From positions 34,578 through 98,577 of the forward strand of contig JACNFQ010000089.1 in NCBI GenBank assembly GCA_014384545.1: a stretch of 64,000 nucleotides of DNA, read 5' to 3'. Below, in pieces: positions 1-64,000 of this stretch (positions within the stretch are counted from its first letter, which is position 1; the number at the start of each line of letters is the position of its first letter). The notes under the pieces are model-generated. The model was not told the origin of the DNA. It worked only from the letters and a program-made list of their open reading frames with translations, and made no database searches. The translations under genes were made by a program, and so were the position numbers. The stretch comes from a bacterium. Lineage in GTDB: Bacteria; UBP7; UBA6624.

Positions 1-384
1 GTCCCCATCAGTCGGCGAGCCTGGCATGCAGGTATCTCTTCTTATAGGGGCGTTTCGGGGGTAAATGCTTACTCGGTGGGTATTGAGTTGGTAAACCCTG
101 GTCCCCTAAAGAGAAAGAATGGGGGGTGGTTTGCGGGTAATAGGCGCTGGATGGGGCGTGTGGTAAAGAAGGGGCATACTGTCTGGGCTGGGTGGTCCCA
201 TAAACAGATTTCCTCCCTCCTTTCTCTTCTCCAATGGCTCGGAGAGAAGGAGCCTGCACTTAGAGGAAAAGTCGTAGGGCACGAGACAATATCTCCCAAA
301 CGGAAGATCGATCCTGGCCCCGCCTTTCCTTGGGGTTTATTGGCTGATGCTGGGTGGCCCCCAGCAGATAACTGCTCCCGATAA
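1..384 (+). CDS. N-acetylmuramoyl-L-alanine amidase, AmpD/Amidase_2 type (5' truncated)
   Basis: The reading frame is open from the first base and encodes the C-terminal part of a zinc amidase that cleaves the bond between MurNAc and the stem peptide, used in peptidoglycan recycling or remodelling. Visible motifs are RAWHAG at the left edge (the His is a usual zinc ligand), then SVGIELVNPG, and near the end VVGHETISPKRKIDPGPAF, the classic second His and the K/DPGPAF signature of the Amidase_2 fold. The N-terminus lies outside the window. It ends with TAA one base before the stop of the convergent downstream gene. Family assignment is firm; whether it is cytoplasmic (AmpD) or exported cannot be seen. 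Confidence 0.85.
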   Translation, partial: VPISRRAWHAGISSYRGVSGVNAYSVGIELVNPGPLKRKNGGWFAGNRRWMGRVVKKGHTVWAGWSHKQISSLLSLLQWLGEKEPALRGKVVGHETISPKRKIDPGPAFPWGLLADAGWPPADNCSR

Positions 385-3279
385 CTAGAGAATCGTCGCG
401 CGGGCTAAGACGGCCCCCATATGTGCCTCGCTCTCAATAACTCCCGGGAGTTTGATTCTTTGACCAGGTCCCGTAAGAACGATGAGACACGCTCCTTGCC
501 CCATTGCTGAAGGAACCTGCCCCATCACTTCGCTACATTCCTTGGAACCTAGCGCTCTCAAGTCCACGATGGCATTTGAAAACCGATGGGTTACTGATTC
601 TCCTAATGTCTTCCTTTGGGCTTTCCTCAGTTTTGCCAAGTACGATCTTACACCTGTCTCCTCTATCTCAATCCCCGACAACCCCTTGAGGTGAAGAGAG
701 AGCCTTGTCATGGCTACTTGTAGTTTTCTGTGGTCAACCAATTTCCCCAAGTGCCTAAACCACCCCCTCAAGAAATCATCCACTTCTAGGGACTCCTCTC
801 CTTCTACAATCCGCTTGATTCTCCTTTGATCAGAGACCAACCAAACCCACGGGAATAGAAACTCCCTGCCCTCTTTTCCTTTGACCGCCAAACCATCATC
901 CGTTACGGCATAATCTGATGTTTCAAGTGTCGTTAGGAGTGTCTCAAGAACAGAAACAGCTGTCTCGCCAGAACCCGTCGGGAGAATCAGTGTGGGGGCG
1001 TCCCAAGAGATAGGTCTTTGAATCAACCATTGGGTAAAGACCTCTGTATCCATCCTTGTTGCATCTTCGCGAGAGTAGTATTTCTCGTCCAAGATACGCT
1101 GGAAAGTCTTCCAAGTAAACTCTTTCTTCATCTGCCAAGAAAGTCCTCCCAAAGCACCCCCCATTCCTCCTTCTCCTAAGAGTAATTCAAGCTCTTGAAG
1201 ATCTTGGGTTACATCTTGGTTGATTGCAATTTCTGGTTGGAAAGAGCCAAAGGCTTTGCGGAACCCCGAGTAGATTTCGGCCTCAATAAGTCCTTCTTCT
1301 CCTTGGGCAAGAATCTCCATCAAGTCGCAGGGGTCAGCCTCCTCCCACCCCGTGGAGAGGTTCAAGTCAGCGGTCTCAATGGGGCTCCACGAAAGAACCC
1401 TTTCAACGACCATTCCCCCCTTTTTCTTCGTAGCCACGCAGGCGGCGACTGATTTCCCCGTCTCGTTGAAACAACCAATCACATCTCCTTCGTTGACCTC
1501 CATCCCCGGGGGCAGTTTGAGCTTGTCACCTTCGGCAAGAGATGAGGGGGCGGTCCAAAACCATGCCCTCCTCGGTGTCCCCATCACGGGCGCAGAATAG
1601 ACCGAAAGGCGTCGTCCCAGAGAGGTCCGTCCCTCGTGGAATCGCCAGCGACCCTCTCGCGCTTCAAAAGCGAATGTACTGACAAGGGCACTTGCCAGAG
1701 CTCTTCGACTTACCCGGCGAATGAAAAGGAATCTATGGAGGAGGTCCTCAAACCCCAACCCTTCTGGATAGGCACCCAAGATCTGTCCCGCCAAGTCTGT
1801 TATCTCTTCTGCAGGAGATTCTTGGAGGCGTTGGAGTTGTTCAATCTCGGCATCCTCAAGTTGGGGAACACGAATGGGGGTCAGCACTTCCAACCTAAAT
1901 CGAGATACACTACGGTACTCCAGCGTCAGAACGGAACCCAATGCCGCAGACGCATTTATCCACGCAGCCAATCCATAGAGGACGGAATGGGCAAAATCTG
2001 CCAAGACAACGAGGCTCTCCCCTCCGGGTAACTCCACTTCAAATTCCGCCCAGTTTCCTGGAGGAACCAAAACCGCATTGAGGGCGGTTGCTAACGGGGG
2101 GGGAAGAGGGGTGACTTCATCGTTTAGGAAATCATTTAGAGTGATGATGAGAAGGGGCTCCACCCCAGGAAATCCATCTTCAGCAAAATCTCCGTCTAGC
2201 CAATAGAGAACTTCACTTTGGAGGTTGAGTAATAGATCCATCGTTAGACCTGCGTCTCCTACCAATAAGCCCTCATCCATCCCACGCTTCTTGCCACCAC
2301 CCACAATTCCCTTGTCCGTAGGAAGACCAGATGCCTTTCGCCAATAGGGGTTGTCTTCAGAAAAGCGAACTCTTACCAGCTCTCCCGCTCCTTCCTTGAC
2401 CGACAGAACATCATCCACATCCCCAAGGTACGAGGGGCTGGCTTGGTTTCTACTGGGACCAAGAAGGTAAGAAAGGAGATTCTCTCTAGATACACTCTTT
2501 GTCGGTTCTTGTGCTTCAAAGAACTGATCAATCTTCTCGCCTACTTCTTTTCGAAGGCGCTTCTCCCTCTTGCTGATTACAGTAGGTTCCTCTTTCTTTT
2601 TTGTCGTCTTCTTTCCCCACCTTCCACCCTCCATAGCAAATCGCTTATCAAGTTCGGGCTGGAAGAACGCTTGGAGATCCGTTCGGAGATGAGCCTTTTT
2701 CTCTGCTCTCTCAATAATATCTTTCTTCTTGATCGCACCCGCTTCTTGGACAATCTCCAAAGCGGGAGAGTTGACCAGTCTCCACCCCACTCGTCCCCAC
2801 AACCTACCTCGACCCTGGACTTTCTTCGCGGGGATTTCGGTTTCTGTAGCAACGCGAAAACGCTTGTCTGCCAATAACCAGAGTTTCGTTTCTCTTACTT
2901 TTTTCCCCATACTCTTAGCCACAATTGACCGAATCTTGGACTCAATCAAGAATCCTTGTTTCTCCTCCAAAACCCTCAAGGCTAGCTGGTGCGTGGGGAG
3001 ATTCTCGGGTAAAAGTTGCCATCCACCTTTCACTTTTTCCGCAAAGTTACATTTCTCTAAGAATGGGACGGCTCTCTCTCCCACAAATTGAGCCGGTGAA
3101 ACACCCGTTCGTTTAGCCAAAGGGGCAAGAACATCTTCAAGGTCCTTTTCTGGAACGGGGCTAAGAATAACCGCCCCCTCCCTATCCTGAAAATGGGCAT
3201 CTGGGTCGGGCTGAGTCTGCTCTGCCAATCGACCAATAATCAACTCACTCATTGAGAGTGCTGCATCTTGTTTAGCCAT
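385..3279 (-). CDS. Hypothetical protein, 964 aa
   Basis: I do not recognise a family for this large protein. It has no signal peptide and no clear transmembrane segment. The N-terminal 100 residues look helical and could hold a winged-helix-like unit, a lysine-rich stretch lies near residues 220-260, and the rest is a mix of acidic helices and short beta segments with no catalytic motif I can name. The ATG start was chosen because it follows a near-perfect Shine-Dalgarno (AAGGAGG, 5 nt before ATG); an upstream in-frame start lacks one. It overlaps the end of glycerate kinase by 8 nt, so the two are probably co-translated. Confidence 0.75.
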   Translation of the reverse strand: MAKQDAALSMSELIIGRLAEQTQPDPDAHFQDREGAVILSPVPEKDLEDVLAPLAKRTGVSPAQFVGERAVPFLEKCNFAEKVKGGWQLLPENLPTHQLALRVLEEKQGFLIESKIRSIVAKSMGKKVRETKLWLLADKRFRVATETEIPAKKVQGRGRLWGRVGWRLVNSPALEIVQEAGAIKKKDIIERAEKKAHLRTDLQAFFQPELDKRFAMEGGRWGKKTTKKKEEPTVISKREKRLRKEVGEKIDQFFEAQEPTKSVSRENLLSYLLGPSRNQASPSYLGDVDDVLSVKEGAGELVRVRFSEDNPYWRKASGLPTDKGIVGGGKKRGMDEGLLVGDAGLTMDLLLNLQSEVLYWLDGDFAEDGFPGVEPLLIITLNDFLNDEVTPLPPPLATALNAVLVPPGNWAEFEVELPGGESLVVLADFAHSVLYGLAAWINASAALGSVLTLEYRSVSRFRLEVLTPIRVPQLEDAEIEQLQRLQESPAEEITDLAGQILGAYPEGLGFEDLLHRFLFIRRVSRRALASALVSTFAFEAREGRWRFHEGRTSLGRRLSVYSAPVMGTPRRAWFWTAPSSLAEGDKLKLPPGMEVNEGDVIGCFNETGKSVAACVATKKKGGMVVERVLSWSPIETADLNLSTGWEEADPCDLMEILAQGEEGLIEAEIYSGFRKAFGSFQPEIAINQDVTQDLQELELLLGEGGMGGALGGLSWQMKKEFTWKTFQRILDEKYYSREDATRMDTEVFTQWLIQRPISWDAPTLILPTGSGETAVSVLETLLTTLETSDYAVTDDGLAVKGKEGREFLFPWVWLVSDQRRIKRIVEGEESLEVDDFLRGWFRHLGKLVDHRKLQVAMTRLSLHLKGLSGIEIEETGVRSYLAKLRKAQRKTLGESVTHRFSNAIVDLRALGSKECSEVMGQVPSAMGQGACLIVLTGPGQRIKLPGVIESEAHMGAVLARATIL

Positions 3280-4390
3280 TCCAACCTCCTTGGAGGGCTT
3301 TTCTTGTAGCCCGTTGAACTCTCTGACTTGCCTCAAGGGATGTGGTGGGAATATCCGTTCCCGCCGCGATGATCTTCATCCCTTTGAGCGCCTTGACCTT
3401 TGGGGGAAGCCCCGAAACATAGAGAACTCTTACCCCGTGTTGAATCGCCCGCTCTGCCAACCACCATGGTCCCTTACCCATCAAGCTCTGTTTGTCAACG
3501 ATCCCTTCTCCTGTCACAAGCCAATCTGTGTCCTCCCATTCATTGTCCAGCCCTATCTCTCGGGCGACAAATGGCGCCCCTTTCCATATCTTTCCGCCCA
3601 ATACCCCCAATCCGAGGGGGAGTCCTCCAGCGGCCCCCATTCCCTCGATATCAGAGTGTGGGATCTCTTCTTGCAGGGGCAATAATGCTCTTGCAAGGTT
3701 GCCCATTCCGGCTTCCAGCCGGCGGACAGCGGACGGGTTAGCACCTTTTTGGGGTCCGTAAACCGTCGCTGCTCCCTTTTCCCCAAGTAAGGGGTTGGCA
3801 ACATCGGCGATTATATCAAATTGAATGCCCCTTAGGGGATTTCCCCGAATGGGTGGAATCACCCGCCCTACTCTTTCCATCATTCCCCCTGATGGCTTGA
3901 GGGGTTTTCCATGGGAAGAGAGGAACTGATAACCAAGTGCGTGGAGCATCCCCATTCCCCCGTCCACCGTCGCTGTTCCACCAATACAGAGCCAAATACG
4001 CTTTACCCCAGCTTCACCAATCGCTTCCAACAGTTTGCCCACTCCCCCAGAATGGAGCTTGAGGGGGTTTCTTTCCTTGATAGGTACATGGGTCAACCCC
4101 ACCACAGTCGCAGTCTCGGCAATCCCGAGAGTTCCCTTTTCCGCTTGGCACCACCTTGCAGATACGGGATGACCCAAGGGGGTTTCGCAGAGAGCCTGCC
4201 TCCAAACCGCCTCCTTTGACTGGGCAAGGGCATCCATCGTTCCCTCTCCACCATCACCGAACAAGAGGACTTTACCTTTGAAATGGGGGCAAACTGACTG
4301 AATCCCTTTCCAAGCTGCTTCTCCTGCCTCCTTGGAGGTAAGCGTACCCTTGAAACTATCAAGAGCAACAAGGAACTTGGGAACAGTCAG
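3272..4390 (-). CDS. Glycerate kinase (GlxK/GarK family), probable CTG start
   Basis: Phosphorylates D-glycerate, feeding it into lower glycolysis. Family motifs are clear: ALDSFKGTLTSKEA near the N-terminus, GDGGEGT about 35 residues later, GGTATVDGGMGML, and VTGEGIVDKQSLMGKGP. No ATG, GTG or TTG precedes the conserved N-terminal strand: the frame is open back to a TAA at about 4411-4409, and the only plausible initiator is CTG at 4390-4388, which gives MTVPKFLVALDSFKG, exactly the expected N-terminus. This CTG lies 4 nt after the stop of the upstream secreted-protein gene. A start at the first canonical codon (4264) would delete the family's N-terminal strand. Confidence 0.85.
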   Translation of the reverse strand: MTVPKFLVALDSFKGTLTSKEAGEAAWKGIQSVCPHFKGKVLLFGDGGEGTMDALAQSKEAVWRQALCETPLGHPVSARWCQAEKGTLGIAETATVVGLTHVPIKERNPLKLHSGGVGKLLEAIGEAGVKRIWLCIGGTATVDGGMGMLHALGYQFLSSHGKPLKPSGGMMERVGRVIPPIRGNPLRGIQFDIIADVANPLLGEKGAATVYGPQKGANPSAVRRLEAGMGNLARALLPLQEEIPHSDIEGMGAAGGLPLGLGVLGGKIWKGAPFVAREIGLDNEWEDTDWLVTGEGIVDKQSLMGKGPWWLAERAIQHGVRVLYVSGLPPKVKALKGMKIIAAGTDIPTTSLEASQRVQRATRKALQGGWNG

Positions 4391-4394
4391 AAGT

Positions 4395-5303
4395 CTAGAA
4401 AATCCGGATTATTTCGCCCGTTCGGGCATCAACGGGGAGGTGTATTCTTCCTCCGGGCTCTACAACGACATTCACATCCCATGCAGGGACAAGCTCTCTA
4501 TCTTCTCCCCGCTTCCACGCCTCTTCAAGGGCGGACCAAGTGTAAACAAGACGAATACCCGTTACCTTGACCGTGGCATAGGGTTTCTCACCCAAGAGCT
4601 GTGTGTAAACGAACGAAACGACTTCTTGGGCTGCCGTGACTGCGGGAATCACTTGGGCGGGCTCTCCAAGGATGGAGGGCTCTGCTCCCCAGGACCAGTA
4701 CATCTCAAAGACGCGGGGGCCCACGACCGTGATTTGGATGTGGTCGGGGTGGAGTTGAACTCCATCGTGGCGTCGTCCATATTCAAAGAAATAGCCCAAA
4801 GGTAGCCCCAGTGCGTCCCGGCTAGATTGCACATCTCCACCCTTGATTTCACCAGAGCGAATCATCGTGGCATCTGGGGGAAGACCCCCCTCAATCCCCC
4901 CAAGAAAAAGATCTCTTATCTCTTCGGCTTCCTTTCGAGTTACAGGTCTAATCACAGCACTTGAGTGGTAGGGATAACGATAGGCAAATCCCCCATGTGG
5001 ATAGATCTCAACTTCTTGTTCGTAGGGGTTTCTGTATCGTTGCGAGCCCTGATCAATAACCCTGCTAAAGCCCATATAGGGTACGCGTTCTCTGGTAGAT
5101 CCTAAGAGAGACTCCAATAGGTTCTCTTCTTCCACTGTGGAATAGTTGATGCTGAGGTTAGAGAGTGTGGGACGGTCAACAGGTACATGGACCCCAGGAA
5201 TGACATTCAGCATAATGAAAATGTCATCCGTAGAGAGTTCGTTGGTGGCTGACCCCATCGATGCCCCCAGAAAGGCAAACAGTGTTAAGACGTTTCTCTT
5301 CAT
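4395..5303 (-). CDS. Secreted hypothetical protein, 302 aa
   Basis: The N-terminus (MKRNVLTLFAFLGASMGSA) is a typical Sec signal peptide, so the protein is exported. The mature part is mostly beta with several Tyr/Arg-rich stretches. The last 80 residues (LVYTWSALEE, then LVPAWDVNVVV and VDARTGEIIRIF) resemble the two-domain periplasmic YycH/PepSY-like style of protein, but this is only a similarity of pattern. No catalytic residues are recognisable. It is the first gene of the three-gene minus-strand unit with glycerate kinase and the 964-aa protein. Confidence 0.7.
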   Translation of the reverse strand: MKRNVLTLFAFLGASMGSATNELSTDDIFIMLNVIPGVHVPVDRPTLSNLSINYSTVEEENLLESLLGSTRERVPYMGFSRVIDQGSQRYRNPYEQEVEIYPHGGFAYRYPYHSSAVIRPVTRKEAEEIRDLFLGGIEGGLPPDATMIRSGEIKGGDVQSSRDALGLPLGYFFEYGRRHDGVQLHPDHIQITVVGPRVFEMYWSWGAEPSILGEPAQVIPAVTAAQEVVSFVYTQLLGEKPYATVKVTGIRLVYTWSALEEAWKRGEDRELVPAWDVNVVVEPGGRIHLPVDARTGEIIRIF

Positions 5304-5507
5304 CTAGGGGAGTTTACCTTATTCAGCCCCACCATAGCGATAAAGGGAAAGGGAACAATCTGGCGTCCTCCTCCAATCCGTTATTAGGCGGGGGGCTGTG
5401 GCTCTCCGTTAGCCCGAGGGTTGTGGATCTCCGAGCCACCATTTCGGGTGCTCCGGCGCAGAGCCAGACGCAAGCGTCCTTCTCTGGCCCCCGTCCCTCA
5501 TGTCCAC

Positions 5508-5541
5508 GCCCCCGTTGCCCTCCCTTCGGGGTGAGAGGATT
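5508..5541. repeat. Direct repeat copy A (stray 3' end of tRNA-Pro)
   Basis: 34 bp that recur at 5594-5627 with one mismatch, 86 bp apart. The second copy contains the 3' acceptor strand and part of the T arm of tRNA-Pro; this copy is a detached fragment of that end. The rest of 5304-5507 holds no gene I can support. Confidence 0.8.
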
Positions 5542-5593
5542 GCGTGCTTCGCACAGGACTCCACCCCTGCGGTCGGTCCCGTGGACGCTACGC

Positions 5594-5627
5594 GCCCCCG
5601 CTGCCCTCCCTTCGGGGTGAGAGGATT
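5594..5627. repeat. Direct repeat copy B (contains the tRNA-Pro 3' end)
   Basis: Partner of the 34-bp repeat at 5508-5541; this copy includes the genuine 3' end of tRNA-Pro. Confidence 0.8.
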
Positions 5628-5686
5628 CGAACCTCCGACCTCCGCATCCCGAATGCGGCGCTCTGACCAGGCTGAGCCACACCCCG
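5612..5686 (-). tRNA. tRNA-Pro (anticodon CGG)
   Basis: On the minus strand the sequence folds as a normal cloverleaf: acceptor CGGGGTG/CACCCCG, D arm with GCTC/GAGC, anticodon stem CCGCA/TGCGG with loop TTCGGGA, T arm GGAGG TTCGAAT CCTCT, discriminator A. The anticodon CGG reads CCG. CCA is not encoded. It sits in the only gap over 300 bp in the window and is flanked by duplicated pieces of itself. Confidence 0.95.
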
Positions 5687-5762
5687 TGGCAAGGGGTGAT
5701 TCTAAAAGTAGCCGCATTCGGGGTGGAACATCCCGGACCACGGCGTAGCCGGGGTTAGCCAC
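5658..5762. repeat. 105-bp tandem repeat, copy 1 (tRNA-Pro 5' part plus upstream region)
   Basis: Covers the 5' part of tRNA-Pro, its promoter and about 60 bp upstream. It recurs at 5791-5895 with three mismatches at an offset of 133 bp. Confidence 0.9.
5699..5728 (-). promoter_or_regulatory. Probable promoter of tRNA-Pro
   Basis: Minus strand: TTCCAC, 18-nt spacer, then TAGAAT (-10), ending 12 nt before the tRNA 5' end. A hairpin CACCCC/GGGGTG lies between promoter and tRNA and uses the tRNA 5' strand as one arm. The same promoter sequence is repeated 133 bp away. Confidence 0.45.
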
Positions 5763-5790
5763 GCACTGCGAAGCAGGGTGTGGCAATCAG

Positions 5791-5895
5791 GCGCTCTGAC
5801 CAGGCTCTGCCACACCCCGTGACAAGGGGTGATTCTAAAAGTAGCCGCATTCGGGGTGGAACATCCCGGACCACGGCGTAGCCGGGGTTAGCCAC
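5791..5895. repeat. 105-bp tandem repeat, copy 2 (truncated tRNA-Pro and duplicated promoter)
   Basis: Second copy of the 5658-5762 unit. It carries the promoter and only the first ~29 nt of tRNA-Pro, then diverges, so it cannot make a tRNA. Positions 5896-6001 hold no further recognisable feature. Confidence 0.9.
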
Positions 5896-6001
5896 TGTGG
5901 ATACTCGGGCGACACAATGAGCTCAATCTCTTACCGCTTGGACCTTTATCTCCCAAAGAGGTTCTCTTCGTGGCACACGGATAGGGCATAGGATGGGCTT
6001 G

Positions 6002-6214
6002 ATGAAAGTAAAACACTTTATGGAATCTGGAATCGGTTATCGTGTTCCACCTCTTGATATCTCTATTAATGAGTGGCTAGAAGAGATGGGCTCATCCATT
6101 CAAATCGTTGAGGTTAAGTACTCAACCTCTACCACCACGGCCTCCCAAGAAGACTTCGTTGCCAGTGAAACGGTCGTTGTGGCGGGAGCACTTGTCCTCT
6201 ACAAAGAAACCTAG
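6002..6214 (+). CDS. Small Cse60/DUF2758-like protein, 70 aa
   Basis: The pattern MKVKHF...INEWLEEM...IQIVEVKYSTST...VVVAGALVLYKE matches the small Cse60-like family: an alpha/beta protein with a conserved N-terminal MKVK strand, an N-x-[FW]-L helix, an I-x-Y-S strand and a final [AL]-I/V-L-Y-K-E strand. The family is best known from spore-formers but its biochemical role is unknown to me. The start at 6002 is preferred over an in-frame ATG at 5993 because family members begin at MKVK and an AGGA lies about 8 nt upstream. It overlaps the following rsmA gene. Confidence 0.65.
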   Translation: MKVKHFMESGIGYRVPPLDISINEWLEEMGSSIQIVEVKYSTSTTTASQEDFVASETVVVAGALVLYKET

Positions 6215-7040
6215 TCCCCGCTTTGTTCAAGAGGGTCCTTCTTTTTGGGAGGGTTTACACCAAGAAGCAAAAGGTTACTTTTCTTCTTTTGGTCGCTCAC
6301 AATCATTAGGTCAGAACTTCCTCGTTGACCCCTTTGCCCTCCACGCCATCTCTCTATTGATTGAGGCTCGTCCCTCTCCTTGGACTGTAGAGGTAGGGGC
6401 TGGACTGGGGTTTTTAACACGCGGTCTCTCCCACAGACCTCACCTCACCCTCTTTGAGCTGGATCTCTCTCTATTGTCACGCCTGTCGTCCCACTTTCCA
6501 AACGCTTCCCTTTTGGGTGACTTTAGGGATTGGGACGCATCAAGTGCCCCCCCAAACGGACTCCTCGTGGGAAATATTCCCTACTCTCTTTCGGGTTCCG
6601 TTCTCTCTCTGTTGGCTCGGTACCCATCACGCTTTATCGGTAGCATTCTTACGCTTCAGCGAGAGGTCGCCCAGCGCGTGGCGGCACCGATACATACGAA
6701 GCGCCGAGGTCTTTTATCTGGTCCTCTCCAAGCGATCTACAACGTGGAAGTCGCCCGACGACTGCCCCCTGGTGTGTTTGCACCACCTCCTCGTGTTCAC
6801 TCCGCTGTTTTGGTTCTAGATAGGAACGAAATCTTTCCAGATGACAAATGGGCCCATAATCACCTTGCTCTGATGAAACTCGCTTTCTCACAGCGGCGGA
6901 AAAAGGTGGCAAACCTCTTGTCTCATGTGCTTCCGGAAAAGTGCCTCAACGAGATTCCTGATGGAGCGCGTGCCGAAGATCTTCCCACATCCCTGTCCCT
7001 CCACCTCTCCTCTTTTTTTCAGCCCAAGAAAACGTCTTAG
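6192..7040 (+). CDS. rsmA: 16S rRNA dimethyladenosine transferase RsmA/KsgA
   Basis: Dimethylates two adjacent adenosines near the 3' end of 16S rRNA during small-subunit maturation, using SAM. The protein shows the family's LGQNFLVD substrate motif, the SAM-binding VEVGAGLGFLTRGLS, the catalytic GNIPYSLSG (NIPY), and a C-terminal FSQRRKK. The first ~25 residues are poorly conserved, so the start is uncertain; TTG at 6192 with GGGAG just upstream is chosen, overlapping the Cse60-like gene by 23 nt. Its stop overlaps the stop of the convergent FlxA-like gene by 4 nt. The coding strand is C/T-rich, as expected for a plus-strand gene left of the origin. Confidence 0.9.
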   Translation: MSSTKKPSPRFVQEGPSFWEGLHQEAKGYFSSFGRSQSLGQNFLVDPFALHAISLLIEARPSPWTVEVGAGLGFLTRGLSHRPHLTLFELDLSLLSRLSSHFPNASLLGDFRDWDASSAPPNGLLVGNIPYSLSGSVLSLLARYPSRFIGSILTLQREVAQRVAAPIHTKRRGLLSGPLQAIYNVEVARRLPPGVFAPPPRVHSAVLVLDRNEIFPDDKWAHNHLALMKLAFSQRRKKVANLLSHVLPEKCLNEIPDGARAEDLPTSLSLHLSSFFQPKKTS

Positions 7041-7849
7041 TCGTTTAGCCCTAAAGCATCCTCTGAAAGGTCTCGCAAAGTCGCCAAATCAAAAACGGGG
7101 CCTCTGGTCCAAATGTTGACACCAGCCAAGAGGTCTTGGTTGCTCCACCCCAAACCCGTGGTCCAGTTCCTGTTGACGAGGAAATAGATATCCTTGTCGC
7201 GAAGTCTTGACTTTTCTAAGATGCCCATTAGAACCTTTTGGAAGGGCCTCGTTCCTCCAACGGCTGCTCCTACCATGCCCTGGAGAATCTTCTTCTTCAT
7301 AATCTGATCTCTGAGAAAGGTCTCCCAAGGTTGATTCCCCCTGTCTTTACTCGCAATCAGGTGGACTTGGATGGGAGAACTTTCCTCTGAAGCTTTCTCC
7401 AGCGCTTTCGCCAAGACCGGGTTCTCCTTATCCGTTGTCAGATGAGTGATAACGACCTCTTTTCCCTGTGCCAATAGAGCATTTACCAGCCCGCGTTGGG
7501 CGGCTAGCCCCATATCCATGGAGAAGAGCCCTATCTTTCCCTCGGGCCATCCCTCTGTCGGAAGACCATTCCCATACGGTCCCCTTAGCCCTAAAGCCTG
7601 TCCCTCAGAAAGAAGGAATAGGCGATGTGTAACGCTATCCACGTCTTGGAGAGAAACCCCAAAACAGTCTTTGCTAACCTCCGAAACGACCCCTGTCGTT
7701 TCCCCCCGCCCAAAAACTGATATCTTGAAACCTTGTCCGGGAGTGATTGGTGAAAACCCCTCTCTTGAAAAGAAGAGGGTCAGCACACCTCCCCCTTCCT
7801 CTTGTATCGACTCAATCGAATGGATGTGAGGAATAAGGGGATCTGTCAT
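7037..7849 (-). CDS. FlxA/HydG/AsrB-like subunit lacking all [2Fe-2S] cysteines
   Basis: Homologous to the FNR-fold subunits (FlxA, sulfhydrogenase gamma, AsrB) that bind FAD and NAD(P)H and pass electrons to a C-terminal [2Fe-2S] centre. LRGPYGNG (88-95) and GPVFDL (250-255) are conserved. The four cysteines of the cluster motif align without gaps to T231, S236, D239 and W247, so no cluster can form. The FAD-binding RxYS region is replaced by TTGVVSEVS (51-59), and the nucleotide loop GGxGxAP reads SMDMGLAAQ (110-118). It overlaps the FlxB-like gene by ATGA and is last in the operon. Its normal length (270 aa) and intact frame argue against decay. Homology is firm; any redox function is unclear. 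Confidence 0.75.
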   Translation of the reverse strand: MTDPLIPHIHSIESIQEEGGGVLTLFFSREGFSPITPGQGFKISVFGRGETTGVVSEVSKDCFGVSLQDVDSVTHRLFLLSEGQALGLRGPYGNGLPTEGWPEGKIGLFSMDMGLAAQRGLVNALLAQGKEVVITHLTTDKENPVLAKALEKASEESSPIQVHLIASKDRGNQPWETFLRDQIMKKKILQGMVGAAVGGTRPFQKVLMGILEKSRLRDKDIYFLVNRNWTTGLGWSNQDLLAGVNIWTRGPVFDLATLRDLSEDALGLND

Positions 7850-8865
7850 CCGAAATCTACACCTTGAATGATCTTCCTGACATCATGTTTTGTGGGCATC
7901 GCCGCCACACATCTATGTGCACCTGAACAACCCAGAAATCCATGTCTCTTGGGGAAGTAAAGGAACATCTCCAGAAGCCAGTCTCTTATCCTCTCCTTCA
8001 TCCCGGGTCGATAGTCGTCCCCATCGGGTAGTCGAGAGTATCCTGGGGCATGAGGGTGCGTCCAAACTCTGTACCGTGTTCCTTGGTGACCTTTGGGGAC
8101 ATCTATAAATCGAAATTGGGTTCCCGAGTAGAAATACCGACTGATCGCTGCACTGGGAATCATCCCCAAGTAGACCTCGTCCCAGTAAGGTAATGCCAAA
8201 ATCTCGGCATCCGAAAACTCTTCCCACCGCTCCAGTTCTAGAGATTGATCGGTAGATCCCCGTACCCCCGCCTTTGCTTTTCGGGCATCTTCGCGATGGT
8301 CGGATTCTGCGGGATTGAACTGGTCAGTAATCAAGGCCATCCCCCGCTCGGTCAATACTTGGACATAGTAGGTTCTACCTAAATCGGTAAGGAGCATATC
8401 TACCCCCTCTTCAGGGAAAAGATCCACCCCGACCGACTCAGCAAAGCAACACGGTGGCGGGTTGTGGTAACCCACACAGATTATGGCACTATTCTCTCTC
8501 CTAGCCTTGTACCGTTCATCGGTCACATCCCCCATCCAATACGCATCCATAATCTCCAACCCTCTTACATCGGGTGGTCGCATGCCAAAAATAACCCTAG
8601 GAGTCGTGTCGGGCGGTTTGGGTGTAATCTCGACTTTGTCTGGAAGAATATCATAGGAGAAGATCTCTTCGCGAGGAGGAAAGAAAATCGCCTTAGGAGA
8701 TTCCTTCGTATTCGTATACTCGGTAATCACTTCTTCGCCCAGAGGGTTCCGGGTAAAGTGCAAGCTACCCTCCTTACCCGTGGGTGCCCAAACCTCTTGG
8801 CTCAATCTAAGATCGTCCAACCAGTAGCGAAGTTTCGCTTTCGCAAAGATGAAATCCGCAATCAC
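7846..8865 (-). CDS. FlxB/sulfhydrogenase-beta (AsrA-like) subunit with most cluster cysteines replaced
   Basis: Homologous to the di-[4Fe-4S] subunit that links FlxA-type proteins to HdrA (FlxB, HydB, AsrA). The N-terminal domain keeps the family pattern GMRPPDVRGLEIMDAYW and LLTDLGRTYYVQV. The first ferredoxin-like motif, normally CLGCGACTYVCPTCYC, aligns gaplessly with residues 232-247 (YLGMIPSAAISRYFYS): all six cysteines are lost. In the second motif C313 and C319 remain, but the other two ligands are A316 and M323, followed by the usual Pro. An odd CC pair sits at 139-140. GTG start in a GTGA overlap with the upstream FlxC-like gene. It may still bind a flavin or another metal, but not two standard clusters. 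Confidence 0.75.
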   Translation of the reverse strand: MIADFIFAKAKLRYWLDDLRLSQEVWAPTGKEGSLHFTRNPLGEEVITEYTNTKESPKAIFFPPREEIFSYDILPDKVEITPKPPDTTPRVIFGMRPPDVRGLEIMDAYWMGDVTDERYKARRENSAIICVGYHNPPPCCFAESVGVDLFPEEGVDMLLTDLGRTYYVQVLTERGMALITDQFNPAESDHREDARKAKAGVRGSTDQSLELERWEEFSDAEILALPYWDEVYLGMIPSAAISRYFYSGTQFRFIDVPKGHQGTRYRVWTHPHAPGYSRLPDGDDYRPGMKERIRDWLLEMFLYFPKRHGFLGCSGAHRCVAAMPTKHDVRKIIQGVDFG

Positions 8866-9752
8866 TGTTCTATCTTCCTTGAGAGTGTTAGAGGATTGTC
8901 TCCACGGTCTCCTGGACGGTAATCAAAAATGCGTCGGAAATGGCGTGACGACCAAGCTCGGATTGCTGAAACAGGTACTTTTCCTCTTTCTGTACCCAAA
9001 TCAGAAAGGTCAAAACCAGACAGCCTTCCCAATCCCTGGTAGACCCAACATAGGTGCTGAAAAAAGAGATCTTCGGGACTGTAGTCACCTCGAACAAGCC
9101 CCGTCTCGGTCAGGTGGTCCCCCCCACCATAAGTAGACGGGAAATGAGAAATAGTCTCATTTACTGGTGATGCTGAGCCAAACATCTCTAACCAATGTGC
9201 TCGTCTTTGTGGGTGGGTCATGTGGGAGAGTCTCTCTAGGTTTGTTCTTCCTAGGTCAGGTTTTTCCTTGTTCTCAAGATCAAACATCCACCGGGGTTCA
9301 ACCAATAGGTCACATTCTTCGGGTTTTTCAAAAAGATCGTGCCAACTCCACTCCCAAAGAGCTTCTGGGCAATCAGGGAAGGTTATCTGATTCTCGTTAC
9401 TCCTTGAAACCAAAACACGGTTGGGGTCTAGATACCCTGTAAACCGGACGCCAATAATGTGGAGGTTTTCTCTTTTAACGAGCCCATCCTTGACCAACTC
9501 CTTGATTGAACGCACCACGGCAGGGGTAGCAACAATTCCTACTTTTCCCTGAATCCCAGGAAGGTATGTAGCTAGGTTTAAGGTGGAGAAACAGTTAAAG
9601 ACGAGGGATTGAACATCGTCGGGGCGGAATGCAAAACAGGGAGCCGTCGTGCCCGGGTATGGACCCACTTGATACCCAATAACGACACTCACGTAGTCTC
9701 GTTTTAGGAGACGTCTTGCCTCCCTCTGAATACTGATTCTTAGTTCGTTCAT
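8862..9752 (-). CDS. FlxC/FdhB-like 4Fe-4S-protein homologue lacking the cluster cysteines
   Basis: The central part (CDLLVEPRWMFDLE, 147-160, then GRTNLERLSHM and RRAHWLEMF) is diagnostic of the ferredoxin-type subunit found with HdrA and FlxA/B genes. Directly after WLEMF, members of this family carry RCIRCYACRxxCPxCYC. Here the aligned stretch (193-209, SASPVNETISHFPSTYG) keeps Pro205 and Tyr208 but has A, V, T, F, T and G in the six cysteine positions. The second cluster motif is also lost (GRLSGFDLSDLG). A Gly/Tyr-rich N-terminal domain is retained. ATGA overlap with the HdrA-like gene upstream. The intact frame and length suggest selection for the fold rather than for electron transfer through clusters. 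Confidence 0.7.
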   Translation of the reverse strand: MNELRISIQREARRLLKRDYVSVVIGYQVGPYPGTTAPCFAFRPDDVQSLVFNCFSTLNLATYLPGIQGKVGIVATPAVVRSIKELVKDGLVKRENLHIIGVRFTGYLDPNRVLVSRSNENQITFPDCPEALWEWSWHDLFEKPEECDLLVEPRWMFDLENKEKPDLGRTNLERLSHMTHPQRRAHWLEMFGSASPVNETISHFPSTYGGGDHLTETGLVRGDYSPEDLFFQHLCWVYQGLGRLSGFDLSDLGTERGKVPVSAIRAWSSRHFRRIFDYRPGDRGDNPLTLSRKIEQ

Positions 9753-12097
9753 TCGTTAAAACCTAACGGTCCTAGCGCCTGAATACCCTTGCTGAACTCC
9801 TGGAGGGTTTCTCGGAGTTCTCTAATCTGATGAGGCCCCATAAACGCTACCTTTATTCTGTTGGGTTCGATACCTGCTCCATCCATTACGCCCTCTAAGG
9901 CACGAAATCGTCTCATAGCCAAGTAGTTATCTTGGTGGAACCTACCTTCACCGAGGGGTCCTGCTAAGATGAGAACCCCATCAGCACCTCCCAAGAGTGT
10001 CTTGAGAACGAGGAGGGGGTCTAGATGTGCCGAGGATCGAACACGTAAGAATCGATACGATGAACTGTATCCTTGTCTCTCCCTCCCCAACATCTCCAGA
10101 AGTGGATACCCGCCAAACTGCGTAGCAAAACCTGTAATCCGAGGTTTCCAGATCGTTCCCAATCCATCACTCCAAAGTGACTCTATTTCTGCAAGAGCCT
10201 TACCCATCTCCCACCCCCTTAGCTCCACATTTCTGGTGGGGCTAGCAGGAACGGATGCCCCACTCTCTGTTCCCCCCTCTCCAGCAACCCGAATGCGTTG
10301 AGACAATGTGCCCTCATTTGTCACTTCAAATTGCTCTGGAGAAACACGAGCACAATCTCGGTCATATCGACTCTCTTCTCTCGACCTAAGAATCAGTTTG
10401 TGTGGACTCCCTTTTTTTTTTCCTAAAACCCCAAGTGCTTTGGCCGCTGCCGCTTCAGCAGAAATCACTGCAGTTCGGATATCCCCGGGAGACGTGCAGT
10501 CTCCCGCCACGAAGACACCATCATTGTTCGTTGCGCAAGGATCCAATGCAGGGTGGGTTTCCTTCAAAAACCCACTCTTGTCAACCCCAACCTGAACAAG
10601 TTCTGACAACATCGCTGTTTCATCGTGAGGTACAGCCTCCGTCACTAAAACCACACCATTCGCCCTAAGGCGACGTTCGCCACCCTGCAAAATATCATGA
10701 ACGACCACAACGGAACCTCCCGCCTGTGGTGAAACCTGAGAAGAGGCACCTCGAATCAGTTCCACTCCATATTCTTCAACAGCGGTCCTAAGAAACTCCC
10801 TATACCCTCTTGTGTGAGCTCGAAGATCTTTGTAAACGACCGTACATGAACAATCGGGGTGATTCTTCTTGACCATAATCGCTTGCTTTGCTGCAATCAT
10901 GAGGGGTATCTCGGTCGCATAGGGTACCCCCTTTTGGGGATCATCACTACCAACATCTGTTAGCCAAACAAGAGACTGAGGAGCCTTCCCCCCCAAGAGT
11001 ATCTCACCTTGAGTTGGTCCACCCGAAGAGAGAATTCTTTCAAATCCTTCCGCCGAAAAACTCCCCTCCGCACTCGGGTTTAGGTGCTGTAACGAAGAAG
11101 GGTCAAATCTCTTTGATCCCACAGCAAGAATGATCGCTCCCACCCTTTCGTGTACAACCTTCTCTTTTTCGTTGGGGTCAATCGCTCCCTCTTCTAAAAG
11201 GGATGTTGCCCCAGAGAGGGCACCTTTGATGTGGTCGGGGTCTACCAGAGGGTCGTCTGGTACCGCACCGGGAAAGGGGAGATAGAGAGCCGCCCTCATG
11301 GAAAGCCCCTCTTGATAACTATCTGGGATATTCTTAGGCAACGCCTCCATCGCTTTTTCCAACCCCTCCAACTTGTTCTTGTCAACGAATCTTGGTTTCT
11401 TATGAATATCCACTTCGTAGTTGCCCGGAACTCCCGATATCGAGCCCACTTCACTATAAGCATAAACCTCAATGTTTTCACTTTGGTGGCATTCCAACAT
11501 CAACTGTCGCGCCAACCCTTGGGCTTCATCCAGTCGTGGCCACAGTCGATCTAACTGAACCAATCTACCCCCCAAAGAGGGTGCCCTCTCAACTAAGACC
11601 ACCCCATACCCCCCTTTGGCTAGGCGAAGTGCTGCTGTCATCCCAGCGACCCCACCACCCACCACCAAAACCTGCTGTTCCACCCGAATGTGCTCACTCT
11701 CTATAGGTTTGCCTTGCTGTGTTCTCTTTACAGCTGTGCGCAAGAGTTGGAACGCTTTTTCTGTCGCTTCATCCTTATCTTCATGGACGAAGGCAACCAT
11801 CTCTTTTAGGTTAACGACTTCCACAAGGTGCGGGTTGATTCCTTTACTTTCTAGTGCCGCCTTGATCGTTGCCTCTCCCCTCTCTAACGACCCCCCACCC
11901 ACAACGACATACGCAAGAGCTTCTTCTTGGGCAACACGCCCCATTTCCTCTAGCCCCGCTACCGTATTGATGTCGTCATGTAGGTGAACATGGTCCACTT
12001 CTTGGAGTTCGTCCTCTAGCCGGTGAGCAATCCCTTCTAAGTCCAAGACTTCAAGGTCTCCCCCTTCTCTACTAATAAACACACCTATTTTGCTCAT
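9749..12097 (-). CDS. HdrA-MvhD fusion-type flavoprotein lacking every Fe-S cysteine
   Basis: A 782-aa homologue of heterodisulfide reductase subunit A fused to an MvhD/FlxD domain; HdrA is the flavin-bifurcating core of such complexes. The FAD motifs are intact: VLVVGGGVAGMTAA (143-156) and DGVFVAGDC (526-534). Cluster motifs are lost by substitution: N-terminal CHCG is SREG (9-12); KCTGCGLCAEVCP aligns gaplessly with 242-254, C to L243, L246, A249 and L253; the second ferredoxin motif before GAID (304-307) has no Cys; QCVGS...PYCSRVCCM has D381, A394, P398 and L399. The C-terminal MvhD domain (about 650-775) has T659, G662, S688, G713 and G718 in place of its [2Fe-2S] cysteines. ATGA overlap with tatC. 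Confidence 0.8.
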   Translation of the reverse strand: MSKIGVFISREGGDLEVLDLEGIAHRLEDELQEVDHVHLHDDINTVAGLEEMGRVAQEEALAYVVVGGGSLERGEATIKAALESKGINPHLVEVVNLKEMVAFVHEDKDEATEKAFQLLRTAVKRTQQGKPIESEHIRVEQQVLVVGGGVAGMTAALRLAKGGYGVVLVERAPSLGGRLVQLDRLWPRLDEAQGLARQLMLECHQSENIEVYAYSEVGSISGVPGNYEVDIHKKPRFVDKNKLEGLEKAMEALPKNIPDSYQEGLSMRAALYLPFPGAVPDDPLVDPDHIKGALSGATSLLEEGAIDPNEKEKVVHERVGAIILAVGSKRFDPSSLQHLNPSAEGSFSAEGFERILSSGGPTQGEILLGGKAPQSLVWLTDVGSDDPQKGVPYATEIPLMIAAKQAIMVKKNHPDCSCTVVYKDLRAHTRGYREFLRTAVEEYGVELIRGASSQVSPQAGGSVVVVHDILQGGERRLRANGVVLVTEAVPHDETAMLSELVQVGVDKSGFLKETHPALDPCATNNDGVFVAGDCTSPGDIRTAVISAEAAAAKALGVLGKKKGSPHKLILRSREESRYDRDCARVSPEQFEVTNEGTLSQRIRVAGEGGTESGASVPASPTRNVELRGWEMGKALAEIESLWSDGLGTIWKPRITGFATQFGGYPLLEMLGRERQGYSSSYRFLRVRSSAHLDPLLVLKTLLGGADGVLILAGPLGEGRFHQDNYLAMRRFRALEGVMDGAGIEPNRIKVAFMGPHQIRELRETLQEFSKGIQALGPLGFNE

Positions 12098-12822
12098 GCT
12101 GTTACCCCTCGGTGAATAGATTGAACCACTTTGTAAGAAATCCCCAACAGAAGGAGGATTGGGCCCGCCAAGAGAACTTGGCTAACCACATCCGGTGGTG
12201 TCAGGAGTGCTGCCATAACAAATGTCAATACAATCAAGTGCCCCGCCTTCTGTTTAAAAAAGAGTGGCGTAAGTAAGCCGATTCTAGCCAATAGCCCACA
12301 AATGACGGGCAACTCAAACGCCAAAGCCGCCCCCCCGACAATGCCTTGGACAAAACCCAACCACGCTGAGAATGTCCAAACAGGCTCCAAACCATGCGAT
12401 AATCCGAACCGAAAGAGAAATCCTGAGGAGACTGGAAGAAGAACAGACCACCCAAACCAAGAACCTAATACCAACATCAGAATTGCGGGCAAAAAGACCC
12501 ATTTGAGTCCTGCCACCTCTTTCTCCTTTAGCCCTGGGCGAACAAAGAGGACGATTTCTCGGACCCAAACCGGAAGAGAAAGGAGGGCACCCCCCGTCAG
12601 GGCAAGTCTCACCACAGATAGGAATGCTTCTTGGGGTGAGAGAATGTGTAAAGAGACCTCAAACTTCTCTATGGGTATCTTGAGGGCGTCCAGTAGCACC
12701 CCTGCTTTCCACCCCACAAGAAGGGTCGCAACGAGCCAAGCAAGGAGCGACCGAATTAGCCCACCCCTCAAATCCCCCAAGTGCTCAACGAGTGGTCTGG
12801 GTTGGTCCTCTTTGGAGGTCAG
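12094..12822 (-). CDS. tatC: Twin-arginine translocase subunit TatC, probable CTG start
   Basis: Polytopic membrane protein that recognises twin-arginine signal peptides and exports folded proteins with TatA. Several hydrophobic helices and the typical periplasmic-loop and C-terminal helix patterns are present. TatC normally begins with a short tail leading into P-L-x-E-H-L-x-E-L-R; that segment (RPLVEHLGDLRG) is encoded here but lies before the first canonical start (TTG at 12780). The only suitable initiator is CTG at 12822-12820, which overlaps the tatA stop as CTGA, mirroring the NTGA overlaps elsewhere in this operon. It is followed by the HdrA-like gene through an ATGA overlap. Confidence 0.85.
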   Translation of the reverse strand: MTSKEDQPRPLVEHLGDLRGGLIRSLLAWLVATLLVGWKAGVLLDALKIPIEKFEVSLHILSPQEAFLSVVRLALTGGALLSLPVWVREIVLFVRPGLKEKEVAGLKWVFLPAILMLVLGSWFGWSVLLPVSSGFLFRFGLSHGLEPVWTFSAWLGFVQGIVGGAALAFELPVICGLLARIGLLTPLFFKQKAGHLIVLTFVMAALLTPPDVVSQVLLAGPILLLLGISYKVVQSIHRGVTA

Positions 12823-13040
12823 GGCAAAGGTGGTTCTTCTTCTTCTACTACAGAACCGTCCTCAACGCTCTTCTTGATCTCCTTTTCCCCCTCTTTCAGC
12901 CCCCCTTTGAACTCCCCCACAGATGCCCCAATAGATCGGGCAAACTCCTTTATCTTTCCTGGACCAAAGAAGATGAGCGCCACAACCGCAATCACCACAA
13001 TCTCTGTTGTTCCGAACCCTACACCCAATAGAAATGGCAT
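12819..13040 (-). CDS. tatA: Sec-independent translocase TatA
   Basis: 73-aa TatA/E protein: one N-terminal transmembrane helix (GTTEIVVIAVVALIFFGPG), the FGPGK hinge, an amphipathic helix (KIKEFARSIGASVGEFK) and an acidic tail. It forms the translocation pore with TatC, encoded immediately downstream. No TatB is seen, so this is a minimal TatAC system. It follows the E3 gene by 29 nt. Confidence 0.93.
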   Translation of the reverse strand: MPFLLGVGFGTTEIVVIAVVALIFFGPGKIKEFARSIGASVGEFKGGLKEGEKEIKKSVEDGSVVEEEEPPLP

Positions 13041-13069
13041 TCTTGTTCCTCCTACCCTCTTATCCTAAT

Positions 13070-14446
13070 CTAGATATGTAGTGCCCCCATATCTGTAGCC
13101 GCTAGGGCTGCTTCCTTGAGCGATTCAGATAATGTGGGGTGGGCATGAACGAGGATGCCCATATCTTCGGCATCACCCCGAAAGCCCATTGCCATTACAG
13201 CCTCTCCAATAAGTTCAGAGGCGTGTGGGGCTAAGAGATGAACGCCAAGAATCTCTCCCCCCTCTCTTGCGGCAACGACCTTTGTCATCCCCTCCGTCTC
13301 TCCCAGAGCTGTTGCTCGCCCCGAGGCGACGAGTGGAAAAACCCCCACACGGGTCTCTATTCCCTTGTCATTTGCCTCCTTCTCTGTCATCCCCACAGCC
13401 GCGAACTCGGGGTCGGTATAGACGACTGTCGGTATGTGGTCATATTCCATTCTTGCCCTCTTGCCAGAAATCGTCTCGGCTGCAACAACACCCTCTTCGC
13501 TCGCTTTGTGGGCCAACATCGGACCAGGAACAAGATCTCCTATGGCATAGATTCCCTTTGTGGTCGTTTCCATCTCTTCGTTCACAAGAACAAACCCACG
13601 ACCATCCGTTTCTACACCAAGAGCCGCTAGGTCAATCCCTCCATTCGAAGGCTTCCTCCCCACTGCAACTAGGACATAGTCCACTTCAACAACCCCCTCC
13701 TCTTCTCCACTTCTCCAACTTAGTTCTGCCCCTTTTTCTCCCACTTTGACCCCTGTCGCCCCCGTCCCTGTCCTTATCTGCATTCCCCCTTTTAGCAGTC
13801 TCTTTCTAAGGGCTCTTGCTAATTCCTTGTCCATTGTAGGGAGTATTTCATCCTCCCACTCAAAAAGGGTCACTTTCGTTCCTGCTCTATGATAAACAGA
13901 ACCCAACTCCAACCCGATTGCCCCTCCGCCAATCACAGCAAGTCTTTGGGGCACTTCTTTCAGTTCAAGAGCAACCGTAGAGTCAATCACCCTCTTGTTA
14001 CCGAAGGGAACTGCGGGCAATGCCATGGGTGTGGATCCTGTAGCCAAGACGATTGTCCGGGTTGAAAGTCTCTCTTCTCCCACAACGACCGAACCCGGCG
14101 CTGGAATCGTTGCTGTTCCTCTAATGACAACGACTCCCGCTTTTTTCAAGAGATGCCCCACACCACCAGATAACTTGGCAACGACCTTCGCCCGTCTCTT
14201 TTGTAATATGGTCCAATCTAGAGAAAGTCCTTTAGAGATGATTCCGTGTTTTCCGCCCTCCATTGCCCTCTGAAAAATCTCCGTAGTATCAAGAAGAGTC
14301 TTGCTGGGGATACAACCGGTATTCAAACAGACCCCACCCAGTTTCTCTCTTTCCACGAGGGCTGTCTTAAGCCCCAACTGTGCCGCCCGCAGAGCGGAGA
14401 CATACCCCCCCGGACCGCCCCCCACAATCGTGATGTCGTACGTCAA
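13070..14446 (-). CDS. lpd: Dihydrolipoyl dehydrogenase (E3)
   Basis: FAD enzyme that reoxidises dihydrolipoamide on E2 with NAD+. Visible motifs: Rossmann GGGPGGYVSALRAA, redox disulfide GGVCLNTGCIPSK, NAD-binding IGGGAIGLELG, FAD motif YAIGDLV, and the C-terminal active-site HAHPTLSE. Length of 458 aa is normal. It begins with TTG in a TTGA overlap with the E2 gene, so the complex subunits are translationally coupled. Confidence 0.96.
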   Translation of the reverse strand: MTYDITIVGGGPGGYVSALRAAQLGLKTALVEREKLGGVCLNTGCIPSKTLLDTTEIFQRAMEGGKHGIISKGLSLDWTILQKRRAKVVAKLSGGVGHLLKKAGVVVIRGTATIPAPGSVVVGEERLSTRTIVLATGSTPMALPAVPFGNKRVIDSTVALELKEVPQRLAVIGGGAIGLELGSVYHRAGTKVTLFEWEDEILPTMDKELARALRKRLLKGGMQIRTGTGATGVKVGEKGAELSWRSGEEEGVVEVDYVLVAVGRKPSNGGIDLAALGVETDGRGFVLVNEEMETTTKGIYAIGDLVPGPMLAHKASEEGVVAAETISGKRARMEYDHIPTVVYTDPEFAAVGMTEKEANDKGIETRVGVFPLVASGRATALGETEGMTKVVAAREGGEILGVHLLAPHASELIGEAVMAMGFRGDAEDMGILVHAHPTLSESLKEAALAATDMGALHI

Positions 14447-15687
14447 CGCAATGGCCCCGTGGCTAGGAATCCGGGTTGCTCCAAAATCTCCTTGACCCTA
14501 ATAAGAAAGTTCACAGCTCTAACACCATCCACAATGCGGTGGTCACTGGCAAGGGAAAGGTAGACCATCGGCCTCGCCTCTATCCTGCCCCCTACAACAA
14601 CGGCTCTCTCTTTGATGGTATGTATGCCTAGGATGGCGACTTGGGGTTGGTTGATAATGGGGCTGGAAAAGAGAGGACCTCCAAACATCCCCGCATTCGT
14701 AATCGTGAATGTTCCCCCTGTAATCTCATCTAGGGTTAGTTTCCCCTCTCGCGCTCTATGAGACAGTCTGTTTATCTCTTGGGATAATCCCAATAGGTCA
14801 TAGTGATCTGCATCCTTAACGACAGGAACGATTAGGTCTCCCCCCACACTCGCTGCCATCCCAATATCTCTCCCACCATGGAAAACGATTTCATCCCCCT
14901 CCACCGATGCGTTGAGACGCGGAAACTCTTGTAGCGCTTTTGCAGCTGCTCGGACAAAAAAGGGCATCAATGTCAATCGAATGCCTTCTTTTTCGTTCTT
15001 CTTCTTCAGTCTATTGTAGATAGCGAGCGTTCCACTGATATCCGCTTCGTCCACGATGTGGAAATGGGGACTTGTAGCTACCGATGAAACCATATGTTTC
15101 GCCATCGCTTTGACGGGGTTGGTCATCTTTTCTCGGTAGGTCTCATTGGGTCGCTCCGTTTCGCCACCTCCAACGCTTTTTTCTACATCGGATAACATCA
15201 CTCGACCCTTCGAACCGCTACCCCTTATCAAGCGAATCTCTACCCCCATTTCTGTAGCTCTCTTGCGGGCAGCAGGGCTTGAAAGAACCCGTCCTCCTTT
15301 TGTTGGGGCACTTGGGTCTCTTCCTTTCCTTTCTCTTTTCTTCGTGGTTGGTCTCGCTTTCTCCTTCTTACCTTCGCCTTCTTCTTTTGGGGGGTCTTCT
15401 TCCTCTTTGCCTGCCCAAACTTGAGCTTCTTTTTGGGTCAGTCGCTCTCCCTTGAGTGAAATAACCCCAATCGTAGAGCCGACCTTGACGACATCCCCCT
15501 CAATAGCAAAAAGTGCTGCAATCTCTCCCGCTTTGAAGGCAGTAAGCTCCTGTGTAATCTTGTCTGTTTCCAACTCGCCAATAGGCTCATCTCTTGTGAC
15601 GGTATCTCCGACGCCTTTTTTCCATTTTCCAACGGTCGCCTCCACGACAGATTCTCCCAGTTCAGGTACGAGGATTTGGATGGGCAT
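14443..15687 (-). CDS. 2-oxoacid dehydrogenase E2, lipoyl acyltransferase
   Basis: Core of the 2-oxoacid dehydrogenase complex. One N-terminal lipoyl domain with the lipoylated lysine in LETDKITQE (about residue 43), a charged flexible linker (90-130), a peripheral subunit-binding domain (VLSSPAARKRATEMG) and a C-terminal catalytic domain ending with SDHRIVDGVRAVNFL, which contains the catalytic His and Asp. The lipoyl domain resembles that of 2-oxoglutarate E2, but the E1 is the two-subunit pyruvate/branched-chain type, so substrate is not certain. Start ATG overlaps the E1-beta stop (TAATG). lipA and lipB lie in the same operon. Confidence 0.92.
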   Translation of the reverse strand: MPIQILVPELGESVVEATVGKWKKGVGDTVTRDEPIGELETDKITQELTAFKAGEIAALFAIEGDVVKVGSTIGVISLKGERLTQKEAQVWAGKEEEDPPKEEGEGKKEKARPTTKKRERKGRDPSAPTKGGRVLSSPAARKRATEMGVEIRLIRGSGSKGRVMLSDVEKSVGGGETERPNETYREKMTNPVKAMAKHMVSSVATSPHFHIVDEADISGTLAIYNRLKKKNEKEGIRLTLMPFFVRAAAKALQEFPRLNASVEGDEIVFHGGRDIGMAASVGGDLIVPVVKDADHYDLLGLSQEINRLSHRAREGKLTLDEITGGTFTITNAGMFGGPLFSSPIINQPQVAILGIHTIKERAVVVGGRIEARPMVYLSLASDHRIVDGVRAVNFLIRVKEILEQPGFLATGPLR

Positions 15688-16712
15688 TAGTCGTTTTCCA
15701 TAGCCCCTTTTGCCGCCTTTAGTATCGTCTCAACACTGGGAAGATACGCTTTTTCCATCGCAGGATCAAAGGGGTATGGTGTATCCGGCGCAGAGATCAT
15801 TCGGATAGGGGAAAGTAAATTCCAGAATGCACCCTCTTGCACGCGGGCTGCTATCTCGCTAGAAAACCCATATGAAGAGTGACTCTCACTAATAACGACA
15901 CATCTTCCCGTCTTACAAACCGAGTTCACAATCGTATCCAAATCAAGGGGCCAAAGGGTTCTTGGGTCTATCACCTCAACCGAAACTCCCTCTTTTTGGA
16001 GTATTCTCGTTGCCTCCATCGCTCGAATGAGCATATTTCCATAGGCGACAAAGGTGATGTCTGAACCCGATTGGTGAATGCGTGCTTTCCCGATTGGAAC
16101 CATGAAATCAGGGTCTGTAGGTGCTTCTCCCTTTACGGATCGGTAAAGTTTCTTATGTTCTATAAAGAGGACGGGGTCGTCACACCGAATCGCCGTTCTA
16201 AGTAGTCCAGCAGCATCCTCCACTGTGCTGGGGGTCATCACAATGAGTCCTGCCGCATGACAGAACCAAGCCTCGTTGCTTTGGCTATGGGTAATGCCTC
16301 CACCAATATCCCCGCCAAACGGTGTCCGTATCGTCAGCGGACAACACCAAGAACCATTCGTTTTGAACGACATCACACCTGCTTGGTTGACGATATGCCC
16401 CATGGCACAATCGATAAAATCCATGAACTGGATTTCGGCAATGGGTCTATACCCCGCTATCGCAGAGCCAATTGCTCCCCCAATGATAGCGTTTTCTGCC
16501 AAGGGTGCGTCCAAGACACGCAAGGGACCAAACCGATCGTACATCTTCTCAGATTGGTCAGGTGAGCCATCCTCTTGACTTTTCCAGGCTGTTGCTTTGA
16601 AGACTCCACCATAACGACCACAGTCCTGCCCCAAGACAAAGACTTTTTCGTCCCTCTCCATCTCCGACCACATTGTGTCGGTAATCGCTTGGATAAGGGT
16701 CATTTCAGCCAT
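15687..16712 (-). CDS. 2-oxoacid dehydrogenase E1 beta subunit
   Basis: Transketolase-like beta chain of the alpha2beta2 E1 enzyme, completing the thiamine-diphosphate site. Recognisable segments: GQDCGRYGGVFKAT, LDAPLAENAIIGGAIG, RTPFGGDIGGG and VIDPRTLWPLD. The ATG at 16712 (MAEMTLIQAITDTMW) fits the family start and overlaps the E1-alpha gene by 8 nt. Pyruvate dehydrogenase is the likely activity; a branched-chain oxoacid substrate is possible. Confidence 0.93.
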   Translation of the reverse strand: MAEMTLIQAITDTMWSEMERDEKVFVLGQDCGRYGGVFKATAWKSQEDGSPDQSEKMYDRFGPLRVLDAPLAENAIIGGAIGSAIAGYRPIAEIQFMDFIDCAMGHIVNQAGVMSFKTNGSWCCPLTIRTPFGGDIGGGITHSQSNEAWFCHAAGLIVMTPSTVEDAAGLLRTAIRCDDPVLFIEHKKLYRSVKGEAPTDPDFMVPIGKARIHQSGSDITFVAYGNMLIRAMEATRILQKEGVSVEVIDPRTLWPLDLDTIVNSVCKTGRCVVISESHSSYGFSSEIAARVQEGAFWNLLSPIRMISAPDTPYPFDPAMEKAYLPSVETILKAAKGAMEND

Positions 16713-17805
16713 CTCTTTTCTCCCACTCTCTCCGTACCACCTCATTGAGAGAAGATGTCCGAAAAGTCACATCTAAGAACTGATCGGGTTGTGGATCTGT
16801 ACTCTCTTCTTCAACCCAATCAATCGCTTCATCTATCTCCTCGTTTATTTCTGCCTCAATCTTCGCAACAATCTCTTCGTCCCACTCACCCCTCTCTTCC
16901 ATTGTCGCTCTAAAGACGAGCAGGGGGTCCCTCTCTTTCCACTTTGCCACCTCTTCCTCGGTTCTATAGTCTGCAGGATCGATTTCTGAGTGCCCATACC
17001 ATCGGTAGGTCATGCACTCAATCAAGGTGGGACCACCTCCACGCCTTGCTCGGCGAACCGCTTCGCCTACAACTCTGTTTACTTCAAAGATGTCGTTCCC
17101 ATCAATCGTGATGCCTGGCATTCCATAGGCAGCAGCCCTGTCACTCACCTTTTCAGTAGGCACATTCTCGGTAAGGTGGGCTGACTCTGCCCATAGGTTG
17201 TTCTCACAGACATAGACCACGGGTAGCTTATGAATCCCTGCAAAGTTCAGTGATTCGTGAAAGTCCCCTTTCGCAGTAGCCCCATCTCCGAAAAAAGAGA
17301 AGGCGCAGTTCATCTCGTGCCCTTCTTCTAGTGTCCAGTTCCCCGCCCAAACAATGCCCTCCTTATCCCAGTTAATCTTGACCTTTCCCTCTCTCCATGC
17401 ATCCATGAGATAGGCGTATGCTGCCCCTGCTGCCAAGACCACTTGAATGGCGACGTGCCCCGTGGGAGAAACGATATCCAGTTGGGGGTCGCCAAAGTGG
17501 CAGGGGTGTTGTTGAGCCCCATCAGGGCTTTCAGCCTTTGAGTAGACTTGAGCCATCACCCTCTTTGCGGTAATTCCTCTGGCTACCATCGCTCCTAACT
17601 GCCTGTGTGAGGGAGCCAATATATCTCCCTCTCTCATATGAGTTCCTGTCCCTACGTTCGTGGCTTCTTGTCCAACAGCTGAGAAATACGTCCCCTTGAA
17701 GCGCCCTTGCCGAAAGAGTTTACGCATTCGTTCGTCAAGGAGCCGTGTCTTGAGCATCGGTCTAAAAAGAGCGTAGCTCTCCTTACTCTTTGTGGGGTCA
17801 GTCAT
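16705..17805 (-). CDS. 2-oxoacid dehydrogenase E1 alpha subunit
   Basis: Thiamine-diphosphate-dependent decarboxylase subunit. The ThDP motif starts at GDGATAKGDFHESLNFA and ends at CENN. The family's phosphorylation-loop region (MTYRWYGHSEIDP) and the N-terminal TYFSAVGQEA are present. Start ATG at 17805 (MTDPTKSKESYALF) is chosen because it follows the lipA stop by 10 nt and matches the family. The C-terminus carries an acidic extension (EEIDEAIDWVEEES). Confidence 0.93.
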   Translation of the reverse strand: MTDPTKSKESYALFRPMLKTRLLDERMRKLFRQGRFKGTYFSAVGQEATNVGTGTHMREGDILAPSHRQLGAMVARGITAKRVMAQVYSKAESPDGAQQHPCHFGDPQLDIVSPTGHVAIQVVLAAGAAYAYLMDAWREGKVKINWDKEGIVWAGNWTLEEGHEMNCAFSFFGDGATAKGDFHESLNFAGIHKLPVVYVCENNLWAESAHLTENVPTEKVSDRAAAYGMPGITIDGNDIFEVNRVVGEAVRRARRGGGPTLIECMTYRWYGHSEIDPADYRTEEEVAKWKERDPLLVFRATMEERGEWDEEIVAKIEAEINEEIDEAIDWVEEESTDPQPDQFLDVTFRTSSLNEVVRREWEKRDG

Positions 17806-17815
17806 CCTTGGGATT

Positions 17816-18673
17816 CTAATTGGGGGTTCTTGGTGTCTCAAGTCCAGCTAGCTTCTCTGCCCGATATGAGGAACGAACGAGGGGGCCGCATAAGGCGCGC
17901 ATGCCTCGTTCTTTCGCTGATTCTTCAAGAGATTTAAACCAAGAGGGTTTGTAATGTCTCACCACAGCTATTTCCCGAGGAGTGGGTTGGAGATACTGTC
18001 CAGCCGTAAACGCCCACACGCCGACATCTCTTAGATCATCTAGTAACTCCATCACTTCGCCCCATTCTTCTCCCATCCCTGCCACAAGTGATGATTTCGT
18101 TCGAATCCCTTCTTGGGATACCCTGTCCAGAAGATCTAACGCTCCTTGGTAGTCACCTTGTGGTCGGCGATGTGGATAGAGGCGTCTTACGGTTTCAATG
18201 TTGTGGGCAAAGACATCTACCCCTGCATGAACGATCTTCATGGGCTCCTCTTCTCTTCCGCGAAAATCTCCCACCAAGACCTCAACAAAAGGGGGGGGAT
18301 CCAGTCCTTTGATTCTCTCAACAGTCTCCGCTATATGGTCCGCTCCACCGTCAGGTAGGTCATCTCTATCTACCATCGTTAGAACGACATAATTCCACCC
18401 CGCTTCTCTTACCGCCTCGGCTACCTCTCTTGGTTCGTTTCTGTCGGGGGGAAAAGGCTTTCCTTTCTGGATAGAGCAATAGGTACAACCCCGTGTACAA
18501 ATCGACCCCAATACCATTATCGTAGCCGTCCCTCGCCCCCAACATGAAGGTAGATTGGGACATTGTGCCTCTTCACAAACGGTTGTCTGTTTCTTTCGGT
18601 TGAGCAACTTAGCCAATCTATCGCTTCTCTTTTCACGAACCCGTACCTTTGTCCAAGGAGGGTGTTGGCTCAT
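17816..18673 (-). CDS. lipA: Lipoyl synthase LipA
   Basis: Radical-SAM enzyme that inserts two sulfurs into protein-bound octanoate to make lipoyl groups. Both cluster motifs are intact: auxiliary CEEAQCPNLPSC and radical-SAM CTRGCTYC. The C-terminal RSSYRAEK with its conserved Ser-Ser is present. This matters here because it shows that Fe-S ligation is maintained in this operon while the downstream Hdr/Flx subunits have lost it. ATGA overlap with lipB. Partner proteins are the E2 gene product and lipB. Confidence 0.96.
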   Translation of the reverse strand: MSQHPPWTKVRVREKRSDRLAKLLNRKKQTTVCEEAQCPNLPSCWGRGTATIMVLGSICTRGCTYCSIQKGKPFPPDRNEPREVAEAVREAGWNYVVLTMVDRDDLPDGGADHIAETVERIKGLDPPPFVEVLVGDFRGREEEPMKIVHAGVDVFAHNIETVRRLYPHRRPQGDYQGALDLLDRVSQEGIRTKSSLVAGMGEEWGEVMELLDDLRDVGVWAFTAGQYLQPTPREIAVVRHYKPSWFKSLEESAKERGMRALCGPLVRSSYRAEKLAGLETPRTPN

Positions 18674-19296
18674 AGTCGCCCCCTAAGGATTTCACCAATA
18701 CGCCGAGCCACTAGAGAGAGATCCTCTTTCCTCTCCCCGTTGATTGAAGTCATATCTTGAGAATCTTTCCCACAGGGTCTAATCTGTGGGGGGGAATCAC
18801 ACCCCCTAATGTTCAAGGAAAAACCGTGGAGTGACAGATGTCCCAACAGAGCCATCCCCACCGAGCCAACCTTCTTCCCAGATTGGAGGGTGATGGCAGG
18901 ATTGTCACCCCGAAAGGTAGCATCCGTACCCGCTTCTCTTATCCATTGAACGAGGCTTTCTCCCACAACAGACACCAGTGCGCTTGGTGACAATCTCCTT
19001 CTCTTTAGATCAATGATTGGGTATCCCACAATCTGCCCCCTTCCATGCCACGTAGCACGCCCTCCCCTTCGTGCCCGCAGCAACGCCAGTCCATTCTTTC
19101 TTGTTTCTATTGTCTTCGGTTCCTCTCTCTGCGGGGTTGCCCGACCCAAGGTTACAACGGGTAGATGTTCAAAGAATAGAACCTCATCCATTCCCCCTAC
19201 CTTTACCCGAGAAACTGCTTCGTATTGTCTTCTTAGCCCCACACTCCACGGCGCGCTAATAAGTGGATGTATCTGGAGGTTATTCTTGGGGGCCAC
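18670..19296 (-). CDS. lipB: Octanoyltransferase LipB
   Basis: Moves octanoate from acyl carrier protein to lipoyl domains. Motifs: RGGRATWHGRGQIVGYPIIDL (active-site region with the conserved RGG and H-G) and KVGSVGMALLGHLSLHGFSLN, whose Lys is the usual catalytic lysine. A short cysteine-containing GCDSPPQIRPCG segment supplies the acyl-accepting Cys region. GTG start overlaps the leuC end by 17 nt. Operon position before lipA gives a self-contained lipoylation module for the adjacent E2. Confidence 0.93.
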   Translation of the reverse strand: MAPKNNLQIHPLISAPWSVGLRRQYEAVSRVKVGGMDEVLFFEHLPVVTLGRATPQREEPKTIETRKNGLALLRARRGGRATWHGRGQIVGYPIIDLKRRRLSPSALVSVVGESLVQWIREAGTDATFRGDNPAITLQSGKKVGSVGMALLGHLSLHGFSLNIRGCDSPPQIRPCGKDSQDMTSINGERKEDLSLVARRIGEILRGRL

Positions 19297-20548
19297 AAAT
19301 CGTTCCCTTAATCGCCGACAGGGCGGCGACGCGGGGAGACGCTAGATAAACGAGCGAATCGGGATGTCCCATCCTTCCGTGGAAGTTTCTGTTACTTGTA
19401 GAAAGACAAACTTCTCCTGCTGCCATCACTCCTCCATGCCCACCCAAACAGGGACCACATGTGGGCGTAGAAAAAACGCACCCTCTTTCTACAAAGAGTT
19501 TAGCCAATCCCTCTTCTACGGCTTTTAGGTACGTTTTTTGATCGCCAGGAATGATAACGACTCGAGCAGCCTTACAGGAAACTCCAGGGGCCATTCGGAA
19601 GATCTCTCCGACCTCCCGAAGATCTCCTATCCGAGCATTTGTACAGGAGCCCACAAAGACTTGATCAATCTTGATTCTCTCTTTTTCTAGCTTCCTGACT
19701 TCGATCACATTATCTGGGCTAAAGGGTTGGGCGATTAGGGGTTCTAGTTGCCCCGTATCTATTTCAATCTCTAATGAGTAGGTTGCACCCTTGTCGGGAT
19801 AAACTGCCTTGTAAGGATGTTTGACGCGCCCCTTTACGAACTCTTCTGTTATCTTGTCAGGAACGAAAATGCCCGCCTTAGCCCCCCATTCAATCGCCAT
19901 ATTTGCTATCGTTAGGCGACCCTCCATGGAGATTCCACTCTCTGTTTCGTCGTGGAACTCTATCGTTTGGTAGTTAGCCCCTTGAACCGTCAGTATCCGA
20001 CCCAAGGCAAGTGAGAGGTCTTTTGGAGAAACGTGCTTAGCGGGCTTACCTAAGTAGGTCACCTTTATAGATTCGGGCACCCTTAGCCAGACTTTGCCCG
20101 TAGCCAAAACAGCTGCCAAATCGGTATGCCCCACCCCAGTGGCAAGGGCGCCCAATGCACCATTTGTACATGTGTGACTGTCAGCTCCGATGATGATTTC
20201 GCCGGGGGCAACAAGACCATCTTCTGGCATCACTACATGGCAAATGCCGCCCCTTCCTTCGCCATAATAATGACCCACTTCATAATCCTCAGAAAAAACT
20301 CGGAGCTCTTTCCCTAATTTCGCTGCTGCCAAATCTTTTGCAGGCACAAAGTGGTCTGCGACCATGACGACTTTTTCTTTATCCCATACCTCATCAATCC
20401 CTGCGTCTCTTAGTACGGCGGCGGCGGCAGGCCCGGTAATATCGTGCCCCATGGCACGGTCTACATCGGCTAGGACAATCTCTCCAATCAGTACATTACC
20501 TCCTGAGCGACTCCCAATAATCTTCTGTACAAGTGTTTCGTTTTTCAT
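19280..20548 (-). CDS. leuC: 3-isopropylmalate dehydratase large subunit (LeuC/aconitase family)
   Basis: About 422 aa, the size of the bacterial/archaeal isopropylmalate (or homoaconitate) dehydratase large subunit. The three [4Fe-4S] ligands are present in VGSCTNARIGD and TPTCGPCLGGHGG; substrate motifs ADSHTCTNGALG and the terminal SALSAIKGTI-type end are also seen. ATG at 20548 was chosen because it aligns with family N-termini and follows the upstream stop by 4 nt. The small subunit (leuD) is not in the window. A LeuA-like synthase and a KARI-like gene lie 30 kb away. Confidence 0.9.
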   Translation of the reverse strand: MKNETLVQKIIGSRSGGNVLIGEIVLADVDRAMGHDITGPAAAAVLRDAGIDEVWDKEKVVMVADHFVPAKDLAAAKLGKELRVFSEDYEVGHYYGEGRGGICHVVMPEDGLVAPGEIIIGADSHTCTNGALGALATGVGHTDLAAVLATGKVWLRVPESIKVTYLGKPAKHVSPKDLSLALGRILTVQGANYQTIEFHDETESGISMEGRLTIANMAIEWGAKAGIFVPDKITEEFVKGRVKHPYKAVYPDKGATYSLEIEIDTGQLEPLIAQPFSPDNVIEVRKLEKERIKIDQVFVGSCTNARIGDLREVGEIFRMAPGVSCKAARVVIIPGDQKTYLKAVEEGLAKLFVERGCVFSTPTCGPCLGGHGGVMAAGEVCLSTSNRNFHGRMGHPDSLVYLASPRVAALSAIKGTICGPQE

Positions 20549-20552
20549 GGTA

Positions 20553-21401
20553 CTAATCGTACTCGTAAAACCCTTTGCCTGACTTTCTACCCAAATCACC
20601 TTTCTTGACCATTTCCACAAGAAGTTGTGCTGGTTGGTGTCTCTTTCCCTCTAACCCTTCATGGAGGACATTCAAGATTGCCAGACAGGTGTCCAACCCA
20701 ATCAAGTCCGCCAATTTTAGGGGTCCTAAGGGGTGGCGCATACCCAACTCCATTACGGTATCAATCGCCTCCACTGTTCCTACCCCTTCTTCCCTTGCTC
20801 GAATAGCCTCGTTGATCATAGGCATGAGAACTCGGTTGCTAATAAACCCTGGAAGGTCCTGACTAATCACTGGTTTTTTTCCGAGTTCTATCGCCAAAGA
20901 AACAATCTCATCCAAGACCTCTCTCTTTGTCTCCTTTCCAGCAATAATCTCTACTAAGGGCATGACGGGTACGGGGTTCATGAAGTGCATGCCTATCGTC
21001 TCCCCTGGTCGCCCTGAAGCACGAGCTAAGAGGTCAATAGAGAGCGAAGATGTATTTGAGGCCAGAATCGTTCCCGGATCCGCACTTTCCCCGAGGCGAG
21101 AGAATAGCTCTTCCTTGGTTCCTTGATCTTCGACAATCGCCTCCACTACAAGACCTACGCCCTTGGTGTTGCACTCTGTCTGGGGGCAAAGAAGCTCTTT
21201 GACCCTCTTAGTCGTTCCGTCAACACACTTTCCTCTTCTTTCTCTTTTCTTGAGGCGGGCAACTGTTTTTTCTTTGGCTTCTTCTGCAGCCCCCTCTTGA
21301 ACATCAAAGAGCCTAACTTCTCTGCCGCTACTTGCCATAATCTGAGCAATGCCAGCACCCATCTGCCCGGCACCCACCACAAGAACTTTCTTTCGTTTCA
21401 T
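20553..21401 (-). CDS. hbd: 3-hydroxybutyryl/3-hydroxyacyl-CoA dehydrogenase
   Basis: NAD-dependent oxidation of 3-hydroxyacyl-CoA in beta-oxidation or its reversal in acid synthesis. N-terminal VLVVGAGQMGAGIAQIMA (NAD site), ASNTSSLSI with the catalytic Ser, IGMHFMNPVPVMPLVEII with the catalytic His, and the C-terminal DLIGLDTCL/KSGKGFYEYD are all typical. The ATG at 21401 fits the family; an upstream in-frame start would add a basic tail. TATCAT lies 7 nt upstream and may be its -10. It heads the long leftward operon and is divergent from dnaA. Two thiolases elsewhere in the window are plausible partners. Confidence 0.93.
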   Translation of the reverse strand: MKRKKVLVVGAGQMGAGIAQIMASSGREVRLFDVQEGAAEEAKEKTVARLKKRERRGKCVDGTTKRVKELLCPQTECNTKGVGLVVEAIVEDQGTKEELFSRLGESADPGTILASNTSSLSIDLLARASGRPGETIGMHFMNPVPVMPLVEIIAGKETKREVLDEIVSLAIELGKKPVISQDLPGFISNRVLMPMINEAIRAREEGVGTVEAIDTVMELGMRHPLGPLKLADLIGLDTCLAILNVLHEGLEGKRHQPAQLLVEMVKKGDLGRKSGKGFYEYD

Positions 21402-21497
21402 AAAGGGGATGATACCTTCACCGTTGGGAGGTTTGGCGAGGTTTTCATTTTTTGATTCGTTCCCTTCTTTTCTTTTCGTCCCGTAGGATTCTCCGAT

Positions 21498-22844
21498 GTG
21501 CCACCGTCTTTCTCTACACCCCCTCCACGTCAACTCCTAGACTCCCTTCCCCCCTCTGTTGACCCACGGTTACGCCCTTTCTTGTTGCGCGTGGCTTGGA
21601 CCGTTGAAGAGGGTTCAGCCTCTGTCGTCTTGCACCCTCTAAGCGAAGCGGGTTATCGTCTGGCACAAAAACATCTTTCGCTCTTGTGTCGGTTGGCTAA
21701 GGATCTTCGTTTTTGTCTTGTTCTAGGAGATTTTAAAGCGACAACTTCTCTATCTCCGTCTCAACAAACTTCCCCCCGAAAAGAAAAGACCAAAGCAACC
21801 CCTCGTTCCTCCTCTCTCGTTCATTGGGCGGGCATTAAAGAGGCTCTTGTCTTGTTGGATTCTTTGGTTCAGGGAGACCGCCTTCCCCAACCCCTCTTAT
21901 TCTTTGGACCCCCTGGTGTGGGAAAAACGCGCTTGTTACAACGGGCATCGGAGAAAGTCTTGGGGTCCCTTTATCTCTCTTCACAGGGGTTTACCGAGCG
22001 CGTCGTTCGGGCAGCAAGAACGAACAGAATTGGGCACCTAAAGTCCGCCCTCTCTTCCCCCCCCCTTCTCTTAGTAGATGATCTCCAAGCTCTAGCGGGG
22101 AGAAAGCGGAGTTTGGAGGTGTTGTTGGTCGTCTTGACCATGCGGATTGAATCTCATCTTCCCACACTCTTTGCTCTGGACAGAACGCCTCAATCTTTAC
22201 AGGATTTCCCCGCCCGTCTATCCAGTCGCCTAGGTCAAGGGCTCTCTCTTTCTATTCCTCCCCTAGACCAAGAGTCAAGGAAAAAGCTACTCCAGTCTTT
22301 TGCGCGGTCTTTTCCCGAGGTTAAATGGCCCCCAGGGGCCCTCTCTCTTGCTTCTGGTGGTTTGACAGGGGACGTTCGGGCTCTTCAGGGGTTTGTCCAT
22401 CGATATCACTGGGGGTGCACCCGTGGGGGGCTCTCTCCCAAAGAAGCTCTTGCCGCGGCTTTAGGGTCCCCGAAGAAAAACCACCCCTCCCTCCCCTTTC
22501 TTGAAGAGGTGTCTCAGGCTCTCTCTTTGCTCCCATCAGCTCTTCTGTCTAAGGTTCGTCATGTGGACTTGGTGCGGGCACGGCGTATTTGGGCGATTCT
22601 TCTCTTGTGCCGGGAGGGGGGTTCTCGTTCCTCAGCTGCTCGGATTATGGGGGTTGATCCCTCTACCATCGCTTACGCTGTGAAAAAGGGGGGAGAACTC
22701 TGGAAAAAGGACCTCCTCTTTACGAAGACCCTCTCTGCCCTTGCTACTTTCCACCACCTTTCCCTACCCTTTTCCTCCCCCGCTATTTCTTCTGAAAACC
22801 CGACTATTCCCCAGCTTTTTCCGTTGCAGGAGGAGGAGTTGTAG
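21498..22844 (+). CDS. dnaA: Replication initiator DnaA (divergent)
   Basis: Replication initiator ATPase, 448 aa. Domain I-like region about 1-80, linker 80-105, AAA+ domain with Walker A GPPGVGKT (137-144), Walker B LLLVDDLQAL (191-200), the initiator-specific helix (FTERVVRAARTNR) and sensor I region ALDRTPQSL. Domain IV ends with RSSAARIMGVDPSTIAYA, where most DnaA proteins have GGRDHTTV; the DNA-contacting Arg and His of that signature are replaced. GTG start. The coding strand is strongly C/T-rich, unlike dnaN immediately downstream, which drives a protein rich in Leu, Ser, Pro and Arg. Identity is supported by gene order with dnaN and gyrB. Confidence 0.92.
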   Translation: MPPSFSTPPPRQLLDSLPPSVDPRLRPFLLRVAWTVEEGSASVVLHPLSEAGYRLAQKHLSLLCRLAKDLRFCLVLGDFKATTSLSPSQQTSPRKEKTKATPRSSSLVHWAGIKEALVLLDSLVQGDRLPQPLLFFGPPGVGKTRLLQRASEKVLGSLYLSSQGFTERVVRAARTNRIGHLKSALSSPPLLLVDDLQALAGRKRSLEVLLVVLTMRIESHLPTLFALDRTPQSLQDFPARLSSRLGQGLSLSIPPLDQESRKKLLQSFARSFPEVKWPPGALSLASGGLTGDVRALQGFVHRYHWGCTRGGLSPKEALAAALGSPKKNHPSLPFLEEVSQALSLLPSALLSKVRHVDLVRARRIWAILLLCREGGSRSSAARIMGVDPSTIAYAVKKGGELWKKDLLFTKTLSALATFHHLSLPFSSPAISSENPTIPQLFPLQEEEL

Positions 22845-22890
22845 AATCTCTTATGTTAACTTATTATCCTTATCGGAGTCACTTCTTTTC
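22845..22890. other. Candidate core of the replication origin (dnaA-dnaN spacer)
   Basis: 46-bp AT-rich spacer containing TTATGTTAACTTATTATCC and a weak DnaA-box-like TTATCCTTA (7 of 9 to TTATCCACA). The preceding ~60 bp at the end of dnaA is almost pure pyrimidine on the plus strand. Strand composition flips from C>G to G>C exactly across this point, which is what a replication start produces. No array of consensus boxes is visible. Confidence 0.5.
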
Positions 22891-24027
22891 ATGAAACAAT
22901 ATCTTGATGCGAACCAGCTATACAAAGCACTTTCTAAGTTATCAACCGCTGCTGGAGATTCGATGTTGGGAGGAGGTAGAGGCACCCCCCACGTTTCAGT
23001 CAAGCAGGAAAAAGGACAGCTAAAGTTAGAGACATTTAGTTCAGTTTCTGGGGCACAAGTTACACTTGAGACGCCCCACATTACAGAGGGAGATGGCGAA
23101 ACAAGGATATATCCCTTAGTAGAGATGCGCGAACTTGTAAGAAGACTGGGCGGAAAAATGGAGTTTATGGTCGACAAGAAAGGACACCTGCTTCTTTCTT
23201 CGGGGGGGTCTCGATACAAGATAAAGAGTGTGATTCCAGATGCCCCCCTGGAGTTTCCTTTTGGCGAAGAAGAGTCTGAGGAGAGTTTTGAAGTAGATGG
23301 CCCCGTCCTGTTCAAGGCGCTACAAGAAGTTCTCGTCGTGGCAAAGAGCCCATCGGGCAGGTCCTATTCGGGGGGGACACTCTTCGATTTTCGAGGGAAA
23401 CTCCGCCTCGTAAATACAGACGGGTTTCGCATGGCGGTCATCTCACTAGAAAACCCTAGTGGGATTCAAAGGCGCATTCAAGTGGATACGGAAGCGATCA
23501 AGAACTTCGCTAAAGCGTTGGGCAACGAGGAGGGCATCGTAGAAGGAGAGATTCATGACCACTATATCCTCTTCGTAAAGGACTCCATGAGGTTTTCGGT
23601 CACTACCTTGACGGTATCTTATCCCGACTACGAAAAAATCTTGGATCGTAAACAGCCCGGAGAAATCCACTTTGACAAAGAAGAGATGCAAGGCGCACTA
23701 GAAAGATTACTACAGTTTGGGAAATACCAAGAACAGAGCAATGCGATTCAGTTCCATTTTGAAAACGGAGAAGTGTTACTAACGATTGAAGAAACGCCCA
23801 AAGGAAAAGGGGAAGAGACATTGACATTCCCCGTGGAGACAGAAGAAGACGCTTTTTCGGTCTCTCTCAACGGAGGTTTTCTCTTGGACTTCTTACGAGT
23901 CGCGAACGCAAATAAGATCATACTTCTCCACGACACACCACAAGCTGCGTGTCTTTTTTACCCTGAGGGAAATGAGGATTTTTCCTATTACCTAATGACC
24001 CTAAAGCATCCAGGAATAAGAAGCTGA
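22891..24027 (+). CDS. dnaN: DNA polymerase III beta clamp DnaN
   Basis: Sliding clamp that tethers DNA polymerase III. Three repeated clamp domains over 378 aa: MKQYLDANQLYKALSKL at the start, a middle domain with FEVDGPVLFKALQEV and GTLFDFRGKLRLVNTDGFRMAV, and the ending with NGGFLLDFLRVAN and FYPEGNEDFSYYLMTLK. The ATG at 22891 matches family N-termini; the longer open frame runs back into dnaA in another frame. Its stop overlaps the next gene as CTGA. Confidence 0.96.
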   Translation: MKQYLDANQLYKALSKLSTAAGDSMLGGGRGTPHVSVKQEKGQLKLETFSSVSGAQVTLETPHITEGDGETRIYPLVEMRELVRRLGGKMEFMVDKKGHLLLSSGGSRYKIKSVIPDAPLEFPFGEEESEESFEVDGPVLFKALQEVLVVAKSPSGRSYSGGTLFDFRGKLRLVNTDGFRMAVISLENPSGIQRRIQVDTEAIKNFAKALGNEEGIVEGEIHDHYILFVKDSMRFSVTTLTVSYPDYEKILDRKQPGEIHFDKEEMQGALERLLQFGKYQEQSNAIQFHFENGEVLLTIEETPKGKGEETLTFPVETEEDAFSVSLNGGFLLDFLRVANANKIILLHDTPQAACLFYPEGNEDFSYYLMTLKHPGIRS

Positions 24028-24290
24028 GAAAAGGGGGCAAAGAGGCAAGAAGCCTCCTTGAAGGGTTGGTGAGAGAGCTTGTCCCCCAGGCAAGCAAGAA
24101 TAGAGAAGTTCGGGGTGCCTTGGCAAAGGAAGCACCTGCAGAATGGTTAGAGAGGATAGAGGTTGTCTCACTGGTGAACGGCGTACTAACACTTCGCGTA
24201 GAGCACCCTGCGATGAGAGAAGAGGTAAGGAGATGTTCCCCAGGTTGGATTATCCCGATTGAAGGGGTTAGGGAGGTTCGGGTTCAATGA
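24024..24290 (+). CDS. DciA/DUF721-like protein, probable CTG start
   Basis: Short protein of 88 aa between dnaN and a phosphohexomutase-like gene, a position where DciA-like (DUF721) helicase-loader proteins commonly sit. The pattern KGGKEARSLLEGLVRELV, then a KH-like beta/helix segment (LVNGVLTLRVEHPAMREEV), fits that family. The N-terminal helix lies before the first canonical start (GTG at 24066). CTG at 24024-24026 overlaps the dnaN stop as CTGA and gives MRKGGKEARSLLE, a normal DciA start. It overlaps the next gene as ATGA. Family call is moderate; start is inferred. Confidence 0.65.
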   Translation: MRKGGKEARSLLEGLVRELVPQASKNREVRGALAKEAPAEWLERIEVVSLVNGVLTLRVEHPAMREEVRRCSPGWIIPIEGVREVRVQ

Positions 24291-25630
24291 GAAATCTCTC
24301 TGGCTGGGGGGCAAACGGGTTTCTGTTCGGCCGTTGGGGGAGAGAGGCTACAAGTAGGAGCTTATCCGAAGCAGCACTTTGGGCTTTTAGAGAGAGCGAA
24401 AAAGAGGGTGTTCTTCTGGGTCATGACGGATATCGGTTTATGTCTTCTGAGATTGCTGAAGCGATTCAAGAGCGGCTAGTGGGACAAGGGATACCCGTGC
24501 GAGGACTGGAAAGAGCGACGACGCCCCCAGCAATCGCACAGGAGGTGAAGAGAACGAAAGAAGTGATGGGTATTGCTGTCACGGGGGCAGGAGAGAGAGC
24601 GGGCTTTGTGGGAATCAAACTCTTTGGTAATATGGGCCACCCCATGAAACTGAAAATGCCCCCAATTGAGGAGAGAGAGCAGCCCCCCCCAGCAAGGGAG
24701 GCTGTCGAACCCCTAGTTGATCGTTCTGACCTAGGAGCAAATCTCGTAGCAAAAGTCCTAACGATAGCGGGTAAGGGGCGCGGAAGGAAGATAGGGTTGG
24801 ATCTTTGTCACGGAAGCGGAAGGAGATTATGGAAGACTCTGTTTCACGAAGAAGAGCTGGTGTGGTTTAGAGAAGAGAAGAGACCGATGGCGATGGGGTT
24901 TAGAGAAGAGAGAGACTTTGGACAAGAGATTGAGAAAGGGGGGTTCTCTTGTGGAATCCGTGTAGAAGATGGAGGAGAGAGGTTTACAGTTTGGGACGAA
25001 AAGGGAAGTGAAGTTCCCGACGCCATCGTACAGAGTATGGTTCTACAAGAGGTGGTCAAACTCAAAGGAGCTAAAGGACCACTCGTCAGATCTGTAGATA
25101 CAAGCTCCACGATAGGGCAAGCGGCGAAAGAGATGGGGCTTAGTGAAGTTTTTACCTCCACAAAAGAGGGGAACATTACTGATGTCACCCACCAACACCA
25201 CGGCGTAATGGCGGTAAAGAGGGGCAACTGGATTTACCTCCCCTTTGGAGCACCCTGTGGAGATGCGATGTCTTCTATCGTCCTTTTCCTAGGGCACTGG
25301 GGAAGAACAAGAGGAACACTATCGACCTTGGTAAACGAAACGTTACGCCGACTGGGAAGAAGGTATACCAGCGAAGTGAGGCTTACCCTAGACACCAATG
25401 AGTATCTGCGGGTCGACCATAGACTAAAAGAAGAACCGATTATGGAACTAGCTAACTCCCCCCTTTCTGGAGTTCGAGATATTGAGGGCATTAGGACCGA
25501 TTATGAGAATGGGACCTGGTTTTGGGCTTCTCCTCGCAAGTTTGGGCAAATCGTTCTCTTCCTAGAGTCTCCCAATGAGGCGACATTGAGGCGTAGTGAG
25601 GGAGAGTTACTAAAGAGGTTAGGACTATAG
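24287..25630 (+). CDS. Phosphohexomutase-like protein lacking catalytic motifs
   Basis: The fold of GlmM/ManB-type alpha-phosphohexomutases is recognisable: VLLGHDGYRFMSSEIAEAI corresponds to the V-x-G-x-D-x-R-x-S/L-S-E-E segment and VGIKLFG follows the active-site loop. The loop itself, normally TASHNP, is TGAGER (99-104), so the phosphoserine is Ala101. The metal loop DGDADR reads EDGGER, the sugar-binding GGEESG is not found, and the C-terminal RPSGTEP phosphate loop is replaced by WFWASPRKF. Full length (447 aa), ATGA-coupled to the DciA-like gene and followed by gyrB with a good ribosome site. It is best read as a maintained pseudoenzyme of unknown role. Confidence 0.75.
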   Translation: MRNLSGWGANGFLFGRWGREATSRSLSEAALWAFRESEKEGVLLGHDGYRFMSSEIAEAIQERLVGQGIPVRGLERATTPPAIAQEVKRTKEVMGIAVTGAGERAGFVGIKLFGNMGHPMKLKMPPIEEREQPPPAREAVEPLVDRSDLGANLVAKVLTIAGKGRGRKIGLDLCHGSGRRLWKTLFHEEELVWFREEKRPMAMGFREERDFGQEIEKGGFSCGIRVEDGGERFTVWDEKGSEVPDAIVQSMVLQEVVKLKGAKGPLVRSVDTSSTIGQAAKEMGLSEVFTSTKEGNITDVTHQHHGVMAVKRGNWIYLPFGAPCGDAMSSIVLFLGHWGRTRGTLSTLVNETLRRLGRRYTSEVRLTLDTNEYLRVDHRLKEEPIMELANSPLSGVRDIEGIRTDYENGTWFWASPRKFGQIVLFLESPNEATLRRSEGELLKRLGL

Positions 25631-25646
25631 AATAACCGGAGGAAAC

Positions 25647-27716
25647 ATGGCAAAAACGAGCGGCAAGAAAGGAGAGTACACAGCGGGTCAAATCCAAGTT
25701 CTACAAGGACTTGAAGCTGTGCGCAAACGACCAGCTATGTATATTGGCGATACCTCTTCTGGTGGGCTACATCATTTGGTTTGGGAAGTGTTGGACAATG
25801 CGATTGATGAGGCAATGGCTGGGGAGTGTACCAAGATCGTTATTGAACTGATAGAAGATGGCAGTTGTCGGGTAACTGACAATGGTCGAGGAATCCCCGT
25901 GGACATACACAAAGGTGAAGGTGTCCCGGCGGTTGAACTCGTTCTAGGAAGACTCCACGCTGGTGGCAAGTTCGATGCAGAGGCTTACAAGGTTTCTGGG
26001 GGACTTCATGGTGTGGGGGTTTCTTGTGTCAACGCTCTTTCAAGTTCACTTATAGCAACGATTCACCGAGATGGTGGCAGGCACGAGATTACCTTTGAAA
26101 GAGGAAGTGTGACAAAACCCCTAAAGAAAACAGGGAAGAATAGTGGAAGGGGCACAACGATTCAGTTCATACCAGATCCTGAGATTTTTCGTGAAGGGAC
26201 ACGGTTCAACAGGAGAACACTCCAAAAGAGAATCAAGGAGTTGGCTTATCTCAATAAGGGGCTATCGATTCAACTTATTGATGGACGAAAAGATGAAGAA
26301 GAGGCGCTCAATGTTACTTATCTTTTTGAGGGGGGTATTTCAGAATATGTTCAAGAATTGGTTCAAAATGCTCCAACCCTCCTAAACGAACCGTTTTTCT
26401 GCCATGAAACGGTCCCCGGGAAAGGGGAGAGTAGTGGGGTAGAGGTGGAGGTTAGTTTCCAATACTTTACCCAACGCAGAGGAGAGACCCTCTCTTTTGT
26501 CAACAATATTCGCACCCATAATGGTGGAACCCATGTGACAGGATTGAATATGGCGATTACAGGTGCTATCAAGAAGTACATGACCGAGTATCGGCTTGAA
26601 GAAAAGGGACTAAAGATAGATGGAGAGTCAATTCGGTACGGGTTACAAGCTGTTTTAGCCGTTCGTCTCCACGAACCCCAGTTTGAGGGGCAAACGAAAG
26701 GGAAACTAGGAACGACGGCAGCGAAAGGAGCTGTTCAGACCGCGGTCTGGGGCACCTTTTATAGGTGGCTTGAACAGAATCCATCAGAAGCGAAGAAGAT
26801 CGTACTCTTGACCGTCACAATTGCTAAAGCGACCCAAAAAGCGAAGAAGGCATTTGAGCTTGAAAGGAACAAGGAGGTTTTTGGGAGTGGGGTTCTTCCA
26901 GGTAAACTGACAGACTGTATTTTGAAAGACCCTTCTCGAACAGAGCTCTTTATTGTAGAGGGTGATTCAGCGGGTGGGAATACAAAACAGGGAAGAGAGG
27001 CAGAGTTTCAGGCCGTCCTGCCATTGCGTGGGAAGATCCTTAATGTGGAGAAGGTAATCTCAGAAGAGAGGCTGTTGTCGAATGTGGAGATCAAGGCGTT
27101 GATTCAAGCGGTGGGCGTGGGGTATTGCCCAGAGGCGGACTATCTCCCTGACAGAGTCTTTGAGGATCTTTACCCGACAGAAGATGCGGCCCGAGAAGCA
27201 AGGGCAATCAAGAGAACATTCCCGGTTTCCGAGATGAGCACGGTAGCGAGAGGAGGGATGGCGTTAGATAAGTTGCGGTACAACAAAATCATTATCATGA
27301 CAGATGCAGATGTGGACGGAGCTCACATTACGACCCTCCTCCTCACCTTTTTCTACCGCAGGATGTACCCCTTGTTGGAGGATGGGCACATCTATGTTGC
27401 TCAACCCCCACTCTACAAAGTTCGCGCAGGTAAAGACGAAAGATATGTAGCTGACGACCGAGAAAAAGAAGCCGTGATGGAAGAGCTAGCAGATAAAAAC
27501 CCTGTGGTGCAGCGATTCAAGGGGTTGGGTGAGATGGATGCGATTGAACTTTGGGACACCACGATGGATCCAGATAAGAGGACCCTTCACCGTGTTCAGA
27601 TCGTGGAAGCAGAAGAGGCAGAATCTGTATTCCAGACCCTTATGGGAAAAGATGTGGAATCTCGCAAGCGGTTTATTGAAAGGAACGCGACTAAGGTCAT
27701 GAACCTCGACGTCTAG
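25647..27716 (+). CDS. gyrB: DNA gyrase subunit B
   Basis: ATPase subunit of gyrase. GHKL ATP-binding site with RKRPAMYIGD, EVLDNAIDEA, DNGRGIPVDIH and GGLHGVGVSCVNALS; TOPRIM domain with EGDSAGG and DADVDGAHI; C-terminal QRFKGLGEMDA. 689 aa is a normal length without insertions. ATG is preceded by GGAGG. No gyrA follows; instead a polysaccharide cluster begins. Confidence 0.97.
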   Translation: MAKTSGKKGEYTAGQIQVLQGLEAVRKRPAMYIGDTSSGGLHHLVWEVLDNAIDEAMAGECTKIVIELIEDGSCRVTDNGRGIPVDIHKGEGVPAVELVLGRLHAGGKFDAEAYKVSGGLHGVGVSCVNALSSSLIATIHRDGGRHEITFERGSVTKPLKKTGKNSGRGTTIQFIPDPEIFREGTRFNRRTLQKRIKELAYLNKGLSIQLIDGRKDEEEALNVTYLFEGGISEYVQELVQNAPTLLNEPFFCHETVPGKGESSGVEVEVSFQYFTQRRGETLSFVNNIRTHNGGTHVTGLNMAITGAIKKYMTEYRLEEKGLKIDGESIRYGLQAVLAVRLHEPQFEGQTKGKLGTTAAKGAVQTAVWGTFYRWLEQNPSEAKKIVLLTVTIAKATQKAKKAFELERNKEVFGSGVLPGKLTDCILKDPSRTELFIVEGDSAGGNTKQGREAEFQAVLPLRGKILNVEKVISEERLLSNVEIKALIQAVGVGYCPEADYLPDRVFEDLYPTEDAAREARAIKRTFPVSEMSTVARGGMALDKLRYNKIIIMTDADVDGAHITTLLLTFFYRRMYPLLEDGHIYVAQPPLYKVRAGKDERYVADDREKEAVMEELADKNPVVQRFKGLGEMDAIELWDTTMDPDKRTLHRVQIVEAEEAESVFQTLMGKDVESRKRFIERNATKVMNLDV

Positions 27717-27728
27717 TGTTGAGATAAG

Positions 27729-28631
27729 GTGGACCTAGTGAGACTCGCTGGCGCGGGGGTAGCGGGTGGGCTCGTTTCTTTCTTTTCCTCAATCGTATTA
27801 CCTAGACTTTTCCCCCACCTTCTACTAGACCACCCCCAAGAGAGAAAGTCCCACGACAAACCGACCCATCTCTGGGGCGGGATGGCGATGGTTCTTGGGT
27901 TTTTCACCTTTATCACAATCTCTGACACAAGCCTACCTATGAGCTTGTGGGGGGTCTTACTAGGTGCAGCCCTCTTAGGTGTTATAGATGACCTAAGGGG
28001 AGTGTCCGCTCTCCCGAAACTATTTTTCCAAGGCGTGTTAGGTGTGGGATTTGTAGCGACTCATGGTCACCTACCCTTTTTTGGTCCCAACTGGGTTGAA
28101 GTGTGTGGAACGATTCTCTTTTTTGTTCTTGTCCTAAACGGATACAACTTTCTAGATGGGTTGAACGGGCTATTGGGGGGACACATCTTCCTTTCCGCTC
28201 TAGCTCTCCTAATCATGGGCATCACGATGGAAAGTCCCCTTGTGGCTGTATTGGGAGCAGGAATGGTGGCAACGACTTCGGGATTCCTAATCCCCAATTC
28301 GAAAGGGGACCTCTTTATGGGGGATGGGGGCTCTCTTTTCTTGGGGGTGGCGATGATAAGTGGACTTCTCGCTCTTTCCTCTATTGAAACCCTAGGAAGA
28401 GGTGTGTGGTGGGTGGCACTCCCCCTTCTATTACCTCTGGGAGATCTGGGTTGGGTGACGATCCGACGCATGAGCAAAGGAAGAAGCCCTTTTGTGGCTG
28501 ACAAGAAGCATCTCCACCATATACTCGCGAAGAGATTAGGGGCAAAACGGTCTGTAGCGATTCTCTTGGTGATTACAGCCGGATTGTCCACACTTGGTGT
28601 CTTGGGGGCACTTGGTAGGATTTCCCCATGA
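27729..28631 (+). CDS. Undecaprenyl-phosphate sugar-1-phosphate transferase (WecA/MraY family)
   Basis: Integral membrane GT4-type enzyme that loads a HexNAc-1-phosphate onto undecaprenyl phosphate, starting a surface glycan. About ten hydrophobic helices with the family motifs GVIDDLRGV, NGYNFLDGLNGL, a FMGDGGS loop and KKHLHHILAKR. GTG start 12 nt after gyrB; its end overlaps the next gene as ATGA. It heads the polysaccharide cluster and is more WecA/TagO-like than MraY-like by context. Confidence 0.88.
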   Translation: MDLVRLAGAGVAGGLVSFFSSIVLPRLFPHLLLDHPQERKSHDKPTHLWGGMAMVLGFFTFITISDTSLPMSLWGVLLGAALLGVIDDLRGVSALPKLFFQGVLGVGFVATHGHLPFFGPNWVEVCGTILFFVLVLNGYNFLDGLNGLLGGHIFLSALALLIMGITMESPLVAVLGAGMVATTSGFLIPNSKGDLFMGDGGSLFLGVAMISGLLALSSIETLGRGVWWVALPLLLPLGDLGWVTIRRMSKGRSPFVADKKHLHHILAKRLGAKRSVAILLVITAGLSTLGVLGALGRISP

Positions 28632-29971
28632 AGGTTGTCGTTGCTGGGATGGGGTATGTGGGGCTGGTTACAGGTTTGGTGTTGGCTGAAATGGGACACG
28701 AAGTGGTGGGAATGGAGAAGGATAAGAAGAAGAGGGAGCTTCTAAGAAGCGGCATCCCTCCTTTTTATGAACCCCACCTAGAAGAGTTGCTGGCGCGCCA
28801 TACAGAGGTGGTTTATCCAGATGAATGGGGCGGGTGGGGGGCATGCGCAGATGTCATCATCGTCTCAGTAGGAACCCCCCCCCTCCCCCAAGGGGGCTCT
28901 GATTTGTCTCAAGTTCGAGCTCTTGCCCAAGAGATTGCTCGTGCAGGAATTGGGAAAGAGACGGTCATCATCAACAAGTCAACTGTCCCAATGGGAACGG
29001 GGGGGTGGCTATCACGAGAGATTCATTCTCATATGAAAGGGCAGAGGTTTCTTCCCCGTGTCGCTTCTTGTCCCGAGTTTCTTAGAGAAGGTGTCGCCTT
29101 TTATGACGCTTTCTATCCAGACCGCATCGTCATCGGTGCCGACCGTCCCACGACACGCGCGAAGGTCAGGATGTTGTTTGAGAAGATTGAGAAGCAAAAC
29201 TTTGAACCCCCGCCCACCCTGGAAAGAGCGACGGGCAAGAGGGGAAGAGTTCCTGTGTTAGAGACGGGGCTAGAGAGTGCAGAGCTTATCAAATATGCTT
29301 CCAACGCATTCCTAGCTACAAAAATCTCCTTTATCAACGAAGTGGCAAACATCTGCGATGCTGTGGGAGCAGACATTGGAGAGGTTTCTAAGGGGATGGG
29401 GTTAGATGCTCGCATAGCTGGTCGGTTCTTGCGCGCGGGATTGGGTTGGGGTGGTTCTTGTTTTGGGAAAGATGTCTCCTCCCTCTCTCACCAGGCAGCA
29501 GAGAGGGGGTATGTAGCACGACTTCTCCAGTCAGCGATTTCTGTAAATGCTTTCCAAAGAGAGAAGGCGGTTCAGAAGTTAGCTGAGGGGATGGGAGGTG
29601 TTCGAGGAAAGAGAGTTACTTTGTTGGGGATTTCGTTCAAACCAGGGACGAGCGACCTTAGGGATGCCCCGGCTCTGACGATCGCCCAAAAACTTATTGA
29701 CCGAGGGGCACTTGTGACGGCGACAGACCCCGTTGCTCTACCTTTTGCAAGAGAAGAAGGTGTGCCCTTTTCCCTTGTAGCCTGCCCCTATGAAGCGATG
29801 GAGGGGGCAGACAGTGTTCTCTTGGCTACCGAGTGGCCCGATTACCTAGATTTGGATTGGGACCGCATCAAAAAGGGAATGCGTGGAAAGTTGGTGTTGG
29901 ATGGAAGGAACTCCCTTGACCGAGCAGTCGTGGAAGGGGCGGGATTGAGGTATAAGGGGGTGGGAAGATAG
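28628..29971 (+). CDS. UDP-glucose 6-dehydrogenase
   Basis: Oxidises UDP-glucose to UDP-glucuronate with two NAD+. N-terminal MKVVVAGMGYVGLVTGLVLAE (NAD site), EFLREGVAFYD, and the catalytic cysteine in GLGWGGSCFGKDVSSL; C-terminal SFKPGTSDLRDAPAL. 447 aa. Directly followed by a UDP-xylose synthase-like gene, so UDP-glucuronate probably goes on to UDP-xylose or is used as such in the glycan. GDP-mannose dehydrogenase is the closest alternative. Confidence 0.92.
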   Translation: MKVVVAGMGYVGLVTGLVLAEMGHEVVGMEKDKKKRELLRSGIPPFYEPHLEELLARHTEVVYPDEWGGWGACADVIIVSVGTPPLPQGGSDLSQVRALAQEIARAGIGKETVIINKSTVPMGTGGWLSREIHSHMKGQRFLPRVASCPEFLREGVAFYDAFYPDRIVIGADRPTTRAKVRMLFEKIEKQNFEPPPTLERATGKRGRVPVLETGLESAELIKYASNAFLATKISFINEVANICDAVGADIGEVSKGMGLDARIAGRFLRAGLGWGGSCFGKDVSSLSHQAAERGYVARLLQSAISVNAFQREKAVQKLAEGMGGVRGKRVTLLGISFKPGTSDLRDAPALTIAQKLIDRGALVTATDPVALPFAREEGVPFSLVACPYEAMEGADSVLLATEWPDYLDLDWDRIKKGMRGKLVLDGRNSLDRAVVEGAGLRYKGVGR

Positions 29972-30910
29972 GTGAACCACCTTATTGCTGGTGGGGCAGG
30001 GTTCTTGGGAGGACACCTTGCAAAGAGCGTATTAGATAGGGGGGGGCGCGTCGTTGTTCTTGATAACCTCATTACAGGGAAAAAGGAGAACATCCCAAAG
30101 GGGGCGGACTTTATTCAGGAGGATGTGAGTTTTTGGGGGTGGGAACTCCCCTGGAGAGTTGATAGAGTTTGGCATTTGGCAAGTCCAGCTAGTCCTCCCC
30201 GCTATAGAGAAAACCCTTGGGAGACGATAGCTGCCAATACGAAAGGAACAGAGAATCTGGTGAGGTTGGCTAAAGAGAACAAGGCAAGATTTCTTTATGC
30301 CTCTACAAGTGAGGTATATGGAGATCCTGAAGTTCATCCCCAAACCGAAGAGTATAAAGGGTCGGTAGAGACTTTAGGACCTCGAGCATGTTATGACGTT
30401 TCCAAGCGGATGGGGGAAACGATCGTGTGGGAAGGGGGACAGTTGGGGGTTGAGTGCCGAATTGCACGCATATTCAACACCTATGGCACCCAAATGGACC
30501 CCCGAGATGGGCGGGTCGTCACAAACATGGTAGGGCAAGCTCTTCTCAACAAACCCCTCACCCTGTTTGGGGATGGACTCCAGACAAGATCATTCTGCTA
30601 TGTGGACGACATGGTAGAAGGACTCGTTGCGCTCATGGAGAGCAACGATCTCCAGGCGACACCTGTCAATCTAGGGAACGACAAAGAGATTACGATGGTG
30701 GCATTGGCCGATACGATTGAGAGGGTGGTGGGTTCAAATTGTGGACGAATAGAGAAACCCCTACCCCAAGATGACCCCCAGCGAAGACGCCCAGACCTAA
30801 GCCGCGCAAGGAGGTTCTTGTCTTGGTCGCCCAAGGTAGAACTTGAAGACGGGTTGAGGATGGTGGTGGATTGGTTCAAGGAGATTGGAGCATCAGGATG
30901 GGAAAAGTGA
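29972..30910 (+). CDS. UDP-glucuronate decarboxylase (UDP-xylose synthase), SDR family
   Basis: Extended SDR with N-terminal LIAGGAGFLGGHLAKSVLD, the UXS-typical HLASPASPPRY, substrate loop YASTSEVYGDPEVHPQ, catalytic YDVSKR (YxxxK), and DGLQTRSFCYVDDMVEG. Converts UDP-glucuronate made by the preceding enzyme to UDP-xylose. GTG start immediately after the previous stop. Its last 13 nt overlap the Alg14-like gene. Confidence 0.9.
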   Translation: MNHLIAGGAGFLGGHLAKSVLDRGGRVVVLDNLITGKKENIPKGADFIQEDVSFWGWELPWRVDRVWHLASPASPPRYRENPWETIAANTKGTENLVRLAKENKARFLYASTSEVYGDPEVHPQTEEYKGSVETLGPRACYDVSKRMGETIVWEGGQLGVECRIARIFNTYGTQMDPRDGRVVTNMVGQALLNKPLTLFGDGLQTRSFCYVDDMVEGLVALMESNDLQATPVNLGNDKEITMVALADTIERVVGSNCGRIEKPLPQDDPQRRRPDLSRARRFLSWSPKVELEDGLRMVVDWFKEIGASGWEK

Positions 30911-31353
30911 TACTCGTTACATCGGCTGGGGGGCACCTAACAAACCTCTTAGCTCTTCGAGATGCTTGGGAGGGGTGGGAAGAGACTTGGGTCTGTCGTG
31001 ATGCCCTAGATGCACGAACGCGTCTAGAGGTGGATAAAGTGGAGTGGTTAGAAAAGGACGCAGATAGAAACCACCTTTGGAACTATTTGGGGGGGTTTGT
31101 TAGGGCCTGGAAAGGCGTGAAAAGAGAGAAACCAGACAGACTTATTACGATGGGAGCGGGACCCTGCCTACCTTGGGTCATAGCGGCACGAATCCAGGGT
31201 GTTCCTTGTCTCTATATTGAACTCTTTGGGCGCGTTGAAAAGCCCACCGTTTCAGCGAAGATTAGTCGTTGGTTTGGTGCCAAAGCATTCGTTCAACACC
31301 GGACCCTGTTACCACAGCTAAAAGGCTCAACTTATGAGGGTACGCTATGGTAA
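30898..31353 (+). CDS. Alg14/PssD-like glycosyltransferase membrane subunit
   Basis: The start MGKVILVTSAGGHLTNLLAL and later ITMGAGPCLPWVIAARIQG with YIELFGRVEKPT are typical of Alg14/PssD/EpsE-type proteins, which anchor and complement an Alg13-like catalytic subunit to transfer a sugar from a UDP donor to a lipid-linked acceptor. The ATG at 30898 gives the family N-terminus. The partner is encoded next with a 7-nt overlap. Confidence 0.88.
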   Translation: MGKVILVTSAGGHLTNLLALRDAWEGWEETWVCRDALDARTRLEVDKVEWLEKDADRNHLWNYLGGFVRAWKGVKREKPDRLITMGAGPCLPWVIAARIQGVPCLYIELFGRVEKPTVSAKISRWFGAKAFVQHRTLLPQLKGSTYEGTLW

Positions 31354-31805
31354 AGGTCTTTGTCACTGTAGGTACTTACCCCTACCCTTTCCAAAGGTTG
31401 GTGGATGGGGCAGCAAAACTCCCTACGGATTGGGACGTTGTGGTGCAATGGGGACACGCCGAAGGTGGGGGGCTAAAGGGGGCACCTTTCTTGGATTTTC
31501 CCACACAACTTCAACATATGAAAGATGCTGATGTGGTGGTAACAACAGGTGGAGAGACCGTAACAGAGATTCTTCTATTGGGAAAGATGCCCGTTGTCGT
31601 TCCCCGCAAAGAGAGCGAAGGGGAGCACGTTAATGACCACCAAGTAGCTTTTGCCCATTACATGGCAGAGCGCGGCTGGGCTATACGAGGGGACAATAAC
31701 CTTCAGGAGGCGATTGAAAGAGCTGCCAAGAGTCTCCCGGAGAAAAAAGCGCGTGAAGGCAACTTAAAAACCGCGATTAGAAACTGGTTAGAGGACGATA
31801 GTTGA
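31347..31805 (+). CDS. Alg13/PssE-like glycosyltransferase catalytic subunit
   Basis: 152-aa GT28-type C-terminal domain: VKVFVTVGTYPYPFQRLVDG at the start, then VVVTTGGETVTEILLLGKMPVVVPRK and HVNDHQVAFAHYM, the UDP-sugar-binding pattern. It works as a heterodimer with the preceding Alg14-like protein. Together with the UDP-glucuronate pathway genes it suggests transfer of GlcNAc or a uronic acid in a capsule/exopolysaccharide. Confidence 0.9.
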   Translation: MVKVFVTVGTYPYPFQRLVDGAAKLPTDWDVVVQWGHAEGGGLKGAPFLDFPTQLQHMKDADVVVTTGGETVTEILLLGKMPVVVPRKESEGEHVNDHQVAFAHYMAERGWAIRGDNNLQEAIERAAKSLPEKKAREGNLKTAIRNWLEDDS

Positions 31806-31821
31806 GCCACATGTTATCAGA

Positions 31822-31851
31822 TTGCAAGACAGATAACTCCCTTAGGATAAT
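31822..31851 (+). promoter_or_regulatory. Possible start-proximal promoter of the phosphodiesterase-family gene
   Basis: TTGCAA, 18-nt spacer, GATAAT ending 3 nt before the TTG start. The AGGA overlapping the -10 could instead act as a ribosome site, so the assignment is tentative. Similar GGATAATC elements precede tRNA-Leu and the gene at 42988. Confidence 0.35.
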
Positions 31852-31854
31852 CTC

Positions 31855-33444
31855 TTGAAAAGAGTCTTCGTATTGGGGCTTGATGGGATGGCTTGGCATA
31901 TCCTTCGTCGACGCTTTGAGCGAGGCGAAATGCCCTATTTAGAGTCCCTTGTAGAAGAAGGAGGATGGGGCACGCTCATGTCCGTTACTCCCCCCGTAAC
32001 AGCACCAGCTTGGACGACTTTCCAAACGGGTGTAATGCCCGGAACACATGGACTTCTTGATTTCACCATGGTCAAACCCAGAGGATACGAAACAACCCTA
32101 GTCAACTCTTCTACTTTTAGTGAAGAGACGATCTGGGAAACGGTGAGCAGGCATGGGGGGAAGGTTGTGGCAGTGAATGTGCCTCTCACATGGCCCCCCC
32201 GCCCCGTGGAGGGTATCCTCGTTGGAGGGATGCAATCCCCCACCCTTGATTCCCCCTTTATTTATCCCCCAGAACAAAAGGAAGAGCTCCTTAGAGAAGT
32301 GGGGGACTATCGGATTATTACGACACAACATCGCTTTGCGGAGTGGGGGTTAGAGCGGTTTGTTGCCGAGCTAACAGCGACAGTGGAGGCTAGGTTCAGG
32401 ATGGGAAAGGCTTGCCTTGATAGGGTAAGTGATTGGAATCTAGGGATGGTTCACATCCAATCTACAGATGTCTTTATGCACGCTGCGTACCCATCGGTAG
32501 ATCCCACAGACCACCGCTATCTAGAAGAAGAGGAAGACCTCGTTGGGAGTTTTTACCAAAAACTAGATAAAGGAATCAAAGCCCTCCTTGAGCCAATGGT
32601 TGAAGAGGACATCCCAATCGTCGTTATGAGTGACCACGGTTTTGGGGGTATTGACAGGGTCGCTTTCCCCAATGCATTCCTAAGAAAAAGGGGGCACCAA
32701 GCCCGTGCTGGCGGTCTAATGGGGAGGTTGTTGGGTGGCGTGTTGGGGGCGCTAAGAAAGTGGGACAAGTGGGGGCTAGGAGAGAGGTTGGGCAAAGCTC
32801 CTCGTGCCGCAGCAAATACGGCAGGAAGCGTTACTGAATGGGGAAAGACCAAGGCATTCCATATGGCCGGATGGGTGGGTGCGTTTATTCATATCAACAA
32901 GAAAGAGAGAGCAATGGGTAAGGTAGACCCTGAAGAGGAAGAAGAACTAAGAGAGAGATTGATAGAAGAGTTTACCCAGTGGAAGGGGAGAAATGGACGG
33001 CGGGTTGTGAAAGAGGTTCTTAGGGGTGTGGACATCTATCCAAACCTGAAAAAGGAGTGGGCTCCAGACCTTTACCTCGTTCCAGCAGAAGGGGTGGAGT
33101 TTAGTTCTTCCTTTATCCACGCCACGGAAGGACCAGTATCCGTAGATAATAAGAGAGACCATGTAGGGAGCCATAGACCCGAGGGGATTTACATCGCACT
33201 TGGGCGTGGTGCCAAGAGGGGAGAAGGTGGCGATTATGGGTTGGTAGACCTTATGCCCACTCTCCTTTCTCTCTTAGAGATACCTGTAGGAGAACATCTA
33301 GAGGGATCTATCATGGATGACCTCTTCCCAGAACTCACCATGAAAGGCAAAGAGAGAGAAACGGGGGGTGGAAAAGGGGATACGGGTGGTGGAGACGATG
33401 ATGAGATCATGGCTCAACGGCTTCGGGACTTGGGCTACCTTTGA
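31855..33444 (+). CDS. Alkaline-phosphatase-superfamily protein (nucleotide pyrophosphatase/phosphodiesterase type)
   Basis: N-terminal VFVLGLDGMAWHIL with the metal-binding Asp, TPPVTAPAWTTFQTGVMPGTHG with the nucleophilic Thr region, and later VVMSDHGFGG and a final DLMPTLLSLLEIP are the signature of type I phosphodiesterases/sulfatase-like enzymes. 529 aa, no signal peptide. Such proteins are common in exopolysaccharide clusters, where the substrate is unknown; a phospholipid- or nucleotide-sugar-directed hydrolase or phosphotransferase is possible. C-terminus has a Gly/Asp-rich linker then ERLRDLGYL-like end. TTG start. Confidence 0.85.
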   Translation: MKRVFVLGLDGMAWHILRRRFERGEMPYLESLVEEGGWGTLMSVTPPVTAPAWTTFQTGVMPGTHGLLDFTMVKPRGYETTLVNSSTFSEETIWETVSRHGGKVVAVNVPLTWPPRPVEGILVGGMQSPTLDSPFIYPPEQKEELLREVGDYRIITTQHRFAEWGLERFVAELTATVEARFRMGKACLDRVSDWNLGMVHIQSTDVFMHAAYPSVDPTDHRYLEEEEDLVGSFYQKLDKGIKALLEPMVEEDIPIVVMSDHGFGGIDRVAFPNAFLRKRGHQARAGGLMGRLLGGVLGALRKWDKWGLGERLGKAPRAAANTAGSVTEWGKTKAFHMAGWVGAFIHINKKERAMGKVDPEEEEELRERLIEEFTQWKGRNGRRVVKEVLRGVDIYPNLKKEWAPDLYLVPAEGVEFSSSFIHATEGPVSVDNKRDHVGSHRPEGIYIALGRGAKRGEGGDYGLVDLMPTLLSLLEIPVGEHLEGSIMDDLFPELTMKGKERETGGGKGDTGGGDDDEIMAQRLRDLGYL

Positions 33445-34523
33445 GCAAGAGTGTCGTCTTTCTTTCTAGTATTTCCTGGGGAATGACGTGGCAAAGACAT
33501 CACGAGTGGGCGGTGGGGTTGGCAGAGAGAGGGTGGCAAGTTCAGTTTGTTGAAACGACAGGGAAGAGAATCCCCCCGCCGCTTGAAATCTTAAACCGGT
33601 GGGGACGCAAAACGGGTGTTGAGCGACCGATACCAGAGGGAATAACGGTACATAAGCGACAGATTATTCCCCCGGCATGGGGGTGGATGCGACAGGTAAA
33701 TCGCAGCGAGATAAAGAGATTCGCCAACGAGATCAATCTGCAGGCAGGGGGGGTGGTGGATGCGGTCGTGGTTCATCTTCCGACATGGACAAGTTTAGAC
33801 TTAATGAGAGAGATAAGCCCTAAGAAAACCCTTTACGATTCGGCGTCCCTATTCAAGGAATTGAAGGGGACGATTCCCACATTGGACGAAGCAGAAAAGG
33901 AGATCTGTAGAACGGTTGAAAAGGTATGGGCAGATGGCCCCTTCTTGGCAAAACACTGTAAGAAACAGGGTGCAAAAAAGGTCTCCGTCGTGGGACCTGG
34001 TGTTCACTTTCGTCGCTGGTGCGGGATGGAACAGGGAAGAACACCTATAAAGACTGTCGGCTATTTTGGGATGGTTAGAAGGGAAGACCTTAACCTTTCC
34101 GTATTGAGGGGGTTGCCTAAGCATGGGATAGGCGTGCGTGTGGTAGGACCCGACCCGGAGGGGCTGCTGAGGGGATCAGATGTGCGTTGGGAACCTCCCG
34201 TTTCTCCCAAAGATCTTCCAAGGGCACTTGCGGGGGTGGACGCTTTGATTCTTCCCTATAAGGGGACGAGGTTTACTGATGGCATCGTCCCTGCCAAAAC
34301 GATGGAATGCCTAGCCTCGGGGCTTCCGGTCTTTGTGACGGGGCTCTCTTCTCTGATAGATAACCCTGCATTCATTCCAATTGAAGGGGGGGTGCGCAAG
34401 GTTGCTAATGCGATAAAGGGGCATAACGAGAGTGATAAGAAAAGGGCATCTAGATGGGAAATAGCTAAGGAGAACGATTGGTCACAAAAGGTCAATCTTC
34501 TCGAGGCGGCACTCTCTACTTAA
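33441..34523 (+). CDS. Glycosyltransferase, GT4/GT-B fold
   Basis: 360-aa protein with an N-terminal VVFLSSISWGMTWQRHHEWAV and C-terminal donor-binding domain: TVGYFGMVRREDL, then LPYKGTRFTDGIVPAKTMECLASGLPVF, the E-x7-E-like region of GT4 enzymes. The family resembles Gram-negative UDP-galactopyranose or teichuronic-type transferases in which the N-terminal half is variable. TTG start in a TTGA overlap with the previous gene. Sugar donor cannot be deduced. Confidence 0.85.
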   Translation: MSKSVVFLSSISWGMTWQRHHEWAVGLAERGWQVQFVETTGKRIPPPLEILNRWGRKTGVERPIPEGITVHKRQIIPPAWGWMRQVNRSEIKRFANEINLQAGGVVDAVVVHLPTWTSLDLMREISPKKTLYDSASLFKELKGTIPTLDEAEKEICRTVEKVWADGPFLAKHCKKQGAKKVSVVGPGVHFRRWCGMEQGRTPIKTVGYFGMVRREDLNLSVLRGLPKHGIGVRVVGPDPEGLLRGSDVRWEPPVSPKDLPRALAGVDALILPYKGTRFTDGIVPAKTMECLASGLPVFVTGLSSLIDNPAFIPIEGGVRKVANAIKGHNESDKKRASRWEIAKENDWSQKVNLLEAALST

Positions 34524-35743
34524 TGGGGTGGGCACCCGCACTCTTTGCAGCATTGGCGACTCTTTGGTGGTGGTTGGGGTTAGATTTCTTGGCGCTTCCT
34601 CTCTTGGGGATACTTTCCTTGGTGTCAGGCGCCTTCACTCCGGGAAGGCGCGTCAGGATTCCCGCGCTGGGCTGGTGGATAGCGTTCTTGGTTTGGGCTT
34701 TGCTTTCTTTGGTGGTGAATGGTGAATCAACCGCCCCCTTCTCCTTGCGGAGTCTTCTCTCATACGCTGCCTTTCCTGCTATCCTGTGGGGGGCACAACG
34801 CATTGCCCAGAGATTGGGACCACTACCCCTAGTTCGAGGTGTAAGCTGGGGGGTACTAACAGCACATATTGTGGGCATTACAGCGACAATCTTGCAATGG
34901 CCCCCACCGTTCTGGGCTTTGGGCGCCTCAAGGGTTCCCCCAGCTATCCTCTTGACCGAACTGGGACAACAAGCACTCTTTAAAGAGGCAGTTAGACTCA
35001 AGGGGTCTCCCCTTCTTGGTCAGGTGGAGGTGCGGGTGGGCTCCCTCTTCTCGTTTGAGAACTACTATGCCCTCGCAGCCCTTGTAGGTGCTGTTGCTGG
35101 ATGGTGGCTGTGGAAAAAGGGAAAAAGGGGGGATAGGGTCTTGGGAGCAACCCTTCTTTCGCTTACACCCTTTGCGATTTATGGTGCACGAAGCCGAAGT
35201 GCTTTGGTTGCACTGGTGGTCGTTGGTGTTTGGGTGTGGGCCTCTAGAGACGAAGGTGGGGTTAGCCGAGGTGTAAGGGGAGCCGTTGTAGCTTTGGTGG
35301 CTACTCTTGGGTTAGGGGTGGCTCTGTTGTCAGGATGGGCTTCGGAGGTTTCATCTTTTAGGGAGGCTTCTAACGAGAGGCGCATAGATATCTACAGAGA
35401 GACCGTACTTGCAACAGCAGGGAGACCTCTGCTAGGGTATGGGGCTCCAGCAGACCCGGGTCTAGTGCGTGGAGGTACACCTTCAGGTTTTCACTTGGGA
35501 TCCCACTCGGAACCGTTAGCGATTCTCTTCCGTTTTGGTTTCGTGGGAGCACTCTTCTATTCTCTGGGTGTATTGGGGTTTTGGCGGAGACTTAGAGACC
35601 ACCAAAGTGTGCCGACAAAAGCGGCCATGTTCTTATTGGGGGTTATCTCCATACAGTCTCTCTTTATTACTCTAACGCTTGATGGAACCCCCGTTGCGTG
35701 GGCATTACTCCTTGTGGGGGCTGCAAAAGGGGCAAAGTCCTAG
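34523..35743 (+). CDS. O-antigen ligase/polymerase family membrane protein (WaaL/Wzy_C)
   Basis: 406 aa with ten or more hydrophobic helices and a large extracytoplasmic loop holding RRIDIYRETVLATAGRPLLGYG and GSHSEPLAILFRFGFVG, the Wzy_C/O-antigen-ligase pattern with its conserved His. It likely polymerises or ligates the undecaprenyl-linked glycan made by the cluster. The ATG overlaps the preceding TAA (TAATG). It ends 4 nt into the convergent subtilase gene. Confidence 0.85.
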   Translation: MGWAPALFAALATLWWWLGLDFLALPLLGILSLVSGAFTPGRRVRIPALGWWIAFLVWALLSLVVNGESTAPFSLRSLLSYAAFPAILWGAQRIAQRLGPLPLVRGVSWGVLTAHIVGITATILQWPPPFWALGASRVPPAILLTELGQQALFKEAVRLKGSPLLGQVEVRVGSLFSFENYYALAALVGAVAGWWLWKKGKRGDRVLGATLLSLTPFAIYGARSRSALVALVVVGVWVWASRDEGGVSRGVRGAVVALVATLGLGVALLSGWASEVSSFREASNERRIDIYRETVLATAGRPLLGYGAPADPGLVRGGTPSGFHLGSHSEPLAILFRFGFVGALFYSLGVLGFWRRLRDHQSVPTKAAMFLLGVISIQSLFITLTLDGTPVAWALLLVGAAKGAKS

Positions 35744-38700
35744 AAGAACCGCCCACACGCCATATGGATCTCACCTGAGGGATCTTCGGCAGCTGTAAAG
35801 GGCTGGAAAGAGAAATCCAAAACAGCAGCGCCCGTGTCAACAGAGTAGACTTTGACCAGCCAATTGGCGGAACTTGTGTTCCCACCCTCTCCAGTAGCTG
35901 TAACGACCTCTTCAAAGCCGTCCCCATCCACATCACATGCCATCACTTGAATCTCCATATTTGGATTTAGGAAGCTGTTATAGGGCTGCCAAGTAGGGAC
36001 GAGGATGTTTCCGTCCAAGTCGGTCACTTTGACCATCCCTGCACTCCCTATTCCTTGCGCGAGGGCTATTTGGTCAAAACTATCTGTGAAATGTCCCACA
36101 GCGATGTGGACTTCACCATCAGGGTTGTTAGAGAGGTTATATGGGAACCAAGTCACTAGTGCTGTGCGTGTGCGTGTTCCACAAGCAATACCCGAATCAG
36201 CATCCCAAGCCACACAAAGCTCCTTGATATCAATACGGTTTCTTCCCGCATCGCCATGGGCAAGAACGATTTCATCTTCACCATCACCGTCATAGTCGGC
36301 AAACGCGGGGTGGACCTCGTTGCTGTAGTACCGTCCCCACGGCATCTCATCAGAAAGATCGCAAATGCCGTCATCAAGATTGGCACAGGGGCGGTAATAG
36401 GTCGTAATAAGGTCAGTTTCAGGGCGCATCTGTTTGTTCCCAGGAACAAACTCAAAGAAAGAACAGGAGCCCGCCCCCCATTCCCCGGTGCAGGCGACGA
36501 TCTCTTCAACACCATCCCCATCAGGGTCGCCTGTAGCGACAGTGAGTTCTCCCCGAGGGTTGTTTCCGTTGAAATAGGGACGCTCACGCGCCATTTCAAC
36601 ACCGGCACTGTCAAAGACCTTAAAGAAAGAACTCCCCCCAAATCCGTCCCCGAGGATAATATCATCCCACCCATCGCCATCTACATCCCCAGCAGCGATA
36701 TGGGTCTGACCCACCTCGTTGGGCCAATACCAAGCACGCTTAGAGAGAATCTCATCCCCCACTGTCTCAAAAATCTTATAAAAGGAATCGGTCGCTGTAG
36801 CGTTATGTCCGGTAGCGACCAAGATCTTCTCGGCCAAATTTACGGCATACGCTTCAACCTCATAGATGATAGGCGCAGAAGCTGTATTCGTAAACTCCAA
36901 ATAGACCGTGTTCATCAATAGGGAGCGATTGGGGACCATGTCGTGCCAACCAATCGATCCATCTGAGGAGATATTGCCCACAAAATGGAAAGACTCCTTA
37001 GAGAGTGCAGGCAAACAGGAACCTTCGTCTGCCCCGCCTTCTCGCATACCCACCCAAACGGTCGCTGCCCAGTTTGAGCCTCCAGAGCGAACACGAACTC
37101 TTGATACAGGAAGCCGGTCGGTCATATCCACGCGGACCGCGAGACAAGTGGGGGTAGAAGCCGCCCAAAAAGTGGACTCGTTTCCATCCACGGCATTAGC
37201 TGGCGTCCCCCCTGTTCCGTCCGCAAAGGCATCCACGACGATATTGACATCGCCATTTACAGCTGTCCAAACAGCACTGTTTGCCACAGGATTAATCATA
37301 TTTCCAGACATATCTGTGACGGTATTAGCAGCAACGACGGTATATTCGGTGCCCGTGGTCAGGTTCCAAGTGTGGAGGGTAACCCGCATAAGGTCGGGAG
37401 ACATGCGAACCTCACGGAGTTTCCACCCATCGGGCGAAAGAGCCCAAGCACCCGTATCGATAGCCACGCCAGGATCTAGACGCTCATCAAAGAGAAGTTC
37501 AATAGTGCCTCGACTTGTGGGTATCGCTTGGAGCAAAGAAGGAGCTTGAGAATCGGGTGAGAGGGATTGGAGGGCATCAAGATAGGTGGAAACTCCCAAA
37601 CCCCCACAGGCGGCATCCGCACTATGGTCGGTGGTGCCAGCTAGAATGCGATCAAGGAGGGCTTGGGCGCCTTCGTGGGGGGGGGCTGCTTCGATAGCCA
37701 ATAGAGCCGCTCCAGCTACGAATGCTGCTGAAGCTGAAGAGCCAAACTTCCGTCCAGACAGGTTTGGGGAAATACCATCCCAATCAGCCGAAAGGACCTG
37801 TCCTGCTGGAGGACCACCCACACCACCACCCGCCCAGACATCAATCCAAGACCCGGTATTTGTGTAGGGGGAGGGGCAAGCTTTATCTAAGCCCCCTCCC
37901 CCATTCGTAGCTCCCACACCCAGCACTTGGGAATAGGCAGCGGGATAATGGGTGGTTGGAAGGGAATCATTACCTGCACTTGACACAATGAGAACCCCGT
38001 GGTCCCAAGCGTACTGAACAGCATCTTGGAGTAGGTGGCTATCTGCAGTGGTCTGGAAAGCCGCCAAGACAACATCCGCTCCATTATTCACCGCCCAAAC
38101 GATACCTTGGGCGACGGCGGATAGTGAAGCAAACCCACACGGGGGAAAAGCCCGAACAGATAAGAGAGAGGATCGGTTGAAAGCTCCACCAGCTGTACCC
38201 AAAGCGTTGTCGGTTGCCCCCGCCGCAAGGGCAGAAACCCAAGTTCCATGACCAAAGTTGACACTTGATCCAGTCGGGCAACTCCCACTCATCTCCATAG
38301 GGTCACTATCTCCATCTACGATATCAGTCCCGCCGGAAAAAATGGGAACGATATCTTGGTGCGTCGTGTCTACTCCTGTATCAACTACAGCAAGAACAGG
38401 GCTATTTGAAGCAACGGGAAGAGCATCCCACGCCGCCTCAAAGTTGTGGTCCGGGAAAGCCCATTGTTGGGAGTAACCCGGGTCGTTGGGCACCGCCGAC
38501 AAAGAGACGGCAAATTGAGGTTCGGATTGGGAAACGCCTGATAAGGAGCCAAAGCCCAGAAGGGCGTTTTCGATAGAAAGAGTTTCAGGGAATGAGACCC
38601 TCCACCAACCATTACTGGGAGAAGAGAGAAGGGTTCCTCCTTCTTCGGCTACGAGGGGGGAAAGTTCAGTAAATGACAGAGAGGAAGAGATGAGAACTTC

Positions 38701-38862
38701 AGATGAGAGAACGATATGGGAAGAGTTTCCATCAACGAAGGTCGTCCAGCCCGAAGGGAGCGCAGTGGATGTAGATTCTGCTGGGAACCTATGATGTTCG
38801 GTAGATTGACATGAAACCCAGAGGAAAGGGATGAAGAAAGCAAGAAAGAACCGGGTTTTCAT
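35740..38862 (-). CDS. Secreted subtilisin-family (S8) protease with FG-GAP-like repeats
   Basis: 1040-aa exported protease; the signal peptide ends IPFLWVSC, which could be a lipobox. Catalytic triad: Asp in VVDTGVDTTHQD, His in NFGHGTWVSALAAG, Ser in FGSSASAAFVAG (GTSMAxP is altered). A central domain (about 440-560) has Ig-like/discoidin-like features. The C-terminal third contains at least four FG-GAP-like repeats with DVDGDGWDDI, DPDGDGVEEI, DYDGDGEDEI and DVDGDGFEEV calcium loops, predicting a beta-propeller. ATG at 38862 overlaps the upstream stop as ATGA; the two genes are coupled. Likely a surface or secreted digestive or adhesive protease. Confidence 0.88.
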   Translation of the reverse strand: MKTRFFLAFFIPFLWVSCQSTEHHRFPAESTSTALPSGWTTFVDGNSSHIVLSSEVLISSSLSFTELSPLVAEEGGTLLSSPSNGWWRVSFPETLSIENALLGFGSLSGVSQSEPQFAVSLSAVPNDPGYSQQWAFPDHNFEAAWDALPVASNSPVLAVVDTGVDTTHQDIVPIFSGGTDIVDGDSDPMEMSGSCPTGSSVNFGHGTWVSALAAGATDNALGTAGGAFNRSSLLSVRAFPPCGFASLSAVAQGIVWAVNNGADVVLAAFQTTADSHLLQDAVQYAWDHGVLIVSSAGNDSLPTTHYPAAYSQVLGVGATNGGGGLDKACPSPYTNTGSWIDVWAGGGVGGPPAGQVLSADWDGISPNLSGRKFGSSASAAFVAGAALLAIEAAPPHEGAQALLDRILAGTTDHSADAACGGLGVSTYLDALQSLSPDSQAPSLLQAIPTSRGTIELLFDERLDPGVAIDTGAWALSPDGWKLREVRMSPDLMRVTLHTWNLTTGTEYTVVAANTVTDMSGNMINPVANSAVWTAVNGDVNIVVDAFADGTGGTPANAVDGNESTFWAASTPTCLAVRVDMTDRLPVSRVRVRSGGSNWAATVWVGMREGGADEGSCLPALSKESFHFVGNISSDGSIGWHDMVPNRSLLMNTVYLEFTNTASAPIIYEVEAYAVNLAEKILVATGHNATATDSFYKIFETVGDEILSKRAWYWPNEVGQTHIAAGDVDGDGWDDIILGDGFGGSSFFKVFDSAGVEMARERPYFNGNNPRGELTVATGDPDGDGVEEIVACTGEWGAGSCSFFEFVPGNKQMRPETDLITTYYRPCANLDDGICDLSDEMPWGRYYSNEVHPAFADYDGDGEDEIVLAHGDAGRNRIDIKELCVAWDADSGIACGTRTRTALVTWFPYNLSNNPDGEVHIAVGHFTDSFDQIALAQGIGSAGMVKVTDLDGNILVPTWQPYNSFLNPNMEIQVMACDVDGDGFEEVVTATGEGGNTSSANWLVKVYSVDTGAAVLDFSFQPFTAAEDPSGEIHMACGRFF

Positions 38863-40763
38863 GAGTCGGACCTCACAGAAAGCTGAATATCGTCTAACGC
38901 CCACCCTTCACCCATTAGTAAATCTGCTAATGAGTCTAAGAGACGCCAGGCATAACAGACATGCTTCCCCTCTAAGAAGGAAAGGTCTTGGTGTCGGTTG
39001 ATGAAAGCACCACCCGCCATTGTGGCACTCCCTGCGTAATTCACACCGACGAGGAAGAAAGTGCCCCCACAGCTGGTCTCTGGAACATCAGACCATCGCA
39101 CAAGGAGTTGGGCACTGTCACTGGCATCTACATCAACCATTGACACCCAGTCTAGTGGGAACCAGCCAGGCGCGGTCAAATCTGAAGATGCAGTGGGAAA
39201 AAGCCAGACATAACTTGATTGATCGTATGACCAAGGGGGCGTTCCAGCTGTGTCCGTAAAATAGGGATTCGTTTCTTGGAGGGTACAGGGGGAGGAATGG
39301 TTCGTCGCCCCCGTGCGGTTAACAAGATAAGCTGAGGTGTTGGGGGTCGCAGTATTGTTGGATACACTCCAAGCATTCGTCAAAGAGCAACTAATCCCAT
39401 CATATGGAACTTGCTCAAGGAAGAGGGTAGAGGGGGGGGTCATCTCCACGATTTGGACATTGTCCAGAGCCCAACCTTTACCAAGGAGGCTCGTTGCGGA
39501 AGATTGAAAGATGAAAGCGATACAGAGGGAGCTATCACCAGCCCATGCCGACAAATCAACATGGCGGTACTCCCAATTGGGGTAAGCGATATCAAGGGTG
39601 GGAGCGGTGGCATCGGTGTTGTTCAGGAGGGTCCAAGTGGCGCTGTAAGACGCCGTGGTACAGTCTCCGGTATGGCCACCATTAGAGGAGGAGGAAACGC
39701 CCACAATAACGTCTTCTAGCTCGTTCGCTGCCCGTTCAATAAGCATAGGAACTAGAAGGCCAGGAGCAGAAGCGCCAGCAAGGCTAAAGGGACTAGCCGT
39801 AACCAACCACGCATTTTGACTGTTGCCATAAAGACCCGTGGTGGTGTCGGCGATACGGATGTAATTTCCTCCAGAATAAGGTATATCCGAAAAGAGATTC
39901 CATTGGATTCCCGTCACATCACCTGTGCCCACTTGAATGACCCAGTTCGTTGTACCTTCCTCCCAATCATCAAAGAGGAAGGAGGTGTTGAGGTTAGCTT
40001 CTTGGGGTGGGGCGAAGGGCTCTTTTGTAGCTCCAATAGCACCCCGAACCGCCAAACAATAATGTCCAGCAACACCCGTGGAAACGACAGCATTACAAGA
40101 GCCTGCTGTACAGGAGGTAGTAATCCCTTCCACAACGGTATAAAGACCAGAAGTATCAGGGTCGGGGCACCGGGGATTTCCAAAGCGGGTGTCGGGCGTG
40201 GAGAGTTTGTAGTGGGCCCAATCAAACTCGGAAGAGCCCTCACAATCACTGGTCCATTCTAGGAGCCCCTCTCCCGCAAGGGAGCCACTCACACTCGTAA
40301 AACCACCCGTATTTGGAGACGCCAAGAGAGCGGATGCTGAACAGGGTTGCGTTGCCCACCCCAATGTGCCTTGCCCCATCCCCCCAACGAGACCCGATGA
40401 AGATTCAGTGACCAAAACGAAATACCGATAGTTGATTCCCGGAGTCGTCGTCGCATCGGAAAAAGAGAGATCGTTCGCTAAAAGATCGGCCAACTTGTTG
40501 GGTTCGGTCAACCCTCCATCATCCACCTCTCTCCAAACGCTTGTAGATTGGGTGCCAGAAGTAAGTTGCCACGAAACGACAACTTTGTCCCCGTGAGCAC
40601 CTTGAGTCGCAGAAAGAACTTCAGGCAGAAGAGAACAACCCGAACATCCTGACTCCACTTCATTAGGTGGATCCGAAACGGAGAGGGGTCCCTTATCTGT
40701 TTCCAGCCCCGAACATCCCCAGAGGACAAGAAGAAGAGCAAAAGAACAGGAGCGCACCCTCAT
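38859..40763 (-). CDS. Secreted lipoprotein with fibronectin-like and concanavalin-like domains
   Basis: 634 aa. The N-terminus (SFALLLVLWGCSG) is a lipoprotein signal with Cys after LWG. Residues 45-115 resemble a fibronectin III domain (VVSWQLTSGTQSTSVWREVD). Two related modules near 285-440 and 455-625 each contain a W-x-L-D-N/D-x-Q-I-x-[VE]/S ending (KGWALDNVQIVEM, EGWALDDIQLSVR), a pattern seen in peptidase-associated or MAM-like carbohydrate-binding domains. Cys-rich and Ser/Thr-rich throughout. No catalytic residues. Coupled by ATGA to the subtilase, which may be its partner at the surface. Confidence 0.8.
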   Translation of the reverse strand: MRVRSCSFALLLVLWGCSGLETDKGPLSVSDPPNEVESGCSGCSLLPEVLSATQGAHGDKVVVSWQLTSGTQSTSVWREVDDGGLTEPNKLADLLANDLSFSDATTTPGINYRYFVLVTESSSGLVGGMGQGTLGWATQPCSASALLASPNTGGFTSVSGSLAGEGLLEWTSDCEGSSEFDWAHYKLSTPDTRFGNPRCPDPDTSGLYTVVEGITTSCTAGSCNAVVSTGVAGHYCLAVRGAIGATKEPFAPPQEANLNTSFLFDDWEEGTTNWVIQVGTGDVTGIQWNLFSDIPYSGGNYIRIADTTTGLYGNSQNAWLVTASPFSLAGASAPGLLVPMLIERAANELEDVIVGVSSSSNGGHTGDCTTASYSATWTLLNNTDATAPTLDIAYPNWEYRHVDLSAWAGDSSLCIAFIFQSSATSLLGKGWALDNVQIVEMTPPSTLFLEQVPYDGISCSLTNAWSVSNNTATPNTSAYLVNRTGATNHSSPCTLQETNPYFTDTAGTPPWSYDQSSYVWLFPTASSDLTAPGWFPLDWVSMVDVDASDSAQLLVRWSDVPETSCGGTFFLVGVNYAGSATMAGGAFINRHQDLSFLEGKHVCYAWRLLDSLADLLMGEGWALDDIQLSVRSDS

Positions 40764-40921
40764 GGCAACACGACCGTTTCAGGGGAAAGGGGGCGAACTT
40801 CTCCCGTCGTTTCAGTTCGGGCACGCATCCGTTGATTCTCGAGTGCAGGACCTCCTAGATAGAGGGTAGTTGCCAAGAGCAACAAGAAAGGCAACACCCA
40901 AAACAGCCGATTTTTACTCAT
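40760..40921 (-). CDS. Small single-pass membrane protein, 53 aa
   Basis: Starts at ATG with a good ribosome site (GGAGG about 9 nt upstream), encodes one hydrophobic segment (LFWVLPFLLLLATTLYLGG) after a short basic N-terminus, then a short hydrophilic tail. Its stop overlaps the start of the lipoprotein gene as ATGA, so it is the first gene of a three-gene unit with lipoprotein and subtilase. No family recognised. Confidence 0.65.
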   Translation of the reverse strand: MSKNRLFWVLPFLLLLATTLYLGGPALENQRMRARTETTGEVRPLSPETVVLP

Positions 40922-40994
40922 TCCACCAACCTCCAAAACACCCAATTCAAACGCAACACACCACCCATTATAAGATGGAATAAACGGTAAGCAC

Positions 40995-42176
40995 CTAATG
41001 GAAGGGGGTTTCCACAGCAAGCGAGACACCCATTCCTCCTGAAACACAGAGGGTCGCAAGACCACGCCCCCCCCCGTTTTGATTCAGGGCATGAACCAAT
41101 GTCACGACGATCCGTGCCCCTGTGCACCCAATGGGGTGACCCAAGGCGATAGCGCCTCCACGAGGGTTGATTCTTTCGGGTGGAATCTCCAGTTCACGCT
41201 GACAAGCAATCACTTGGGAGGCAAACGCTTCGTTCAGTTCTACATGGTCGTAGTCCACGGTTTTCCATCCTGTCTTCTTTTCAAGCTTTCGGCAGGCAGG
41301 AACAGGACCAAGCCCCATACGAGCAGGATCCACTCCCGCAATCGACCAATCTACCAAACGACCAAGCGCACCCGCGGGTGGGGTCGTTCCTCCCACCAAG
41401 ATGAGGGCGGCAGCCCCATCCGTTATTCCTGACGACGTAGCGGGCGTTACTGTGCCCCCTTTTTCTTGAGGAAGAAAGACGGTGGGAAGGCGAGAAAGGG
41501 ACTCGGGATTCATCCTCTCTCGAATAGTTTCATCAGAGGAAAAGATACCATTCTTGGGCAAGGGAACGGGGGCGATTTCTTTTTCAAAGAAGCCTTCTTC
41601 TCTTGCTTGGAAAGCGCGAGATTGGGTGTTGATAGCGAACGCTTCTTGTTCTTCTCGCGAGATCTGATAGTCTTGGGCAAGCGTTTCGGCTGTTAACCCC
41701 ATAAGTTGGTTGGTGATGGGACAGAAGAATCCGTCCTTGTAGTTGGCATCAACAACCTCTCCCGAACCCAAGCGGTATCCCCACCTAGCTCCGGTTAGGT
41801 AGTAGGGAAGTGTGCTCATTGATTCAACCCCTCCCACCAAGGCAGTAGTCGCTCCATGGTGGAGGATTTCATCCATACCATGGCGAACCGCAAGGAGGCC
41901 AGAAGCACACGCTTGATTGACGGTGTAGGCGGGGGAGGATTCGGGAATACCAGAACGGATTGCCGTTTGCCGAGCGGGGTTCGGACCACTCCCAGCTTGG
42001 CGAGCTTGACCAAAGATCGTTACATCAACATCCTGTGCTGAAACAGACGACCTCTCGATAGCAATCTGTGAACTATGGGTAGCAAGGTCAACAGCAGAAT
42101 GGTTCTTAAGGCTGCCACCAAATGACCCAATAGGGGTGCGAACGGCACTCACAATCCAAACAGAGCGCTGAGGCAT
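40995..42176 (-). CDS. Acetyl-CoA acetyltransferase / thiolase
   Basis: 393 aa. VSAVRTPIGSFGGSL at the start, nucleophilic Cys in NQACASGLLAVRHG, ELNEAFASQ, and the C-terminal GGAIALGHPIGCTGAR with GGMGVSLAVE. Condensing or degradative thiolase of beta-oxidation or acetoacetyl-CoA metabolism. Second thiolase of the window (the other is at 49.9-51.1 kb). Lies 5 nt downstream of the XRE regulator gene and is on the lagging side of this replichore. Confidence 0.94.
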   Translation of the reverse strand: MPQRSVWIVSAVRTPIGSFGGSLKNHSAVDLATHSSQIAIERSSVSAQDVDVTIFGQARQAGSGPNPARQTAIRSGIPESSPAYTVNQACASGLLAVRHGMDEILHHGATTALVGGVESMSTLPYYLTGARWGYRLGSGEVVDANYKDGFFCPITNQLMGLTAETLAQDYQISREEQEAFAINTQSRAFQAREEGFFEKEIAPVPLPKNGIFSSDETIRERMNPESLSRLPTVFLPQEKGGTVTPATSSGITDGAAALILVGGTTPPAGALGRLVDWSIAGVDPARMGLGPVPACRKLEKKTGWKTVDYDHVELNEAFASQVIACQRELEIPPERINPRGGAIALGHPIGCTGARIVVTLVHALNQNGGGRGLATLCVSGGMGVSLAVETPFH

Positions 42177-42181
42177 CGTTA

Positions 42182-42634
42182 TTACTGCGGTAGACCAGGG
42201 CGTAGACGGTCTACAAGAAAGAGCATCACTTCATCTGCCGTTGCCTTGGGATGGCGCCTTGCCCAAACGATAAGGATGCGAATCTCATGAGGTGTAGGAG
42301 AGAGAAAATCTCCATTCTCAGACCCCAAAAATGTAGCGACAGAAGGGGGTAAGGAGGTGGGAGAGGTAGGCAAGACGGGTCGTGTGAGTTGGGGGGTAGG
42401 TTTCTCTCCCACAGAAACATCATCAACACCTGTGGGTGTGGGATGGGGCTTTCGGACTTGATTAGGAGTTACACCATAAAGATCAGCCAGGCGGTTGAGA
42501 ACGGTCTCACTAGGGTGCTTCCGCAACCCGCGCTCCAACAAGGAAAGGTATGCTCCCGAAATGCCGACTTCTTCGGCAACTTCTAAAAGGGTAAGCCCCC
42601 GTTTCTTACGGAGGGTCAACAAACGATTAGCCAT
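42182..42634 (-). CDS. XRE-family transcriptional regulator
   Basis: N-terminal helix-turn-helix (LRKKRGLTLLEVAEEVGISGAYLSLLERG followed by a second helix), a proline-rich linker around residues 65-100 and a C-terminal helical segment (HEIRILIVWARRHPKATADEVM). Likely represses or activates the thiolase gene directly downstream. TAGAAT lies 18 nt before the start and may be its -10. ATG at 42634 preferred; TTG three codons earlier is possible. Confidence 0.8.
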   Translation of the reverse strand: MANRLLTLRKKRGLTLLEVAEEVGISGAYLSLLERGLRKHPSETVLNRLADLYGVTPNQVRKPHPTPTGVDDVSVGEKPTPQLTRPVLPTSPTSLPPSVATFLGSENGDFLSPTPHEIRILIVWARRHPKATADEVMLFLVDRLRPGLPQ

Positions 42635-42758
42635 CTCTAACAAAGCGAGACCATTCTACATCGGGCTTTCTAGAACGACTTTCCTATCTGGAAGGCGGGC
42701 ACCGTAAGCGGACAATCGGGGCAAAGAGTATCCATTCTTCCCTATGGAGAATCGGGAG

Positions 42759-42787
42759 TTGAGCCATCCCTTCCCATGGAGGATAAT
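42759..42787 (+). promoter_or_regulatory. Promoter of tRNA-Leu
   Basis: TTGAGC (-35), 17-nt spacer, GATAAT (-10) in the context GGATAATCC; the -10 ends 11 nt before the mature tRNA 5' end. Best canonical promoter in the window. Confidence 0.65.
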
Positions 42788-42798
42788 CCCCCTACCTT

Positions 42799-42881
42799 GC
42801 CGGGGTGGCGGAATGGTAGACGCAGCGGGCTTAAAACCCGCCGCCCGAAAGGGCGTGAGGGTTCGAATCCCTCCCTCGGCA
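42799..42881 (+). tRNA. tRNA-Leu (anticodon TAA)
   Basis: 83-nt class II tRNA: acceptor GCCGGGG/CCTCGGC, D arm, anticodon stem GCGGG/CCCGC with loop CTTAAAA (anticodon TAA, reads TTA/TTG), long variable arm GCCCGAAAGGGC and T arm GAGGG TTCGAAT CCCTC, discriminator A. CCA is not encoded. Confidence 0.95.
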
Positions 42882-42954
42882 AGTTTCCACTCCCAATCCA
42901 CCCCCTTAGGCGTGCTCCCTTTTCCTCGGGTGGCGGACCATGCAGACGTCGCCC

Positions 42955-42987
42955 TTGTGAGATGTCTGGGGATAGGGGATAATCCCC
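42955..42987 (+). promoter_or_regulatory. Probable promoter with palindromic -10, immediately upstream of start
   Basis: TTGTGA, 17-nt spacer, GATAAT; the -10 is the centre of a perfect 13-nt palindrome, GGGGATAATCCCC (42975-42987), that ends at the base before the ATG at 42988. A start at the usual distance would fall at the second of two ATG codons, so the mRNA may be leaderless. The GGGG could instead be read as a weak ribosome site. Confidence 0.5.
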
Positions 42988-43485
42988 ATGATGGAAAAAC
43001 CCCTAAACGAAGAGCGAGTGAGACCAGAGAAGAGAGAGGCGCAATGTGGGGGGTGTGGCGCCGTTGTCCCTGTTGGAGAGGGGGGCGTTTCGTTGGGTAT
43101 TTCCCGCTGTATTCCATGTGCCCAAGAATCTGGGGTCTTGAAAAGAGAAACCGAACCTATGTTCTGGCTCTGTCTTGGGTTTTTGGTGATAGGAGCAATC
43201 TTGGACTGGTTTCCACAGGGATTAGCTCCCGAAGGACCATCTGGTGTGGGTATGCGTCTTCTATTTTCGTTGTCGGGACTCCTCTTATTGGGAAGTCGCA
43301 AGGCACCAGACAAAGCGATTATGGGCATAGCCCCCCTTCTGTTGCTGGGCGGTGTGGGGCTCCATGTCGTTTCAGTCTGGTTGGTACACCCCATTAAGGG
43401 CGTACCCGTACATCCCACTTGGGGTTTGGGGTTTGCCGTTGCGGGATTCCTCTTATTGGCGAGAATCCGGGCGAAGGGGACCTAA
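42988..43485 (+). CDS. Zinc-ribbon membrane protein, 165 aa
   Basis: N-terminal zinc-ribbon pattern (CGGCGAVV... RCIPC; cysteines paired CxxC twice), then a TEPMFWLCL hydrophobic start followed by three to four predicted transmembrane helices. No known family. It stands alone between tRNA-Leu and the SLH porin; ATGATG at the start. Two CxxC pairs suggest zinc or redox sensing at the cytoplasmic face. Confidence 0.7.
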   Translation: MMEKPLNEERVRPEKREAQCGGCGAVVPVGEGGVSLGISRCIPCAQESGVLKRETEPMFWLCLGFLVIGAILDWFPQGLAPEGPSGVGMRLLFSLSGLLLLGSRKAPDKAIMGIAPLLLLGGVGLHVVSVWLVHPIKGVPVHPTWGLGFAVAGFLLLARIRAKGT

Positions 43486-43523
43486 GAGAGGAGTAAAGAG
43501 GGTCTTGTCTGACGATTTCCATC

Positions 43524-43529
43524 TATAAT
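43524..43529 (+). promoter_or_regulatory. -10 element of the SLH porin gene
   Basis: Perfect TATAAT 33 nt before the ATG; the upstream -35 is weak (TTGTCT with a short spacer). It is followed by a strong AGGAGGT ribosome site, consistent with an abundant outer-membrane protein. Confidence 0.5.
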
Positions 43530-43561
43530 AGAAGGTAGATTGTTGACTTAGGAGGTCCACT

Positions 43562-45076
43562 ATGTTCAAAAAAACGACACTATTTGTGCTTCTTGCACTC
43601 TTTACCTGGGTTCCAATGCGTGCATCTTTTCCTGATGTCCCGATGGATCATTGGGCGTATGACGCCGTCGCCTATTTGGCTGCTAAGGGTTATGTTGAGG
43701 GGTATCCCGATGGCGAGTTCAAGGGGGAACAGATGATGTCTAGGTACGAGTGGGCCATGGTCGTTGCTCGGCTAGAAAGAGATCTTGCCCTTCGCTTTGG
43801 AACGGGTGGGGGTGGCGAAGTGCCAGCAGATATTTCGGGGCTTCTTTCCGCACTCCAAGCCGAATTCCAGAATGAACTTGAAGAGATTAGGGCGGGTATT
43901 GCCGCAAATGAAATCCGCATCGACGCCCTGTCTGGGGACATTATGGATCTTCAGGATGCGGTTGAAAGAATGGATCGGCGTGTGGGGGGGCTGGGATCAG
44001 GCTCGGGAGGAGAGGGTCAAGGTTTCTTGGTGGATGTAAGTCTTGCAGGTATCGCAAGTGAAGGGGACGCACTGGGGAGTATGGAGGATCGGGGCTTTGA
44101 TTTGACAGGAAGTCTAGGACTTTCTTTTACGAAGGAAACGGGAGATTTTCTTTGGGGTGTTACTTTGGCAACCCGAAACGACATTGACCTCGTTTGTGAT
44201 GCAGGGATTGGGGGTGCAGCACCCGGACCTGGATGTGGAACAGATGGGATAAATCCTGTTTGGGCGAATGGGCTAGGAACAGTTTGGGGCCCCATTACTC
44301 CTTTTAGAAGGGGGGGTAAGTTGGTTGGATTTGATAGCACCACCAACTTCCAGCTCCAAGCGGGCAACACACACAGTAACGATATCAACTTTAATCTCCA
44401 CGAAATGTATTTCCTGTGGAACGGTCGTGCTGGTGCTGGTGGTGGTGTTGATATCGTGGCAGGACGGTTTGAGCCCTTTTGGTCTCCTTCTGATATGTCT
44501 TGGGATACCCAAAATGGACTTGAAGGTATCGTTTTGGGCGGTCGCCTAACCGAGTCCATTCGTTTTGTGGGTGGTATCCTGACAGACGATTGGGCACCGA
44601 CTGGCGCTTCGGAAGACTTGATGACTTTCGTTCAGATTTCCACCGAGGATTTTCTGGACAACATCAATATTTCTCTCGGGGTATCTGGAGTGGGGGTCAA
44701 CCACTCGACCGAGCTTTCTGCCCCAGAACTCTTTTCGCTTCACGCCACGATTCCGATGGCGGATAGAGAAGTCTTTGCGGGACTCATTAGAAATCTTGAA
44801 AACACAGGGAATCTTGAAGATACATCTTTTGAGATTGGAACGAATGGTGATTGGGGCAGTTGGGATTACGAGGTTGCTTACCGTACGATTGGTGAAGCAG
44901 CTGGTGCAACGGGTGCTTGGGTGCCCAACAGCGAATTCTTTAGCATTGAGATGTTGAAGGGTGTAGGTCCTAGCGTAGATATGGGGCTACAGTTTTCTAT
45001 CGGCGAGTTGGGGAAAGATGAAACCACCCCCACGGATCGCTGGAGTTTGGGGATATCTCTTTCTGCGGCTTTCTGA
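43562..45076 (+). CDS. SLH-domain outer-membrane porin (OmpM/SomA-like)
   Basis: 504 aa with a signal peptide, one SLH domain (FPDVPMDHWAYDAVAYLAAKGYVEGYPDGEF, residues 23-60 region), a predicted coiled-coil (about 85-140), and a C-terminal beta-barrel of about 350 aa ending in Phe (SLGISLSAAF). The SLH domain binds peptidoglycan-linked polymer and the barrel sits in the outer membrane, tethering it. Such proteins are known in Negativicutes, Cyanobacteria, Deinococcus-Thermus and some other diderms. Strong ribosome site and promoter suggest high expression. Confidence 0.88.
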   Translation: MFKKTTLFVLLALFTWVPMRASFPDVPMDHWAYDAVAYLAAKGYVEGYPDGEFKGEQMMSRYEWAMVVARLERDLALRFGTGGGGEVPADISGLLSALQAEFQNELEEIRAGIAANEIRIDALSGDIMDLQDAVERMDRRVGGLGSGSGGEGQGFLVDVSLAGIASEGDALGSMEDRGFDLTGSLGLSFTKETGDFLWGVTLATRNDIDLVCDAGIGGAAPGPGCGTDGINPVWANGLGTVWGPITPFRRGGKLVGFDSTTNFQLQAGNTHSNDINFNLHEMYFLWNGRAGAGGGVDIVAGRFEPFWSPSDMSWDTQNGLEGIVLGGRLTESIRFVGGILTDDWAPTGASEDLMTFVQISTEDFLDNINISLGVSGVGVNHSTELSAPELFSLHATIPMADREVFAGLIRNLENTGNLEDTSFEIGTNGDWGSWDYEVAYRTIGEAAGATGAWVPNSEFFSIEMLKGVGPSVDMGLQFSIGELGKDETTPTDRWSLGISLSAAF

Positions 45077-45084
45077 CCTAAAGT

Positions 45085-46245
45085 ATGGCGGCAAACCTTA
45101 GGGGGGGAGGTCCTCTCGCTGTTTGGTGGTCTTCTCAAAGAGAGACCCCACCGGGTTGTTGGTACCGCAACGATTTCGTACGCCCCAAGGGTGGACACCC
45201 CATAGAACCCCAGCTCTTTATGGGGGTACCCCCACAGGGGTTGTCGGTGCATCGCCTCCAAGCGACACTGACCCGAGGAGAAGAGAGGATTTCTCTGGGT
45301 GGAACCCCCCTTCAATGGATGCTCGCCCTTGAGGAAAAGGGGGCACCAAGTGTTGAGATTTCCGAGCTCCTATTGGCGGCACAGAACTGGTCCCCTTTAG
45401 AGAGTGGCTGGGGTTGGTTGGGTCGTTCCCATGGAGTTTATCTATCACGGGGAACTCGCCCTCGGCAATCCCCCCCTCTTAGCCTTCGAGAGAGATTTCC
45501 GAAAGATTGGGCACGGTGGTTTGACCTCCTCTTGGCGGCTGGGGGGTGCTGTGGACCTGATGAAGTAGGAGAAGAGGCTGTTTACGCATTACTCCAACCG
45601 GATGCGGGGCCATGGACGCCCTTGGGGGCGAATAAGACCGAGGAGGAGGCTGTGGGGATATGGGAAAGTTCGGGAGGGAGGATCGAGCCACTTTTTGGTC
45701 CTGGGCAAGGGTATCTTGTTCCGAGCGAAGTCCTAGGTTCTTCTTTAGGGTGGCCTGCCAGACGGTTTGTCCAAGTGGTGGGTCGGGCCTCTCCGAGACA
45801 GACGGGAAAACTCCATATCATTCAAAGAGACCCCGAGGGTCTTCCCCTAGAAGAAAACCTTCTGGTGGGATGGGTAAGAAGTCCTGATGCAGATGCCCCC
45901 GCCAAGGAGGGTAGACGCGCTTTCTTGGGTGCTTGGTTTGATGAGAGGTGGTGGGACGAAGATAGATTTCCTTCGGAGAGGATTGAACATCTGTTGACAG
46001 GGGTTGCAGGGGAGATATTTGAGGGGTATGAGCACGAGGCATTTCGAGTCCCTGAGTCGCCAACGCGGTGGGATGGAGCGTTTGGTAGACCGACAGACTG
46101 GGGATTCCTTAGGCAACTTGCTACAGGAAGAAAAGGAGGAAAGATTTTGGGGGTGATGGGGCTTCCTTCTGCGTTTCACCTTTCGGTTCTCTCTGCGCGG
46201 AAAAACCACGCCCGGGAGGACTCGAACCTCCAGCCTAGGCCTTAG
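45085..46245 (+). CDS. Hypothetical protein, 386 aa
   Basis: No family is recognised with confidence. Weak similarity of composition and pattern to FAD-dependent amine-oxidase/phytoene-desaturase-like proteins is seen in the middle, but no N-terminal Rossmann GxGxxG is present. It begins 8 nt after the porin gene and may be co-transcribed. The last 13 codons run antisense through the tRNA-Arg(CCU) gene, which produces an artificial-looking C-terminus (HAREDSNLQPRP), so the true end of the conserved protein is uncertain. Confidence 0.55.
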   Translation: MAANLRGGGPLAVWWSSQRETPPGCWYRNDFVRPKGGHPIEPQLFMGVPPQGLSVHRLQATLTRGEERISLGGTPLQWMLALEEKGAPSVEISELLLAAQNWSPLESGWGWLGRSHGVYLSRGTRPRQSPPLSLRERFPKDWARWFDLLLAAGGCCGPDEVGEEAVYALLQPDAGPWTPLGANKTEEEAVGIWESSGGRIEPLFGPGQGYLVPSEVLGSSLGWPARRFVQVVGRASPRQTGKLHIIQRDPEGLPLEENLLVGWVRSPDADAPAKEGRRAFLGAWFDERWWDEDRFPSERIEHLLTGVAGEIFEGYEHEAFRVPESPTRWDGAFGRPTDWGFLRQLATGRKGGKILGVMGLPSAFHLSVLSARKNHAREDSNLQPRP

Positions 46246-46279
46246 GAGGGCCTCGCTCTGCCAGTTGAGCTACGGGCGC
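46207..46279 (-). tRNA. tRNA-Arg (anticodon CCT)
   Basis: Cloverleaf on the minus strand with acceptor GCGCCCG/CGGGCGT (first pair G-T), anticodon stem AGGCC/GGCCT with loop CTCCTAA, T arm GGAGG TTCGAGT CCTCC. Anticodon CCT reads AGG. Twin of the next tRNA (shared acceptor and D arm). CCA not encoded. Confidence 0.93.
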
Positions 46280-46300
46280 TAAAGAACGTCCCCTAGAAAC

Positions 46301-46373
46301 CACGCCCGGCAGGACTTGAACCTGCAACCTTCGGCTCCGCAAGCCGACGCTCTGCCGGTTGAGCTACGGGCGC
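46301..46373 (-). tRNA. tRNA-Arg (anticodon GCG)
   Basis: Acceptor GCGCCCG/CGGGCGT, D arm GCTC/GAGC, anticodon stem TCGGC/GCCGA with loop TTGCGGA, T arm GCAGG TTCAAGT CCTGC. Anticodon GCG reads CGC/CGT; most bacteria use ACG with A34 deaminated by TadA. Lies 21 nt upstream of the CCT tRNA-Arg on the same transcript; the two differ mainly in the anticodon and T arms. Confidence 0.92.
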
Positions 46374-46392
46374 ACACCTTTGCAAGGGAGGC

Positions 46393-46398
46393 ATTCTA
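46393..46398 (-). promoter_or_regulatory. -10 element upstream of the tRNA-Arg pair
   Basis: Minus-strand TAGAAT ending 19 nt before the first tRNA-Arg; it includes the TAG stop of plsC. The same TAGAAT hexamer serves tRNA-Pro and probably rpmH. No strong -35. Confidence 0.35.
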
Positions 46399-47058
46399 CC
46401 TATGCCCTATCTCCTTCTGGTTGTCAGGAAGAAGAGATTGGATACTCCGAGCAATCTCCAATGTGAACACCTTTGAACTTTCTCGGGAAAGAGGTTGACC
46501 AAAGAAAGTCGTCGTATCAAGGGGTGCTCCATAGATGACCCGAACGGGAGAGGTGGTGGGCATACGAGCTCCTGTAGGGAACGCTTTATGAGAACCGTGA
46601 ATTCCCACGGGCACGATGACTGCTTTCGCTAGGTGGGCAATCGTGGCGGCTCCCGTACGACACGCCGAAGTCCTAAAGAGACCATTCCGACTTCGAGTAC
46701 CCTCAATAAAGAGACCGATATCCCAGCCAGTTCCAAGGAGTTTTCGGGCGCGATTGACCGCCCCCACCCCTCCGGCCTTTCTTCGAACGGGAACTTGTCC
46801 CCAAAGGTGCATCAATCTCCCAAACCCCCCTCTAAAGAGACTCTCTTTGGCTAGGAATCGGATCGGGCGCGGAAAGGAAGCACCCAAAATAGGTGGGTCA
46901 AAATGGCTGGCATGATTAGAGACAAGAATCGTGGGCTCTTCTTGAAAAGGAGATTGAATCGTTACCTCTAAACGATTGAGCACCCGAAGGACGAGGCGAC
47001 AACTCCCCGTAGCCAACTTATAGTGGACGGGATGGTAACGGTCTATCCAGTTAGCCAT
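46396..47058 (-). CDS. plsC: 1-acylglycerol-3-phosphate acyltransferase (PlsC family)
   Basis: Acyltransferase of phospholipid synthesis. Block I NHASHFDPP (HX4D), block III FIEGTRSRNG, and VPVGIHGSHK are the PlsC hallmarks. 220 aa, one N-terminal hydrophobic segment. Start ATG at 47058 overlaps the cmk stop as ATGGCTAA. Follows cmk as in many genomes where cmk and plsC are paired. Confidence 0.9.
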   Translation of the reverse strand: MANWIDRYHPVHYKLATGSCRLVLRVLNRLEVTIQSPFQEEPTILVSNHASHFDPPILGASFPRPIRFLAKESLFRGGFGRLMHLWGQVPVRRKAGGVGAVNRARKLLGTGWDIGLFIEGTRSRNGLFRTSACRTGAATIAHLAKAVIVPVGIHGSHKAFPTGARMPTTSPVRVIYGAPLDTTTFFGQPLSRESSKVFTLEIARSIQSLLPDNQKEIGHR

Positions 47059-47662
47059 CAAGGACCCTCAATGCCACTTGAAGTGCTTCTTGGGCGGATA
47101 GGTTCGTTGTATCAAGAAGGAAGGCGTCTGCGGCTGGGCGCAAGGGGGCAAGGGGTCGCTCTCTATCAGAACGATCTCTTTCCAAGAGGTGGGGATCGGG
47201 TTCACCACGCTCTTTCTGTCGGCGCTCCTCTCTGATCGCTTCATCGGCTACCAAGTAGATTTTCTTTTCGGCATGAGGAAAGACGACCGTTCCCATATCT
47301 CTTCCTTCGGCTACAAGGCCATCCGTAGGGGTGTTCTCGGAGAAATCCCGAAAGAAGGACTTGAGCATCTCTCTAACCTCTTTGCTGCGGGCAATCTGGC
47401 TGCTTCGCCGATCACCTTGTGGTGTTCGAAGGCGTGCAGATATATCCCTACGGTCTCTCATAAATGTCGTACCATCAAAGCTAATCCCCAAGGCAGACAG
47501 ACTTTCACCCATGGTAGAACGAAGCAAATCCTTATGATCAAGATAACCTGCCAATCGGTAACAGAGACCACTATCTAGAACAGACCACTCTTTCTCTCTG
47601 GCTACAAGGAGCGCCAAAGTGGACTTGCCCGAAGACGCTGGACCATCAATAGTTAGGATCAT
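47051..47662 (-). CDS. cmk: Cytidylate kinase
   Basis: Phosphorylates CMP/dCMP. P-loop LTIDGPASSGKSTLAL at the N-terminus, VLDSGLCYRLAG, EGRDMGTVVFPHAEKKIYLVA, and DTTNLSAQEALQ at the end. 203 aa, slightly shorter than the usual ~225. ATGA overlap with the upstream gene. Confidence 0.93.
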   Translation of the reverse strand: MILTIDGPASSGKSTLALLVAREKEWSVLDSGLCYRLAGYLDHKDLLRSTMGESLSALGISFDGTTFMRDRRDISARLRTPQGDRRSSQIARSKEVREMLKSFFRDFSENTPTDGLVAEGRDMGTVVFPHAEKKIYLVADEAIREERRQKERGEPDPHLLERDRSDRERPLAPLRPAADAFLLDTTNLSAQEALQVALRVLDG

Positions 47663-48435
47663 TCACTATGAGCCGTTTCTGGGGGAAGACCAGAGGTCCA
47701 CCAAAGAACAGAGCCTTCATCAAAATAGAGAACGAGGGGTAAGTGGCGAGCTTCCTCTGGCAATAATGAGAGAAGCTCCCACGAGGTCCACCCTACCCAC
47801 TCTTCCGCAACGACCCAAGGAGACGAAAGAGAGCGTTCCCCAAGGGAGACTTGGCTCCACCCCTTGTCGAATTCCTGAGAGGGGAGAAGAGGGTGGGAAA
47901 TGATGACAGTACCATGGGGCCAAGAGAGGATCTCTCCTTGAGAGGAGTAGAGGAGAGAGTTGAACTCTTTCCACTCTGTTCGAGCATCCCACCTTTGGGA
48001 GAGATCTTCAGTGGCTAAGGTTTCCAATCGGTGGAGAGCTTCAGAAAGAGAGAGGGGAACGCCCCCTTGTATGCCCCCCCAAAGCACGGAGAAAGAATCC
48101 GTTCCTAACGACGAATCAACAGCGAGCCATTCGGAGGGTTCCAGAGCAAAACCAGAGACCAGCGCCTCGGGCGAAATGGCATAACCTGTGGGAACACCTA
48201 TTTTCAAAGAGACCAAAGAGCGATAATCTGAAAGATCGCTGTAATGCTCAAGTATGAGCTCTTCAAAAACAGGCAGACTCGGTTTACCTATAGGGGGTAA
48301 GAGAATGATGGCTACAGGGGGAGGACTGAGGGTGTGTTGGGGTGGAACAGGAGGGAAATCAGGATGAGGCTTTAGTCCAAGAAAGAGAGCAGCCCCCAAG
48401 ATGAGAGTTGAGGCAATCCGAGAAAAGAGGGTCAT
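47659..48435 (-). CDS. Hypothetical exported/membrane-anchored protein, 258 aa
   Basis: N-terminal hydrophobic segment (IASTLILGAALFLGL) followed by a Pro-rich stretch and a mature domain without recognised motifs. Probably a signal anchor protein facing the periplasm. Lies between yidC and cmk with ATGA overlaps at both ends, so it is translated with YidC. Confidence 0.65.
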   Translation of the reverse strand: MTLFSRIASTLILGAALFLGLKPHPDFPPVPPQHTLSPPPVAIILLPPIGKPSLPVFEELILEHYSDLSDYRSLVSLKIGVPTGYAISPEALVSGFALEPSEWLAVDSSLGTDSFSVLWGGIQGGVPLSLSEALHRLETLATEDLSQRWDARTEWKEFNSLLYSSQGEILSWPHGTVIISHPLLPSQEFDKGWSQVSLGERSLSSPWVVAEEWVGWTSWELLSLLPEEARHLPLVLYFDEGSVLWWTSGLPPETAHSE

Positions 48436-49208
48436 CTTTGCGTGGTAGAGGCAGTCTCCTGGGCATCAAGGAGAGAGATAATCTTCCGTGTTTGAACTCC
48501 GGTGGCAACCTGAAAAATGATGAAGTAAAGAATAAGCCCCGCAGGAAAGAAAAACCCAAAGATCAGAATCATCGCAGTAAACATCTTGGGATTCATCGCT
48601 GCCGCCATAGGGTTATCGTCCTTCTCTCCCGGCTTAGGGGTGGGCATTAGGAGTTTCTGGTTGAGGGTAACGAGAACCAAATAGGCAGCCAACATAAGGA
48701 GGGCGGGCCAGTAAAGAGAGAGGAAAGCAGGGTCGTTTCCCCAGGGCCAAGGTAGAGCTGTAGCCCCCGCCATGCGTGTTGCCTCTGCTAGAGAATCGGT
48801 CGTCATAACGGGTGAAGAGCCGAGATTGACCCCAAAGAGAGTCTCTCTGAGAAAGACCCCCCCATTGATACCTGGGTCTCGCATCATCCTAAAAATACTA
48901 ATGATGATGGGAAACTGAATGAACATGCCCAAACAACCCTCCATCGGATTGACACCTTCTGCTTGGTAAAGCTCCATGGTCTGTTTTTGGTGTTCCTTGG
49001 GATCCTCTTTCTTGAGATGATCTAGTGCTTTGAGCTTGGGTTGGAGCACTTTCATCAGTCGCGCCTGTTTCATCTGCCTAAAAGTCAAGGGAAAGAGTGC
49101 AGTTTTGACCAATACAGTAAGGATGACCAAGTCCAAACCATACGAATGTGTGAGTTGATGGGTCAACTCCACAAAGGCAAAAAAAGCGCGAGCAAGAGCT
49201 TCGGTCAT
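48432..49208 (-). CDS. yidC: Membrane protein insertase YidC
   Basis: Inserts proteins into the inner membrane. The conserved five-helix core starts after [43 protein letters not shown], then [16 protein letters not shown] and the loop [25 protein letters not shown] are all YidC signatures. It lacks the large N-terminal periplasmic domain of E. coli YidC, so is of the shorter Gram-positive/Oxa-like type. Start ATG at 49208 overlaps yidD as ATGA. Confidence 0.93.
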
Positions 49209-49423
49209 CTCAAGGGATCCTTCCCGCCAGGATGGAAGGGGTGGCACTTCAGGAGGCGAAAGAGGGAGAGCACGCCACCTCGTGCCCATCCATACTTTTC
49301 CAGAGCTTGTAAGGCATAAGAGGAGCACGAAGGGGAAAAGCGACACGTGGGCGGGTACAGAGGGCTAATCACGCGCCGGTACCACTTGACCACGGCGAAC
49401 AGAAGGCGGGTCAAGAGGTCCAT
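49205..49423 (-). CDS. yidD: Membrane protein insertion efficiency factor YidD
   Basis: 72 aa. The conserved pattern [32 protein letters not shown] and [11 protein letters not shown] identifies the YidD/DUF37 family, a small peripheral membrane protein that helps YidC. Classical order rpmH-rnpA-yidD-yidC. Confidence 0.95.
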
Positions 49424-49737
49424 ACCACTTCAACACGCTTGAGGAGAGCGGGGAGAGAGTCTAGAGGATCCTCTGTCAGGTGGAGCACGCCTTGGCGCGG
49501 CGGAAGTTGTGGCAATTGAGCCCAAGCCCAAGAGCGAATCACTCTGCGAATGCGATTCCTACGCACCGCACTCCCGACTCGTTTGGGCAAGACGATACCC
49601 AGTTTGGCGACCGAACGATTTGTGGGCAGAAAGGTCAACGAGGCTCCATGAGCAAGCTTCAAACGACGCTGACCCCGAATCTGGGCAAAAGAAGAAGCCC
49701 CCTTTAGGATGTGGCCCCATTTGGGGCTGTTAGCCAA
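49411..49737 (-). CDS. rnpA: Ribonuclease P protein component
   Basis: Protein subunit of RNase P, which trims tRNA 5' leaders. The RNR motif is clear in [16 protein letters not shown], preceded by the beta strand with LGIVLPKRV. 108 aa. The start is TTG at 49737, 5 nt after rpmH; the N-terminal ~20 residues are variable, so a later start cannot be excluded. Overlaps yidD by 13 nt. Confidence 0.92.
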
Positions 49738-49742
49738 AACGG

Positions 49743-49880
49743 TTAGTGCGAGAGACGGACACGACCACGCACTCGGCGACGAGCCAAAACAGATCGTCCT
49801 CCGGGGCTGCGCATTCTGCGCCTGAATCCATGAACACGCTTTCGGTGTCGTTTCTTTGGTTGATATGTTCTCTTCGGCAT
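49743..49880 (-). CDS. rpmH: 50S ribosomal protein L34
   Basis: 45-aa protein with the L34 sequence [18 protein letters not shown] then [18 protein letters not shown], ending RVRLSH. ATG follows a weak GGTGA site. Followed by rnpA. Here it is 27 kb from dnaA and transcribed toward the origin. Confidence 0.97.
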
Positions 49881-49898
49881 CTCAAGTCACCAAAGGGT

Positions 49899-49904
49899 AT
49901 TCTA
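49899..49904 (-). promoter_or_regulatory. Possible -10 element of rpmH
   Basis: Minus-strand TAGAAT, 18 nt before the ATG, formed partly by the stop codon of the upstream thiolase gene. No clear -35. Confidence 0.3.
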
Positions 49905-51068
49905 AGGGGAAGTGCGAATGACCATGCCCGTACCACCCCCACCCCCCAAACAGAGGGTTACGAATGCCGCCCCCCCACCCTTATTCTTGAGCTGATAGAG
50001 GGCGGAAAGGGGTAATCGTGCACCCGAACAACCAATAGGGTGTCCCAAAGCGACAGCCCCCCCCTGGGGATTGACTTTATGAGCATCTAAGTCAAGCTGA
50101 TTGATAAGTGCGACCATTTGGACCGCGAACGCTTCGTTGATTTCTAAGAGGTCAAAATCAACAGGCGAAAGCCCCGATAATCTCTTCAGATTGAAGAAAA
50201 CCGACAGGGGGCTCATGAGCACTTCGTGGGGGGGGACACCCCCATCAACACTCTCGTGGAGCCAACCCAAAGGTGTTACATTGTGGGCATCAACCCACGA
50301 CTGCGACGCCAACAACAGGGTGGCAGCTCCATCGTTCAAAGCAGAAGCATTCCCCGCCGTGACAACACCTTCTTTCTTGAAGACGGGGCGAAGTTTTCCC
50401 AAAGTAGAAAGATCTGTTCTACGCGGGTTCTCATCTCTTTCAACCTCCCCCCTCCTTGTCTTGATGGGAATGATCTCTTCGGACAAGTCATTTTCAGATG
50501 ACAGAGCCCGGCTATGGCTCTCTACAGAATAGCGATCCATCTCTTCTCGCTGCACACCGTAAGTTTCAGCGACCCATTCAGCCGAAAGTCCCATATGTTT
50601 ACCAGAATAAGCATCAACGAGACCATCGGTCAACATCCCATCAACGAGAGGTGCATCACCGTAGGTCAACCCCCATCGGGCCTTCCTAGCGTAGTAGGGG
50701 GTATTTGACATCGATTCCATACCACCAGCCAAGGCTAGGTCGTGAGAACCTTCACGAAGAGCAAGGGATGCAAGGTGAATCGCTTTTAGACCACTTCCAC
50801 AAACCATATTGACTGTATAGGCAACAGATGAGGGATCCATTCCTGCACCCAGAGCGACTTGACGAGCGGGATTCTGTCCACACCCTGCTTGGAGAACTTG
50901 TCCCATCACAGAGAGCGTCGGCTTCTCATTACCCAACTCTGCAGCCAAGAGTGTTGCTGAAGCGGCATGAATGCCTAAAGAGACAGCGCTCTCTCCAGCC
51001 AAACCCTTTCCGAATCGCCCCATGGGCGTTCTCTTTGCGGAAAGAACAGCAACAGGTGTCGTTTTCAA
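49902..51068 (-). CDS. Acetyl-CoA acetyltransferase / thiolase
   Basis: 388 aa with SAKRTPMGRFGKGL, nucleophilic Cys in NMVCGSGLKAIH, EINEAFAVQM, and GGAVALGHPIGCSGAR followed by CLGGGGGTGMV. Likely acetoacetyl-CoA thiolase or a beta-oxidation thiolase. TTG start in a TTGA overlap with the LeuA-like gene, and followed by rpmH. Confidence 0.94.
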   Translation of the reverse strand: MKTTPVAVLSAKRTPMGRFGKGLAGESAVSLGIHAASATLLAAELGNEKPTLSVMGQVLQAGCGQNPARQVALGAGMDPSSVAYTVNMVCGSGLKAIHLASLALREGSHDLALAGGMESMSNTPYYARKARWGLTYGDAPLVDGMLTDGLVDAYSGKHMGLSAEWVAETYGVQREEMDRYSVESHSRALSSENDLSEEIIPIKTRRGEVERDENPRRTDLSTLGKLRPVFKKEGVVTAGNASALNDGAATLLLASQSWVDAHNVTPLGWLHESVDGGVPPHEVLMSPLSVFFNLKRLSGLSPVDFDLLEINEAFAVQMVALINQLDLDAHKVNPQGGAVALGHPIGCSGARLPLSALYQLKNKGGGAAFVTLCLGGGGGTGMVIRTSP

Positions 51069-52417
51069 GCGAGGCTCCTCACAATCTCCAAGACATCCTC
51101 TTCAGAAAGCTCAATCTTTGAAAGTAAGTCTCGATAGGTCCGAATTGTCTCTTCGGCAATCCCGTCCTCAGCCATTCCTTCACGTTTTGCCTTCAATCTT
51201 TCCATCGTTTTTCGAATGAGGGTGTCTGTCAGAACAATCCCCTCATCCTCAAGGTTGCCCCTGAGTCGTTCAAGAGTTGCTTTTAGGAGGGAAAACCCCG
51301 TATGCTTACCATACACAAATCGAGTCTCTACTCCTAGGAGCTCGTGGGGAATCGGTTCATATGTTTGGGGATCTTTGAGCATTCCGTGGGTATGGATACC
51401 CGATTCATGGGCAAAGACATTCCGACCAACAGCTGGTTCGTTGGGGCGAATGGGGAGACCAGAAAGAGATTCCACTAGGGAGGAAAGAGCCAAGAGTTGG
51501 TCGTACTTGAATTCGGGGATTTTTACGCCATAGAGAACCTTGAGTGCAACGACCACATTATGGAGTGCCGCATTACCTGCCCGCTCACCAATACCATTCA
51601 CCGAAACACTAAATCCTTCTATTCCTTCTTGGAGGGCGATGATGGTGTTGATCGCTGCCAAGTCGAAATCATTATGAAAATGGCTCACGATGGGTAGGTT
51701 TGGGAACGCCTTCCGCAATCCACGGCAATAGATGCGCGTCGCTTCGGGCGTTAGAGATCCCGTTGTATCCGGAAAGATATACCGAGTCGCTCCCGCCTCA
51801 ACAGATCTTCCCACGAGATGAACCAAATAATCTAAGTCGCTTCGACTGGCATCCTCTGTTCCCAACTCAATCGTCGTTACCCCTTGGGAGCGAATATAGC
51901 TACAGATATCCTCCATCATTCTGATGTTCGCCTCGCGATACCAAGCCCCCGTTTTTCCAGCACTCTCTTCACCTTCTCTCTTTAGCAGGGTAGGTCCAAG
52001 TTTGACCTGGAGATGGAGGTCGCTGGCCGATGTAAAGGTCAAGAATGTGATTTCGTCGGGCGACGCACCGACTTCTTTTAGGGTGGACAGTGTCGCATCT
52101 ACATCTCTCTTATCAGCACGACACATCACAAGAATCTCAAGATCGTCACGTATCTCCCCCCTTCGCTTACCGGCAATGATTTGGCGCAAGGTCTCTCGCT
52201 CTGAAGGAGCGACAAAAGGGAAACCTACATCAATGATATGGGCGCCGATATCAGAAAGGGCGGTGGCGATTTGGTATTTCTGGTTGGGCGAGAAAGCGAC
52301 GCCCGGGGTCTGTTCGCCATCTCGAAGGGTTGTGTCGTAGATACGAATCGTTTCTTCTTTTGGCCAAGAGAGATGTTCGGTTAGGGTGCGTGGGTCCACA
52401 AAAAGAGATTCGTTCAT
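51065..52417 (-). CDS. 2-isopropylmalate synthase/homocitrate synthase-type acyltransferase (LeuA family)
   Basis: 450 aa. YDTTLRDGEQTPGVAF, a HFHND metal site, the GIGERAGNAALHN signature and HESGIHTHG are LeuA/NifV/CimA motifs; it condenses acetyl-CoA with an oxoacid. The C-terminal regulatory domain of the long LeuA is short or absent, so a citramalate- or homocitrate-type enzyme is possible. Coupled by ATGA to a KARI-like gene, supporting a branched-chain amino-acid role; leuC is at 19.3 kb. Confidence 0.88.
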   Translation of the reverse strand: MNESLFVDPRTLTEHLSWPKEETIRIYDTTLRDGEQTPGVAFSPNQKYQIATALSDIGAHIIDVGFPFVAPSERETLRQIIAGKRRGEIRDDLEILVMCRADKRDVDATLSTLKEVGASPDEITFLTFTSASDLHLQVKLGPTLLKREGEESAGKTGAWYREANIRMMEDICSYIRSQGVTTIELGTEDASRSDLDYLVHLVGRSVEAGATRYIFPDTTGSLTPEATRIYCRGLRKAFPNLPIVSHFHNDFDLAAINTIIALQEGIEGFSVSVNGIGERAGNAALHNVVVALKVLYGVKIPEFKYDQLLALSSLVESLSGLPIRPNEPAVGRNVFAHESGIHTHGMLKDPQTYEPIPHELLGVETRFVYGKHTGFSLLKATLERLRGNLEDEGIVLTDTLIRKTMERLKAKREGMAEDGIAEETIRTYRDLLSKIELSEEDVLEIVRSLA

Positions 52418-53265
52418 TTTTTTCTTCCACTCCAGTGGTGCAAGGCATCTAATCTCATCTTATCCCGGTCTCCTTTGGAAAGGGAGCGGGGAAAGGTGAG
52501 ATCTTGGATAGGAGGGAGGATTCTATCAACGAGCCTATCCCATGCCGTTTCGGGAAAGTCCCTAGCGACACGGGTGCCCCCTATGAGGGCAGCATCACTA
52601 ATCATCCTAGAGAACGCTTCGGGGCCCTGCGTGGCAAGGACATCAAAGAGAGCTGCCACTTCACCGACGCACTCCTCCCACGCCAGCTCCTTGGGGATAC
52701 CGCAATCTACAAGTGTTTTGTAAGCCCGTAAGGCAAGCTCTGGAGCCCATCCACAAAGAACAGATTGTTCGCTAAAAAGATCAGCAACAAGCTCCTCTGT
52801 TGCGGTCGCCTGAATATTTCGTGTGCTCCCCAATAGAGAAGAGAGGAGAGGAATCGTATCTTCAGCATTTCCTGAGCGATTGGCATGGACACCCACAGCC
52901 GCTGAGTAGTCACCCTCAGAAACCCTCTTGGCAATCGCTTTGGGGGCAAAAAGAAGGAGGTCGGGAAGGGGAGGGGGCGAGCCCAGAAGTAGGGGCCATC
53001 CAGAGAGGTAGACGATCGTTCCCTCTTGCCCTACCCCATCCAGAAAAGAGAGGGAGGAACTGGCGGCGACACGGTCGGGAAGAGCAATCAAGAAAAGAGA
53101 GGATTTGGGCGTATCTCCCCAAGGTAAGAGGGGGAGCCCCTTTTTTTCTGCCAATCTTCTTGAGGGGCCTTCTCTAGCCATTACAGAGAAAGGGGTTTCA
53201 CACCGGGAGAGGCGAGAGGCAAGCGCTTGCCCCATTGAACCCAAGCCGACAAGAACGAACCTAAT
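52414..53265 (-). CDS. Ketol-acid reductoisomerase-like protein (divergent), probable ATT start
   Basis: N-terminal Rossmann (RFVLVGLGSMGQAL) and C-terminal knotted domain of KARI (IlvC). Mg-binding residues are kept in ADLFSEQSVLCG and WEECVGEVAALF, the Ser in MISDAALIG, and the Lys in FAPKA. The His of the usual GFN-IHF loop is not found, and the protein is shorter than the ~330-aa norm, so it may act on a different ketol-acid. The only initiator that gives the Rossmann strand is ATT at 53265, overlapping the upstream TAG (ATTAG); TTG at 53244 would cut into the NAD(P) motif. ATGA overlap to the LeuA-like gene. Confidence 0.7.
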   Translation of the reverse strand: MRFVLVGLGSMGQALASRLSRCETPFSVMAREGPSRRLAEKKGLPLLPWGDTPKSSLFLIALPDRVAASSSLSFLDGVGQEGTIVYLSGWPLLLGSPPPLPDLLLFAPKAIAKRVSEGDYSAAVGVHANRSGNAEDTIPLLSSLLGSTRNIQATATEELVADLFSEQSVLCGWAPELALRAYKTLVDCGIPKELAWEECVGEVAALFDVLATQGPEAFSRMISDAALIGGTRVARDFPETAWDRLVDRILPPIQDLTFPRSLSKGDRDKMRLDALHHWSGRKK

Positions 53266-53434
53266 GATTGCTGGGTTCAGGGGAGGGGCTGTGGTCTTCT
53301 TCGGTGGTATGACTCTCCTTGATGGGACCAGAGCCTCTCTTTCCTGGACTTATGCCGCCAGAAATAGATTTCATAAGGAAGAGCAGCGCGGCGAGAAGAA
53401 CGGCGACTTGGAGAATAGAGATCTTTTTATTCAT
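53261..53434 (-). CDS. Small membrane-anchored protein, 57 aa
   Basis: Encodes one transmembrane helix (ILQVAVLLAALLFLM) then a Ser/Pro/His-rich hydrophilic tail (HTTEEDHSPSPEPSNH). The ATG overlaps the surE stop by 8 nt (ATGAATAA) and its TAG overlaps the start of the KARI-like gene. Tight coupling on both sides and an intact frame support a real gene. No family. Confidence 0.6.
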   Translation of the reverse strand: MNKKISILQVAVLLAALLFLMKSISGGISPGKRGSGPIKESHTTEEDHSPSPEPSNH

Positions 53435-54221
53435 GAGCAAGAGAGATAATACTCGCTTCTATTCCTTCTGCCCACTCCGAACAGTCCCAATCAGGATTGG
53501 GGTGGTCAACACGGACAGAAAGGGGAGTAATGCTCACGAATCCTTGAGAGATTGCATAGGAGTCTGAACCGTCTGTTTCGTCGGGAAAGATTTCGATGCC
53601 ATTTACCCAAAAATAGTCCCTACCAGTTGGATCTGTACGGATATTCATCATATCTCGATACCGTCTATTGCCAGGGCGGGTCAACCGAGCGCCCTTGAGC
53701 TCAGCAACAGGTAGGTTGGGCACATTGATATTGAGATAAACACCAGTTGGAATGGGGTGGGATCTGATGAGCTTGGCTACGCTTCTAACGATTATCTCTG
53801 TAGATTCGGAATGAATCTTGTTGGAGAGACTCAAGAGTTCTCCACTTGAAACAGCGACACCAGGCAAACCAAGCAAGGCAGCTTTTCGGGCAGCAGCAAC
53901 CGTTCCTGAGTAATGAATATCTAAGCCTAAGTTAGGTCCATCATTGACGCCACTTACAACGCCGACCAATTCATCTTTGTAGAGGTTTTTTGCCAGTAAA
54001 ACACAGTCAACAGGCGTTCCATTTGAGACTTGGAGGGCGTGGTGTTTTCTCTCAACCGTCCACACCCGTAGAGGTTTATGTAAAGTCATTGCCATCGAAC
54101 TAGCTGATCGCTGAGAAGAGGGGAACATCGTCCTTACCGAACTCTCCATAGATAAAGCTTCAAGTGTTCCCACCAACGCAGGGGCAAAAACCCCATCATC
54201 ATTTGTCAACAAAAGGGTCAT
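53427..54221 (-). CDS. surE: 5'/3'-nucleotidase SurE
   Basis: Metal-dependent phosphatase of nucleoside monophosphates. MTLLLTNDDGVFAPAL with the metal-binding NDD, SGVNDGPNLGLDIHYSGTV and the final part with the VNINVPN motif are diagnostic. 264 aa. ATGA overlap with the upstream secreted protein gene. Confidence 0.95.
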   Translation of the reverse strand: MTLLLTNDDGVFAPALVGTLEALSMESSVRTMFPSSQRSASSMAMTLHKPLRVWTVERKHHALQVSNGTPVDCVLLAKNLYKDELVGVVSGVNDGPNLGLDIHYSGTVAAARKAALLGLPGVAVSSGELLSLSNKIHSESTEIIVRSVAKLIRSHPIPTGVYLNINVPNLPVAELKGARLTRPGNRRYRDMMNIRTDPTGRDYFWVNGIEIFPDETDGSDSYAISQGFVSITPLSVRVDHPNPDWDCSEWAEGIEASIISLAHE

Positions 54222-54802
54222 GGTGTAAACAGAGGACCTCGTCGGGGGCAGATGGATTGGACTTCCGCTTCGTCCAACCGTTCAAACTCAAGAGAGATTC
54301 GTTCGCCTTCAAGATGAAGGGATAGCGGGCTTTGGGAAAAGGTCTCCAAACCCCTATCGTATCCTGTGGGAGGAGGTAGGAGGGGGTCAATCAATGCTCC
54401 CGCCCACTTTCCGCCCAACAAACGAAGGTCAACCCCCACGGTATGGATGCGGTGGGGACTCGTGGGTGCCCCCGAGACCCAAAGGCGAAAAACAGTCTCT
54501 CCCGATTCATCCGTTTCAGACCAAATACCACTCATGCCCAACGGCTCTCCAAACTCCTCCCCCTCATCCCTACCTATGCTCCCCATCAAGTGCCGAACCG
54601 TCTCCCCTTGGAGAGAGAAAATGACGACATCCAATCCCTCTTGAACCGCCCCCTCTTCAAAGGGAGAGGATGGTGGGGCTACAAAAAAGAGCTCAACAGG
54701 AAAGAGATTCCTTGCGATGTCAGCAAGGGAATGGGCTTCGATCCTCGCCGAAGAACAAGGTGTCACGGGTGAGAGTAGGAGCAGAAGAAGAAAAGGGTTC
54801 AT
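54218..54802 (-). CDS. Secreted hypothetical protein, 194 aa
   Basis: N-terminal hydrophobic signal (PFLLLLLLSPVTPCSSA), no recognised domain. The mature part is beta-rich with Glu/Gly loops and ends with SICPRRGPLFTP. ATGA-coupled at both ends to prfB and surE. Two cysteines could form a disulfide after export. Confidence 0.65.
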   Translation of the reverse strand: MNPFLLLLLLSPVTPCSSARIEAHSLADIARNLFPVELFFVAPPSSPFEEGAVQEGLDVVIFSLQGETVRHLMGSIGRDEGEEFGEPLGMSGIWSETDESGETVFRLWVSGAPTSPHRIHTVGVDLRLLGGKWAGALIDPLLPPPTGYDRGLETFSQSPLSLHLEGERISLEFERLDEAEVQSICPRRGPLFTP

Positions 54803-55893
54803 TCTTCCCGTCTTGCCAAGAGAACAGAGCGCATGATCTCCGATAGGTTGCCATCCAAGAGATCTTCTACCCGCCCCGTCTCAAAACCGCTGCGAGAATC
54901 CTTCACCAGTTGGTACGGGTGTAGGACATAGGAGCGAACTTGGTTTCCCCAAGCAATCTCTACACGAGCCCCCTCTTTTCGCCTTCCCTCTTCTTCGTCT
55001 TGTCGCAATTGATGAAGGCGACTTTGGAGTATCGCCATAGCTGTAGCACGATTTTGGTGTTGACTCCGTTCATTTCTGGCCGTCACTGTCAGTCCTGTGG
55101 GCTTATGGACAAGGCGAACAGCCGAAGATGTCTTATTGGCGTGTTGTCCACCGGGTCCACCTGCCCTGAAGAAATCCATGTGGATATCTGCAAGGTCTAG
55201 AGCTTCTTCTGTTGCGTCAGGAGATTGAGGGGTAATCTCCACATAGGCAAAAGAGGTATGTCTTCGACCAGCACTGTCAAAAGGAGAGATGCGAACAAGT
55301 CGGTGGACACCCGCTTCAGCGTTCATCCAACCTGTCGCCCAGGGTCCGGAAATGACAAGAGTAGCGGAAAGAATACCTGCCTCACTTCCGGGAGAGGCAT
55401 CAATCTCTTTCGCAGCAAGACTCTGTGCCTTTGCCCAGCGAAGATACATCCGTCGCAACATATCTGCCCAATCTTGGGCATCCACGCCACCGGCACCCGC
55501 ATGAATAGTGACGATGGCTGGGGCGTCCTCCTCTTTAGAGAAAAGCGACTCAACTTCTAAGAGATTGAGTGTTTTCAGGAGGCGCTTAGCACGAATCATC
55601 GCTGCAGGAAGGTGATCGGGATCCTCGCCCATTTCTAGCAGAGCGATATCATCCTGAACACTCATCATCTCGGTATGTAAGTTGTCCATGTGGTCTAACT
55701 GTCGCTGGAGTGCAGCTTTCTCTTGTTGGAGCTTGACGGAGAGTTTTCGGTCTTCCCAAACGGCGGGATCTGCCAACTTTGCCTCTAGCGCAAGCTGTTG
55801 TTCTTTGAGATTTTGAGGTTTGAGCGTATTCTCAATGCGAGAAAAAAGAACCGCAATCTCCGACCCAAGATCCCGAAGATCGTCTCGATTCAT
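54799..55893 (-). CDS. prfB: Peptide chain release factor 2
   Basis: Recognises UGA and UAA. The SPF recognition tripeptide is in VRISPFDSAGRRH and the catalytic GGQ in AGGPGGQHANKT. 364 aa. The reading frame is continuous from ATG: no UGA with the programmed +1 frameshift that most bacteria use to autoregulate prfB is present near codon 25. TGA is the stop used in the NTGA overlaps throughout this window. Confidence 0.95.
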   Translation of the reverse strand: MNRDDLRDLGSEIAVLFSRIENTLKPQNLKEQQLALEAKLADPAVWEDRKLSVKLQQEKAALQRQLDHMDNLHTEMMSVQDDIALLEMGEDPDHLPAAMIRAKRLLKTLNLLEVESLFSKEEDAPAIVTIHAGAGGVDAQDWADMLRRMYLRWAKAQSLAAKEIDASPGSEAGILSATLVISGPWATGWMNAEAGVHRLVRISPFDSAGRRHTSFAYVEITPQSPDATEEALDLADIHMDFFRAGGPGGQHANKTSSAVRLVHKPTGLTVTARNERSQHQNRATAMAILQSRLHQLRQDEEEGRRKEGARVEIAWGNQVRSYVLHPYQLVKDSRSGFETGRVEDLLDGNLSEIMRSVLLARREE

Positions 55894-56312
55894 GACAGAG
55901 TACCCAACGGATCAAAGAACCAAGACGAAGCACTCTTTTTTAGGAGATTGCCCAAGCCAGTTCTCACAGAAAGTGCACTCTCTAGAACGAGGAGCGTTGC
56001 TTTCTGTGAGGTAATGAGGGCGAGAGCACCCCTGGGAAGATTCTCTTGAGGTAAGGACTCTAGAACCTTTCGCCAATCGTTGATATCGGAACCTATTTGC
56101 TCAAGTCCCTTTGCCAAGTGACGGGATGGGGTGGCGTGGAGGGGGGAGACTTCCAATAGGGAGAGAAGATCCAGAGCTCCTGTTCGGAGAGCCGCCCGTG
56201 CAGCAACGACATCTTGTTGGGCACGCTCCTTTAGGGATTGCAAGTAGTGGATGCGCCAGCGACTTAGGAGCAACCAAGATAGACCGGCTCCAGCAATAAG
56301 GAGGGCATTCAC
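55890..56312 (-). CDS. Hypothetical membrane-anchored protein, 140 aa
   Basis: Short N-terminal hydrophobic segment (LLIAGAGLSWLLLSRW) and a helical body (heptad-like pattern around KERAQQDVVAARAALR). No family recognised; the shape recalls LemA-like or inner-membrane scaffolding proteins. GTG start in a GTGA overlap with the upstream gene; ATGA to prfB. Confidence 0.55.
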   Translation of the reverse strand: MNALLIAGAGLSWLLLSRWRIHYLQSLKERAQQDVVAARAALRTGALDLLSLLEVSPLHATPSRHLAKGLEQIGSDINDWRKVLESLPQENLPRGALALITSQKATLLVLESALSVRTGLGNLLKKSASSWFFDPLGTLS

Positions 56313-57589
56313 CGATCAAATACCTCAAGAAAGGGTGTCCAGAAACTCTCTTGCACATCCGCCCATAAAGGGTCCCCCACAAGAGTCTCCAAGTGAGCTT
56401 CTGCTGAATCAGCCATCGCTTGGCGAGAATCTTCACTCCCCCCAAAACCGCCAAAAAGTGAGAGGGTTCGTTGGAGGGTGCCCAACAAGAAATGGAAAGA
56501 GGGGGGAAGGGGATCTTCTCCATACCAAAGTTCAACCCGTTCCAAATCGGTTTGCAGGTGAGAAAAGAGAACAGAACGGCTCCTCTTGTGGGCACGAAAG
56601 AGGGAGAGCGTCGTTTCAGGAATCGTGAGGTGCGGGTCCTCTGTCAAGGGGTCAGATGCGGTCGCTACCAAGAGGTGGAGTTGAGGGAGCCAATCTGCTT
56701 CTGTGGAGAGAGGAGTAAGGGCGGAAACTGCTCGGGTCGCATCTCTAGCAAGAAGAGAGAGGGTGGCGAGCGAACTGGGCTGGGCTTGGAGAGATTGGAG
56801 AACAGTTTCGTAGTCGTTGCCCAGCCAAGCAGGGAGTCCTTCAGGTGGGGGAGAAGAAAAAGCGAGGCGAGTTGTCCATTCGGAGAGAAGAGAACCACGA
56901 AGAGTCTCCGAAAAGGGAGCTGTCCAAATCAGAAGATCAACGAGTTCTTGGCGAAGATGTGCGACTTGGCGATTCTCTTGGAGAGATTTTCTCCAAGACA
57001 GCCAATTGCCCAAACGCCCTGCGGGCAGAGGGCTAGGAAGTTCATCGGGCAGGAATGCCCCTAGATAGGGCTGTAGGTCATCCAAGGGATAGGTAATACC
57101 CAAGCGCGCGTCTTGTTCAATGATGGCAAGTGCCAAAGGGTCTCCCCACGCTTTGACCACGCCCTCTTCAACGATGAGAAGTGCAATAGGAAGAGTGGGT
57201 GCCCAACTCTCTACAAAAGAAGATAGATTCCCATCAGGTTGATCAAATAGGACGGGTGCAACGAGTGAAAGACGAGAGACCATGGAGGCGTTTGCTCCGT
57301 AGTTGCCCTTGTAGGTCACAATCGCGGTGGGGAATAGCTGACCGAGGTTATCAAGAGATTGTAGGTAAGTCGCCCGTCTTTCGCCATACCGATTATCCAA
57401 AGGATGGATCAGCAAGAGAATCGTGGGAGAAGGGAAGTCTTGACTAGAAAAGGTATTCCACCTGTAATCGTGTGTCTCAAAATGGGGTAATTTCCTCTCT
57501 CCAGGAGAGAAGATCTCTTCAGGGGGCATATCTCCAGGAAGAACACGCACATATCCCCCAGCCCATAACAACAGAAGGAAAAAGATCAT
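56309..57589 (-). CDS. Thioredoxin-fold-like exported protein without cysteines, 426 aa
   Basis: N-terminal hydrophobic signal. Residues about 40-170 follow the strand/helix order of peroxiredoxin/TlpA-like proteins (HFETHDYRW, PTILLLIHPLDNRYGERRATYLQ, then VAPVLFDQPDGNLSSF), but the CXXC or peroxidatic Cys position holds no cysteine; the entire 426-aa protein has none. The C-terminal 240 residues are helical with no recognised family. ATGA overlaps at both ends. Confidence 0.55.
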   Translation of the reverse strand: MIFFLLLLWAGGYVRVLPGDMPPEEIFSPGERKLPHFETHDYRWNTFSSQDFPSPTILLLIHPLDNRYGERRATYLQSLDNLGQLFPTAIVTYKGNYGANASMVSRLSLVAPVLFDQPDGNLSSFVESWAPTLPIALLIVEEGVVKAWGDPLALAIIEQDARLGITYPLDDLQPYLGAFLPDELPSPLPAGRLGNWLSWRKSLQENRQVAHLRQELVDLLIWTAPFSETLRGSLLSEWTTRLAFSSPPPEGLPAWLGNDYETVLQSLQAQPSSLATLSLLARDATRAVSALTPLSTEADWLPQLHLLVATASDPLTEDPHLTIPETTLSLFRAHKRSRSVLFSHLQTDLERVELWYGEDPLPPSFHFLLGTLQRTLSLFGGFGGSEDSRQAMADSAEAHLETLVGDPLWADVQESFWTPFLEVFDR

Positions 57590-58305
57590 AGAGAAGAGGG
57601 GATATTCTCCGTCGAATCAGGAGACTTTCTAACGAGGGAAAGGAGCCCCCAAAGGAGAAGAGAGAGAAGAGTTGCCCAAAGCAAGACACCCGTTTCACGC
57701 ATTGGAGATAGAGAGGGGGAGAGGAGGTTGTATCCCCCCCACCATGCGGCGGCGGAGAGGGCAAGAGCCCAATAAAGACCATTCCCCTTGCCCCGAATTG
57801 CCCAAACCCAAGCTGCGGCGGCAGCGGGCAAGAGAGGAAGGAGGTGGTAGCCAACAGGTGCAACCCCATAGAGATAGGGTAATCCAAAGAGAAAAGGGGC
57901 AACTACGAGGGCACGAAGCGTGCCACCCTCAAGAAAGGAACCTTCAGGTTTTCTAGCGGACCAAGCTGCTGCAGATAGAGCTCCCAAGACAGCGAGTAAG
58001 GGGAAGGGTATGGGGTGATTTCCCAAGGTCACAATGGTGGTGGAGTAGGCAATGGCTCCCCCCATCATGAGGGATGAAGGAAGAAGGGGTGAAGAGAGAC
58101 GGTCTTTTCCAACGAGAACCCATCCCAAGACGGCCAAGGATGCTGCGCCAAGGGGGGGCATATCAAACTCGGCAGCACCCCATCCCACAAAGAGAAAAGT
58201 AACGAGTTGGAGAGATTCATCAATGGAAGGAGTGCGCCTAGGGGGTTTTGCCCCCGTCCAAAGTGCAGCGGCAAGAACGGGGAGAAGAATGAAAAAGGGG
58301 ATCAC
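57586..58305 (-). CDS. Polytopic membrane protein, 239 aa
   Basis: Seven or eight predicted transmembrane helices, Ala/Leu/Gly rich, with short loops; no signature found. GTG start in a GTGA overlap with topA. The pattern could be a small transporter or a prepilin-type membrane protein, but nothing identifies it. Confidence 0.65.
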   Translation of the reverse strand: MIPFFILLPVLAAALWTGAKPPRRTPSIDESLQLVTFLFVGWGAAEFDMPPLGAASLAVLGWVLVGKDRLSSPLLPSSLMMGGAIAYSTTIVTLGNHPIPFPLLAVLGALSAAAWSARKPEGSFLEGGTLRALVVAPFLFGLPYLYGVAPVGYHLLPLLPAAAAAWVWAIRGKGNGLYWALALSAAAWWGGYNLLSPSLSPMRETGVLLWATLLSLLLWGLLSLVRKSPDSTENIPSSL

Positions 58306-60569
58306 TTCTTTTTCCTCCCCTTCCGTCTCTTGGGGACCTTCTTTTTTAGCAAGGCAATAAGCTGGCTAGCCGACCCTTTTCGACCACCTGTCAACTCCTC
58401 TTTCTTTGCGGCTCCTACCAATGCGAACGCCCCCTCAGGTTTCATAGATGCTTTCTCGGCAAGACCCAAGATATATTTGATCTGTTTCTCCGAAGCAGGA
58501 GGAGGGTTTTCGTCAAGCCTTTTCCCAAGGACATCAAAGAGGGCACTTGCCGTTCCCTTTCTGCCTCCCGTCAAGTCATCCCAACCCTGAGCATCAACGA
58601 GCAAGGTTGTTTCTTCTTCGGATAGGTTGAGGCGTTGTGCCATTCTTTGGAGAGCAGCAATCTGCTTTTCGGAGGCGGGAGGGGGAGCATCGCCATCCTG
58701 GGGAGCAAGAGACTCCAACAGATGGGAACTCTCTTCCCACCCCAAGGCAGAGGGATCCCTACCCGCCAAGAGATCAAGCCCACGTTTACCTGTTAGCTTG
58801 AGCCGGCTCTCTAGGGCAGAGCGCTGCCGAGGGGTAGACGGGCCAGAACGCCTCGCACTTTGGGCACTCTTGTTGATGGCTGAGAAGTGGTTTCGGAACG
58901 ACTGCCAGACAGGCGCCGCCTTCTGCTTTCCGCCTTCAATATCATCCAAGACCCCTTCCATTTCAGCTGTAAATCGAGAGGAAAATAGAGAAGCTCCATT
59001 TGAGAAATAAGGGACGACAGTTTCGATAAGAACGAACGCTCTTTCTGTGGGGCGGAGGGCTCGGTTTTCCAACGAGGCGTATTTTCGGTCTAGGAGCTTT
59101 TTGATGGTGGGAGTATAGGTTGATGGTCGCCCGATTCCCTCTTTTTTCATTCTTGCTACCAAACCATGTTGTGAATATCGTGAGGGAGGGCGGGTCTTAT
59201 CCTCAACGAAAGAAGGAGAGTCATCCGAAAGGAGAATAGAGAGGCGATCTCCTCCCTTGGGGGGGGGTGAAGGTGTGAGGGGGAGGGGTGCCGTGCGACC
59301 CGCAGCCTCCCACCCCGGAAAAATCTGCCATGAATGAGTCGCATCCAACTTCTGTGAAACCCCCTTGACGAGACCCACAAGAGAGACTGTTTTCCACACC
59401 GAAGGAGCCATCTGACTGGCGGCAAACTGTCCCCATACGAGGGCATAGAGTTTTTCACCGTCCCCCGACAGGGAAGGAGAGCTAGCGGGGCGTGTGGGGC
59501 GAATCGCCTCGTGGGCATCTTGAACCTTCCCTCCCCCCTTCTTTCCCGTTGTTGCCCCAACACCGAGATGGTTTTTTCCCCACCGTTTCTCGACCACCTT
59601 CCTAATACTCTTACGAGCCACGGGCGAGGTTCGGGTGCTATCGGTTCGCAAGTAGGTAATGTGCCCCTGTTCATAAAGGGATTGGGCAGCCTTCATGGTC
59701 CGACCAGGTGACCACCCTAGGCGACTTCCAGCAGCTCCTAGGAGGGTGTCGGTGGTAAAGGGGAGGGGGGGAGAGCGTCTTTTCTCTGTCGTTTTCTCTG
59801 AAAAAACCTCAACGGCACCACCTTGCGAAAGAGTCTCATAAACACCACGGGCTTCCTTTCCGTCAGAGGTTCGAGACTTGTTGAACTTTCCCTTTTCGTC
59901 TCGCCATGCATGGGTGTCGTTTTCATCGTGGAAGCGGACCCCAAAAGAGAAGTCGCCGGCTTGGACATCTACTTTGAAGTAGGGGGTGGGGACAAAGGCT
60001 TGAATCTTCTTCTCCCGTTCTACCAAAAACCCCAAGGTGGGGGTCTGAACGCGCCCCATTGATTGCAGGTACCAAGACCGAGAGAATCGAGAACACCGAA
60101 AACCAATCAAGCGATCCATAAACCGACGAACTTGGGCAGCGTCCACCAAGTCCATATCGACGCTTCCAGGTTGGGACATCGCCTGCGAGAGTGCACTCTT
60201 TGTGATTTCCTGGAAAGTAATGCGCCCAACACCCACTCCCTCTATTTTCTTGAAGTGTTCCTCTAGTCTCCAAGCAATGAATTCCCCTTCTCGGTCGGGG
60301 TCAGTAGCGATGAGGACAAGGTCCACTCCCTTGGTGTTGATGCGCTTTCTCAGACCAGAGAATATCTTCTTACCACCCGGTGTCCAATCCCACGGCGGTG
60401 CAGGCAGATCGTTCTTCCTTGATGCCCACTCAGCTTTACTCTTATCTTTCCCTGTGTAGGGCAAATCCTCAACATGTCCTCGGCAAGCCTCTACGACATA
60501 CCCCTTGCCAAGGTATTTCTGAATCGTCTTCGCTTTCGCCCCCGACTCCACAACGACCAGCGTTGTCAT
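58302..60569 (-). CDS. topA: DNA topoisomerase I
   Basis: Type IA topoisomerase relaxing negative supercoils. TOPRIM start TTLVVVESGAKAKTIQKYLG, DPDREGEFIAW, active-site Tyr in HITYLRTDSTRTSP. 755 aa. No C-terminal Cys4 zinc ribbons; instead about 190 residues hold three related ~50-aa repeats (two clear: ASEKQIAALQRMAQRL...LTGGRKGTAS and ASEKQIKYILGLAEKA...LTGGRKGSAS) before a KKR-rich tail, a plausible DNA-binding extension. Follows mazG with no gap. Confidence 0.95.
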   Translation of the reverse strand: MTTLVVVESGAKAKTIQKYLGKGYVVEACRGHVEDLPYTGKDKSKAEWASRKNDLPAPPWDWTPGGKKIFSGLRKRINTKGVDLVLIATDPDREGEFIAWRLEEHFKKIEGVGVGRITFQEITKSALSQAMSQPGSVDMDLVDAAQVRRFMDRLIGFRCSRFSRSWYLQSMGRVQTPTLGFLVEREKKIQAFVPTPYFKVDVQAGDFSFGVRFHDENDTHAWRDEKGKFNKSRTSDGKEARGVYETLSQGGAVEVFSEKTTEKRRSPPLPFTTDTLLGAAGSRLGWSPGRTMKAAQSLYEQGHITYLRTDSTRTSPVARKSIRKVVEKRWGKNHLGVGATTGKKGGGKVQDAHEAIRPTRPASSPSLSGDGEKLYALVWGQFAASQMAPSVWKTVSLVGLVKGVSQKLDATHSWQIFPGWEAAGRTAPLPLTPSPPPKGGDRLSILLSDDSPSFVEDKTRPPSRYSQHGLVARMKKEGIGRPSTYTPTIKKLLDRKYASLENRALRPTERAFVLIETVVPYFSNGASLFSSRFTAEMEGVLDDIEGGKQKAAPVWQSFRNHFSAINKSAQSARRSGPSTPRQRSALESRLKLTGKRGLDLLAGRDPSALGWEESSHLLESLAPQDGDAPPPASEKQIAALQRMAQRLNLSEEETTLLVDAQGWDDLTGGRKGTASALFDVLGKRLDENPPPASEKQIKYILGLAEKASMKPEGAFALVGAAKKEELTGGRKGSASQLIALLKKKVPKRRKGRKKK

Positions 60570-60959
60570 CTAGCTTTCTTGTTCCTTGGCAGTTTTCCAA
60601 ACCGCAAGAGCCTCTTCGGGGGTGGTGGCAATCACATCGCCAAAGACATGGGGGTGACGCGAAACGAGTTTGTTGTAGAGTCGAAAAATGAGACGCTCTT
60701 CGGTGGTCTTTTCCCTCTTCGCTGTCGAAGAGAGGAAGAAAAGAGCGTTCAGGAACAGATCACCTGCTTCTTCACCTACATCCCCCTCACCACTAAGAGC
60801 ACTCTGTGCCTCACCAATCTCTTCAAGGAGGTGTTCTAGGTGGTTCTCTGCGGTTTGGACTCGGTCCCAAGGACACCCAGTAGGACCCTGTAGTAGAGTT
60901 AGGAGCCTGAGGAGGGAACCAAAAGGATCAGACGAAATGTACTTTGGAGCGTCGCGCAT
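60570..60959 (-). CDS. mazG: Nucleoside triphosphate pyrophosphohydrolase MazG
   Basis: Hydrolyses NTPs/dNTPs, clearing the pool of altered nucleotides or ppGpp-related signals. Motifs GCPWDRVQT, HLLEEIGEAQSA (EExxE metal site), and the final EEAGDLFLNALFFLS; RHPHVFGD. 129 aa, one MazG domain instead of the two of E. coli. Start codon is only 15 bp from the start of the divergent AsmA-like gene. Confidence 0.93.
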   Translation of the reverse strand: MRDAPKYISSDPFGSLLRLLTLLQGPTGCPWDRVQTAENHLEHLLEEIGEAQSALSGEGDVGEEAGDLFLNALFFLSSTAKREKTTEERLIFRLYNKLVSRHPHVFGDVIATTPEEALAVWKTAKEQES

Positions 60960-60974
60960 GTGTAAAAATTGTAG

Positions 60975-62540
60975 ATGGTGAAAAGGGAAAAAGAGAGAGT
61001 TGGCATCCCCAATTGGGGCAAATGGGGGGTGTTTATAGGGGTAGCAGCCCTCTTGTTCGCCCTATTATGGCGAGCCGACTGGGGGGGGGATTGGATTGAA
61101 AATAGTCTCCCTCCCAACCTCATTCAACAGAAGGGAGCGGGCGTTTCGGGGAACCCTATTAGGGGTTTTTTCGCGGAGGGGGCTTGGGCGTGGAACGAAC
61201 CGGGAAAAACGGTGCTGATTACTCTTGACAATGGCGTTCGACTATCAAATCCTTGGGTTCGGATCGCTCCAAAAATCACTGTGGAAGGGTGTCGGATAGA
61301 GGCCACAGTTGCGGGAGAGTCTTTCCCCATAGGTGTAGCCATCCCCAAAGTGGAGTTGGACTGTATTCTGGCTATAGAGCTAGGGGAACAGGGGCGACTA
61401 GAGGGCTCACTGAAAGGGTATTGGTCGGAGAGGGGAGAGAGTCACTTGACATTTGTGGGAGAACAAGACCAAGTAGAGGGGGACCTCGCTTTCTTGGATG
61501 GGACGCCCCATTCCTCAACTCTTGGAGTCAAGAAAGGAGCTTCTTTCTGGAAAAGCATCAAGATTGTAGAACCCGGATGGACCGAGGTTCAATGGTCACT
61601 CACTGAGGGGTTGAGTGTGACGGGTACGGGCTGGGGGGGGGAGATTGACTTCGTCCTGACAGGATTGACAAGCCCCCAAACTTCGGCAAGGGTCCATCTC
61701 CCTGGCGACGGGTGGTTGGTGGCGTCGGGGTCTCTGTCTCGGGGAGAGGGCTCGTGGGGCTCACTGGACTACCCCGTCATCTTGGAGGGGGCAGCAGGTC
61801 AGGTTTGGGGTGACATTCTCTTCGGTTCGGGGGGGCGATTTGAATGGGGGAAAGGGGGAGTGGTTCTCTTTCCCGATAGAGGAGAGATTGAGCACCATAT
61901 ATTCTTAGAAAGCGGGGTGATGAGTGGAAGCATCCGTCTGGTTGGAAAAGAAGAGAAAGAGAGTTTCCCGATTAGATGGCGTTATGGTGGGGGAGACCTA
62001 TCGGTTGCAGTTACGGATTTTCCTTGGTTGTTGCCCAAACCAGCCCCATGGTGGCCTCGGGCTCGACTTACGGGATGGATAGAACTAAGCTCCGGTGTGG
62101 GAGAGGGAGAGATTGCTCTCCAAGGTCCATCGGCGATGTGGTGGAAGGGGAGAGAGATGTCGTTGGCTTCTTTCGAATCACGGATAGAGGTCATGGAGGG
62201 GGGGCAAGTTCACCTTTGGGAGCTTGATTTGCGGCTGAAAGAACCGTTGGCGGCTGCTGTAGGTCAGGTTCAAGTCAGCCCCGAGGGGGAGTTATCGGGC
62301 CAGTTGGGTGTTGCAGCTACGATGGGAGCGGTTACCGAGATCTTGGGAGGACAAGTGGGGAGCCTCCTTCTTCTCTTCGCGGGGGTGGACATGTCCACTC
62401 CGATAAGAGTAGACGTAGGGTTGGGTGGAACGATTGAATCCCCAACAATCGGTCTTCAGGGTAGCCCAGAAAGGAAGGAATGGACCGAGGGGGTGGGGGT
62501 TCTTGAAGATCTCCACCAAATGGCAAAAGGAGGTGCCTAA
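60975..62540 (+). CDS. AsmA-like inner-membrane protein, 521 aa
   Basis: A single N-terminal transmembrane helix (WGVFIGVAALLFALLW) then about 480 residues of beta-strand repeats typical of AsmA/TamB/GspN-like proteins that span the periplasm, with repeated [GS]xLxGxL patterns and FxGxxDxxTP-like ending. Likely envelope/lipid-transport role. ATG at 60975, 15 bp from the divergent mazG. Overlaps the next gene as TAATG. Confidence 0.65.
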   Translation: MVKREKERVGIPNWGKWGVFIGVAALLFALLWRADWGGDWIENSLPPNLIQQKGAGVSGNPIRGFFAEGAWAWNEPGKTVLITLDNGVRLSNPWVRIAPKITVEGCRIEATVAGESFPIGVAIPKVELDCILAIELGEQGRLEGSLKGYWSERGESHLTFVGEQDQVEGDLAFLDGTPHSSTLGVKKGASFWKSIKIVEPGWTEVQWSLTEGLSVTGTGWGGEIDFVLTGLTSPQTSARVHLPGDGWLVASGSLSRGEGSWGSLDYPVILEGAAGQVWGDILFGSGGRFEWGKGGVVLFPDRGEIEHHIFLESGVMSGSIRLVGKEEKESFPIRWRYGGGDLSVAVTDFPWLLPKPAPWWPRARLTGWIELSSGVGEGEIALQGPSAMWWKGREMSLASFESRIEVMEGGQVHLWELDLRLKEPLAAAVGQVQVSPEGELSGQLGVAATMGAVTEILGGQVGSLLLLFAGVDMSTPIRVDVGLGGTIESPTIGLQGSPERKEWTEGVGVLEDLHQMAKGGA

Positions 62541-63334
62541 TGGCGAGGTATAAACGAAAGAGAAAAAAGAAGAAGGGAAACCGAATCCTCCCGATCGTTC
62601 TCCTTGGGCTAATAGCTTGGCATTTCATACCCCTTTTGGTTGCCGGAAGGACCTTGCCTGGGGGCGTGACCATAGAGGGAGCCACGGGAGGCTTTCTTCT
62701 TGAAACCGAGTTGACAGGTGTCTCCATGAAAAGTGAAGAGATTTCCTTTGATTTTCCGCTTGTGACCATTACGGGGGGGGGGCCTTTTGGCGCACCCTTT
62801 CAGGGACTTATCAATGGTGGTACAGTGACCGTTGGGGGCAAGACGGCGCCTATCGATTATGGTCGGATGGAGATCAACTCTTTGCCCCTGTCATTGGGTA
62901 TTCAGAGGTTGGAGCTGAGTGTGATGGAGGGAGAGCTGTTCTTGGTGGGCGAAGGAGAAGTAACTCCCTTTGAAAGAACAGATGGAGGAAAAGCATCCGT
63001 AAAGTGGAGGTGTTTGGTCGTGGGGACGACCCCCAAGGGGATGACTTTAGCCGAAGGGTTGCTTCAGTTGTCATTAGGTGACCATCTAAAGGGAGTCTCT
63101 ATCCCAGAGGGGATTGTGGGGGGGATGATGGGAGAGGCGGTAGATGTGGTGACGGGGTGGTTGGGGAAACAGTTGGGGAAACTCTCTCGCGATTATTTGG
63201 TCTTGATTATCCGTGCTGATCCAAGGATGGAGGTCGTTGGTACCAGTTTCCTACAGGGTGGTGATCTTAGGGGGGTATCCTTAGAGAATGCGTTCCGGAC
63301 ACTTTGGGCTAAAGGAGGGGGGTGTAGGGGGTGA
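62540..63334 (+). CDS. Second AsmA/GspN-like membrane protein, 264 aa
   Basis: Very basic N-terminus (RYKRKRKKKKGNR), one transmembrane helix (ILPIVLLGLIAWHFIPLLVAG), then a beta-rich periplasmic domain resembling GspN or a short AsmA domain (FLLETELTGVSMKSEEISFDF). Coupled to both neighbours (TAATG and GTGA), so it probably acts with the preceding AsmA-like protein. Confidence 0.6.
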   Translation: MARYKRKRKKKKGNRILPIVLLGLIAWHFIPLLVAGRTLPGGVTIEGATGGFLLETELTGVSMKSEEISFDFPLVTITGGGPFGAPFQGLINGGTVTVGGKTAPIDYGRMEINSLPLSLGIQRLELSVMEGELFLVGEGEVTPFERTDGGKASVKWRCLVVGTTPKGMTLAEGLLQLSLGDHLKGVSIPEGIVGGMMGEAVDVVTGWLGKQLGKLSRDYLVLIIRADPRMEVVGTSFLQGGDLRGVSLENAFRTLWAKGGGCRG

Positions 63335-64000
63335 CAGAGTGGGTGTTGGGGGTAGAGAGCTCCTGTGATGATACGGGGCTAGGACTCCTATCTGAAGACG
63401 GGGAACTCGTCCATGTTAGAGATCAGCAGTCCCACACCCAAACAGGGGGGGTCGTTCCCCAAATCGCGGCAGCAAACCACCTAGAGAGAATATCGCCTCT
63501 CTTTGATTCTCTCTTGGACAAGGCAGGTGCCAAAGCGAGCGACCTAGTTGCCCTAGGTGTAACAGAGGGACCAGGCTTGGCGGGGTCGTTGGCTGTAGGT
63601 GTGTCTTGGACATTGGGATTGGGGGAGGCGTTGGGGCTCCCTGTTTGGGGGGTTCATCACCTTGAAGCTCATACACATACACTTCTAACGGGGGGGGAGG
63701 AGGCTCCAAAGGAGTATCCGCTCTTGGTTCTCTTGGTCAGTGGCGGGCATACCTCCTTGCTCCATTGGGACGGTACAAGCACGCCCCAAAGTGTCCTAGC
63801 TACTTTAGATGATGCGGCGGGGGAAGCGATTGATAAGGTAGCTCGCCACTTGGGTTTGGGGGGTCCTCTGGGGCCCCCCCGAGAGGCGGGGGCGGAGGAG
63901 GTGGGGGTAGCGTCGTGGAGGGAAAGATGGCAGGTGGCGGTGGTGCCGCTATTATGGACAAGGAGATTGATGGGGGTGCGTAGAGAGTGTGGTGAGGGTT
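63331..64000 (+). CDS. tsaD: tRNA N6-adenosine threonylcarbamoyltransferase TsaD (3' truncated)
   Basis: GTG start in a GTGA overlap. The frame encodes LGVESSCDDTGLGLL, HHLEAHTHT (HxExH metal site region), LLVSGGHTSLLHW, and DDAAGEAIDKVARHLGL, all TsaD signatures. With TsaB/E/C it makes t6A37 in tRNAs reading ANN codons. About 223 codons are in the window; the C-terminus lies outside. Confidence 0.95.
   Translation, partial: MTEWVLGVESSCDDTGLGLLSEDGELVHVRDQQSHTQTGGVVPQIAAANHLERISPLFDSLLDKAGAKASDLVALGVTEGPGLAGSLAVGVSWTLGLGEALGLPVWGVHHLEAHTHTLLTGGEEAPKEYPLLVLLVSGGHTSLLHWDGTSTPQSVLATLDDAAGEAIDKVARHLGLGGPLGPPREAGAEEVGVASWRERWQVAVVPLLWTRRLMGVRRECGEG

Follow-up and report, generated by a model that had tools for sequence, protein, structure and literature searches.

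An Flx-Hdr-like complex of UBP7 bacteria that has lost nearly all iron-sulfur ligands and is conserved beside pyruvate dehydrogenase and lipoylation genes

Our comparative analysis demonstrated, as judged by gene and protein sequences, that four overlapping genes of UBP7 bacteria encode a complex derived long ago from Flx-Hdr, present throughout the lineage as represented by the three genomes available and kept under strong purifying selection alongside the pyruvate dehydrogenase/lipoylation operon. The genes are otherwise strongly conserved, yet nearly every cluster ligand has been exchanged, so that the UBP7 complex probably serves another purpose than its Flx-Hdr relatives.

The four open reading frames lie on the minus strand, from 12097 to 7037, of the window, i.e., the whole 64,000-nucleotide stretch of DNA that was analysed. 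The first encodes HdrA fused to MvhD/FlxD (9749–12097, 782 aa), and it is followed by the genes of FlxC-like (8862–9752, 296 aa), FlxB-like (7846–8865, 339 aa), and FlxA-like (7037–7849, 270 aa) subunits. Upstream of hdrA, on the same strand, are the genes for a LeuC-like aconitase-family protein (19280–20620), the octanoyltransferase LipB (18670–19296), the radical-SAM lipoyl synthase LipA (17816–18673), the E1 alpha (16705–17841) and E1 beta (15687–16745) subunits of a 2-oxoacid dehydrogenase, the lipoyl E2 acyltransferase of the 2-oxoacid (pyruvate) dehydrogenase complex (14443–15687), dihydrolipoamide dehydrogenase (Lpd; 13070–14446), whose disulfide motif GGVCLNTGC is intact, and TatC (12094–12780). 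The NTGA overlaps recorded in the initial annotation were confirmed as ATGA or GTGA at every junction of the four genes, including the ATGA between tatC and hdrA. Elsewhere in the window, a minus-strand segment (385–5303) encodes a 983 aa protein with no NCBIfam match, a glycerate kinase, and a 302 aa protein with no Pfam or NCBIfam match; this order, next to ksgA, is kept in the other UBP7 genomes.

The locus was compared among three UBP7 genomes of two genera, with completeness of 62–86% and estimated contamination of 0.01–2%. They comprise the metagenome-assembled genome of the window (1.39 Mb, 79% complete, 0.01% contaminated) and the sources of two other records of the same family, DLTY01000002.1 (UBP7_UBA7824) and PBAU01000002.1 (SP4379), which are also metagenome-assembled. 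Kinship with these two is the ground for taking the window to belong to candidate phylum UBP7; a search for 16S rRNA yielded none. The order leuC-lipB-lipA-pdhABC-lpd-tatC followed by the four genes is repeated in one of the other genomes (G001); in the third (G002), the contig starts inside the E2 gene and the order agrees from there onward. The four-gene set therefore co-occurs in both other genomes with the same order and flanks, tatC being the neighbour of hdrA in each, and its frames and lengths are intact in both.

The proposed homology of the four genes to HdrA-MvhD and Flx proteins was upheld. HdrA matched NCBIfam HdrA2 with 449 bits, which falls far short of that family's 1100-bit cut-off, and its MvhD/FlpD domain was recognisable. 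FlxB matched the sulfhydrogenase beta/AsrA family and FlxA the AsrB/PyrK/HydG family. FlxC had no significant family match in Pfam or NCBIfam, and it aligned end to end with FlxC from cluster-bearing operons. An initial scan of genome contigs with HdrA alone gave no match; FlxC profile searches revealed that many non-UBP7 bacteria have the order hdrA-flxD-flxC-flxB-flxA, frequently preceded by hdrB/hdrC-like genes. From this shared gene order and the alignment of HdrA to solved structures, we conclude that the UBP7 genes descend from an Flx-Hdr complex. The HdrA-MvhD matches at five loci in other genomes read through one in-frame stop codon, TGA, or TAG in genome G042, which suggests that the HdrA/MvhD junction either contains selenocysteine or separates two neighbouring genes.

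Ligand columns were defined by alignment to 9–23 cluster-bearing homologues per subunit. This yielded 67 cysteine columns, mostly occupied by cysteine in every homologue; one of the five in FlxA belongs to the CGPP motif of the NAD site and is no cluster ligand. Cysteine was present in all three UBP7 genomes at only 3 of these 67 columns, all in FlxB. No conserved cysteine was left at the 26 columns of HdrA, the 5 of MvhD, the 16 of FlxC (all substituted), or the 5 of FlxA, while 12 of the 15 in FlxB were substituted. A fourth column holds cysteine in the window alone (HdrA C582, one of three genomes), and the other 63 are substituted or, at two columns of the C-terminal ferredoxin domain, gapped. 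The earlier claim that ligands were replaced in every subunit without gaps thus stands for nearly all columns; the exceptions are the three cysteines kept by FlxB (C140, C313, and C319), the two gapped columns, and C582. The three genomes share an identical residue at 42 of the 67 former cysteine columns, counting the three retained cysteines. Extra conservation near the former ligand columns was found in FlxB and weakly in FlxA; none was found in HdrA and FlxC.

Per-column inspection disposed of the possibility that the family never had these cysteines, since outside homologues of the same operon type carry them in nearly all these columns; the closest homologues outside UBP7 do so as well, and the family therefore did have clusters. 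A changed genetic code is unlikely, as cysteine is present in LipA, LeuC, NuoI, and other proteins and the substitutes are diverse. No cluster-free relative stood out among 386 genomes across the domain and 264 from two other phyla. These phyla were picked because their gene for the type II topoisomerase B subunit most resembled that of the window, which says little about kinship. The best FlxC score in these roughly 650 outside genomes was 93 bits, versus 600–651 bits inside UBP7.

The cluster-free state is accompanied by strong constraint. Between the two closer genomes, dN/dS was 0.040 for HdrA, 0.020 for FlxC, 0.033 for FlxB, and 0.036 for FlxA; these Nei-Gojobori values are approximate, as synonymous sites are nearly saturated. 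For reference, Lpd gave 0.038, TatC 0.031, KsgA about 0.07, a conserved hypothetical protein (hyp307) 0.11, and glycerate kinase 0.18; the four genes thus have lower values than the last three, whose genes flank them. Identity between the two genera was 51% for HdrA, 60% for FlxC, 56% for FlxB, and 37% for FlxA, comparable to that of the operon neighbours Lpd, E2, LipA, and TatC (54, 56, 51, and 34%, respectively). UBP7 HdrA formed one clade on a long stem branch of 1.26 substitutions per site, a tree shape that reads as large change first and constraint afterwards.

These data bear on two readings that would deprive the substitutions of meaning. If the operon were decaying, with pseudogenisation beginning by cluster loss once the lineage had turned aerobic, the disappearance of nearly all redox functions and the long stem branch would be accounted for. 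However, the frames are open in all three genomes, dN/dS is far from 1 and lower than in flanking housekeeping genes, and the cluster-free state is older than the split of two genera whose HdrA proteins are 51% identical; decay is very unlikely. An artefact of assembly, contamination, or alignment might be suspected because all three sources are metagenome-assembled genomes, but DLTY01000002.1, PBAU01000002.1, and the window are independent, share order, flanks, and substitutions at 37–60% identity, and have estimated contamination of at most 2%, which makes this explanation hardly credible. Conservation of the operon between genera, together with dN/dS of 0.02–0.04, thus indicates that the genes are neither decaying nor artefactual, in agreement with the initial proposal of a selected, cluster-free version of the complex.

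Many other iron-sulfur proteins of these bacteria are intact. Within the operon, LipA retains both cysteine motifs and LeuC its ligands in SCTN and CGPC, as previously noted from their sequences. Elsewhere in UBP7, intact [4Fe-4S] ligands were found in NuoI, which has both CxxCxxCxxxC motifs, in SdhB, a ferredoxin, GlcF, and the beta subunits of two molybdoenzymes. A genome-wide loss of iron-sulfur proteins was therefore rejected, and general iron avoidance is unlikely; going by ligand motifs, cluster loss among the proteins examined is specific to the Flx-Hdr-like complex. HdrB, as sought by its CCG domains, was not found in the three UBP7 genomes. The sole CCG-domain protein was a GlcF-like protein in G000, with none in G001 and G002, and no HdrC gene lies beside the UBP7 operon. 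The complex had been called complete; HdrA-MvhD, FlxC, FlxB, and FlxA are indeed all present, but with HdrB not found a complete Hdr is not. The genomes are 62–86% complete, and the absence of HdrB is therefore not final; the same holds for NuoF, whose NADH_4Fe-4S domain was not found in any of the three.

The presence of a COX1 gene indicates that the UBP7 host probably respires oxygen. A complex I operon in G000 (contig C21, segment 3000–22000, positions 4644–13867, minus strand), with a counterpart on contig C3 of G001, carries NuoB-, C-, D-, H-, I-, J-, K-, L-, and M-like genes next to one another and no NuoE/F/G; this complex I is possibly headless and fed by ferredoxin. Two molybdoenzyme-like operons were also observed in G000. 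The operon on contig C28 (19–4650) belongs to the type II DMSO-reductase family and encodes an 883 aa molybdoenzyme-like protein, a beta subunit that scored 258 bits against TIGR03478, below the cut-off, and further subunits; it is a candidate nitrate/nitrite- or hydrocarbon-type oxidoreductase. The operon on contig C74 (2604–7258) has a Tat-type signal, and its products include a membrane subunit and an ArrB/DsrO-like, four-cluster beta subunit.

The flavin site of HdrA has survived the loss of clusters. Residues 17–561 of HdrA align with residues 23–568 of the solved structure 5odc (E = 4e-91), and the FAD residues G147, G149, G152, E170, G176, G177, E353, K404, R449, G450, H515, P537, D539, and I540 are kept in all three UBP7 genomes. 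Position 533 is aspartate in UBP7 and not in the homologues, which creates a GD motif of the kind usual in flavoproteins. The cysteines C203, C521, and C534 are invariant in UBP7 HdrA, and C534 is also common in cluster-bearing HdrA. E353 and K404 correspond to E356 and K409 of 5odc, which act at the flavin N5 (PMC12054007). FlxA retains its FAD motifs GQ..GxGE..RGPxGN, while its [2Fe-2S] motif is erased and its NAD(P)H motifs GGGIGLAP and CGPP are replaced; NAD(P)H binding is therefore doubtful. AlphaFold2 models of HdrA and FlxB, built from three-row alignments, reached pLDDT values of 39 and 29, too low for use.

FlxB differs from the other subunits at two of its former cluster sites, which carry the invariant residues C130/H134/C139/C140 and H308/C313/H317/C319/H327. 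All five invariant cysteines and all four invariant histidines of FlxB fall within these two segments, and six of the nine residues (C130, H134, C139, H308, H317, and H327) are absent from these columns in homologues; H317 stands where each of the 16 homologues has glycine. Conservation of FlxB is 0.69 near the former ligand columns versus 0.50 elsewhere, a level reached by 12 of 339 circular shifts. Both the clustering of new residues and the raised conservation would be expected if these sets bound zinc or another mononuclear metal, giving FlxB a structural or catalytic role. We consider such remetallation rather improbable as an account of the complex, since it is based on the sequences of three genomes and HdrA, FlxC, and FlxA have no comparable sets. 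A metal newly bound by FlxB could coexist with a flavin-only as well as with a scaffold function.

Most likely, the genes encode a complex that works through flavin alone or as a scaffold and is linked to the pyruvate dehydrogenase/lipoyl operon. From the established mechanism of Flx-Hdr and HdrABC, electrons would be unable to pass between subunits once the clusters are gone, and this would rule out bifurcation, NADH oxidation by FlxA, and reduction of ferredoxin or heterodisulfide. The HdrA flavin would be left with local two-electron chemistry only, and the three Flx subunits and the MvhD domain could serve as a docking scaffold. The likeliest partner of the HdrA flavin would be a thiol/disulfide substrate of the lipoyl system, because the ancestral fold is of the thioredoxin-reductase type, C203, C521, and C534 are invariant, and the operon contains lipA, lipB, E2, and Lpd. 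We hold the flavin-only role tentatively, as something just short of probable; the lipoyl-system substrate is a doubtful guess at present, for which the sharing of an operon with pdh and lip genes is suggestive.

Nearly as likely as flavin chemistry is a role as scaffold or regulator of pyruvate dehydrogenase. The complex could be a structural or regulatory pseudoenzyme in which the Flx-Hdr architecture is kept as a scaffold, tether, or sensor of pyruvate dehydrogenase and FAD serves only for folding or sensing. This agrees with the loss of the electron wiring and the NAD site, with the failure to find the catalytic HdrB, and with the operon common to pdh and lip genes in UBP7 genomes; the frequent invariance of substituted positions is also expected of packed cores and interfaces. 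However, a passive scaffold needs neither an invariant, full flavin site with the N5 lysine and glutamate nor a GD motif absent from homologues. We regard a pseudoenzyme as possible, if on balance unlikely. The complete FAD site of HdrA favours the flavin-only role over a purely structural one, without proving it.

Single clusters have been lost in many proteins. To our knowledge, no large electron-transfer complex has been described in which clusters are lost from all subunits and yet the whole remains under strong selection. In speculative terms, UBP7 would present a wholesale conversion at about 60 ligand positions, with the architecture kept, of a bifurcating multi-cluster complex into a flavin-only, perhaps zinc-bearing, thiol/disulfide oxidoreductase or a control module of the pyruvate dehydrogenase/lipoyl system in an oxygen-respiring lineage. 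Our study raises the question of what use an Hdr/Flx scaffold has without its electron wires, illustrates a route for keeping anaerobic machinery after a shift to oxygen, and supplies natural cluster-free ferredoxin-type and MvhD folds. Profile-based annotation would mislabel the UBP7 complex as an NADH/ferredoxin/heterodisulfide enzyme, which it cannot be.

This study also places the UBP7 genes among known Hdr systems. A search of open-licence papers found no published cluster-free Hdr/Flx complex, in line with the earlier view that the system is undescribed. FlxABCD-HdrABC occurs in sulfate reducers and other anaerobes, where it acts as an NADH dehydrogenase/heterodisulfide reductase (Ramos et al. 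2015, cited in PMC10553843). UBP7 shares with it homologous HdrA, FlxD, FlxC, FlxB, and FlxA in the same order and the HdrA FAD site with the N5 lysine and glutamate. In contrast, UBP7 HdrA and FlxD are fused, HdrB and an adjacent HdrC gene were not found, nearly all iron-sulfur ligands and the FlxA NAD(P)H motifs are gone, the host has COX1, and the genes share an operon with pyruvate dehydrogenase. The C-terminal MvhD and the domain order are those of HdrA type Ia and HdrA2, the best NCBIfam match (PMC12054007, PMC5296606). In methane-metabolizing archaea, the described HdrA classes are told apart mostly by how many clusters they have and where these lie, and cluster domains are often gained or lost (PMC12054007); unlike these classes, UBP7 HdrA keeps all domains yet conserves no ligand cysteine. 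The FAD-adjacent cysteines C386, C399, C403, and C404 of HdrA from Methanothermococcus thermolithotrophicus (5odc) are D381, A394, P398, and L399 in the window, all invariant in UBP7. The sHdr system is an Hdr-like pathway of sulfur oxidation with the lipoate-binding protein LbpA (PMC6067878). There, too, lipoylation genes neighbour the gene of an Hdr-type protein, and the organism has an oxidase; in UBP7, however, HdrB was not found, clusters are absent, and the lipoyl protein is the normal E2 of the pyruvate dehydrogenase operon. The four-gene set of UBP7 is a new, lineage-specific variant of the Flx-Hdr complex.

Follow-up and report, generated by a model that had tools for sequence, protein, structure and literature searches.

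The gene located at positions 24287–25630 (+ strand) of the window, i.e., the whole 64,000-nucleotide stretch analyzed, encodes a catalytically degenerate homologue of the α-D-phosphohexomutases (447 amino acids), recognized by its open reading frame, profile, fold and alignment, and its sequence argues strongly for a pseudoenzyme. The catalytic motifs have been lost, yet the protein has been retained under selection, as measured on its C-terminal half, and mutase catalysis is presumably absent. The first-pass annotation had proposed a pseudoenzyme, for which it held a sugar- or nucleotide-sensing role tied to replication to be conceivable. The pseudoenzyme part stands, with the loops altered in both known genera of the uncultured candidate phylum UBP7 and active paralogues encoded elsewhere; the sensing part is not supported, and what points to replication is synteny only.

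The reading frame starts with ATG and has zero internal stops, so the gene is intact with the coordinates given to it before. Its start codon overlaps by 4 nt (ATGA, 24287–24290) the stop codon of a small dciA-like ORF (24024–24290, +; 88 amino acids, start codon uncertain; 20.2 bits with PF05258, cut-off 24), and its stop codon is separated from the gyrB ATG (25647–27716, +) by a gap of 16 nt that contains GGAGG. In view of this overlap and this gap, the translational coupling with the neighbours that had been stated earlier is plausible. The position assigned to the gene, in a dnaN–gyrB operon, was correct as to gyrB, which adjoins it, but the immediate upstream neighbour is the dciA-like ORF and not dnaN. 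The complete gene string is dnaA (21498–22844, +; AAA+ domain present, DnaA-box signature absent), dnaN (22894–24027, +; a divergent sliding clamp), the dciA-like ORF, the mutase homologue, gyrB, a GT4 (WecA/MraY-type) sugar-phosphate transferase (27729–28631, +) that follows gyrB in each of the three UBP7 genomes, and then UDP-sugar genes.

Concerning family membership, the window protein scored 35 bits with Pfam PGM_PMM_I (domain I; cut-off 22.5) and 66 bits with NCBIfam Arch_GlmM over residues 33–413 (cut-off 439), scores that indicate a significant but remote homology to phosphohexomutases. In the orthologue from genome G001, Pfam domain III was above its cut-off. Considering the Pfam domains together with the structure match along residues 6–447, domains I–IV of the superfamily fold are present in order and at full length. 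The GlmM equivalog models gave 28 bits (TIGR01455, cut-off 447.55) and 66 bits (TIGR03990, cut-off 439), cut-offs that were also missed by the motif-intact GlmM of the same genome (304 and 230 bits). Structure prediction recovered the phosphohexomutase fold: an AlphaFold2 model built from three sequences (mean pLDDT 60) had archaeal and bacterial PMM/PGM structures as its top matches along residues 6–447 (Foldseek E 5e-20), and a second model (pLDDT 51) gave the same fold match again and nothing further. Comparison of the model with a PMM/PGM structure gave a VIA Z of 19.6, with 356 residues aligned and an rmsd of 11 Å, while one PMM/PGM entry reached 3.7 Å over 272 residues; we think that misplaced domains may explain the high rmsd. 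Both models are of moderate quality and, with a whole-chain rmsd of 11–13 Å, they are unreliable as to the geometry of the altered cleft and the arrangement of the domains. Because of the latter uncertainty, no argument was based on cleft geometry.

The active-site loops were compared in an alignment of 34 active relatives and the three UBP7 copies. The changed loop positions are highly conserved among the 34 active relatives (most of them 88–100%). All the following coordinates are on the + strand. In loop 0 (24326–24343), FGTDGxR of the active enzymes is replaced by FGRWGR (YGKWGR in the sister genus). In loop 1 (24581–24598), the catalytic TASHNP is replaced by TGAGER (TAGSSP in the sister genus), the catalytic Ser becoming Ala101, the His Gly102 and the Asn Glu103; the Ser position is occupied by Ala in the window protein, by Gly in G001 and by Ser in 34/34 active relatives. 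The register of this position is firm, as the T of TASHNP and the G of GIK are spaced identically and without gaps in the sequences shown, and it is also backed by profile alignment to solved structures. In loop 2 (24965–24982), the metal-binding DGDGDR is replaced by EDGGER (DDSGER in the sister genomes), so that the DGDxDR motif corresponds to E227-D-G-G-E-R232, in which the Arg, along with the fold on either side, is all that is kept. In loop 3 (25208–25228), the sugar-binding GEESGG is replaced by MAVKRGN, identical in 3/3 genomes; it aligns with V310-K-R-G-N, and two acidic residues became K-R. In loop 4 (25526–25549), the phosphate-binding RPSGTEP gives way to ASPRKFGQ and the RxSGTEP motif is absent, with a different replacement (ANTEEHSR) in G001. 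The first-pass annotation was thus right about the Ser to Ala change, about the metal loop (residues 227–232) and about the replacement of the sugar and phosphate loops. To these four elements a fifth is to be added, loop 3B (25154–25171), where T-P-V-G-F-K is replaced by T-S-T-K-E-G, so that KEG stands in place of GFK and the base Lys is out of register. None of the motifs that mark an active enzyme (phosphoserine TASHNP, metal DGDxDR, GE(E/P)SG and RxSGTE) is found in the window protein. Just 5′ of the lost phosphate loop lies GIRTDYENG (25487–25513, +), the longest stretch identical in both genera.

Orthologues were available from three incomplete UBP7 genomes, with completeness of 62–86%: that of the window, G001 (PBAU01, bacterium SP4379) and G002 (DLTY01, UBP7_UBA7824). 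In every case the mutase homologue adjoins gyrB. The order in G001 matches that of the window, the small dciA-like ORF included; the G002 contig breaks off within the mutase homologue, with gyrB and GT4 following, so that the dnaN side is seen in the other two genomes only. The G001 orthologue is only 30% identical to the window protein and, at the same locus, is also altered in all the loops (Gly at the Ser position, metal loop DDSGER, sugar loop MAVKRGN). Despite this low overall identity, GIRTDYENG and MAVKRGN are the longest stretches identical between the genera. Neither an intact active site nor a frameshifted copy was found at the locus in the three UBP7 genomes. Between G001 and G002, dN/dS was 0.035–0.037 over the C-terminal 217 codons, which cover loops 2–4, as compared with 0.027–0.037 for the active PGM/PMM and 0.16–0.29 for GT4. 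Purifying selection on the C-terminal half is as strong as that on the active PGM/PMM. The three copies form one clade (100/99 support) with very long branches (2.6–4.0), and its place within the superfamily is not firm.

A scan of 287 further genomes gave ordinary mutases only (best score 60 bits) and no orthologue, none of the mutase loci retrieved had gyrB alongside, and the idea of a wider family of dnaN–gyrB mutases was rejected on this basis. A GTDB-wide scan with two short peptide motifs, which diverged orthologues may escape, gave only the two UBP7 sister genomes. As a separate observation, one mutase relative (L009 in genome G017) carries TGSHKP together with DGDADH, in which the metal-loop Arg is replaced.

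Active paralogues are present in the same phylum. The window genome encodes, on other contigs, a GlmM (SASHNP, DGDADR) and a PGM/PMM (TASHNP, DGDGDR) with intact motifs, i.e., the second, active mutase whose existence the pseudoenzyme proposal had left to be checked. A motif-intact PGM/PMM occurs in 3/3 UBP7 genomes, and the identity of the mutase homologue to the active paralogues is 18–21%. The gene that precedes glmM in the window genome was taken by us as YbbR, although no NCBIfam model recognizes it. In G001 and G002, GlmM was searched for and not found, while the GlmU acetyltransferase domain is present in both; either PGM/PMM may serve both steps, or GlmM may lie in the missing parts of these genomes.

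The replication genes around the mutase homologue are themselves unusual. In both the window and G001, DnaA retains the ATPase domain while the RDHST DnaA-box signature of domain IV is missing, the equivalents being GVDP-STI and NVKK-SAI, with a two-residue deletion. The native UBP7 DnaA copies score 122–171 bits with the DnaA family (cut-off 343.9), and DnaN is a weak family match. No recF was found between dnaN and gyrB (22894–25647), nor any above the family cut-off in the three UBP7 genomes (62–86% complete). The GC skew switches sign at about 22 kb of the window and, judged by this switch, the locus lies at a chromosome origin; no TTATCCACA-like DnaA box (≤1 mismatch) occurs between 18.2 and 27.0 kb. 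The UBP7 replication machinery is aberrant, and the pseudoenzyme joins other oddities of the same gene string. Two contigs of G001 (C16 and C12, loci L090 and L091) carry a canonical second dnaA and dnaN–gyrB–gyrA; they are probably contaminants in the PBAU01 assembly because of their lower GC and different tetranucleotide use.

Concerning the role of the protein, we give about even chances to its being a conserved pseudoenzyme retained for binding or as a scaffold, with no enzymatic function, and working with the replication machinery. Conserved synteny is what suggests the link to replication, and both the binding or scaffold role and the identity of the partner are proposed here conditionally. 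A four-domain phosphohexomutase fold would have lost catalysis and the binding of metal, sugar and phosphate prior to the divergence of the two known UBP7 genera, and would since have persisted as a binding or scaffold protein, co-produced with DnaA, DnaN, DciA and GyrB. The former sugar-binding cleft would now carry the conserved basic KRGN loop and the conserved GIRTDYENG strand, which most likely would bind a new partner, either another product of the operon with a part in replication or topology, or a polyanion, DNA for instance. Retention under selection, together with new conserved and partly basic loops, fits the binding of a new partner, and the operon suggests that it may be a replication protein, while the conserved GT4 in the same string makes an envelope role also possible. 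The UBP7 mutase homologues are basic (pI 8.3–9.4) and the active paralogues of the phylum acidic (5.5–6.3), but this charge is weak evidence, because an active relative not related to the UBP7 copies (L040) also has a pI of 9.7. That a mutase may act by protein contact has a precedent in GlmM, which inhibits CdaA by binding (PMC8573169). A candidate clamp-binding motif (Q249-S-M-V-L / QAFLY) was dropped, as it lies in a helix of the fold and matches the consensus poorly. More specifically, the mutase fold might have been taken into DNA replication as a component without catalytic function, serving a machinery whose DnaA has no DnaA-box recognition residues and for which no recF was found; this we regard as doubtful, albeit conceivable.

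Other explanations have to be weighed against this one. Since the residues for catalysis and for metal, sugar and phosphate binding have all been lost, both mutase catalysis and the sensing of sugar phosphates at the ancestral site seem unlikely. A sensor of sugar phosphates or nucleotide sugars that couples replication to the supply of envelope precursors, perhaps with the downstream GT4, would agree with the superfamily fold, with the WecA/MraY-type gene after gyrB in 3/3 genomes and with the fact that an inactive mutase, PGM5, can still bind substrate (PMC7761743). However, the change of GEESGG to KRGN reverses the charge, the metal loop is altered, the phosphate loop is lost with replacements that differ between genera, and little is left of the ancestral ligand site, so a sensor of this kind is rather unlikely. 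The strong purifying selection on the C-terminal half could also mean that the protein has remained an enzyme, one whose chemistry is new and dispenses with the phosphoserine, and the conserved D/E-rich remnant of loop 2 (DxGER) and the new conserved polar loops could form an active site. This is unlikely too, as active sites seldom vary between genera in the way that the altered loops 1, 3B and 4 do. We know of no enzyme family of phosphohexomutase fold with phosphoserine-free chemistry.

An active PGM/PMM in all three genomes would allow for a heteromeric pseudo-subunit that regulates the active mutases, with the position in the replication operon being incidental, and two papers describe active relatives as often regulated by pseudoenzymes (PMC10211241, PMC11266112). 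Nevertheless, the active paralogues lie at other loci and share only 18–21% identity with the protein, and in both genera its gene belongs to the replication string; this explanation is improbable. Finally, the very long tree branches and the low identity might recall a decaying gene or an assembly artefact, but the gene is intact in separately deposited genomes, with a dN/dS around 0.04 and altered motifs in common. Purifying selection and conserved synteny rule out recent decay or an artefact, and barely any credence is left for this option.

One of the closest known systems is vertebrate PGM5 (aciculin), a conserved pseudoenzyme of the superfamily fold for which a structural role has been proposed and whose mutase activity is negligible. 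It still has the Ser that can be phosphorylated and the metal Asp residues, and it still binds glucose-1-phosphate (PMC7761743), while the UBP7 protein is altered in the Ser, metal, sugar and phosphate loops and no intact substrate site of the PGM5 kind is left, which is why the sensing role is not supported. Moreover, PGM5 is a eukaryotic muscle protein, and the UBP7 protein is bacterial and encoded beside replication genes. GlmM has the same four-domain fold and acts on another protein by contact without catalysis (PMC8573169), but it is an active enzyme with SASHNP and DGDxDR, and the window genome has its own GlmM at a separate locus. The archaeal-type PMM/PGM/GlmM proteins (TIGR03990) provide the best family-model and structure matches of the UBP7 protein, which, unlike them, has no catalytic motifs and scores far below their cut-off (66 and 94 bits against 439).

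Inactive phosphohexomutases were already known from animals (PGM5); searches of the open-access literature brought up no bacterial phosphohexomutase pseudoenzyme and no such protein encoded in a replication operon. The gene should not be annotated as a phosphoglucomutase. If its product indeed works with DnaA, DnaN, DciA or GyrB, a fold of sugar metabolism would have been recruited into replication, at an origin with an unusual initiator.
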